DNA of 34,664 nt. Origin: Okeania sp. SIO2F4 (GTDB taxonomy: Bacteria; Cyanobacteriota; Cyanobacteriia; Cyanobacteriales; Microcoleaceae). The stretch covers positions 1 to 34,664 of the forward strand of contig NZ_JAAHGT010000027.1 of NCBI RefSeq assembly GCF_010672385.1, in the 5' to 3' direction. Positions 1-34,664 of this stretch are shown piece after piece. A program made the translations under genes and the position numbers. The stretch's first letter is position 1, and every line of letters begins with the position of its first letter. Below the pieces are notes generated by a model, which ran no database searches, had not been told where the DNA came from, and was given only the letters and a program-made list of their open reading frames with translations.

Positions 1-2241
1 AGTGGAGAAAAACTAGATTGTCAGGACGATCAAAGTATCCGCAAATTACAAATTGCCTTGGATGCTCTAGAAAAAATAGGAGTTCTAGCCAAAGACAAAG
101 GTCGCTATCGGCGACTTTTGGAAGAGGCAGTTGTAGAAGCAAAACTTCGCTGTTCCAGTAAAGGATTTTGCTTCGCCATACAAGACTCAGAAGGAACAGA
201 AGATATTTACATTCGGGAAAGTCATCTGAGTAATGCTTGGAATGGCGATCGCGTATTTGTCAAAATTATTAAAGAAGGCAGTCGTCGCCGGAGTCCGGAA
301 GGAGAAGTCAAGTTAATATTAGAACGTGCTAACCCTTCCTTATTAGCAAGAATCAAACAAATCAATGGGCACAATGGAGATCCCTACTATCGAGCAGTTC
401 CCCTAGACGATCGCCTACTATTTGAAATCGACTTAGTACCAGAAGGTCCAGACTTAGCAGATGCTATAGACCACCTTGTCCATGTCGAAGTATTGCGTTA
501 TCCCCTAGGAGAAAAACGTCCTATAGGAAGAGTAGTTCAGATTCTAGGTTCAGATGCAGAAGCAGCAGATGACCTAGATATAGTATGTTGCAAACATGAC
601 TTACCCCGGTCTTTTCCGGATACAGTTCTTAAGGAAGCTGAATCTCTGGTTAACCATTCTACTAAAGCAGATCAAAAAAATAGACTAGATTTGCGTGAAC
701 TACTCACAATTTCTTTTGGAGAAATCAACAAGAAAGACATTAATCATGCTCTAAGTATAGAAACTACAACCTCTGGTTATTGGCGAGTAGGAGTTCACAT
801 TGCTGATGTAGCCTACTTTATTAAAGCAGACTCCCAACTAGATAAAGAAGCTCGTAAGCGAAGTATCAGTATATACCTGCGAAATCAAGTAGTTCCTATA
901 CTACCAGACGGATTATCAAGTGATTACTTTTCCTTACTACCAGAAAAAGATCGACTAGCTATATCTATTTTGATAACTGTCAATAAAAACGGTCAGATAG
1001 TTGAGTTTGAAATTGAACCTAGTGTCATCCAGGTAGATGCTCATCTCGGCTACGAGCAAACAAGAAAAATTATTAATGGCAATACAGAGGAATTAGTTAA
1101 TATAAACTTAGAGCAACTCGAGAGTGCCATCAATAAACTTCAAGATGTTAGTCAAGCAGTCCGAAGTGCCAGATTACGAAGAGGTGCTTTTGACCTAAAT
1201 TTACCAGATGAAAAAAGCTACTATAACGATGAAGGACCCTTAGGAGCAATGATAGTTCCTGAGATGTTTCCAGCTCGTTCCATGGTAGCAGAATTAATCG
1301 TCTTGGCAAACCAAGCAATAGCGAGTCACTTGCTAGCACTAGGAGTACCTGCAATTTATCGGGTCCAAAATTCCCCAGATCCAGGAGATATTCAAGAATT
1401 TATTAAGTTAGCTAGCAATCTTGGAGCTGACTTATATCTAGAAGATGAAGAAGATGTACAACCAGCTGACTATCAAGCATTTGTTGAGGCATTTACTGCA
1501 CCCAAATCAGAAAGAGTGCTAACATACTTGCTCGAAGATACTTTGAAGCCAGTAATTTACAGCACCACAGCTCAACCTCATTTTGGATTAGCCTTACAAC
1601 ATGGTTATATTCATTGTACATCACCAATTTCGAGATATTCCGATTTATTGATTTCACGAGTCTTACATACTGTATTTAATGAAGGTCGCGATCGCCGTTC
1701 TAGTCGTTCTAAAGAAGGTGTAGAGTTAGGACATTCTTCATGTCATGGCAAAATATCCTGGAATGTTTTAGCTCCAGAAATACAGCAAGAATTGGAAGCA
1801 CAACTAACATCAGTAGTGGTGCATTTAACTGAACGAGAAAACGTGGCACAGGATGCTCAAGAAGACTTAGAAGGATTAATTAAAACTGGATTAATGAAGG
1901 AACGCACTGGTCAAACTTTCCAAGGTTTGATTACAGGAGTGCAGTCTTACGGTTTCTTTGTAGAAATTGAAATTGCCTCTGAGTCTACAGAAACTTTCAG
2001 AGTAGAGGGTTTAGTTCATGTATCTTCTCTGAAAGATGATTGGTATGAATATCGTTCCCGACAACAAACACTTGTCGGACGCAAAAACCGTAACCAATAC
2101 CGACTAGGAGATATGGTAGAAGTACAGGTCAAGAGTGTTGATTATTATCGCCAGCAAATTGACTTAGTGGCAGTCAGTGGTGGCAGCACCGCTTTTGATG
2201 ATGAAGAATTCTCCTCCTCCAGTAATCCTTATCGGTTCTAA
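1..2241 (+). CDS. RNB-family (RNase II/R, Zam-like) protein, 5' end outside window
   Basis: The frame is open from base 1, so the start lies upstream; the TTG at 58 is only an internal codon. In order one sees a cold-shock-like RNA-binding part (NGDRVFVKI, about residues 60-110 of the visible protein), the RNB catalytic domain (GVHIADVAYFI; DRLAISI; HFGLALQHGYIHCTSPISRY) and a carboxy-terminal S1 domain (GLITGVQSYGFFVEIEI, then GLVHVSSL). Family members are 3'-5' exoribonucleases. The metal-binding block, normally TID...DxDDA, reads TISFGEINKKDINHALS at bases 706-756, so three of four aspartates are replaced, and the usual SPIRRY reads SPISRY. This suggests a catalytically weak or dead relative, as in Zam-type cyanobacterial homologues; that last comparison is from memory. 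ubiX follows on the same strand after 560 bases with strong hairpins between, so it is probably transcribed separately. Confidence 0.9.
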   Translation, partial: SGEKLDCQDDQSIRKLQIALDALEKIGVLAKDKGRYRRLLEEAVVEAKLRCSSKGFCFAIQDSEGTEDIYIRESHLSNAWNGDRVFVKIIKEGSRRRSPEGEVKLILERANPSLLARIKQINGHNGDPYYRAVPLDDRLLFEIDLVPEGPDLADAIDHLVHVEVLRYPLGEKRPIGRVVQILGSDAEAADDLDIVCCKHDLPRSFPDTVLKEAESLVNHSTKADQKNRLDLRELLTISFGEINKKDINHALSIETTTSGYWRVGVHIADVAYFIKADSQLDKEARKRSISIYLRNQVVPILPDGLSSDYFSLLPEKDRLAISILITVNKNGQIVEFEIEPSVIQVDAHLGYEQTRKIINGNTEELVNINLEQLESAINKLQDVSQAVRSARLRRGAFDLNLPDEKSYYNDEGPLGAMIVPEMFPARSMVAELIVLANQAIASHLLALGVPAIYRVQNSPDPGDIQEFIKLASNLGADLYLEDEEDVQPADYQAFVEAFTAPKSERVLTYLLEDTLKPVIYSTTAQPHFGLALQHGYIHCTSPISRYSDLLISRVLHTVFNEGRDRRSSRSKEGVELGHSSCHGKISWNVLAPEIQQELEAQLTSVVVHLTERENVAQDAQEDLEGLIKTGLMKERTGQTFQGLITGVQSYGFFVEIEIASESTETFRVEGLVHVSSLKDDWYEYRSRQQTLVGRKNRNQYRLGDMVEVQVKSVDYYRQQIDLVAVSGGSTAFDDEEFSSSSNPYRF

Positions 2242-2245
2242 TTAA

Positions 2246-2316
2246 TAGACATCTCCGGAAATTAAGATTTAACAACCTTTTTATAGTTGTTTCAAGTGAA
2301 TTATCGGAGATGTCTA
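2246..2316 (+). terminator. Inverted repeat just after the RNB gene
   Basis: Perfect 12-base arms TAGACATCTCCG (2246-2257) and CGGAGATGTCTA (2305-2316), with a nested AACAAC/GTTGTT hairpin (2271-2291) in the loop, begin four bases after the stop codon. There is no clean T-run behind it, so a terminator or RNA-end-protecting structure is inferred from position only. Confidence 0.45.
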
Positions 2317-2699
2317 ATTAACAGGGAGTAGGGAAGTGGGCGAGAAATTGAAATACATCCTCTTCCTTTTTTCTAGTTGCTTTGACAAGATATAGCGCTA
2401 CGCGCAAGTCAAAAGTAATCTCACCAGAGAGTTTTCTGTGTGGAAAAGCTCCGCGTTTTCCGTTTGTCATGCTGTGCAAATATGTTGCGTAGCAAAACGG
2501 GATTTAGCAATGTCAAACACCGAGTCGGCGTAGTGCTAAATCCGTTTAATCGCGCTCAGTTCGGGACATGATATAATACTAAATCCGTTTAATTAGGTAT
2601 AAAAAAATTGTCCTATCTCCATAATTGTCAAATCTTTCTAATATATTGGCATTGTAGATTTAACGAATGATAATTGATTTTCAACTATTTATTAGTTGA
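2317..2699. repeat. Gene-free stretch with dispersed repeats
   Basis: No gene is supported. The stretch carries a GC-rich palindromic repeat piece (about 2445-2500, containing CTCCGCGTTTTCCG and TTGCGTAGCAAAAC) resembling those at 5985, 15826, 18766 and 34190. A 15-base direct repeat CTAAATCCGTTTAAT occurs at 2536-2550 and 2579-2593; the same word type occurs at the ends of MITE-like elements elsewhere in the window. Confidence 0.5.
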
Positions 2700-2743
2700 G
2701 GAAAGATAGATCAAAAAATATCTACTTTTTGATCTATCTTTCC
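2700..2743 (+). terminator. Strong 18-bp stem-loop upstream of ubiX
   Basis: GGAAAGATAGATCAAAAA (2700-2717) pairs perfectly with TTTTTGATCTATCTTTCC (2726-2743) around an eight-base loop. Because A5 and T5 are in the stem, the structure works on both strands as a possible bidirectional terminator; it lies 61 bases before the ubiX start, so a leader-RNA role is also possible. Confidence 0.55.
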
Positions 2744-2804
2744 CTGATTTTGCAACCCCAATCTCCTAGCAGATGAAAGGAAGTTTCTGAAGATTTATTC
2801 AAAC

Positions 2805-3437
2805 ATGAGTAATTTTGTTTCTACTCCTAAACTACCGATAGTTATCGGAGTTACAGGAGCATCAGGACTAATTTACGCTGTTAGAAGCATTAAATTTTTG
2901 CTGGCAGCTAATTATACTATTGACTTAGTAGCATCAAAAGCTACTTATTCAGTCTGGCAAGCAGAGCAAAATATTAAAATGCCTGCTGAACCAACTAAAC
3001 AAGAAAAATTCTGGCGAGAACAAGCTGGAGAAGAAAGTAACGGTAAACTCTATTGTCATCCTTGGCAAGATATAGGAGCAAATGTTGCTAGTGGTTCCTA
3101 TCGAACTCAGGGTATGATAATTATTCCTTGTAGCATGGGAACAGTAAGTAAGTTGGCTGCTGGATTCAGTTCAGATTTAGTAGAGCGGGCAGCAGACGTA
3201 CAATTAAAAGAAGGTGGTAAACTAATCGTAGTGCCCCGGGAAACACCTTTGAGTTTGATTCATTTACGAAATTTAACTACTCTGGCAGAAGCAGGAGCAA
3301 GAATTGTCCCGGCAATCCCGGCCTGGTATCATAATCCCCAAACTATAGAAGATTTGGTAGACTTTGTGGTAGCTCGTGCTTTAGATCAATTTGGTTTAGA
3401 TTGTGTTCCTATTAAACGGTGGATAGGCCATGAATAG
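2805..3437 (+). CDS. ubiX: UbiX-type flavin prenyltransferase
   Basis: UbiX joins dimethylallyl phosphate to FMN, making the prenylated FMN cofactor used by UbiD decarboxylases; in cyanobacteria this feeds plastoquinone synthesis. The protein has 210 residues, the usual size. Visible family signatures are the amino-terminal FMN-binding loop VIGVTGASGLIYA (about residues 12-24), the phosphate-binding stretch IIIPCSMGTVSKLAAG (about 105-120) with a following cluster of acidic and basic residues DLVERAADVQLKE, and the VVPRETPLSLIHLRNL block (about 143-158). The ATG at 2805 is followed directly by the expected beta strand. It overlaps the next gene by eight bases, indicating translational coupling with the membrane protein behind it. 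Identification is firm from motifs; the physiological role is from the family. Confidence 0.95.
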   Translation: MSNFVSTPKLPIVIGVTGASGLIYAVRSIKFLLAANYTIDLVASKATYSVWQAEQNIKMPAEPTKQEKFWREQAGEESNGKLYCHPWQDIGANVASGSYRTQGMIIIPCSMGTVSKLAAGFSSDLVERAADVQLKEGGKLIVVPRETPLSLIHLRNLTTLAEAGARIVPAIPAWYHNPQTIEDLVDFVVARALDQFGLDCVPIKRWIGHE

Positions 3438-4164
3438 AAATCGGAATTTACTATTGTTATCTTTTTTAATCTTTGTCATCAGTGGGTTGGCCTTATTTGC
3501 TTGGCAAAATTGGTCTCCTAGTTTGTCCTTAACTTTTCTGGGATTAAAATCAATACCTCTACCTCTATCTGTATGGATTTTAGCCGCTCTTGTTGCAGGT
3601 ATAATCACTTACTTGTTGATTTATGGCATCTTTGAACTTTCCAATTACCTGTTTAAACGAAGTTTTCAACCTTCCAGACTTCGCTCTAGAAAATCTCAGC
3701 ATCAAAATCAAACTGGGGAAGGTAGCGATAGATATTCACAGTCTCAAGGAATTTCAGATTCTCAAAGCTCCTTTAACCTAAATAAAGGTTCGGAACCAAC
3801 TGAGGAAGATGAAAATTTTGATGACTGGGAACAAGGACCTCCTAAAGTTAGTCATTCTTGGGACAGTAGTACCAGCGAAAAAGATATTGAAGAGGCACAA
3901 GGGTCTGTTAATCAAGGTTCTACACAGAAAAATTATGAAGCGGAACAACAGCCAAAAACAGAGTCTTGGTCGGGTTCTGTCTATTCTTATGGTTATCGGG
4001 ATCCTAGTGTTTCTGGGGTTGGTCAAACCGAATCTGTGTATGATGCAGATTATCGGGTAATTACTCCTCCCCCACCTCCAGATCCATCTAAACCTACTGA
4101 AAATGAAGAGACTGAAGGCGAAGTTCCTGAGCAAGCTAATAAACCAGGTGGTCAGTCTGAATGA
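3430..4164 (+). CDS. LapA-like membrane protein with disordered tail
   Basis: This 244-residue protein starts inside the end of ubiX (ATGAATAG overlap), so the two are probably made from one message. Two hydrophobic helices are visible: residues about 7-26 (LLLLSFLIFVISGLALFAW) and about 47-70 (LPLSVWILAALVAGIITYLL), separated by a short segment with FLGLKSIPLPLS, as in LapA/DUF1049 family proteins. From about residue 80 the chain is hydrophilic, rich in Ser, Gln, Glu and Pro, and contains a PPPPPDPSKP stretch, so the tail is likely disordered and cytoplasmic. Function is unknown; pairing with ubiX suggests nothing more precise than a membrane role. Confidence is high for the gene and moderate for the family. 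Confidence 0.8.
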   Translation: MNRNRNLLLLSFLIFVISGLALFAWQNWSPSLSLTFLGLKSIPLPLSVWILAALVAGIITYLLIYGIFELSNYLFKRSFQPSRLRSRKSQHQNQTGEGSDRYSQSQGISDSQSSFNLNKGSEPTEEDENFDDWEQGPPKVSHSWDSSTSEKDIEEAQGSVNQGSTQKNYEAEQQPKTESWSGSVYSYGYRDPSVSGVGQTESVYDADYRVITPPPPPDPSKPTENEETEGEVPEQANKPGGQSE

Positions 4165-4238
4165 AGTCAGAAGTTAGAAGTTAGAAGTCAGAAGTTAGAA
4201 GTTAGAAGTCAGAAGTTAGAAGTTAGAAGTTAGAAGTT
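4164..4238. repeat. Tandem heptamer repeat (GAAGTTA/GAAGTCA)
   Basis: Directly at the stop codon begin about ten heptamers of AGAAGTT or AGAAGTC arranged in a higher-order unit of about 21 bases. Such short tandem repeats are common in filamentous cyanobacteria. Confidence 0.85.
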
Positions 4239-4597
4239 AAATTCTTACTTTATTATTTTGATCGAACTAGAAAAAATATTTAACTGATAACTAATTAACT
4301 GATTAAAAGGCGGGGTTTTATACCAAATTAATGCGTAGAGAATTACAGTAAAATGAGCACAAAAGTGCTAGTAAATTTCCTGCCGACGTAGAGGGTAAAA
4401 TCAAATTATCCCTTGGTAAAAAACAATTTATCATAGTTATCAAACTATTTTTAGTCAATCATAGAACAGTTTGACTCTCAGAAAAAATAAATATTATAAA
4501 TTCTTACCTCCTGACTCCTGATGACTGACTCCTGACAAAAAAGCCACTGTAGCAATATTTTATGAAATTGGTATTAGACTCAATTATTTGAATAACT
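4239..4597. repeat. Gene-free stretch with MITE-like element
   Basis: No gene is supported. ATACCAAATT near 4320 and ATGAAATTGGTATT ending at 4575 are roughly inverted to each other and could be the ends of a decayed element of about 255 bases. The 30 bases 4546-4575 recur exactly, inverted, at 18133-18162. The stretch leads into the shikimate kinase start without an obvious ribosome-binding site. Confidence 0.5.
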
Positions 4598-5155
4598 ATG
4601 GATATTAGTAATAGGGATTTGTTAGAGGGAGTAAATCTTTATTTAGTCGGAATGATGGGCGCTGGCAAAACAACTGTGGGACATTTGTTAGCCCAACAGT
4701 TGGGATATCGTTTTCTAGATACGGATAGTTTGATTTCTCAAGCTGCTGGCAAGTCAATTAGCGAAATTTTTGCTACTGAGGGTGAGGCAGCTTTTCGGGA
4801 GTTGGAAACAAATATATTATCAGAAGTATGTAGTTACAAAAAATTGACTATTGCAACAGGTGGTGGTATAGTCATAAAACCTTTTAATTGGAGTTATTTA
4901 CAACATGGTATAGTAGTTTGGTTAGATGTGCCAGTAGAAGTGTTATATAGTCGCTTGCAAGGCGATCGGACTAGACCTTTACTTCAAAATAGTAACCCTT
5001 TGGCTAAACTTCAGGCTATTTTGGAGGAAAGAAGACCGCTTTATGCCAATGCAGATGTTAATGTTACTGTAGATAGTCAAGATACTCCTGAACAAGTGAC
5101 AATGTTAGTGCTAGAAGAAATCGGAAGAGTGGTAAAGTCAAGGGTAGTAAGTTAG
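4598..5155 (+). CDS. aroK: Shikimate kinase
   Basis: The enzyme phosphorylates shikimate at O3 with ATP, the fifth step of the chorismate pathway in the cytosol. The 185-residue product has the usual size and all signatures: the Walker A loop GMMGAGKTTVG (about residues 18-28), the shikimate-binding DTD (LDTDSLI, about 40-46), the FRELE segment (about 66-70), the GGG of ATGGGIVI (about 87-94) and the lid RTRPLL (about 130-135). The ten residues before the first strand are short and variable, as in cyanobacterial homologues. It stands alone, flanked by repeat-rich gaps on both sides, so it is likely monocistronic. Confidence 0.96.
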   Translation: MDISNRDLLEGVNLYLVGMMGAGKTTVGHLLAQQLGYRFLDTDSLISQAAGKSISEIFATEGEAAFRELETNILSEVCSYKKLTIATGGGIVIKPFNWSYLQHGIVVWLDVPVEVLYSRLQGDRTRPLLQNSNPLAKLQAILEERRPLYANADVNVTVDSQDTPEQVTMLVLEEIGRVVKSRVVS

Positions 5156-5544
5156 TCAATGAGTTGTTGATTCCAATGTTTAAATATAAAAAAATATGAA
5201 TTTATATTTTTTGTCAAAAAGATTACAGTAATTTCTACCTATAAGACATTTGTACTAATATGATGATATCTGGGGTGAATTAAAATTGTACAGTAATTGA
5301 ATACAAAAAACCCCCACCATTTATAGGTAGGGGTCAAGAACAGTTAAACGCTTATTTCTTATTATCTCAGAAATTAACTATTATTGGTAGGTTTATTTGT
5401 GACAATTTTTTAAACGTCCATAATAACTATGCTTTACATTTATACAAATACCCTAGGCTAAATTGCTGATATTGATCCTACTAATTTGATTTATTTATTT
5501 ACTCAAATACTAAATTCAAAGTTGAATACCCACAAATCAAGGTT
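5156..5544. other. Gene-free stretch after aroK
   Basis: Apart from the hairpin at 5305-5333 nothing is recognised. The sequence is AT-rich, with no long open frame and no clear repeat. The missing amino-terminal part of the old tnpB relic that starts being readable near 5545 would have to lie here, but I cannot read it. Confidence 0.5.
5305..5333 (-). terminator. Intrinsic terminator, minus strand
   Basis: Read on the minus strand, CCCCTACC (5333-5326) pairs with GGTGGGGG (5318-5311) around a seven-base loop and is followed by TTTTTT (5310-5305), the classical form. It would stop transcription coming leftward out of the IS605-type element toward aroK. Confidence 0.6.
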
Positions 5545-5769
5545 ATTACAGCTTACAAAAATTTTTTTGAGAAACAAGCTAAGTTGCCAAGATTCAAATT
5601 TCAAAAAGGCAGGAAATCTATTAATTATCCTCAAAATGTTAAATTTTAAGATGACTATATAAAACTACCTAAAATTGGATTAGTATGTTGTAGGCTTCAT
5701 CGAGATTTTGTGGGATAAATTCAAACGGTAACTTTCTCAAAAAATTCAGATGGTAAATACTTTGTCTTT
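5545..5769 (+). pseudogene. Relic of an older tnpB, part 1 (interrupted)
   Basis: One reading frame gives AYKNFFEKQAKLPRFK, INYPQNVKF, a stop, DDYIKLPKIG, LHRDFVG, another stop, then TVTFSKNSDGKYFVF, which is the familiar middle amino-terminal part of IS605-family TnpB proteins. Two in-frame stops show decay. The frame breaks off at 5769 where the inserted element begins and resumes near 7661 with VLVDDGK, so both parts were once one gene. Confidence 0.75.
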
Positions 5770-5774
5770 GACAC

Positions 5775-5798
5775 TCCCCGCTAATCGCGAGACGGGGA
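5775..5798. other. IS end hairpin on the tnpB 3' side
   Basis: TCCCCG (5775-5780) pairs with CGGGGA (5793-5798) around a twelve-base loop containing TAATCGCGAGA. Position next to the tnpB 3' end makes it the right-end hairpin; in this family the same region forms the 3' end of the TnpB guide RNA. Confidence 0.65.
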
Positions 5799-5801
5799 TT
5801 C

Positions 5802-7149
5802 TTAAGAAATCCAAAATCGAACTCTTAAAGGCGTTGTCAATGCGCCTCTACTTAGTTGACTTAAGTTCAACTTAAGCCTTCCAGATACTTTTCTCAAAAT
5901 ATTTGCTGCACCATTGCAATCAGCATTAATTAAATAGCCCGCAGCAGAACGATATAAACCTCGTTGAATGCGTTTTCCTGTTTCGCTGCGCGACATGAAA
6001 CGCGTTAGCGAAGCTCCTCTGAAAGAGGCAGCGTGTCCGAAGGACTTAGGTTCCCAGTTGTCGGGTTTTTCACCATAGGTTGGGAGAACATCACCATCTA
6101 AAAAGCTAGCTTTCGAGGTATAAGACTCTTCGGTTTCTACAAATTGTAACCCATATAAGCTACAAAGTTGCTCAATTCGTTCTTTGAGTCTGGCAGTAGG
6201 AATTTGTGCAAACTTTTGGTTAGTTTTAGTCCCTAGTCCAATTGATTGTTTTTGACCTTTATTCCAACCAAAAACGATTGTACCAATTCCATGTTTAAGG
6301 CAATGGTTGATGATTAATCGCGCTGCGCATGTTAACAGCATCTCGCATCTGGTTGCGAGCCTGCGAAGCAATCACGCTTTTGAGTGATGCGAGCTAATCT
6401 TTTAGACCAGAAACCTTGCGGTTGATTTTCCTTAAGAGCAGCTATTCGTTTGTTGTACCACTGGTTTTTGGATTTCAGATGTTGGCCATCGACAATAAAG
6501 CTGTGATCGAAAGTATCCACACAGGTCAACCAGTTGTCTAAACCGTGGTCAATAGAAAGAGCCTGGGTTTTGTCTAACTTGAGTGATTGAATTTTAATTT
6601 CATAGACAAACTCGACAGAAAAACAGCCGTGACGAGGTAAAATCCTCATCTCTTTAATTAAGTTCCACTCCAGGTTGCTTGCCATTGGGATATAGAAATT
6701 CTCTAGTCCAAACCATGCTTTAACCTTGCGTCAATCATGGAACTCTAATTCCTTTATCAGTAAGTTTCAACCATCTTTTAGGATAGGAAACATTAAATAA
6801 ACCAGGTTTTCGGTATTTAGGAGGTTTGGGCTTGTTAACCAATTCACCGCTTCCAAATAGTTTTGAGAGTTGTTTAAAACTTTTGAAAGATTCAACAACA
6901 CCGTTGCATATTTGTTGGGCACGCTTAGGCATACATCGCGTTAAAATGTCTGTTCCATTTCATCTGCCCGCAAAGCTCGCCTTGAGTAACAAATCGATTT
7001 TCCTGAAAAAAAACTTGTCGGGCGTAATAAACCGAACAATTAAATACTTTGTTGGCTTGAGCGCACAAGTATTCTAGGATAGCCAATAGATTTTTGTCGG
7101 GATGCAGCAGAACTTGTTGACATCCTATGTTTTTTGTTTTTTTGCTCAT
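5802..7149 (-). pseudogene. tnpB: TnpB (RNA-guided nuclease relative), frameshifted
   Basis: Four segments in different frames together cover a full TnpB: 7149-6925 (MSKKTKNIGCQQVLLHPDK), 6932-6735 (KPPKYRKPGLFNVSYPKRW), about 6716-6332 (WFGLENFYIPMASNLEW; LSIDHGLDNW) and 6371-5802 (FVETEESYTSKASFLDGD; INADCNGAANILRK; GALTTPLRVRFW). The RuvC aspartates and glutamate can still be recognised in LSIDHG, VETEESY and NADCNGA. Breaks occur near 6930, near 6720 and at 6395-6330. Two insertions are seen: about 19 bases near 6380 and an in-frame GC-rich palindrome at 5985-6053. The gene is inactive as a single protein. The zinc-ribbon cysteines of many TnpBs are not apparent in this branch. Confidence 0.85.
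5985..6053. repeat. GC-rich palindromic repeat inserted in tnpB
   Basis: Relative to ordinary TnpB of this branch, where YGEKP..W is followed closely by SGKR, about 22 extra residues (PKSFGHAASFRGASL and on) are encoded here. The DNA contains GTTTCGCTGCGC, GAAACGCGTTAGCGAAGC and CTCTGAAAGAG. GAAACGCGTTTGCGTAGC at 34215-34240 is nearly the same word, so this is a dispersed mobile palindrome. Confidence 0.65.
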
Positions 7150-7193
7150 GCCTCTATTATGATTTATTTGTCGATAAATGTAAATTTATCAAC

Positions 7194-7601
7194 ATGAAAA
7201 ACCAGCAAAAAATATATCGTCATGGCAACCATTCTATAGGTCTAGCCCATGTCCACTTAGTATGGATTCCCAAACGGCGCAAGAAAGTCTTAGTGGACCA
7301 AATTAAAATAAGGTTGGCAGCTATCTTATCAGAAGTGGCCACAGAAAAAGGTTGGTTAATTAAAGGGTTAGAAATAGCACCAGACCACGTTCATGTATTG
7401 GTAGAGCATGGTTCTGATGTAGCAATCCACAAAATAGTCAAAGCTTTAAAAGGTAGGTCATCGAGACTGTTGCGACAAGAGTTTCCAGAGCTATGCAAGC
7501 TACCTAGTTTGTGGACTCATAGTTATTTTTACGATACTACCGGGAAAGTCAGCACCGCTAAGATTTTGGAATACATTAATGACCCTCATCACGGCGACTA
7601 A
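7194..7601 (+). CDS. tnpA: TnpA, Y1 HUH transposase of the IS200/IS605 family
   Basis: TnpA cuts and joins single-stranded ends of the element using a tyrosine nucleophile. The ATG at 7194 gives 135 residues, the normal size; an upstream in-frame ATG at 7134 would overlap the tnpB start and adds a non-conserved stretch. Motifs present are HVHLVWIPKRRKKVL (about residues 16-30), the HUH motif in APDHVHVLVEHG (about 63-74), LKGRSSRLLRQEFPEL (about 85-100), WTHSYFYDTTG (about 106-116) and the catalytic helix KILEYI with the probable nucleophile tyrosine near residue 127. No frameshift is seen, unlike the neighbouring tnpB. Its stop codon lies in the loop of a hairpin. Confidence 0.93.
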   Translation: MKNQQKIYRHGNHSIGLAHVHLVWIPKRRKKVLVDQIKIRLAAILSEVATEKGWLIKGLEIAPDHVHVLVEHGSDVAIHKIVKALKGRSSRLLRQEFPELCKLPSLWTHSYFYDTTGKVSTAKILEYINDPHHGD

Positions 7602-7619
7602 AGTCGCCGAGTCGTTTTT
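7593..7619 (+). terminator. Hairpin over the tnpA stop codon
   Basis: GGCGAC (7593-7598) pairs with GTCGCC (7603-7608) across the TAA stop of tnpA, followed a few bases on by TTTTT (7615-7619). This is a plausible intrinsic terminator of tnpA. Confidence 0.55.
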
Positions 7620-7621
7620 CC

Positions 7622-7645
7622 GCCCCGCGCCTAAATTGACGGGGC
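7622..7645. other. IS end hairpin on the tnpA 3' side
   Basis: GCCCCG (7622-7627) pairs with CGGGGC (7640-7645) around a twelve-base loop. Stem and loop sizes match the hairpin at 5775-5798, as expected for the two ends recognised by one TnpA. Confidence 0.65.
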
Positions 7646-7660
7646 TACCAAACTCCCGAA

Positions 7661-8057
7661 CTTTTTCCGTGTTTTAGTTGATGATGGTAAGCTTAATCCT
7701 GAAAAATTAGCAGAAGGAAAAGCAATAGGAATTGATTTAGGACTAGCTGATTAAAATATAGCAATCCTCTGCACAGTTGTAATATTTTGGTGGAACTCAG
7801 GAGTCAGGTAGGGGAACCGTCTTAAAAGACATGTCGGAGTTGTGTTGCGGTAGAAAATCTCGCACAAAAGTAGCACTCAAAAATATGGTGAAAAACCACA
7901 ATTTAGCTAAGGGAATTAGTGATTATGGTTGGGGAATGTTGAGGATAATGCTAAGTTACAAAGCAGAAAATAATTATCAAATAAAGTTGCCTGATAAATG
8001 GTATAATGTGGAATCCGTTTGATTGGACAGAAAAAAATGCTCCAATCGTCATAACTA
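7661..8057 (+). pseudogene. Relic of the older tnpB, part 2
   Basis: The frame that stopped at 5769 resumes with RVLVDDGKLNPEKL and AIGIDLGLAD (to a stop at 7752-7754); IDLGL carries the first RuvC aspartate. After an apparent deletion, NMVKNHNLAKGISDYGWGM (about 7878-7935) and DKWYNVESV, a stop, and KKCSNRHNY (to about 8057) correspond to the carboxy-terminal part with the first half of the zinc ribbon. Several stops and a missing middle show long decay. This TnpB is of a different branch from the one that inserted into it. Confidence 0.7.
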
Positions 8058-8371
8058 CGCTCATCAAAGTGATTCTCTCTCCTCCTGATTCCTGACTTCC
8101 CCTCCTGGGAGGGGTTAGGTGTGTGTTGGCTCAATTACGATTTAAACCTTTCTATAACTGTTTAACCGGATTTGATCTGACCCCTCAAATTTAATTGTCA
8201 GATACTGCCTCTCTTGAGGTTTCTCCTACTTCTGAATTCTGGATTCAAAAAAAGTTAAGATAGTAGTATTTTTTGCAACTAGGATTAGAGTTATTTTTAT
8301 CTAAAATTTTGCTTTAGTAATTCCCCACTCCCAACTTGTATAAAATCTTCAAACGTAAAAAAATAGGATTA
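8058..8371. other. Gene-free stretch
   Basis: No gene is supported. It contains cyanobacterial intergenic words such as CTCCTGATTCCTGACTTC and CCTCCTGGGAGGGG, a small perfect palindrome-like hairpin near 8099-8114, and otherwise AT-rich sequence. Confidence 0.45.
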
Positions 8372-8797
8372 CTATTTATAGTTTTTGATCAATATGTAAA
8401 GTGCAGTTCCCAGAAAAAGACTCCCCTCTGAAATAATTAGTAAAATTCCAAAAGATTGCCATTTTTTTAAACCATAAACTTGAGTATCTAATTTGGCTAA
8501 GATTCCTGCAGATACTAAGACTAAAGCATGGATAAAAATGTTTATCCACCTAATGAAAACTACAAATAAAAAAGCAATGAGAATGGCAGAAATAAAAGTA
8601 AAAATATCAGATTGAAACCAGGGAGATATTGCTTTCAAATCAAGTAAACGAAATGTTAAAATTACATCTAATAAAAAAATACAAGCTATAACAACTAGAT
8701 ATAAAAACAGAGAAACTTGAGCATTGGCTAGACTCCAGCCAAAAATGCTATAACTCATTAAAAGTAGAGTGAAAGAAAGTAAAGGTATTGGTTTCAC
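8372..8797 (-). CDS. Small four-helix membrane protein
   Basis: The 141-residue product is almost entirely hydrophobic with four likely membrane helices: about residues 5-22, 30-50 (LYLVVIACIFLLDVILTFRL), 65-83 and 110-138, the last two separated by a short charged loop (KLDTQVYGLKKWQ). I do not recognise the family. It starts six bases after the stop of the ferredoxin-like gene upstream, so the two are almost certainly cotranscribed, and the membrane protein may be a partner or anchor for it. The gap between the proteins and the absence of motifs allow no biochemical claim. No cysteine or histidine pattern for cofactors is visible. Confidence 0.75.
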   Translation of the reverse strand: MKPIPLLSFTLLLMSYSIFGWSLANAQVSLFLYLVVIACIFLLDVILTFRLLDLKAISPWFQSDIFTFISAILIAFLFVVFIRWINIFIHALVLVSAGILAKLDTQVYGLKKWQSFGILLIISEGSLFLGTALYILIKNYK

Positions 8798-8803
8798 ATT
8801 ATT

Positions 8804-9208
8804 TTATAGGTTAGTAGAAATTGCTTTAAATGGACAGGTAGGAATACATTGTTCACATACAATGCAACGGGATCTGACAAAATTTAGACGAAAGGTATCA
8901 GGTTGTAAACTTAGAGCTTCTGTAGGACATACACCAGTACATAAACCACAATCTACGCAGCTATTTTCATTGATTAAAATTTCTCTACTAGTTAGACATA
9001 CATCTATATTTTGCAGTCTCATCCACTCCAGTGCAGCTTCTAACTCATCAATATCTCCTGATAATTCCAGCACTAATTTACCCACTTGATTTGGTGCTAC
9101 TTGAGCACGAATAATATTAGCAGCAACATTAAAATCTTTTGCTAATCTATAGGTAATGGGCATATGAATTGACCGTTGTGGAAATGTTAACGTTACTCGT
9201 TTTTTCAC
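8804..9208 (-). CDS. NIL-domain ferredoxin with two [4Fe-4S] clusters
   Basis: This is a 134-residue protein. Residues about 1-75 match the NIL ligand-binding domain (VTLTFPQ, then a strand-helix pattern ending in WMRLQNIDVCLTSREI); residues about 80-134 carry two cluster motifs, CVDCGLCTGVCP and CIVCEQCIPTCP, each with the CxxCxxCxxxCP spacing of bacterial two-[4Fe-4S] ferredoxins. Proteins of this layout are found in cyanobacteria and in methionine or thiosulfate-related settings; the electron partner is unknown. It is the first gene of a two-gene unit with the membrane protein at 8372-8797. The ATG at 9208 is preceded by GAGGATTAACCC, giving a usable ribosome-binding site. Cytoplasmic; no signal peptide. 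Confidence 0.92.
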   Translation of the reverse strand: MKKRVTLTFPQRSIHMPITYRLAKDFNVAANIIRAQVAPNQVGKLVLELSGDIDELEAALEWMRLQNIDVCLTSREILINENSCVDCGLCTGVCPTEALSLQPDTFRLNFVRSRCIVCEQCIPTCPFKAISTNL

Positions 9209-9552
9209 GGGTTAATCCTCTTATTCTCAATTAGAAAATTGATTTTTTTCATTATCTGATTATTTAGTTACAGCAATTTTCATTATATTAGAATGCAATA
9301 GGGACATTCCATAGAACGTCCCTAAAAAAGTTGTATTTTTACTATCTGGTTGAGCTATCTAAAGTTTGACTAACTAAAACTTGCTGACAACCATATATTT
9401 TTCTACCTTGAAATTCTTGTTAATTATACTATATAAGAAGAGGACTTTAGTTGTCTGGCTTTAACGGCTACCTTGTTTTTATGCCCGCTCTAAAAGAGAT
9501 ATTACTCTTAATCCTTTTTCAGTAATTGTAATAATTATTTAATTTTCTGACA
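9209..9552. other. Divergent intergenic region
   Basis: The region lies between two divergently read genes, so promoters for both should be here, but I cannot fix -10/-35 boxes. A palindrome AGGGAC (9300-9305) and GTCCCT (9318-9323) with twelve bases between is visible; it has an A-run rather than a T-run on its right, so it is not a good terminator. Confidence 0.45.
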
Positions 9553-10134
9553 ATGAACGTAAACCCATCTAACCCTACAAACAGTTCCTCTTTGGCGATG
9601 CGCCTAAGAAATTTCATTATTGTTTTGGTAGCGATCGCTTTATCAGTAACCATTTTTATTGGACTACGAACTGAGACGGCCTCGGTTTCCCTAAATGAAA
9701 TGGCTGAAACTGCAACACCTCTAGATATAGCGTTAAGTAATGATAAACCAACTCTAGTTGAATTTTATGCTAATTGGTGTACGACTTGTCAAGCTATGGC
9801 TCCTGAGTTGGAGGAAATTAGACAACAATATGCTCAGAATACCAACTTTGTGATGTTAAATGTGGATAATAGTAAGTGGTTACCAGAATTGGTTAAATAC
9901 CGGGTAGATGGTATTCCCCACTTTGTGTTTTTAGATGGAGAGGGAACTGAAGTTGGCCAGACTATTGGAGAAGTGCCAAAGTCTGTCATGGCAGCAAATA
10001 TAGAAGCTTTAGTTGCTGGAAGTTCTTTACCATATAATGGTACAGTTGGTCAAGGTTCTGAATTTGATGCTCCTGTAGCACCGATTAAAGCAAGTCAAGC
10101 CGATCCTCGGGTTCATGGTAGTCAAGTACAATAA
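9553..10134 (+). CDS. txlA: Membrane-anchored thioredoxin-like protein (TxlA/HCF164 type)
   Basis: The 193-residue protein has one amino-terminal membrane helix (about residues 18-40, NFIIVLVAIALSVTIFIGL) and a thioredoxin fold with the redox pair in ANWCTTCQAM (Cys at about 77 and 80), the cis-proline region GIPHFVFLDGEG (about 121-132) and a following GxxP strand. The homologous plant protein HCF164 transfers reducing power across the thylakoid membrane for cytochrome b6f assembly, and TxlA is the cyanobacterial counterpart; this role is from the family. The carboxy-terminal 35 residues are polar and low in conservation. The ATG at 9553 is used since the helix follows at a normal distance. 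Single gene. Confidence 0.88.
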   Translation: MNVNPSNPTNSSSLAMRLRNFIIVLVAIALSVTIFIGLRTETASVSLNEMAETATPLDIALSNDKPTLVEFYANWCTTCQAMAPELEEIRQQYAQNTNFVMLNVDNSKWLPELVKYRVDGIPHFVFLDGEGTEVGQTIGEVPKSVMAANIEALVAGSSLPYNGTVGQGSEFDAPVAPIKASQADPRVHGSQVQ

Positions 10135-10678
10135 AAGTATACAAATATTTTTTCCCCTACTCCCTACTCCTTACAGACCTTAAATGCAACCTCCCTACTC
10201 CCTTAAAAATTAAAAATGTTAAATTAATCTTGTAAAGGTACTTAATTTATTGCGAGAGCAGGGGACAGGAAATACTTATTGAAAAGTAAAAATTTTTGAA
10301 TAAGTATTTCTTCAATACATGATAATTGAAAATAACTTATTATTCTTTAGCAATTCTATTTCAATTGTAATATTTTTGTGGTAGCTAAGAGTCAGAAGTC
10401 AGGAGTCATAATTTTCAAGTTTTTTAGTCAATCTTAACTATTATAAAAATTCTCACAAATCATTTAGGATTACTATTTATAAAAAAGTATATTATTCTGA
10501 GTTTGTATTAAATGCCTCACCATACTAACATCTACCTCCCATAAACCTAGTTTCTTGTAACACTTCTATTGCAGGCGGATTTGATATTACATAAATCTCG
10601 CCCATAGCTATTTCCTCAAGAATAAAACAACCACAAGCTTAAGAGGGAGGCTTTAAAAATTAATTTTTCGGAAAAATA
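10135..10678. other. Gene-free stretch before the histidine kinase
   Basis: No gene is supported with confidence. It holds pieces of the TCCCTACTCCCTACTCC and GTCAGAAGTCAGGAGTC families. On the minus strand 10605-10525 a 26-codon frame starts MGEIYVISNPPAIEVLQ behind GAGGAAATAGCT; it may be the stub of a lost small gene. Confidence 0.4.
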
Positions 10679-13171
10679 ATGAACTCTAAACAATTACAAA
10701 GGTTGTTAATCTTTTATTCTGCGGTAGGAATATTTACTATTAGTATATTGTTAGCAATAATAAGTATATTTCCGTTCTACAAAGAACTTAGAAAAAACGC
10801 AGAAAGTAATTTAAAATTAGGTTTACGAACTCGAACTTTAGCAGTAGAAGAATTTCTTTTAAGAACAAAGGATATTGCTGCACAAATTGCTAGTCGTACT
10901 CAAGCAAGACGAGAATTAGAATCTTATAACCGCAACCCAAACTATTCTGATGCTGCTGTTTCTAAAATGGCAGACTATCTGAAAGATGCTCTTAATCAAA
11001 CTGAAGATGTAGTTGGAATTAGTCGCTTTGGTCGAGATAATCAATTAGTGGTTGAACTTGGTTTACCCATCCCTCAAGAACATTGGCAATTGCCAATTAA
11101 AAAAGCAAAAATTAGCAATCCAATTCGCCTCAAAAATGAATCTTATCTCATTATTAGTCAACCAATTATTAACTCAAAAAAACAACAAGTAGGTACAGAT
11201 TTGGTTTTATTTAAAACCCAGAGTTTAGAAAAAATTGTCAGAAATAATACGGGGCTAGGTCAAAGTGGAGAAGTATTTTTAGGGACCTTAGAAAAACAAG
11301 AGATAAAATTATTTTTATCCTCCAAACATAAAAGGGAAAGTTTATCTGAATCAATTGCTAAAGTGTTGGAAAAAACAGTAGTTTATCAAGAAAATGGACT
11401 GATAGTTATCAAACCTAAATTTTGGAGTTATGGTCAAAAAGTTGCCTTTGAACCTGTATCACAAGTAAATTGGGGACTCGCGATCGCCATCGAACGTCAG
11501 GAATTGTATGCTCCAATTAATCGTCAGCTTATTACTATTGGAACTGTCATAATAGTCTTAAGCCTTTTATGTACCGGTGGAATGATTGTATTACTGCGTC
11601 GATTAGCCGGTCAAGTTATTATTCAAACTGATGAACTAGAACAACAACTGAAAGAAAAAAATCAGGCTTTACACGAATTAAATTATACTCAAAAACAACT
11701 ACTTGTAGAAATTCGGGAGCGCAAACAAAGCCAAACTAGACTGCAAAATCACAATAGAATATTAATAGAACTGGCTCAAAATAGAGCTGTAAATCAAGGA
11801 GATTTGTTAACAGCTATACAAGCAATTACCGAAGCTACAGCCAAAATATTAGAAGTTGAACGAGTGGGAATCTGGTTGTATGACGACTCGAAAAGTTATT
11901 TAAAATCTCTAGATTTGTACCAAAACAAACTCAATGAACATATTAGAGAAGTAAATCTTAACCTCAAGAATTATCCTAATTATTTGCAAGCGATTACTTC
12001 ACTAAAAGATAATATTATTACAGCTAATGATGCTCGCAACGATCCTAAAACCAAGGAATTTTTAGATAATTATCTCAAACCTTTAGATATTTTTTCTATG
12101 CTTGATGCTGGGATTTGGATCGGTGGAGAAATGGTGGGTCTTATTTGTATAGAAAAATGCAGTCAAATTAAAGATTGGACTATTGAAGATGAATTTTTTG
12201 TCCGTTCAATTGCTAACATAGTTTCTTTAGCGATTGAAGCTAGCGATCGCCAACTTACCGAGAGTGCTCTACGAGAATCAGAAGCTCAATTAAGAGCACA
12301 AAAACAAGAACTAGAGCAAACCTTAGAAGAACTGAAATGGACTCAAGCTCAGATGATTCAAAGTGAAAAAATGTCGAGCTTAGGTCAAATGGTTGCCGGA
12401 GTTGCCCATGAAATTAATAATCCAGTTAACTTTATTCATGGAAATGTTGTTTATGCAACAGATTATACTCAAGACTTGCTCAATTTACTTCAACTCTATC
12501 AAAATCATTATCCCTATCCCCATCCTGAAATTGAGAAAGAAATTGAAGCTATTGAATTAAATTTTCTCCAAGAAGATATTAAAAAAGTGCTCAAATCTAT
12601 GCAAATTGGAACAGAAAGAATTCTAGAGATTGTTAAATCACTACGAAATTTTTCCCGTCTGGATGAAGCAGAAATTAAAGAAGTCGATCTGCATGAAGGA
12701 ATAGATAGCACTTTAATGATTTTACAAAATCGCTTCAAAGCTAAACCAGGATTTTTTGGTATTGAAGTAATTAAAGAATATGGTCAACTGCCTCATATCA
12801 ACTGTTATGTAGGACAACTCAATCAACTATTTATGAATATTATTGGTAATGCAATTGATGCAATTGAAGATGCTCAATATTATGAAAAAAAACATTGTGA
12901 TGCTGGATATATTCGGATTAAAACTCAAGTAATAAAAGACAATAGGGTAGAAATTTTGATTGCTGACAATGGGGGAGGAATTAGTGAAAAAGTGAAGTCT
13001 AATTTATTTGACCCCTTCTTTACCACAAAACCTATTGGAAAAGGAACTGGATTAGGACTTTCGATTAGTTACCAAATTATTGTGGAAAAACATCAAGGAA
13101 AACTAGAATGTAATTCTCAGATCGGAAAAGGTACAGAATTTATAATTACGATTCCGATTAAGTTGAGTTAG
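10679..13171 (+). CDS. Membrane sensor histidine kinase (Cache-like, GAF, HisKA, HATPase)
   Basis: This 830-residue kinase has a first membrane helix at about residues 9-30, an extracytoplasmic sensor of about 250 residues of double-Cache type, a second helix at about 283-306, a coiled linker (EQQLKEKNQALHELN), a GAF domain at about 360-515, a second coiled linker, the phosphoacceptor helix MVAGVAHEINNPVNFIHGN with His577, and a HATPase domain with the N box QLFMNIIGNAIDAI (about 711-724), G1 IADNGGGI (about 761-768) and G2 GTGLGLSISYQI (about 787-798). The HisKA version with HEINNP is typical of cyanobacterial kinases. No response regulator is adjacent, so it is an orphan kinase; its signal and partner are unknown. 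ATG at 10679 follows an AAGAGGGAGGC site 35 bases away, rather distant, so the true translation signal is uncertain. Confidence 0.94.
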   Translation: MNSKQLQRLLIFYSAVGIFTISILLAIISIFPFYKELRKNAESNLKLGLRTRTLAVEEFLLRTKDIAAQIASRTQARRELESYNRNPNYSDAAVSKMADYLKDALNQTEDVVGISRFGRDNQLVVELGLPIPQEHWQLPIKKAKISNPIRLKNESYLIISQPIINSKKQQVGTDLVLFKTQSLEKIVRNNTGLGQSGEVFLGTLEKQEIKLFLSSKHKRESLSESIAKVLEKTVVYQENGLIVIKPKFWSYGQKVAFEPVSQVNWGLAIAIERQELYAPINRQLITIGTVIIVLSLLCTGGMIVLLRRLAGQVIIQTDELEQQLKEKNQALHELNYTQKQLLVEIRERKQSQTRLQNHNRILIELAQNRAVNQGDLLTAIQAITEATAKILEVERVGIWLYDDSKSYLKSLDLYQNKLNEHIREVNLNLKNYPNYLQAITSLKDNIITANDARNDPKTKEFLDNYLKPLDIFSMLDAGIWIGGEMVGLICIEKCSQIKDWTIEDEFFVRSIANIVSLAIEASDRQLTESALRESEAQLRAQKQELEQTLEELKWTQAQMIQSEKMSSLGQMVAGVAHEINNPVNFIHGNVVYATDYTQDLLNLLQLYQNHYPYPHPEIEKEIEAIELNFLQEDIKKVLKSMQIGTERILEIVKSLRNFSRLDEAEIKEVDLHEGIDSTLMILQNRFKAKPGFFGIEVIKEYGQLPHINCYVGQLNQLFMNIIGNAIDAIEDAQYYEKKHCDAGYIRIKTQVIKDNRVEILIADNGGGISEKVKSNLFDPFFTTKPIGKGTGLGLSISYQIIVEKHQGKLECNSQIGKGTEFIITIPIKLS

Positions 13172-13183
13172 ATAATTATTACA

Positions 13184-13216
13184 AATAGGGAATAGGGAAT
13201 AGGGAATAGGGAACAG
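13184..13216. repeat. Tandem heptamer repeat (AATAGGG)
   Basis: Four exact copies of AATAGGG stand in a row (13184-13211) followed by AACAG, between the converging ends of the kinase and the RES gene. A relative, GGGAACAGGGAACAGGG, is seen at 18178-18205. Confidence 0.85.
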
Positions 13217-13250
13217 TTGGAAAAACATTACTAATTCTTTCTTAGCCATA

Positions 13251-13745
13251 CTAAAGTTTTGCCAACAAATTTTTGTTGATACTTTTTAGATTGCGGTCTA
13301 AGATAAAAGGCTGAGGTGGAGCAATTGAAATTTTCTCAAAATCTGGATGTAGAGGATTAATCAAATAATTATATTCTTGGGGAATAATAGCAGAAGGAAC
13401 CCTCAAAACTGCTGTAGTTTTAGAAGTCAACCATTTATCTCCAATAGAGGCTAAAGCTTCCGGTGGAGGAGTATCACGCCAGTTATAAGGTAATAGAGAT
13501 TCATCGACTTGTTTAATTGGAAAATTATCAGGAATTTTTACATTAATAGATACAAATATATTACCAAAGTTTTCTATTTCCATACAAACTAAAGTTTCTA
13601 ATGCGGCTAGAGATAATGTGGCTGAAGTATATATTAAAGCTGTTCCTTTAGAATTCCAACGACCTCTACTACGACTATAAGCTTCACCTGTAAAAGCAAG
13701 ATCAATGTATTTTTTATGAGAGATTCGCCATACTGTTAAACTCAT
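13251..13745 (-). CDS. RES-domain toxin (NAD+ phosphorylase family)
   Basis: The 164-residue protein fits the RES family, whose members degrade NAD+ and act as toxins with Xre/MbcA-type antitoxins. Conserved features are visible: the opening VWRI, the GRWNSKGTALIYTSATLSLAALE block (about residues 29-51, with the Arg and Glu typical of the active site), and near the end AVLRVPSAIIPQEYNYLINP with the conserved serine (about 118-137), followed by HPDF. The partner antitoxin is the gene at 14133-14612 on the same strand, but 387 bases separate them, whereas such pairs usually touch or overlap. With this distance toxin expression may depend on read-through or on its own promoter. The frame is intact. 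Confidence 0.88.
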   Translation of the reverse strand: MSLTVWRISHKKYIDLAFTGEAYSRSRGRWNSKGTALIYTSATLSLAALETLVCMEIENFGNIFVSINVKIPDNFPIKQVDESLLPYNWRDTPPPEALASIGDKWLTSKTTAVLRVPSAIIPQEYNYLINPLHPDFEKISIAPPQPFILDRNLKSINKNLLAKL

Positions 13746-13952
13746 AATTATTATCTTTTTAACTACTATTACTTGAAGAAAAAGGCAGTAAGTATTTATC
13801 GTAATTTTTTTGGATGATTAAAGTAGCACTTAGCACTCAGGTATCAACAAGCTTTTTACAGAAGAACTGCGTTATCAGCTTCTCAAAGTGTATAATGGGG
13901 GATAATCTAGAGTTACTCCTCTGCGTCTTATAACCCCCATTAACACGCAAAA

Positions 13953-13975
13953 CCCGCTTTTATAAATATAGCGGG
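13953..13975. other. Hairpin CCCGCT/AGCGGG
   Basis: CCCGCT (13953-13958) and AGCGGG (13970-13975) with an AT-rich eleven-base loop form a compact stem in the gap of the toxin-antitoxin pair. Confidence 0.5.
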
Positions 13976-14029
13976 GGACTTAAACCCTTGAATTTTTAGC
14001 TGAAAGCTGATAGCTAGTTAAAACTCACT

Positions 14030-14055
14030 ATTCAACTACCAACAGGTAGTTGAAT
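14030..14055 (-). terminator. Strong hairpin between antitoxin and toxin
   Basis: ATTCAACTACC (14030-14040) and GGTAGTTGAAT (14045-14055) are perfect 11-base arms with a four-base loop. Reading leftward from the antitoxin it lies 78 bases after the stop and is followed by a modest GTTTTA. It could end or attenuate transcription before the toxin gene. Confidence 0.55.
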
Positions 14056-14132
14056 ACCCACCTATTTCTATTGTTGTTTATTGATGACTAACAAGCATTA
14101 GTCATTAATAATCAATCATTAATCATTAATCA

Positions 14133-14612
14133 TTAGCTATATACTCCATACTCTATTTTATTCAAAAGTTCATCTACTTGTTGTGTGCCTGAATCTGTAT
14201 CTAATAGTTCTAAAGGAGTTTTTCCAGCTAAGGCACGGTTTGATTTTTTCAGCCAATCTCTTGCTGTTTCCACATTCTCAAATACATCTAATGTGTGTAC
14301 AAAAATTCTAGCAATACGATAAAGTCTATCTGACTCTGAAAGGTCAAGAGGTTTTTGATCTTTCTTACGCCTGGATATAGTCCGTTCGGAAGTTGCTAAT
14401 AAAGCTGCCATTTGTGACTCAGAAATACCACAATATTCTGCTACTTTAATTACAGAAATTATTGAAAATCCCTGACGAATTATACTGACTATTTGTAGTT
14501 CTTGGGGCAATTCCAAAACATTTTTCGGTATTCTGTCAAATCCTAAAATTTGATAGATTCTAGGGATGGGTTCAGTTTCTGAGTTCTGAGAAACTTGATC
14601 TGGGAATAGCAT
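14133..14612 (-). CDS. Xre/MbcA-ParS-type antitoxin of the RES toxin
   Basis: The 159-residue protein has the Xre-like amino-terminal helix-turn-helix (about residues 60-85, ISESQMAALLATSERTISRR) and the carboxy-terminal toxin-binding ParS/MbcA domain (SESDRLYRIARIFVHTLDVF, then ARDWLKKSNRALAGKTPLELLDTDSG, about 93-145), whose W and GxxPLELLDT words are diagnostic. Such proteins bind and neutralise RES toxins and repress their own promoter. It lies upstream of the RES gene on the same strand, in the usual order antitoxin first. The last residues NKIEYGVYS resemble the tail that plugs the toxin active site in characterised pairs; this is inferred. The ATG at 14612 is the first start after an upstream AT-rich promoter-like region. 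Confidence 0.9.
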   Translation of the reverse strand: MLFPDQVSQNSETEPIPRIYQILGFDRIPKNVLELPQELQIVSIIRQGFSIISVIKVAEYCGISESQMAALLATSERTISRRKKDQKPLDLSESDRLYRIARIFVHTLDVFENVETARDWLKKSNRALAGKTPLELLDTDSGTQQVDELLNKIEYGVYS

Positions 14613-15217
14613 CTGGACATCCTCTAACAGTCACCTGTCAAACATTATAACGTCAGATGTCTAAAAATGTGGAAATTTTATTTTAGAGCTGATTCATAAG
14701 CTAAATATTAAAGGAGCTTCTCCATGATCGTTGCGAGGGGGGAGTTAAAGAGGAATCATAAATGATTTACCCAATTATTACCCCTGTGGCAATATTTGGC
14801 ATAACAGTCAACTTCAACATTGTGTCGGCTGATAATATATTACAGAAGGTTAGCTTGTTAAATCGCTACCTTGCAATGACAATATCAGACTATATTTACA
14901 TCATCATTTTCTACATATTAGCTCTTAGAATAAATAGTTCAGGATATAATTTTTGGCAATCTAGAGACCAGAGCCAAAAAACAGCAGGATCAGGAAAATA
15001 AGAAAAAGTATAAAAATGAGGCCGTCAGAAACCATTTTCTTTGTTAGTAATAATTAGAATAATTGGGATGTCTAGAAAGTTAAGGAACTGTATTTACCGA
15101 AAAATAAAGGTATAAAGCCTCTCACTCGCTGTGGAGAAAAAAGTGCTCTTGAATTTCCTTATATTCAATCCTCTCGGTTAAAACCCGAGGTAATTATCAA
15201 TTATCCATTATCAATTA
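14613..15217. other. Mostly gene-free stretch
   Basis: The antitoxin promoter should lie in the first 100 bases, where repeats of ACATTATAACGTCAGATGT could be an operator, but this is not demonstrable. A 79-codon open frame at 14762-15001 (plus) has a weak AAGAGGAATC before it but no recognisable protein pattern. A CCTCTCGGTTAAAACCCGAGG hairpin-like word lies near 15171-15191, and ATTATCAATT direct repeats at 15194-15224. Confidence 0.4.
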
Positions 15218-15348
15218 TCAATTAATGAACCCATTTACCCCCATAAATAAAATCGCTTCAGATACTATTGTTCCACAACAAGCTAGAAAAAACACAATTT
15301 CTTCTTGTTGTTCTTTCGTGAATGAATCATTAAAATGATTGTGGCCAA
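15218..15348 (-). pseudogene. Carboxy-terminal fragment of an unknown protein
   Basis: On the minus strand one frame reads KIGHNHFNDSFTKEQQEEI, then VFFLACCGTIVSEAILF and ends GVNGFIN with a stop at 15220-15218. It has the look of a natural protein end (charged helix followed by hydrophobic helix) but has no start, and begins right behind the DUF427 relic. I do not recognise the family; a decayed gene is the likeliest reading. Confidence 0.45.
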
Positions 15349-15357
15349 TTTTTATCC

Positions 15358-15642
15358 CTAAGTTTCTATTTGCACAGTAGGATAAAAGGCCACATAGTTT
15401 TGAATCTTTTTGGCTTTTTCTTTAGGATTGGGATAATACCAAGCACCATCTTTATTAACTTTAGCATTGACTTCAATATTATAGTAGCTCGCATTACCTT
15501 TCCAGAAACAGTTAGTCTGGGTATTGCTTTCTTTGAAATATTCACGGTTGACCGTATCTGGTGGAAAATAATAATTACCTTCGACAATTTCACACTCATC
15601 GCTCTATGCTAAAACAACCCCGTTCAAAATAGCTGTTGCCAT
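15358..15642 (-). pseudogene. DUF427-family gene with an in-frame amber codon
   Basis: From ATG at 15642-15640 the frame reads MATAILNGVVLA, a TAG at 15606-15604, then SDECEIVEGNYYFPPDTVN, and continues without further stops through NCFWKGNASYYNIEV and GAWYYPNPKEKAKKI to FYPTVQIET and a proper TAG at 15360-15358. Length (94 codons) and the motifs NYYFPP, CFWKG and AWYYPxPxxxA are those of DUF427 proteins. In the family this position usually has Glu (VLAES), so one change from GAG to TAG explains the loss. No good restart codon lies behind it. The function of the family is not established. Confidence 0.8.
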
Positions 15643-15763
15643 TAGTTTTTCCTAATTTTAATAACTCGCCTACTATAATACCAAATATTGAAGTTTTGAA
15701 GATGATAGTGAAGTCCGTTCCTAGAAACCTATGATAATCTATATAAATCTATAATTATCTGTT

Positions 15764-15975
15764 CTATTCCTGCTTCAACCAGGAAGTGTCGATACTCTCC
15801 AGTCCACAAGTTGTCACGGTTGTTTGCTGTTGCTTCGCAAAACTGGCGTAACGCAACTAAGATCGCGAAACGCGCATTTCGGAGCATAGCTCTTACTAAC
15901 TGCCATAGCTAAATTTAACGCTCTTATCAAATCTCTATCGCAGCTAAAATTGCCAACGCTGCAATTTGATTACGC
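15764..15975 (-). pseudogene. Carboxy-terminal relic of a third tnpB
   Basis: Read leftward: LSERV, a frame slip, then CSVGNFSCDRDLIRALNLAM (15963-15904), which is the zinc-ribbon second half and the last RuvC aspartate (DRDL) of TnpB, and finally VTTCGLESIDTSWLKQE with a stop at 15766-15764, the common TnpB tail of cyanobacterial IS605-type elements. Between the two pieces sits a GC-rich palindromic repeat (about 15826-15890). The rest of the gene is not seen. It is a degraded remnant. Confidence 0.65.
15826..15890. repeat. GC-rich palindromic repeat in the tnpB relic
   Basis: The words TTGCTTCGCAAAACTGGCG, TAACGCAACTAAG and TCGCGAAACGCGCATTTCGG belong to the dispersed family seen at 5985-6053 and 34190-34265, and again interrupt a transposase relic. 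Confidence 0.5.
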
Positions 15976-16519
15976 GCTCTGATAAAAACAGAGACTCTTT
16001 AACAATTTCACAGAATAATAAACATTAACTGGGCTATTATTAGCAAGCATGGTAATTTCCCCTGTGTTAATTACTTAATAACTGAAGTGCGACCTAAGTA
16101 TAGCAATACTTTTTGGAATTGGTATAACACCTTTTTTCAGGATATATAGCAAACGTTTTGAGATTTGGTATAACCTATGGTACTACAATAAAAAAAATGC
16201 AGCCTGAACAAGCTGCAAAGTTAAAGAAAACCGTTGTGTTTCCCTGAGGAAAATTTAATCAAGTAACTAAAAAAAATACTGAAAGTATTAGAGCAGACTG
16301 AAGTAAAATTTTTAATAGTATTAGTTAATTTAATTTATACTTTGATTTTATGTGGAAATAGATAAAATGTAAGTGATTTATGCCATAGGTCAATTGTGAT
16401 TTTCATCAATGATGAAATTGATAATGTATTGGGCAATATGTGATGACAAACATTAAAGGCAGCAATGCAGATAACAGATAAGTCTTGCTACCTGCAATAA
16501 CAGTATTTTTTCACAATAA
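15976..16519. other. Gene-free stretch
   Basis: No gene is supported. GGAATTGGTATAAC (about 16116) and AGATTTGGTATAACC (about 16160) are end-type words of the MITE-like elements. GCAGC/GCTGC (16200-16217) forms a small hairpin after an A-run. The rest is AT-rich without readable frames. Confidence 0.45.
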
Positions 16520-16867
16520 TTAATTTTCTGAGTTTCTAATGGATGTGTTGCTTCTGGCATCTTCTATTACATCAATTTTAGCCTTAAGTAAGGATAAATC
16601 TGTTGCCACAAATCTCTGGTTAGTAACTAGATCGTAAGCTTCCCACTCTTGGGAAAAGTCTACATCTTGCCAAATAAACCAATCTCGGTAAATTTCACCT
16701 TCGTCAATATCACCACATAAGGCTAACCAATCATCTCCATCAAAAATGTCTACTGTTGATGCTATTAAGTCAAGCCACGCAATAGTGACACAAGAATCTG
16801 TATTAGTATCAGCAACAAAAGAGGAAGATTGAGGGTTGACTTGCTCGAGGCAGAAGTTAGATGTCAT
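16520..16867 (-). CDS. Small acidic hypothetical protein
   Basis: The 115-residue product is strongly acidic and rich in Asp, Trp and Ile (for example DIFDGDDWLALCGDIDEGEI and WFIWQDVDFSQEWEAY). It has no membrane helix or signal peptide. The composition is not that of a chance frame, and a start ATG with CAAGGAATTTAAC before it is present, so I take it as real. I do not recognise a family. It stands alone between two gene-free stretches, with no neighbour that hints at function. Codon use is like the rest of the window. Confidence 0.6.
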   Translation of the reverse strand: MTSNFCLEQVNPQSSSFVADTNTDSCVTIAWLDLIASTVDIFDGDDWLALCGDIDEGEIYRDWFIWQDVDFSQEWEAYDLVTNQRFVATDLSLLKAKIDVIEDARSNTSIRNSEN

Positions 16868-17334
16868 TGTTAAATTCCTTGATTAACTCTATGCTTTAAC
16901 TATAGGAACTTTGATATTGAAATAGTGATAGATATATGCCACTATCATAATCACAACATCTTAGACATCAGGCGAATTCCATATTTTACTGCTAATATCG
17001 GAAAGCAGGATTATCCTAAAAGTAGACACTTCAAAAATTGGCACTGATACTATTACTCAAATAGTTGTCTGTGGCAGTGCGACTCAAACGGAAATTAAAT
17101 TGTAATTGGTATTATTAACTTCAGGAAGATAGCAACTCTTTCAGGATATTAAGGGAATTAGGCAGGAGTTATGGAATGAACAAAAAATCTTTATAAGCCT
17201 AATCAGATCGGAATTTGAGCAATTTTTTCCTGATTTGAGCAAAAAAAAATTTTAACTACCTAAAATCCTCTACAGTGTCTAACTCTGAGAGGATATCTTG
17301 ATAATTAAGAACAATTATTTTTGAGGTGTTAAAA
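16868..17334. other. Divergent intergenic region
   Basis: It separates the acidic protein (minus) from the secreted repeat protein (plus), so it should hold both promoters. Two close copies of ATTTGAGCAA followed by T- or A-runs (17213-17250) are the only obvious repeat. GAGG at 17323-17326 is the ribosome-binding site of the next gene. Confidence 0.45.
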
Positions 17335-18048
17335 ATGCTCAATATTAATAAGATTAAAACAAATATAGTAGCGATCGCCACAGTAGTTATAACTATTTGT
17401 AGCAGTCCCCTAGCACTTGCGGAAAACTACACCAGAGAATTTGACGAACAAGGATATCTACGTCAAAATCCTGATGTAGCAGAGTTAGTACGTCAAGGAA
17501 AATATCGCTCTGGTTACGAACATTATGTCAGATATGGGCAATATGAAAATCGTTCTGGTGCTTTTAAAACATTCAATGAACAAGAATATTTGCGACAAAA
17601 CCCTGATGTAGCAGATGCTGTACGTCGTGGTGAATTTAGGTCTGGTTACGATCATTATCTCAAAAATGGTCAATATGAAAACCGTTCTGGTGCTTCTAAC
17701 CCATCACAACCTCAAACTTATGATAATTATAATCAGCCTTCTTTTGGCAATAATAATTTGAGTTGTGAAGGTATAAATCGTAATTTATCCCAGGAAGCAT
17801 TTTTCCGAACAGAGAATCGAATTATCCACATTTGTCGATATCAAAATAGTAATGAATTAGTTTTGTTTGAACGTCGAAATAGAAATAATTCGGGTTGGAG
17901 AAATTTTCCTGTAGAAGTTGCTTATAATGGTTTTGTTAATCCTCGTCTGGGCTATTTTATTAATGATAATGAATTTATTCGCAGACGAGGAAATCAAATG
18001 CTTTACAGAGAACAAGTTGTGAATAAATGGAGACATAATTGCCGCTAA
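17335..18048 (+). CDS. Secreted protein with two 43-residue repeats
   Basis: The ATG at 17335 has GAGG eight bases before it and is preferred to the in-frame GTG at 17326; it gives 237 residues. A signal peptide is visible (VAIATVVITICSSPLALA, cleavage after ALA near residue 29). Two tandem repeats follow, about residues 33-75 and 76-118, each reading F-[D/N]-E-Q-x-YLRQNPDVA, then RSGY-x-HY and GQYENRSGA. The YLxxNPDVA word is found in secreted and calcium-binding-like bacterial proteins. The carboxy-terminal 110 residues contain two cysteines (SCEGIN, HNCR) and two CR pairs and are rich in Asn and Arg, probably a separate small domain with disulfides. Function unknown. Neighbours give no clue. 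Confidence 0.82.
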   Translation: MLNINKIKTNIVAIATVVITICSSPLALAENYTREFDEQGYLRQNPDVAELVRQGKYRSGYEHYVRYGQYENRSGAFKTFNEQEYLRQNPDVADAVRRGEFRSGYDHYLKNGQYENRSGASNPSQPQTYDNYNQPSFGNNNLSCEGINRNLSQEAFFRTENRIIHICRYQNSNELVLFERRNRNNSGWRNFPVEVAYNGFVNPRLGYFINDNEFIRRRGNQMLYREQVVNKWRHNCR

Positions 18049-18132
18049 ACATATACTTTGAAGTCAGAATTTTATTGAGCGGGGGAGTAGGGGAGTAGGG
18101 GAGAATTCAATAATTAACAATTAATAATTAAT

Positions 18133-18330
18133 AATACCAATTTCATAAAATATTGCTACAGTCATCACACAGGGAATAGGGAACAGGGAACAGGGAACAG
18201 GGGAATAAAAACATGATAAAAAAGATAAAAAAGGTTTTATATCTAGAATTCATGGAGTTTCTATTTTTTTATTGTAGGAATAAATCAAAACATCAGATGT
18301 AACTACCTTTTTTGAAAATGGTATAATTAA
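18133..18330. repeat. MITE-like element with 30-base copy elsewhere
   Basis: It begins with the 30 bases that occur inverted at 4546-4575, and ends with TTTTTTGAAAATGGTATAAT, an imperfect inverted match to the start (ATACCAATTTCATAAAA versus ATACCATTTTCAAAAAA). No coding capacity; a non-autonomous element is inferred. Confidence 0.5.
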
Positions 18331-18499
18331 TAATTACCTCTTCTTAAAACATTGAGGATTGGTTAAAAGGAAAATTTTTTCTTTTTTCTCCCATATAGGA
18401 GAGGCTTTAAACCCTAGTTTTTGGGTAAAGATAAGAGTAATTAAGACGCTCCTGGGGTGCTAATTATCAAAAAGGTTATTTAGTCCTGTTAATTACTTT

Positions 18500-18548
18500 A
18501 GGACTTACGCACCAGACCACATATATATAGTAGCTTGGTGTAAGTCCT
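18500..18548. repeat. Inverted repeat AGGACTTAC...GTAAGTCCT
   Basis: AGGACTTACGCACCA (18500-18514) and TGGTGTAAGTCCT (18536-18548) pair apart from a two-base bulge. The AGGACTTACGCA word is frequent between genes of many cyanobacteria, according to general knowledge. Confidence 0.55.
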
Positions 18549-18559
18549 GTACTTAATAA

Positions 18560-18685
18560 TTGATACCAAATCCGGGTTAAACACACTCGCTTTGACCAAA
18601 CCGCGAAAACCTTGTAGAAACCCTGCATGCAAGGTCTCTACAGGGTGAGATATAACAGGGATATCTATACCGGATTTCGTATGAA
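18560..18685. repeat. MITE-like unit with central palindrome
   Basis: ATACCAAATCCGG near 18562 and CCGGATTTCGTAT near 18670 are near-inverted ends. Between them TGTAGAAACCCTGCA (18613-18627) pairs with TGCAAGGTCTCTACA (18628-18642) as a 30-base palindrome with three mismatched positions. It is probably a non-autonomous repeat. Confidence 0.55.
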
Positions 18686-18865
18686 GTATCGCTTAAGTAT
18701 AGCATTAATCCATGGTAATTGGTATAAGTCACTACTAATTTTAATCAGCTCAAATGAAATTTATAGACGAAACGGAATGCTGCGCAACATTAATGCGCAG
18801 CGAAACGAGGGCAGTAATAAAAGTTTCTATTAACAGTTTGATCGGTGGAAAAAATATCAGTTAAG

Positions 18866-20386
18866 TTACTTTTGTTTTGATTGTAATTTTTCCAAAGTTT
18901 GATGAGCGCCAGATAAATCAGGTTGAAGTTGAATTGCTTTTTCTAGGGAAGATATTGCTTGTTCATCTAAGCCTAAATTTGCCAAAGCTTCGCCCAAATG
19001 ATAATGTACAACCCCCGAATTTGGATGAAGTTCAATAGCTTGACGATAAGCATAAACAGCCTCATCCCATCTTTCTAAACTTGCTAAACTATACCCTAAT
19101 TTATGGTGCAAATCAGCAGCAGTGGGATTAAGACTTACTACTCGACGATAAGTAGAAATAGCCTCATCAATAAATCCTTGTTGTTCCATCATTTCTGCTA
19201 ATTTTAGATGAGACTCAATTACAGTTTTATTCTGTTCCTGTCTTCTCGCCAATGCCTCCTGTAGATGCTGATTAAATTTTTGATTATCTGGCTTAATTTC
19301 TACAGCTTTCTGATAACAATTTATCGCCTCTTCCCACTTTTGCATTTCTGTTAATGCTTCTCCTAACTGGTCATAAACCACTGCCGAATTTGGATTTATT
19401 TTGAGAACTTCACGATATTCAACCGCAGCTTCCTCCCACTGTTTTAGTTGGGCTAAAGCATAAGCTAATTGATGATGAATTATTGCAGAATTAGGATTAA
19501 ATTCAATTGCATTTTGATAGGCAGCAACCGCTTCCTCCCAACGTTGTAGTTGGGCTAAAGCTGCTCCTAAATGATGATAAACTTCTGCATTTTTGACATT
19601 TAGAGAGATAGCTTGCATACAGGCATCAATAGCTTCTTCCCAGTTTTGCAACTTGGTTAAAGCCAACCCAATGTAATAGTAAGCTTCTGCTAAATTTGGA
19701 TTTAACTCTAGAGCGCGATGGTAAGAAATAATTGCTTGTTCTATTTGACCAGCATTTTCTAGAACCTTAGCTAAACCTAAATGATATTCTGATAAATAGG
19801 GATTAATTCCAATAGCTTGATTGAAACTTTCTATTGCTTCATCCCACTGTTTTTGACTTGCTAATGCTTCACCTAAATATTGATAAGTTAAAATTGCATA
19901 GGGGTCTATTTCAATAGCGCGACGATAAGTAACTATCGCCTCATCAAATAATCCTTGTTTTGCCAAAGCTAACCCTAAACTCTGATAAAATTTGGGAAAC
20001 TCTGGATTAAGTTCAATAGTTTGACGTAGATAAATAACTGCCTCATCAAACCTCTCAAGTTTAATCAGAATTTCTCCTAAGTTATAGTAAGACCAGGGAT
20101 AATTTGTTTGTAGTTGAATTGCTTCGTGATAGATATTTGCTGCCTCCTCTAAATTTCCCTGTAAACTGAGAGTTTCTCCTAGGTTTTGATAAGCTACTGC
20201 TGATTTAGGATTAAGTTTAATTACTTGACGGTAAGCATCAGCAGCTTCGGGTAAGTTACCTTCCCTTAATAGTTTATTCCCAGTCTGAAGATAGTTAACG
20301 CTGGTTTCTGTTGCTGTTGTTGACATTGTTGTGTAAAATTTCCTTGATTTGGTATTGATAATTCGGGGATGAGCTATCTTGCTCAT
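18866..20386 (-). CDS. TPR protein with about 13 tetratricopeptide repeats
   Basis: The 506-residue protein consists almost wholly of 34-residue TPR units, from about residue 30 to 495, each with the pattern Y..LG.AL..L..W.EA...Y..AI.L.P. I count ten regular units, one irregular stretch (QEALARRQEQNKTVIESHLKL) where the register slips, and three further units. TPR arrays bind proteins and often serve as scaffolds; no catalytic domain is fused here. There is no signal peptide or membrane helix. The start is uncertain: the ATG at 20386 gives twenty extra basic residues, while the ATG at 20326 (MSTTATETSVNYLQTG) leads directly into the repeats. It is divergent from the glycan cluster; functional connection with it is possible but unproven. 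Confidence 0.92.
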   Translation of the reverse strand: MSKIAHPRIINTKSRKFYTTMSTTATETSVNYLQTGNKLLREGNLPEAADAYRQVIKLNPKSAVAYQNLGETLSLQGNLEEAANIYHEAIQLQTNYPWSYYNLGEILIKLERFDEAVIYLRQTIELNPEFPKFYQSLGLALAKQGLFDEAIVTYRRAIEIDPYAILTYQYLGEALASQKQWDEAIESFNQAIGINPYLSEYHLGLAKVLENAGQIEQAIISYHRALELNPNLAEAYYYIGLALTKLQNWEEAIDACMQAISLNVKNAEVYHHLGAALAQLQRWEEAVAAYQNAIEFNPNSAIIHHQLAYALAQLKQWEEAAVEYREVLKINPNSAVVYDQLGEALTEMQKWEEAINCYQKAVEIKPDNQKFNQHLQEALARRQEQNKTVIESHLKLAEMMEQQGFIDEAISTYRRVVSLNPTAADLHHKLGYSLASLERWDEAVYAYRQAIELHPNSGVVHYHLGEALANLGLDEQAISSLEKAIQLQPDLSGAHQTLEKLQSKQK

Positions 20387-21469
20387 TACCTGTTGATATC
20401 CTACACTATTTGGTATTCCTAAATATGCAAGAATATTGGTTGCTAAATCTCTTCTATTGTCAGAAGGTAAGAGAAAATGAAATTTATTGATCTAGTTAAC
20501 ATCATAGAGAAAATATGATTCTGTTTGAGGCGCTTTATCTAAGAGACTGTTTGTTAAAGGAATCTTCAATCCTGGCTTAGGGTGGGTTAAGAATTGCGCA
20601 ACATGAAAAGGTGGCAATACATACAAAAGATCTAGATTTAGGATAAGGATAGAATTAATTATAGGTTGATAGTTTAAGATTCCTAATCATCTCTCTTTTT
20701 CTTGTAAAACTAAATTTAAAATTAGAAATACTACCAAAATTTCTATTACAGTACATTAATGCTTGGAAGAAAAGGAAAAATATAGACATCCAAAGTAGTG
20801 GCAGGAATAAAATTGAATTTCTTCATGGGAAAACATATCCAGATCATAATGCTGCATTATATTCTGTTAAGTAAATAGCTTGATTGTCAATCATAAGTCT
20901 TTAGGTAATCAGAATTCCTTAGTTAAGCAGTGAGATGATACAATCAAAAAGATTAAAATACGACTACAATTATTAGAGTCTTGGCTAACTAACTGTAATT
21001 CAGACAGAAATCTATAAATGGTCATTACCAAAAAAACCAAAAAATTAATATAGAAGTTAAAACTGATTGACAAATGTGCATGAATAATGGTAATAAAATA
21101 GAAAATTCATAGAACTACTAATATACATAGACACAAAGCAAACTCTTGGGATTGCTTTTCTTTCCTAGGGAATGCTCTACAGACATTATGCTTTGCTTAA
21201 TTCACAATTATATTTTACATTTAATTAGACTTATCTACTTAGCTGTGGCTAAACTGTAAACTGGAAAAAAATAGTAACTATTATCTCAGAAATTTGTCAA
21301 ATATTAGACTGAGTTAAGTGAGGTTATCTTGTACAGGAAGTTAGTTATTAGCTAGAAAATTAATTTCTCAGCAAGTTATATTTAAAATTAATTATTTGAA
21401 CAACGGAAAAAATCAAATTAAATTATATACTAAAAACTAATATTCACTAATACATAATCCAAATCTACT
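20387..21469. other. Long 1.08-kb gene-free region before the glycan cluster
   Basis: No open frame of protein-like character, tRNA or clear repeat is found. It must contain the promoters of the TPR gene (minus) and of the sulfotransferase gene (plus). Locally, CAAACTCTTGGGATTGC and TTTCCTAGGGAATGC near 21136-21175 form a partial inverted pattern. A long 5' leader of the cluster is possible; the start at 21470 has no good ribosome-binding site in front (only AT-rich bases). Confidence 0.4.
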
Positions 21470-24130
21470 ATGATGCAAAAAACAGAAAAATCAACTCTGA
21501 TAATTACCAGTATGCACCGTTCAGGAAGTTCCTTAACAGCTTCTATCCTCCAAAGTGCAGGTTTACATATAGGTCGAAAATTAATGGAGGGAACAGAGTA
21601 CAATACTAAAGGATATTTTGAAAATTTAGACTTCTATGAATTTCATCAACAAGTATTACAATCCCAAGGTATAGATGCAGATGGCTGGACTTTACAAGAA
21701 AAAATAGATATAGAAGAAAATTTTCAAGAAAAAGCTAAAAAAATTATCGCCAAAAACTCAATAAGTGGGAATTGGGGATGGAAAGAACCTCGGACAACTT
21801 TGTTCCTAGATTTTTGGGCAGAACTGCTACCAAATGCCAAATTTATATTAATTTATCGTTCTCCTTGGGAAGTAGTTAATTCTCTTTATGCTCGACAAGA
21901 TAAGATATTTCAAAGTCAACCAGAACTAGCAGTAAAATTATGGTTAAGCTACAACCAGAAAATTATTGATTTTTATAATTATGCCATTAATCGTTGCCTG
22001 TTAACAAATATTCAGACAATAATTAATAACCAAGAAGAATTTATTGAAACAATTAATCAAAAATTCAAGACAAACTTTAATAATCCGGCTGTAAATGTTT
22101 ACGACCCATCATTATTTAATAATCAAGTATCAACAGAAAGTCATAGACCTACTATCATAGATTATTACTTTCCTGAAGCTACAGAAATGTATCAGGAATT
22201 AGAGGCAAGAGCATGGAAACCAGAAGATGAAATACCAGATTTTTCATGGCAAGAAAAAATTAAATCATCTCCTTATAGAATTTGGGCATTTCAAGATTGG
22301 ATGAATTTATCTAGTCTAGAAAACCAAAATAAAATTCTACTAGCAGAAATAGAAAAATATAAAAATCAATACGAACAAAGTCAGTTAGAATTAACAGAAG
22401 TCAAGTCTCAGTTAATACAAACACGAGAAGAAACCCAGTGTCAACTGCAAAAAGTTGAACATATTCAAACTAAATTTGACCAAACAGAAAATGAATTAGC
22501 TACTGCTAAATCTCAGTTAAATCATACTCAAGCTGAACTAAGAGAATGCGAGTCAAAACTACAGCAGACAGAAAGTGAATTAAAAAAATCTCAAGAGACA
22601 GAAAAAGAATTCCTACAAACAAAATCTCAGCTACATGAAACTCAAGGAGAATTAGGGCAATATCAGTCACAACTGCATCAAACTCAAGAAGAATTAGAAC
22701 AATCTATATATAAACTCCAGGAAATAGAATTAGTATGGCAAAAATCTCAATCTCAGCTAGAAAAAACAGAAGAATTATTGGATGAATTAAACTCCCAAGA
22801 AAAACAAAATCAAGCAGAATTAGGAAAAACAAAACATAATTTGTCCGAGACTGAAGCAGCATTAAAAGTTTCTCAGTATAAGCTACATCAAACTCAAGAA
22901 TATTGGGAAGATTCCCAATCACAATTAGCAGAAAAAGAGGCAAGATTAGAAAAATATCAGCAAGATTTAAAAGATGTAGAAACGGCATTAGAAGATACCC
23001 ATTCAAAACTTCAAAAAACTCAGGCAGAATTAGGAGTAACAAAACAGAATTTGTCTGAAAGCAGAGGCGAATTACTAGGTTATAAATATCAACTACACCA
23101 AACTCAGGAAGAGTGGGAAAAATCTCAGTCTCAGTTAACAGCAACTGAGGCACTTTTGCAAGAATATCAGTCACAGCTACAGGACACAAAGTCTGTCTTG
23201 GCACAATCTAATTCTCAGCTAAAACAGATCGAAGAAAAAGAACAGCAAACCCAATCTAGTTTAAAAGAAACTGAGGGAAGATTGCAGGAAAAAGAGGCAG
23301 AATTAACAGAATCTAAATCTAGATTAGAAAAGTTTGAATCTGAATTACAAAAAACTAGCCAAGAATTACAAAAAACTCAATCTCAACTCAATCAAACTCA
23401 AGCAGAATTAGGAGAATCTAATTCTCAACTCAACGAGTGGCAAAGATCAAAGTCTGAGTTGCATAAAAACAAACAAGCATTGAAGCGAGCACAACTACAA
23501 AACCAAGAACTTAAAACAGAATTAGTAGAGTCGAATTCACAACTTCAGCAGATAGAAATATTAATGCAACAATCCCACTCTCAATTACAACAAACAAAAG
23601 CTTTATTAACAGAGTTTCAAACTCAGTTACATCAAACTGATGAAGATCGGGAAAATATACAAATGCAACTACAGGAAACTCAGGCAGTATTGCAAGAAGT
23701 TCAGAGTCAATGGCGGAAAACAGAAGTATTATTGCAACAGTCTCAATCTCAACAACAAAATGCCAAGAAAGAATTAGTAGAAACTAAGTCGGAATTAGAA
23801 AAATTACAATATCAGCAAGCTATTTTGAGAAATTCAAAATCAGAAGCAGATGATCAAACAGAATATAAACTGTTAGTTTGGGAAGCATGGTATGCTTATC
23901 AAAACGAGAATTTAACTGAGATGCAAGAGCGCCTTCAGAAGTCTTTGAAATATACAGAAACTTCTCGGACAGAAATAGTAATAGATTGGTTAGATAGTTT
24001 TGCTAATTTCTCTCAGACAAAAGGTATAGAGTTTGATAGTGAAAAACTGACAAATTCTGAAGAATGGCAAAACTTGATGAAACGCGCGATGAGAATTAAA
24101 CAAAAAGTTTTGGTAGGTAGTGAGAAATAA
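21470..24130 (+). CDS. Sulfotransferase fused to a long coiled coil
   Basis: Residues about 8-270 form a PAPS-dependent sulfotransferase: the phosphosulfate loop in SMHRSGSSLTASIL (about 14-27), WGWKEPRTTLF (about 102-112) and the 3'-phosphate site LIYRSPWEVVNSLYAR (about 127-142, Arg130, Ser131). Such enzymes transfer sulfate to sugars. From about 281 to 795 the chain is a coiled coil built of 14-residue units such as SQLNHTQAELRECE, SKLQQTESELKKSQ, SQLHETQGELGQYQ and SQLHQTQEELEQSI, rich in Gln and Glu and without proline. The last 85 residues (EYKLLVWEAWYAYQN, then WLDSFANFSQTKGIEF) form a compact helical end domain I recognise only as recurring near cyanobacterial sugar enzymes. It is the first of five same-strand genes. 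A soluble sulfating enzyme on a rod is inferred. Confidence 0.9.
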   Translation: MMQKTEKSTLIITSMHRSGSSLTASILQSAGLHIGRKLMEGTEYNTKGYFENLDFYEFHQQVLQSQGIDADGWTLQEKIDIEENFQEKAKKIIAKNSISGNWGWKEPRTTLFLDFWAELLPNAKFILIYRSPWEVVNSLYARQDKIFQSQPELAVKLWLSYNQKIIDFYNYAINRCLLTNIQTIINNQEEFIETINQKFKTNFNNPAVNVYDPSLFNNQVSTESHRPTIIDYYFPEATEMYQELEARAWKPEDEIPDFSWQEKIKSSPYRIWAFQDWMNLSSLENQNKILLAEIEKYKNQYEQSQLELTEVKSQLIQTREETQCQLQKVEHIQTKFDQTENELATAKSQLNHTQAELRECESKLQQTESELKKSQETEKEFLQTKSQLHETQGELGQYQSQLHQTQEELEQSIYKLQEIELVWQKSQSQLEKTEELLDELNSQEKQNQAELGKTKHNLSETEAALKVSQYKLHQTQEYWEDSQSQLAEKEARLEKYQQDLKDVETALEDTHSKLQKTQAELGVTKQNLSESRGELLGYKYQLHQTQEEWEKSQSQLTATEALLQEYQSQLQDTKSVLAQSNSQLKQIEEKEQQTQSSLKETEGRLQEKEAELTESKSRLEKFESELQKTSQELQKTQSQLNQTQAELGESNSQLNEWQRSKSELHKNKQALKRAQLQNQELKTELVESNSQLQQIEILMQQSHSQLQQTKALLTEFQTQLHQTDEDRENIQMQLQETQAVLQEVQSQWRKTEVLLQQSQSQQQNAKKELVETKSELEKLQYQQAILRNSKSEADDQTEYKLLVWEAWYAYQNENLTEMQERLQKSLKYTETSRTEIVIDWLDSFANFSQTKGIEFDSEKLTNSEEWQNLMKRAMRIKQKVLVGSEK

Positions 24131-24250
24131 GAGGCATTTCAAAAAAACATGAGGATTTGGAACAAATGGGTATAGGATAAAGTCTAATAGGAAAATGTAA
24201 TTTTATCGACTAATTTGTAATTAAGTTTGTATTAATAAGGAAGTAAATTA

Positions 24251-27200
24251 ATGGCAGCAACAATAGAAACAGAACTAGAAGAAGTTAAGGGTAAGTGGCA
24301 ACAAACTCAACAGGAGTTAGATAAAACTAAGTCCGAGTTGCATGATGTTAGAGAAGAGTTAGAGCGATCGCAATCTCAGTTAGACGAAGTATTGGGGGAG
24401 TTGGAGCAAACCCACTTTGAGTTACATCAACTCAAGGAAAAGGGGGAGCAACAGCAGTCGGAGTCAGATGGAGAAGTTAAGCAGGAGTTAGAGGAAACTA
24501 AGTCGAAGTTGCAGGAGACTGAGCAGTTGTTGGAGCAGTCGCAGTCGCAGTTAGGTGAGACGATGGGAGTGTTGGAAGAGTATCAGTCTCAAATGGAAAA
24601 GACGATGGCGACTTTGGAAGAGTCACAGGGGAAGTTGCAGGAGAAGCAGGAAGAGTTGGAGCAGGTTAAGACAGAGTTAGCACAGAAGCAGTCGGGGTCA
24701 GATGCAGAGTTGCAGAAAGAGTTGGAGGAAACTAAGTCTCAGTTACGGGAGACTGAGGAGTTGTTGGAGCAGTATCAGTCTCAGTTGGAAGAGACGATGG
24801 GAGTATTAGAGAAAGCTCAGTTGAAAGAGAAACAACAACATTCGGGGTCAGAGTCACAGTTACAGAAAGAGTTGGAGGAAACTAAAGCCCAGTTGCAGGA
24901 GGCTGAAAAGTTATCAGAGCAGTATCAGTTACAGTTAAGTGAGACCATGGAAGTGTTGGAGGAGTCTCATTCTCAACTTGGTAAAACAATGGGAGTATTG
25001 GAACAATCTCAATCACAATTGCAACAAAAACATCAAGAATTAGAAAATACAAAATCTCAGTTATTACAGACGAAAAAAGAACTAGAAAAAGTAAAAAATA
25101 TTCAACCTCAACCCTACCTAGAAAAGACTAAAAATCAGACAGTACCTCTTGATTCAATACCAGCAAAAGGAGCAATTACAGGACCGGAAATTGCGATTAT
25201 TAAAAAGTTTATTACTGAGGGTAATTTTATATTTGATGTTGGTGCAAGTATAGGAGAATGGACAGTCGAGGTATTACAGCATTGTTCAAATATTGAAGTA
25301 CACTTATTTGAACCCACTCCACATAAATATAGTATTTTAGGAGAAAAAATATCTCAGTATTTCCCTGAGACCAAAAAAATTACTAACTGTTTAGGAGTTT
25401 CTGAAATACCAGGAGTTAAAACTTTTTTTAGTTATAAAAGGCATCATTTACTAAGTACATTTAAAAGACGAATCCAAGTAGAAAAACAAGGTTGGTTGGA
25501 ACCTCCAGAAAAAATAGGAGTTTTGACGACTACTATTGATAGTTACTGCAAACAAGAAAGGATTAGAAGAATTAGCTTCCTTAAAGTGGATGTAGAAGGA
25601 GGTGAATTAGATGTTTTATTAGGAGCAAAACAAAGTTTACAGAGAGGAAAAATAGACTACATTCAATTTGAGTATGGTGGTACATATAAAGATGCTCAAA
25701 TAACTCTTAAGCAAGTATTTGATTATCTGCAAAAATATCGTTACTCAATCTTTAAAGTTTTACAAGACAGACTAGAATATAAACCAGAGTTTGTTCCTAG
25801 TGATGAAAACTATCAATATAGTAATTACTTAGCAGTAAATGAACGTTTTCTGGATAATGTATTAGGTGAAAAACCGAGATTATTAGATGTACCTCAACTC
25901 TGCATTGAACACTCAATTAATCCTAAAGGTGTAATTCATGTAGGAGCACATGAAGGTCAAGAATTCAATTACTACCAAAAAATGGGAGTCAAAAATGTAT
26001 TATTTATTGAAGCTAATCCTGTTGTGTGTGAACGATTACAAACTAAGGTAGCATCTTATCCAAATGTCAAAACTGTCAATTGTGCAATTAGTAATGAAAA
26101 TGCGACGGTTGACCTCCATGTAACTTCTAATGAACAAAGTAGTTCAATTCTTCCTCTGAAAAAGCATCAAGAGGTTTATCCTCACATTAAAGAAACTCAT
26201 CAAGTTAAGGTAGAGTCTAAAAAATTAGACACATTATTGCAAGAACTAAAACTTAATCCTTCAGAGTACAACATACTAAACATTGATATCCAAGGTGCAG
26301 AATTATTGGCTTTGCAAGGTGCAACTAATTGGTTACGATATGTTGATGCAATTAATACGGAAGTTAATTATGAAGAACTTTATGAAGGATGTGTATTAAT
26401 TGATGAATTAGACGAGTTTCTAGACCAAAATGGTTTTCAAAGGGTAGCAACAAAAACTCCCCACCCATTTTGGGGAGATGCTTTTTATATCAAAAAGCCA
26501 TTGGTTACCATGTCGCTCCTAAGTAAAGCTCGCTTTGGGAATCAGATATTTTTATATACTCTCTTAAAAATTCATCAAAAAGAACATGATGTACGAGTAG
26601 AAACAGCACCCTGGGTAGGTCAATATTTATTCGGTCATAACGATCCACAAATTTCTCAAACTTTGCCTGAATTTACTGATTCTGGTATGGCAATCCTTAA
26701 TGCTAAAGAACCCTACAAAAATGTAGAATTTAGTGGTCCTGTTTATCAACTTCATACTAAATATTATGCTCCCTACAAAGACTTATTTCATTCCCTCTTT
26801 CAACCAGTGCCACAAGTAGAAGTCAGAATGAGGGATGCTGTAAATAAGTTACGAGAGCGTGGCAAAACTATTGTTGGCATACATTTACGACGTGGTGATT
26901 ACCAAAAACTTAAAAGAAGTTATACTTTTGTTGCTCCCACTGCTTCTTACAAAAAATGGCTAGAAGGTTTGTGGGAAACTTTGGACAAACCAATATTGTT
27001 TATTGCAAGTGATGACTTAGTAGGAGTCGTAAGTGATTTTGCTGATTATAATCCAATAACAATCAAAGATTTAGGTGTTCAACTGCCAGAGGCAGATTTT
27101 TATCCAGAGTTTTATGTTTTGACCCAATGTGATGTTTTAGCTATTTCTAACAGCACTTTTTCTTTTACCGCAGCAATGCTAAATGAAAAATGCAAGTTTT

Positions 27201-28015
27201 TCTTCCGTCCTCACTTACAAGCTAAAAAGTTAATTCCTTTCGACCCCTGGAATAGTGAACCTTTGTATCAGCATGGCTATGGAACTTGGGAAGAACCGAC
27301 TCAACAAAGCTATAGTCAATTCTCAACAGAGGTTTTAACTAAGTCTGAGAGCTCTATCCACAATTTTATCGGCCAATTTGTCAACAGAGGAGATTTAGTT
27401 TTTGATGTTGGGGCAAACCAAGGTTTGAAAACAGACTTATATTTAAGTATTGGTGCCAAAGTAATATGTTTTGAACCTCAACCACATTGCGTGGAAATTC
27501 TGAATCAAAAATATCAGAATCATCAAAATGTAGCGATTGTCAACAAAGGTTTAGCAGCAAAGTCAGGACAATTAGAGTTGTCAATATGCGATCGAGCAAA
27601 TGTGTTATCAACTTTTTCTGAACAATGGAAAACAGGTCGTTTTGCTAACCAAAAATGGGAGAAAAAAGTCACGGTAGAAGTGACAACTCTAGACGAAATG
27701 ATTCAAACTTGGGGTCTGCCACAGTTTTGTAAAATTGATGTAGAGGGTTTTGAGCATCAAGTATTACAAGGACTTTCACAACCTATACCTTATTTATCAT
27801 TTGAATTTACTATCGAGTTTATCGATAATGCGAAAAAAAGTATTCAACACTTAGTAAGTTTGGGATACAATCTGTTCAACTTTACTCAAGAAGACCAGTC
27901 AAAGCTAACAATATCAGAATGGGTGTCTGAAAGACAGCTTTTTGATTCTATAGAGTCTAAGTCTACTCATCAAAAATCATTATGGGGAAATATTTATGCA
28001 AAATATGATAGGTAA
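24251..28015 (+). CDS. Multidomain fusion: coiled coil, three FkbM methyltransferases, GT11
   Basis: The 1254-residue protein has: residues 1-295, coiled coil in 14-residue units (SQLGETMGVLEEYQ, SQMEKTMATLEESQ); about 315-535, FkbM methyltransferase 1 (FIFDVGASIGEW at 326-337, LFEPTPHKY, KVDVEGGELDVLLGA); about 550-750, methyltransferase 2 (VIHVGAHEGQE at 562, FIEANPVVC, NIDIQGAELLALQGA); about 754-1011, GT11 alpha-1,2-fucosyltransferase-like (KARFGNQIFLYTLLK, HLRRGDYQKLKRSY at 878); about 1035-1250, methyltransferase 3 (FDVGANQGLK at 1051, CFEPQPHCV, KIDVEGFEHQVL). All three SAM sites and the GDP-sugar motif look intact. FkbM enzymes O-methylate sugars; GT11 adds fucose. GGAAGTAAATTA precedes the ATG. 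The gene lies 120 bases behind the sulfotransferase, with the same type of coiled coil, suggesting the two products associate. Confidence 0.92.
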   Translation: MAATIETELEEVKGKWQQTQQELDKTKSELHDVREELERSQSQLDEVLGELEQTHFELHQLKEKGEQQQSESDGEVKQELEETKSKLQETEQLLEQSQSQLGETMGVLEEYQSQMEKTMATLEESQGKLQEKQEELEQVKTELAQKQSGSDAELQKELEETKSQLRETEELLEQYQSQLEETMGVLEKAQLKEKQQHSGSESQLQKELEETKAQLQEAEKLSEQYQLQLSETMEVLEESHSQLGKTMGVLEQSQSQLQQKHQELENTKSQLLQTKKELEKVKNIQPQPYLEKTKNQTVPLDSIPAKGAITGPEIAIIKKFITEGNFIFDVGASIGEWTVEVLQHCSNIEVHLFEPTPHKYSILGEKISQYFPETKKITNCLGVSEIPGVKTFFSYKRHHLLSTFKRRIQVEKQGWLEPPEKIGVLTTTIDSYCKQERIRRISFLKVDVEGGELDVLLGAKQSLQRGKIDYIQFEYGGTYKDAQITLKQVFDYLQKYRYSIFKVLQDRLEYKPEFVPSDENYQYSNYLAVNERFLDNVLGEKPRLLDVPQLCIEHSINPKGVIHVGAHEGQEFNYYQKMGVKNVLFIEANPVVCERLQTKVASYPNVKTVNCAISNENATVDLHVTSNEQSSSILPLKKHQEVYPHIKETHQVKVESKKLDTLLQELKLNPSEYNILNIDIQGAELLALQGATNWLRYVDAINTEVNYEELYEGCVLIDELDEFLDQNGFQRVATKTPHPFWGDAFYIKKPLVTMSLLSKARFGNQIFLYTLLKIHQKEHDVRVETAPWVGQYLFGHNDPQISQTLPEFTDSGMAILNAKEPYKNVEFSGPVYQLHTKYYAPYKDLFHSLFQPVPQVEVRMRDAVNKLRERGKTIVGIHLRRGDYQKLKRSYTFVAPTASYKKWLEGLWETLDKPILFIASDDLVGVVSDFADYNPITIKDLGVQLPEADFYPEFYVLTQCDVLAISNSTFSFTAAMLNEKCKFFFRPHLQAKKLIPFDPWNSEPLYQHGYGTWEEPTQQSYSQFSTEVLTKSESSIHNFIGQFVNRGDLVFDVGANQGLKTDLYLSIGAKVICFEPQPHCVEILNQKYQNHQNVAIVNKGLAAKSGQLELSICDRANVLSTFSEQWKTGRFANQKWEKKVTVEVTTLDEMIQTWGLPQFCKIDVEGFEHQVLQGLSQPIPYLSFEFTIEFIDNAKKSIQHLVSLGYNLFNFTQEDQSKLTISEWVSERQLFDSIESKSTHQKSLWGNIYAKYDR
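24451..24962 (+). repeat. Three internal copies of a ~129-base coding repeat
   Basis: Copies at about 24451-24579, 24684-24812 and 24832-24960 each encode a SG/SE-containing hinge, KELEETK or QELEETK, one 14-residue unit and SETMEVLE/GETMGVLE-like ends. Nucleotide likeness is high (for example GAGTTGGAGGAAACTAA in two copies), implying recent duplication. Confidence 0.75.
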
Positions 28016-28140
28016 ATTAATCAAAGAATCAAGAATAAAAACACTTCGGTAAAAATTAAGTTTAGACTTTATCAAAACTTAAATAGATACTTGATGAATG
28101 ATTTTTGCCAAATAAATCAAGTTTAATTAGGATGATTATT

Positions 28141-29082
28141 ATGAAATGGTTTTTCGTACTAAATGATTTTGCACCTCGTTTTGAAGAGTATGCTCAAATG
28201 ACAAAAGTGGCGGTTGAGACAGCTCAAACAAAAACGAAGCTAGAGCCATATCTGATTTACGAAGGTAAAGAGAATGAATTGACAAAATGGCTAAAAAAAA
28301 GAGGTGTAAAAATAATATTTCACAGAACTCCTCATTATGAAAAACTTAAAATTCAAAAACCAGAAAATGCCTTTAAAATAGGAGCAGGAGCTTTTCTAAA
28401 AGTAGAGATTCCCCAAGTTTTAAAAAAATATCAAATGGAAGATAAATATGTATTATTTACAGACTGTGATGTTATGTTTACAGGGGATGTAGTCGAGTAT
28501 TGTAAACAGATAAAGTGTGAGTATTTTGCTGCTGCACCTGAAAACGATCCTAATAATTGGAGTTATGTAAATACAGGTGTAATGTGTATTAATGTTCCTA
28601 ATATGTTAAAAGTTTATGATGAATTCAATGAATTTATTGATAAAAATATAAGTCAATTTTATAGTCAAGCATTCGATCAAGGAGCAATTAATCAGTTCTT
28701 TAAAGGAAAATGGGATAGGTTAGATGTAGCTATGAACTGGAAAGCTTATTGGCCGTCTAATCCTGATGCCAAAATAATTCATTTTCACGGCCCTAAACCT
28801 TGTCAAGCTGATTTTATCAAAGGGAAAGTAGGAGTAAAACAACAGATTTTGGCATTAGCTAATAAAAATTTTTGGGAGTACACGGCTAAATGGCAAGAAG
28901 TATATACAAAATTAACTTTTAATCAAGAAGAAGAACAACCACCTATGAGATTGTCTCGATTACAAAATATTCAAGCCGAAATGGATGACTATAAGTCTAA
29001 GTTAAAACAAATTAAGACAAAATTAAAGCAGTTATCAATACCTGGAGTTCAACAAAGCTACATTAGTTTGTATGATAGCTGA
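28141..29082 (+). CDS. GT8-like glycosyltransferase, copy 1, with helical tag
   Basis: I start at ATG 28141 (MKWFFVLNDF) because AGGA stands eight bases before it and copy 2 starts the same way; this gives 313 residues. GT-A features: a nucleotide-binding front (about 1-60), the metal-binding DxD in YVLFTDCDVMFTGD (Asp108, Asp110), MNWKAYWPSNPDAKIIH and the terminal metal site HFHGPKP, as in GT8-type retaining enzymes. The acceptor and sugar are unknown. The last 40 residues form a helix with two 14-residue units, SRLQNIQAEMDDYK and SKLKQIKTKLKQLS, matching the tag of the heparinase-like protein at 31655-33745. Copy 2 follows after 26 bases. A cytoplasmic enzyme held to the cluster's complex by its tail is inferred. 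Confidence 0.85.
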   Translation: MKWFFVLNDFAPRFEEYAQMTKVAVETAQTKTKLEPYLIYEGKENELTKWLKKRGVKIIFHRTPHYEKLKIQKPENAFKIGAGAFLKVEIPQVLKKYQMEDKYVLFTDCDVMFTGDVVEYCKQIKCEYFAAAPENDPNNWSYVNTGVMCINVPNMLKVYDEFNEFIDKNISQFYSQAFDQGAINQFFKGKWDRLDVAMNWKAYWPSNPDAKIIHFHGPKPCQADFIKGKVGVKQQILALANKNFWEYTAKWQEVYTKLTFNQEEEQPPMRLSRLQNIQAEMDDYKSKLKQIKTKLKQLSIPGVQQSYISLYDS

Positions 29083-29108
29083 AAAATTTTCAAAAGGGGT
29101 TAATAATA

Positions 29109-30002
29109 ATGAAATGGTTTTTTGCAATTAACGATTTTTCTAATAGTTTGGAGACTTATTTTCAGTTAATAAAAGTAGCTGTATACACTGCTAAAAATAA
29201 TACTTCATTAGAGCCATTTTGTATCTATGATGGTACAGAAAATGAACTGACAAAATGGCTGAGAAGAAATAACGTTAATATTATTTTTCAGAGAACTCCT
29301 CATTATGAAAAATTGAAAAATACTCTACCTAGATGGTTTTCGACTGCTGCAGGGGCATTTTTAAGAGTTGAAATTCCTAAAATTATAGAGAAAAATTGCT
29401 TTGGCGATGAGTATGTATTATACACAGATTGTGATGTGATGTTTCTTGATAATGTCGAAGATTATTTAAGGAATTTAACCTGTAAATACTTTGCCATCGG
29501 ACCACAAGACAATCCTAATGACTGGAAAGAGTGGGTAAATACAGGTGTCATGTATATGAATGTAATAAATTTGTTGAAAGTACATGAAGAATTTAACATA
29601 TACATAGACAAAAATTTAAGCAAATTAGTAACGCAAAGTTATGACCAAGGAGCATATAAACAGTTTTTCAGAGGTCAATGGGATAGGTTAGATTTAACGA
29701 TGAATTGGAAATCTTATTGGAAACCAAACCCAGAGACTAAAATTCTTCACTTTCATGGTCCGAAACCTGTGGAAACTCAGCTTCAGCAAATAGAAAATAA
29801 TCAGTTACCACCCGACCATACTTATTATAAAATGGGATTAATTAATAATAATTTTTGGCATCATACAAAATTATGGCAAGATGTATACCAAATAGTGAAA
29901 AATCAAAAAATTGACTTAGTAACTGCTGTGAAAAAAAACTTGGCTCGATACCAAAATCGTTTACAGGAAATTAAAGTAGATTTAAAACGATGGCAATCTT
30001 AG
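29109..30002 (+). CDS. GT8-like glycosyltransferase, copy 2, with helical tag
   Basis: This 297-residue protein is a tandem paralogue of the preceding one: MKWFFAINDF, ENELTKWLRRN, RTPHYEKL, GAFLRVEIPKI, YTDCDVMFLDNVEDY (Asp107, Asp109), VNTGVMYMNV, SYDQGAYKQFF, MNWKSYWKPNPETKILHFHGPKP all have counterparts at the same places. AAAGGGG lies nine bases before the ATG. The tail has one clear 14-residue unit, NRLQEIKVDLKRWQ, preceded by a partial one (VKKNLARYQ), so the tag is kept but shorter. Difference between the copies is large enough to suggest different acceptors or sugars. It is followed after 30 bases by a methyltransferase gene in the same unit. Confidence 0.85.
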   Translation: MKWFFAINDFSNSLETYFQLIKVAVYTAKNNTSLEPFCIYDGTENELTKWLRRNNVNIIFQRTPHYEKLKNTLPRWFSTAAGAFLRVEIPKIIEKNCFGDEYVLYTDCDVMFLDNVEDYLRNLTCKYFAIGPQDNPNDWKEWVNTGVMYMNVINLLKVHEEFNIYIDKNLSKLVTQSYDQGAYKQFFRGQWDRLDLTMNWKSYWKPNPETKILHFHGPKPVETQLQQIENNQLPPDHTYYKMGLINNNFWHHTKLWQDVYQIVKNQKIDLVTAVKKNLARYQNRLQEIKVDLKRWQS

Positions 30003-30032
30003 TTTAATTAATATCAATGGAAAATTACAAAA

Positions 30033-30947
30033 ATGAACAACAAAGATAAAGTAGCATCTCATTGGTCTGGGGTGACTAAAAATAGTCAGAAAAGTCAAAA
30101 CCTGCGATTGAGATGGTGGCAAAGTCCGCATATAATTAAGCACATAAATAAGAAAATTACAGGTTTGCCACTAGATGGGTTTTCTCAAGGTATTACTCAC
30201 AGAGCTAAGGAAATGGCAGGCGATCGCTTTCCTTTTTCTCGTGGTATATCTGTAGGGTGTGGCAACGGACAAAAAGAAATTACTTTAGTTTGTCAAGGTT
30301 TAGTTTCTTCATTTCAACTTTACGAGGTTTCTCAAGTTAGAATTGAGCAAGGTAGGAGATTAGCAACTAGGTTTGGTGTGGAAAATAAAGTAACTTTTAT
30401 TGAAGGTGATGCTTTAGAAATTATTAGAGAAAAAGAATGTTTTGATTTTGTTCACTGGAATAATTCTCTCCACCATATGTTAGATGTAGAAGCAGCTATT
30501 AAATGGAGTTATGAAGTTCTCCAAAAAGGGGGAATGTTTTATATGGATGACTATGTAGGTCCTAATAGAATGCAATGGTCAGATAAAATGTTAGAAGTTG
30601 CTTCTCAAGTCAGAAGTATTTTGCCAGAAAAATATTTAGCTAATCCCAAGAATCCCAGTCAGTTACTATCAAAAACTATGACTAGAAATAGTGTGGAACG
30701 TATGATTCAAATTGACCCTTCAGAAGCAGCAGACTCGGAGAGAATTATTGACTCTATAAAAAAATATTTTCCTCAAGCTGAAATAACCTTCACTGGTGGG
30801 GTAGTTTATCATTTAGCTTTGTCTGATATTCTTCATAATTTTGATGAATTGAGAGATAAACATCTCTTAGACTTTCTCATGCTTATAGATGATTTATGTT
30901 CAGAACTGGGTGAGACTCATTATGCTACAGCTTTAGCAATTAAATAG
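30033..30947 (+). CDS. Class I SAM-dependent methyltransferase
   Basis: This 304-residue protein has the Rossmann methyltransferase motifs GISVGCGNGQKEITL (about residues 71-85, SAM loop), LYEVSQVRIEQGRRLA (about 98-113, acidic residue after strand 2), FIEGDALEII (about 123-132) and FDFVHWNNSLHHMLDVEAAI (about 137-156, motif for the strand 4 region), then LQKGGMFYMDDY. The target is unknown; its place at the end of five same-strand glycan genes suggests a sugar or lipid-linked glycan. It is the only protein of this arm, with the other small methyltransferase opposite, without the 14-residue helical tag. It ends 20 bases from the convergent gene at 30968. Confidence 0.88.
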   Translation: MNNKDKVASHWSGVTKNSQKSQNLRLRWWQSPHIIKHINKKITGLPLDGFSQGITHRAKEMAGDRFPFSRGISVGCGNGQKEITLVCQGLVSSFQLYEVSQVRIEQGRRLATRFGVENKVTFIEGDALEIIREKECFDFVHWNNSLHHMLDVEAAIKWSYEVLQKGGMFYMDDYVGPNRMQWSDKMLEVASQVRSILPEKYLANPKNPSQLLSKTMTRNSVERMIQIDPSEAADSERIIDSIKKYFPQAEITFTGGVVYHLALSDILHNFDELRDKHLLDFLMLIDDLCSELGETHYATALAIK

Positions 30948-30967
30948 AAAAATTTCTATTGAATTAA

Positions 30968-31642
30968 TTAATGACCAGACCTAACATAACTTACATAAGA
31001 TTTATCTAGTAATTTTTGATAAGATAAAACACTAGATTCCAAACGACCATCACCTCGCGTACCTTCTACAATCCAAACATTAGGATATCCATTATCAACC
31101 CGATATTTACCATGGCGTTCAATACTTTTTAAACTTGAATGTTCGCTTTTTCCATATTCACAAAATATGACTTTTTGCCATCCTAAATTATCAAGTAAAG
31201 ATTGTAAAAAATCTTTTGAATAAAGAAACTGATGACCCCATCCATGAAAAGCACGATTCATAGAAAATGTAGAATCAATACGTTTTTGTGGATTAGTTTC
31301 TGACAAATTAAAATGAGTAGAAAGTACCCACTCTAGAGCAGGAGTAGAAAGTCGAATTACTCCACCAGGTTTAAGACTTTTCCAAACATTATTCAGGAAA
31401 GCGATCGCTCCTTCGAGACTTAAATGTTCGAGAAAATGTTCCCCATATACATATTCCAAATCATTAAAAGGCCAAGGTTTAGTTACATCCATCACTTGGT
31501 CAATGCCAGGAAAAGCTCGAATATCGACATTCCACCAATCAACCATGATATTATGAGGACCACAACCTACTTGAACTTTTTTAATGCCATTAGGAAGATT
31601 GGGATTTAAACGTGAGGATTGATTTTTGTCTGTTGGTAACAT
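30968..31642 (-). CDS. Small class I methyltransferase
   Basis: This 224-residue protein begins KKVQVGCGPHNIMVDWWNVDI (SAM loop at about residues 21-30 and acidic residue of strand 2 at about 39), then PWPFNDLEYVYGEHFLEHLS (about 56-75), FLNNVWKSLKPGGVIRLSTPAL (about 83-104), as in Methyltransf_11-like proteins often found in O-antigen and sheath loci. It starts 12 bases after the heparinase-like gene's stop on the same strand, so the two form an operon converging on the sulfotransferase arm. The rest of the protein (PQKRIDSTFSMNRAFHGWGH) has a HGWGHQFLY stretch commonly seen in this group. Substrate unknown. Confidence 0.88.
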   Translation of the reverse strand: MLPTDKNQSSRLNPNLPNGIKKVQVGCGPHNIMVDWWNVDIRAFPGIDQVMDVTKPWPFNDLEYVYGEHFLEHLSLEGAIAFLNNVWKSLKPGGVIRLSTPALEWVLSTHFNLSETNPQKRIDSTFSMNRAFHGWGHQFLYSKDFLQSLLDNLGWQKVIFCEYGKSEHSSLKSIERHGKYRVDNGYPNVWIVEGTRGDGRLESSVLSYQKLLDKSYVSYVRSGH

Positions 31643-31654
31643 TAGGATTAACTA

Positions 31655-33745
31655 CTATATTTTTGTCTGGAAAGTACGTTGAAAGTTAAACAATTTGTTG
31701 TTTAAAGTATTTGGGTAGATTTTCTGTAATTGAAACTCTAAATTATCGTTCCACTCCTTTGATAAAATATCTATCATAATTTTGTCATTGGCAAAACTGG
31801 CATTAGTTGTAACATTCATTTTTTCTAAGTCTGCTTCAGATATAAATAATGCTAAAAATTGAGGATTTACTGATTTTAGACTAAATCTCAATAGATGATG
31901 AATGGCAAAGGGTTGCTGTCTTTTTGAATCAAATTTATCTTGGGAAACTTCTACAGTTTCATCATTCATAAATATTAAAATAAATGATGCAGAATTAGAC
32001 TCATTGACTAACCTAAAACGAAACTTATTTCTGGCGATTGTTTCTACCTTAAAATTCTCAGGAATATGTAATAGATATTCATACAAATGAGTTGTTTCAT
32101 TTTTCTGGATATCATCAAATGTCACCACATAAGGAAAAGGTTTTTTGGCAAAGCATAAATGTCTAATCGCAAAGTTAACAGGGTTATAATTTTGTAAATT
32201 ATATGATGGAGTTGCATCTCCTGCTATATAGTCAAATATTTCTGAAGATTCCTGCTCAATAATTTTACCTGATACACCATTTCCTCCTCCTGAAAATCTC
32301 TCTCCTTTACCATCAATTAAAACAAGATTATGTCCTAGAGAAGATGAAGCAGAATTTTCTTTAGTGTCATTAGCAGCACCAGAATCAATAACTAGAGGTT
32401 CACCTTGAAATGTTAAAGTGAAAGAATTATTATCTGACTGGTCGTGAATACCAATAATATATTCCCCACAATTAAAAGTTACAACTGTTGCTTCAGATGA
32501 CCAAGCATCTCTGATATTTAAGTAACCAAGATCGGAACAAAAAAGGCGAGTCGGTAAACTAGATTTATTTAGTTCCAAAGGTGGAATTGATGACTGGGGA
32601 AAAAATAGATAGGCATCAAATAAAGAAGAAAAATTTAAACCTGGTTCCCTTCCATAACTTGCTAATCCTTTATTCCCTACTAATAACTCCCAGACATAAG
32701 TAACAAGACTAGGATTTCTCTGACCGCAAATTGTTAAATATCCCCACAAAGCTGGATGAGGATTCCAATAAGAATCATTCCAATTATTCAGATATTTTCC
32801 CCTAGGAAATAATTCATAAAAATACCATTCAACTAAACGATCTAATTTATCGCTATACTTGTCATCTAAAAATTCTCCATTGACTTTAATATTATTTTTT
32901 CGACATATCCGTAACAGTAATCCTAATATTTTAGAAACAAATCCACAATACCAAAGACCTTCCCTAGTCATACCTTGGTCGGTGATACCATCAATAAAAA
33001 AGTCTTCTACTCTACCCATAGCTACATCTAACCATTTTTGTGCCTCCGAAACATTATTCCGCAGACTAATAGCAGCGATCGCTAAACCGGAAAAAGCCAT
33101 AACTGTATGATTCCAAGCATTCCGTCCCCGTTCTTTTCTACCCCAAGGTTTAGTTAGTGATTCCTGCCAAAGTTTTCTGGCAATTTTTTCTATAAATTCT
33201 ACAATTAATTTATGTTCTTCAGCACTGAATAATTCTGGGGAAAAGTCTCGAAATAAAATAATAGCAGTTACCACAAAAGCTGTATGAATTTCTTCAGCAA
33301 ATACATTAGGATATTTCAGGTGATTAAGACTTATTTTTTTGACAATATTTTTAGCTAAATTAGCTGCTTCTAGATCGTCTGCTAATTTATAACCTAGCCA
33401 TAATTCTAACAGGACATTATGAACAACAAATATACTTCCTGAAGCTGGTGTTTTTAAAATAGATTCAGCTCCTAGCTTTTTAGCATATTCACAGTTGGCT
33501 TTAATTTGTTCATAAATTTTGTTGAAGGGATAAATACTGACTCGTTTTTTTAAGTCAACTATTTCTGCTTCCCTAAGGAGGAGAAATACTGAGTCTCTTT
33601 TTATTTTGCTATTTTCTTGTGTAGTCGTAGTCTCAGAATGTGATTCTTCCATCTCTAACTTAATCTGTTTTAGCCGAGACTGGTATTGTTCTATATTTAA
33701 CTTAATTTGTTTTAAGCGGGAAGGTTGCTTTTTGGGAATTGACAT
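31655..33745 (-). CDS. Heparinase II/III-like polysaccharide lyase with helical tag
   Basis: The 696-residue protein has an amino-terminal tag of two 14-residue helical units, SRLKQIKLNIEQYQ and SRLKQIKLEMEESH (residues 9-36), an alpha-toroid domain (about 70-400, with WNHTVMAFSGLAIAA and DQGMTREGLWYCGF), and a beta-sandwich domain (about 410-690, with LGYLNIRDAW, HDQSDNNSFTLTFQGEPLVI, DSGA and LGHNLVLIDGKG). The His-Asn and His-Asp words match heparinase II/III and alginate-lyase-type proteins, which cleave uronic-acid polysaccharides by elimination. No signal peptide is seen, so it would act inside the cell or be exported in an unusual way. It is the first gene of a minus operon with the methyltransferase at 30968. 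A trimming or turnover role for the cluster's polymer is inferred. Confidence 0.85.
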   Translation of the reverse strand: MSIPKKQPSRLKQIKLNIEQYQSRLKQIKLEMEESHSETTTTQENSKIKRDSVFLLLREAEIVDLKKRVSIYPFNKIYEQIKANCEYAKKLGAESILKTPASGSIFVVHNVLLELWLGYKLADDLEAANLAKNIVKKISLNHLKYPNVFAEEIHTAFVVTAIILFRDFSPELFSAEEHKLIVEFIEKIARKLWQESLTKPWGRKERGRNAWNHTVMAFSGLAIAAISLRNNVSEAQKWLDVAMGRVEDFFIDGITDQGMTREGLWYCGFVSKILGLLLRICRKNNIKVNGEFLDDKYSDKLDRLVEWYFYELFPRGKYLNNWNDSYWNPHPALWGYLTICGQRNPSLVTYVWELLVGNKGLASYGREPGLNFSSLFDAYLFFPQSSIPPLELNKSSLPTRLFCSDLGYLNIRDAWSSEATVVTFNCGEYIIGIHDQSDNNSFTLTFQGEPLVIDSGAANDTKENSASSSLGHNLVLIDGKGERFSGGGNGVSGKIIEQESSEIFDYIAGDATPSYNLQNYNPVNFAIRHLCFAKKPFPYVVTFDDIQKNETTHLYEYLLHIPENFKVETIARNKFRFRLVNESNSASFILIFMNDETVEVSQDKFDSKRQQPFAIHHLLRFSLKSVNPQFLALFISEADLEKMNVTTNASFANDKIMIDILSKEWNDNLEFQLQKIYPNTLNNKLFNFQRTFQTKI

Positions 33746-33771
33746 TACTATATTTCCTCTTGATATTATCT

Positions 33772-34044
33772 TTATAATCCCATATCCAAAACAAAACCAG
33801 GCAACACATCTTCCCGTGACAAACTTCTAGGATAGTCTAATATTTCTACTTTTTTTCTTTGGCGATAAATTTCCACACGACGATTTTTCTGATCAATTAG
33901 CCAACCTAATTTTTCTCCCCCATTCATATATTCCTCCATCTTTTTTTGAACATCTTTTAAACTGTCGGATGGTGACATTAATTCTAATACAAAATCTGGG
34001 GCTATAGGAGGAAATTTTTCTCTCTGTTGGGGAGTTAGTTGATT
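33772..34044 (-). pseudogene. Uma2-type nuclease-fold gene, 5' truncated
   Basis: The minus-strand frame reads QLTPQQREKFPPIAPDFV, LELMSPSDSLKDVQKKMEEY, LGWLIDQKNRRVEIYR and ends EDVLPGFVLDMGL, the carboxy-terminal half of the Uma2 (DUF820) family, which is very abundant in cyanobacteria. The first half is missing: a TGA stands at 34047-34045 and nothing alike is readable upstream. An ATG at 33978 (MSPSDS) would give only 68 residues without the conserved beginning. The active-site part (D-x-n-E-x-K type) is incomplete, so the product is likely dead. Confidence 0.75.
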
Positions 34045-34189
34045 TCATCTTTCTGATACAGATAAGACAATATTTGTGTGCTATTGCAAGTATGACCCTG
34101 TAGAGCCAAAATTGAGTTTAATAATGGAACCCTTTTGGTTTCTTTTACATTGATTTTCCTTTCTACAACATTCGCGTTATAGCTGCCGC

Positions 34190-34265
34190 ACTTGTTCCGC
34201 CTTTTATGTCGCCGAGCGAAACGCGTTTGCGTAGCATGACAAACGGAAAGCGGAACGGAGTTCTA
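34190..34265. repeat. GC-rich palindromic repeat
   Basis: TTCCGCCTTTTATGTCGCCG, AGCGAAACGCGTTTGCGTAGC and ACGGAAAGCGGAACGGAG pair with each other in part (TTCCGC with GCGGAA). The central GAAACGCGTT.GCG.AGC word recurs at 5985-6053 inside tnpB. Confidence 0.6.
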
Positions 34266-34483
34266 TCCCTCAGAAACTATACTATCTTTAGTTGAATAAA
34301 AAGTCATGTATATGGGCGATATACCCCAGCTAACTTTTATCATATCAGAATTTTTGTGAGGATGCAACGGAAAATCCTTTGACGCGCGATTTTTTTTTCA
34401 GGAGCTTCAGAGAATGAAAATGTTTGTGATTTTCCACTTGGAGCTTCACAAGATGACAATATTTCTGTATTGCTCCTTTCAAC

Positions 34484-34515
34484 AATTAATAATTAATAAT
34501 TAATAATTAATAATT
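34484..34515. repeat. AATTAAT tandem run
   Basis: About four and a half copies of a seven-base AATTAAT unit in a row; a similar run lies at 18115-18134. Confidence 0.8.
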
Positions 34516-34584
34516 ACCTCTCCTTGAAAACGGAATTGATTGACTAATTATGAAAAATTTTTTCTTCTCTCTTGGGAGATTGGA

Positions 34585-34645
34585 GGCAAGCGTTTGCGCT
34601 TCGCAAAGCTTCGAAGTTCGCGTAGCGTCCCGGAGGGAACGGAGA
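34585..34645. repeat. GC-rich palindromic repeat
   Basis: Contains CGTTTGCGCTTCGCAAAGC, TTCGAAGTTCGCGTAGCG and TCCCGGAGGGAACGGAG, of the same dispersed family as 34190-34265, and has several internal palindromes (GCTTCGCAAAGCTTCGAAG). Confidence 0.55.
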
Positions 34646-34664
34646 CCTCGCCATCCCATCCTAA

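Follow-up and report, generated by a model that had tools for sequence, protein, structure and literature searches.

The window is a 34,664-nucleotide stretch of DNA from the cyanobacterium Okeania sp. SIO2F4. A single open frame at positions 21470–24130 encodes a protein of 886 amino acids, which comprises three parts: a Sulfotransfer_3 head (residues 1–277), a heptad rod (residues 278–795) and a helical C-terminal domain, CT (residues ~796–877). The first-pass annotation had overlooked CT. A divergently oriented gene for a TPR-repeat protein lies upstream, and the gene directly downstream encodes an enzyme that opens with a coil similar to the rod (Table 1).

Table 1. Features of the sulfotransferase-coil locus.
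Feature	Positions	Strand	Evidence
Divergent TPR-repeat protein, conserved neighbour of the sulfotransferase-coil gene	18866..20386	-	
Sulfotransferase head, Sulfotransfer_3 (PF13469), residues 1–277	21470..22300	+	Pfam E 1.4e-6; conserved columns in 21-row alignment
Coiled-coil rod, residues 278–795, unit approximately SQSQLHQTQAELEQ	22301..23854	+	Periodicity, heptad model, dN/dS
CT helical domain, profile residues 796–877; window copy without Pfam match	23855..24127	+	Alignment, genome searches, domain partners, AlphaFold2
Next gene: N-terminal coil like the rod (~residues 1–286), FkbM methyltransferase domains (three stretches), GT11	24251..28015	+	

Sulfotransfer_3 is the only Pfam domain on the window protein. 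The match spans residues 11–141 and scores 29.2 bits, the cut-off being 27 (E 1.4e-6), which places the head in this family; a methyltransferase or kinase head of the kind found in WbdD proper was not detected by Pfam. In a 21-row alignment, S18, G19, P132 and W133 are invariant, and H16, S21, R130 and S138 are kept in at least 90% of the rows. The conserved segments SMHRSGSS and YRSPWEVV presumably fulfil the PAPS-site roles. By profile and conserved segments, the protein is a predicted PAPS-dependent sulfotransferase. Comparison of the head with PDB sequences yielded weak matches (best E 0.029), three of the five being protein-tyrosine sulfotransferase. Because the Sulfotransfer_3 match begins at residue 11, the enzyme is probably cytoplasmic and devoid of a signal peptide.

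Structure and variation of the rod

Proline is absent from the window protein beyond residue 268, and residues 281–795 are rich in Gln, Glu, Leu, Lys and Ser. Letter identity within the rod is highest at a lag of 14 residues (0.25, the top of lags 1–59); lags of 28, 42 and 56 give additional peaks. The hydrophobic power at a period of 3.5 residues is 43.2, whereas 1000 shuffled sequences average 2.2 and do not exceed 9.3. The first-pass annotation had described a proline-free segment at 281–795 with a 14-residue period and ~36 units, and these features are confirmed, the 515 residues corresponding to 36.8 lengths of 14. Its description of the units as showing little variation did not hold, because residues separated by one unit are identical in only ~25% of cases; Tandem Repeats Finder reported no array across the rod.

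The register was followed with a seven-state heptad model trained on the rods of this sulfotransferase-coil family, and its score is therefore not an independent measure. The model places register shifts near residue 320, where three positions are skipped, and near residues 332, 376, 656 and 783, where four are skipped. The longest shift-free stretch is ~280 residues (376–656). Core position a is hydrophobic in 92% of cases and occupied by Leu at 56 of 73 positions. Core position d is occupied by Thr or Ser at 45 of 73 positions, and the rod core is therefore half polar. When ten other rods were run through the model, eight exhibited shifts and two (L053 and L065) did not; the shifts mostly skip four positions in six of the ten, mostly three in L062, and are mixed in L064. 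The earlier claim of an uninterrupted ~500-residue coiled coil on a sulfotransferase, for which a heptad-register check had been suggested, is thus upheld for the coil, whose hydrophobic period stands out strongly from the shuffles, and fails for its continuity, the register being broken about five times.

AlphaFold2, run with the 21-row alignment, models rod helices at residues 269–322, 336–511, 532–593, 609–625 and 635–787, with non-helical gaps at 512–531, 594–608 and 626–634. The confidence of this model is low (mean pLDDT 58.5, rod blocks ~35–75). The register shifts and the low-confidence gaps do not bear out a straight, continuous rod of ~75 nm. Low confidence and gaps, together with the Gln/Ser/Thr-rich composition and the polar d positions, would also suit a disordered segment or a single helix in place of a coiled coil; however, the strong 3.5-residue hydrophobic period relative to shuffles and the prevalence of Leu at position a make this highly improbable. 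A long heptad coiled coil attached to a sulfotransferase is supported at the level of sequence, because the 3.5-residue period exceeds that of shuffled sequences, position a changes least and the rod dN/dS is below 1.

The head search gave matches in 78 of 98 genomes. Close relatives, which include Hydrocoleum, Okeania and Trichodesmium, have heads 84–90% identical to that of the window (74% in L016). The first-pass annotation had proposed counting repeats in related genomes. In the 11 close relatives that have CT and an intact frame, the rod between the conserved head and CT is shortest in L012 (Trichodesmium sp. MAG_R02), at 107 residues, and longest in L007 (Okeania sp. SIO2B3), at 701; at 0.149 nm per residue, this range would span ~16–104 nm. 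In 16 distant relatives with CT, whose heads are 59–65% identical, the rods comprise 258–523 residues, and only one of the 27 CT-bearing relatives has a rod shorter than 258 residues. A CT match was not found in the relatives L052 and L066. Proline is missing from the rods of 10 of the 11 close relatives; each of the 16 distant CT-bearing relatives has one to three in its rod. Rod length varies widely at 84–90% head identity, which makes a spacer of fixed length improbable and would require any ruler to change frequently.

Two possible artefacts were considered. Apparent gene splits in the Trichodesmium relatives L013 and L015 were rejected, as the frame breaks are X runs arising from N bases in the DNA; these N runs interrupt the rod sequence, and the two rods were left uncounted for this reason. 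Assembly collapse as a source of the length variation is partly answered by two single-contig genomes, G015 and G020, whose rods measure 472 and 350 residues although their heads are similar (dN 0.022); the window's own rod was read from a draft assembly of 1512 contigs.

Rod dN/dS is 0.20–0.70 and lies below 1 in all 12 close pairs, which were hand-picked and have genomes in common; the values for head and CT are usually lower. The CT value of the L051/L053 pair (dN 0.565) reflects misalignment and was ignored, and CT of the L009/L010 pair shows no synonymous change. Position a shows the fewest amino acid changes (0.056, compared with 0.098–0.173 at the other heptad positions), although part of this conservation may stem from the labelling of Leu positions as a. 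From these substitution patterns, the rod is under purifying selection. Indels were collected from rod pairs aligned at >68% identity. Of 197 indels, taken from non-independent pairs, 161 have lengths of 0, 3 or 4 modulo 7 (93, 43 and 25, respectively); the remainder comprises 24 of length 2 modulo 7, many of which represent one boundary difference, and 12 of length 1, 5 or 6. Recombination between repeats may by itself give such lengths. Neutral expansion of the 42-bp repeat, in which the rod grows and shrinks and need only stay helical, would account for both the great length variation and the repeat-unit indels. Nonetheless, the dN/dS range, the protection of position a and the recurrence of register shifts of mostly one size in 6 of 10 other rods render it very unlikely.

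CT and the neighbouring genes

CT was modelled by AlphaFold2 as a small helical bundle with a mean pLDDT of 84. The window copy has no Pfam match, and 16 copies gave only weak, scattered matches (best E 0.043). Foldseek with the CT model found no match with E below 0.9, and hence no significant PDB match. A second structure comparison gave Z scores up to 7.9 against scattered helical bundles, which may reflect merely a common arrangement. The last CT helix has a hydrophobic moment of 0.61, equalled or exceeded in 0.9% of shuffles, and was one of six segments tried.

The CT profile matches nine copies in the genome of the window and occurs in 40 of the 59 genomes searched. Ten CT proteins outside the window type were scanned with Pfam. 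Seven of them contain GT2 (two from L118 and one each from L114, L115, L123, L065 and L113), and three of these seven also contain a group-1/GT4-type domain. L120 consists of an FkbM methyltransferase, a coil and CT, L121 of Methyltransf_11, a coil and CT, and L119 gave no Pfam match. Among four further CT proteins, L147 is a Methyltransf_23-coil-CT protein, L122 has only a weak coil match, and L148 and L146 are unmatched by Pfam; by eye, L122 and L146 appear to be methyltransferase-headed and L149 headless. The Pfam scans thus show one coil and CT chassis that bears different transferase heads, with CT also present on glycosyltransferases. CT is a putative docking domain and, as an unannotated domain, may assemble glycan enzymes.

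Downstream sequence is available for 12 close loci, the window included, and in nine of them the gene directly 3' of the sulfotransferase gene opens with a coil like the rod. In L004 and L006 a coil gene is among the next genes, and in L012 there is none. The enzyme behind this coil varies: FkbM with GT11 in the window, FkbM/GT11-like in L008, Methyltransf_24 in L005, GT2-like in L015, and GT61 with or without Methyltransf_24 in L007, L010, L013 and L016. The similarity of the coils suggests that the downstream coil-headed enzyme may form a second arm of the same rod, and its product in the window is a candidate rod partner. Upstream, the divergent TPR gene (80–85% identical) occurs in 9 of 13 close loci, which are all those with enough upstream sequence; the other four end within ~650 bp upstream. 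In 13 of 18 distant loci a TPR gene of 35–38% identity lies within a few genes, although TPR repeats match one another easily. The TPR protein of the window is a possible scaffold.

The weak SMC- and HmpF-like scores of the coil raise the alternative that the protein forms an enzyme-headed filament with a structural or cytoskeletal role. These scores fall far under the curated cut-offs (SMC 65.1 vs 567.35 bits; HmpF 23.8 vs 200), and the neighbours and CT partners are glycan enzymes, such that a filament is barely conceivable.

Paralogs and their linkage to Wzt_C

For the linkage counts, 114 head-search hits were kept, and a hit was considered linked when it lay within 8 kb of a Wzt_C match. 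Excluded beforehand were the window itself, the partial copy G006:C1, a G020 row that is one half of a split frame, and 12 sulfotransferase hits of low significance (E above 1e-14), and three Wzt_C matches under the curated cut-off were left out. Among paralog sulfotransferases (34–51% identity to the head), 65 of 83 hits, and 65 of 72 genomes, have Wzt_C within 8 kb, where the Wzt_C-bearing gene is an ABC-transporter gene. By contrast, only 1 of 31 window-type relatives (at least 54% identity) is so placed, and this one (L066/G074) lacks CT; window-type genes as a group therefore do not share a cluster with Wzt. In four genomes the window-type gene and Wzt_C lie on one contig at a distance of 0.13–2.8 Mb, and several of the window-type contigs are short. 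Genomes with any Wzt_C have one to four copies, and chance is estimated to yield about one linked hit or fewer, given genomes of several Mb. The only Wzt_C found in the genome of the window sits on contig C926 together with a paralog.

The two paralogs scanned, L068 and L070, have the order sulfotransferase-coil-GT2-GT2-GT4. By a heuristic, 10 of 24 Wzt-linked sulfotransferases lack a coil, and seven of the 24 are only 272–376 residues long. A contig of a gammaproteobacterial (Wenzhouxiangellaceae) MAG, L018, encodes a sulfotransferase-GT2-GT2-GT4 order in one protein (8959–13197) with no coil evident by the heuristic, and no Wzt hit was found within the stretch of contig examined. A tree built from 57 heads has a branch (97/94) that separates the 31 window-type rows from the Wzt-linked rows. 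The tree is unrooted; if its root lies among the Wzt-linked rows, the window-type heads derive from them.

Of 26 proteins examined, 19 have a tail resembling SKFWKLR, defined by a loose pattern; all of these belong to the 24 Wzt-linked ones. A similar tail ends five coil-bearing neighbours (L140:8886–10451, L071:16814–18259, L072:15950–17512, L129:6800–8059 and L128:3828–5069), of which Pfam assigns L140 to a methyltransferase and L129 to GT2 and leaves L128 unmatched. A membrane helix is not claimed for this tail, which is not amphipathic by hydrophobic moment.

Comparison with chain terminators and proposed function

Although the first-pass statement that sulfotransferases do not need such rods may hold in general, glycan-capping enzymes of ABC-transporter pathways are described as bearing long coiled-coil rods, in the order terminator, coil, and then glycosyltransferase modules or a recruitment site (PMC11231755). 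The terminator at the far end of the coil caps the chains that reach it, so that coil length sets chain length (PMC11231755, PMC11127046, PMC3482155, PMC5082667), and Wzt, through a carbohydrate-binding domain, accepts capped chains alone (PMC11231755, PMC11127046). The coiled-coil terminators of ABC-transporter O-antigens include E. coli O9a WbdD and Klebsiella WbbB (O12) and ORF6 (O7) (PMC3482155, PMC5082667, PMC11231755); orthologs of the methyltransferase-kinase-coil protein of O7 are also mentioned for cyanobacteria (PMC11231755). In the literature cited here, coiled-coil rulers are established for a few proteobacterial O-antigens.

The window protein shares with WbdD, WbbB and ORF6 a transferase head carried distally on a long coil, which is a coil by its sequence and helical, at low confidence, in the AlphaFold2 model. 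At the C-terminus, these systems have a dock or fused glycosyltransferase modules; the candidate counterpart here is CT, which also occurs on glycosyltransferases, and the two scanned paralogs have fused glycosyltransferases in the published order of coiled-coil "molecular ruler" terminators. The paralogs also resemble those loci in lying beside a Wzt with a Wzt_C domain. The systems differ in their heads, which are methyltransferase, kinase or Kdo transferase in the published descriptions and sulfotransferase here, and in rod length, the WbdD coil being said to hold the heads ~20 nm away (PMC3482155, PMC5082667, PMC11231755) whereas the window rod has ~515 residues. In addition, window-type genes lie away from Wzt, and the window CT has no Pfam family.

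In the Aeromonas salmonicida wb cluster, a gene for a 216-residue sulfotransferase-domain protein is located between those of Wzt and the WbbB-type protein WbbB (PMC4483657). This order resembles the association seen here; however, the A. salmonicida sulfotransferase is a short separate protein for which the available text mentions no coil, in contrast to the rod-bearing window protein. The same text describes an O-antigen structure in which sulfate was not seen and proposes no function for the sulfotransferase (PMC4483657). NMR is noted to be capable of overlooking terminal groups (PMC11127046). Sulfotransferases within cyanobacterial glycan clusters also have a counterpart in xssA and xssE of the synechan exopolysaccharide cluster, which uses Wzx/Wzy; PF13469 and other cyanobacterial sulfotransferases are reported mostly in Wzx/Wzy- and ABC-type clusters and are abundant in Trichodesmium, and the terms "coiled" and "chain length" do not occur in the main text of that paper (PMC8205485). 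The layout of a catalytic domain, a coil of ~680 residues and a C-terminal targeting part recurs in the Rho-associated coiled-coil kinase (ROCK), which is discussed as a ruler in PMC5082667 and likened to WbdD in PMC3482155; ROCK is a eukaryotic kinase, and the likeness is one of layout only. A literature search, in which most subscription papers were beyond reach so that absence weighs little, found no sulfotransferase described as a coiled-coil glycan terminator.

Of the terminator layouts, the window protein matches the split one (head, coil, recruitment domain), with no Wzt of its own, and is therefore taken as a putative WbdD-type ruler. It would modify, and probably cap, a surface glycan while being held the rod's length from a glycosyltransferase complex; the chance that this reading is correct is placed just short of even. 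In this scheme the cytoplasmic sulfotransferase head would sit at the far end of the rod, and CT at the other end would dock on glycosyltransferases or a shared scaffold. Like that of WbdD/WbbB-type terminators, the head would reach only chains grown to approximately the length of the rod, which would thereby set glycan length, and surface sugar chains may receive sulfate at a defined distance from the site of their synthesis. In the coil-bearing Wzt-linked paralogs, the sulfotransferase would be the candidate terminator in the published module order. Capping and ruler function are putative, as are the cytoplasmic location, CT docking, sulfation at the non-reducing end, chain-length control and a parallel oligomer. 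Because Wzt linkage was not found for the window type, the protein is not classed among the terminators, and its capping activity stays putative.

The conserved ends, purifying selection, CT on glycosyltransferases, swapped heads, Wzt_C linkage of the paralogs and the A. salmonicida gene order count in favor of a ruler. The distance of window-type genes from Wzt_C, the coil-less fraction of Wzt-linked sulfotransferases (10 of 24), the half-polar core, the variable rods, the prolines in relatives' rods, the lack of a significant PDB match for CT, the A. salmonicida O-antigen without sulfate and the coil-less L018 count against it. The main rival is a tether that does not measure, in which the coil and CT gather the sulfotransferase, glycosyltransferases and the downstream coil-headed enzyme while rod length drifts by repeat recombination. 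The great differences in rod length at 84–90% head identity agree with such drift, as do the heptad-compatible indel lengths, which recombination alone may produce, and the varying enzymes behind the similar coil of the next gene. The tether is nonetheless somewhat doubtful, considering that nearly all relatives with CT keep a rod of at least 258 residues, that the rod is under purifying selection and that ruler function is described for terminators built in this way (PMC11231755).

A wider form of the ruler reading, considered rather unlikely, is that cyanobacterial surface glycans are terminated by a sulfate cap, which sulfotransferases on coiled-coil rulers would add, with swapped heads (sulfate, methyl) on the common coil and CT, rods of ~16–104 nm setting the glycan length of each strain, and the downstream enzyme as a second arm. 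If true, sulfate would join the known capping groups, and a sulfotransferase-headed ruler would be present in bloom-forming cyanobacteria. The natural rods of 107–701 residues between conserved ends would offer a direct test of whether rod length sets glycan length.

Several further features lie in the window. A 240-residue open reading frame at 17326–18048 contains an imperfect 132-bp tandem repeat (17446–17699, 1.9 copies), equal to 44 residues, and is unmatched in Pfam and NCBIfam at E 0.01. Short tandem arrays with a 7-bp unit are found at 4163–4239, 13184–13213, 14096–14135, 15192–15224, 18169–18202 and 34484–34516. A heparinase II/III-like protein is encoded on the minus strand at 31655–33745, near sulfotransferase and methyltransferase genes.
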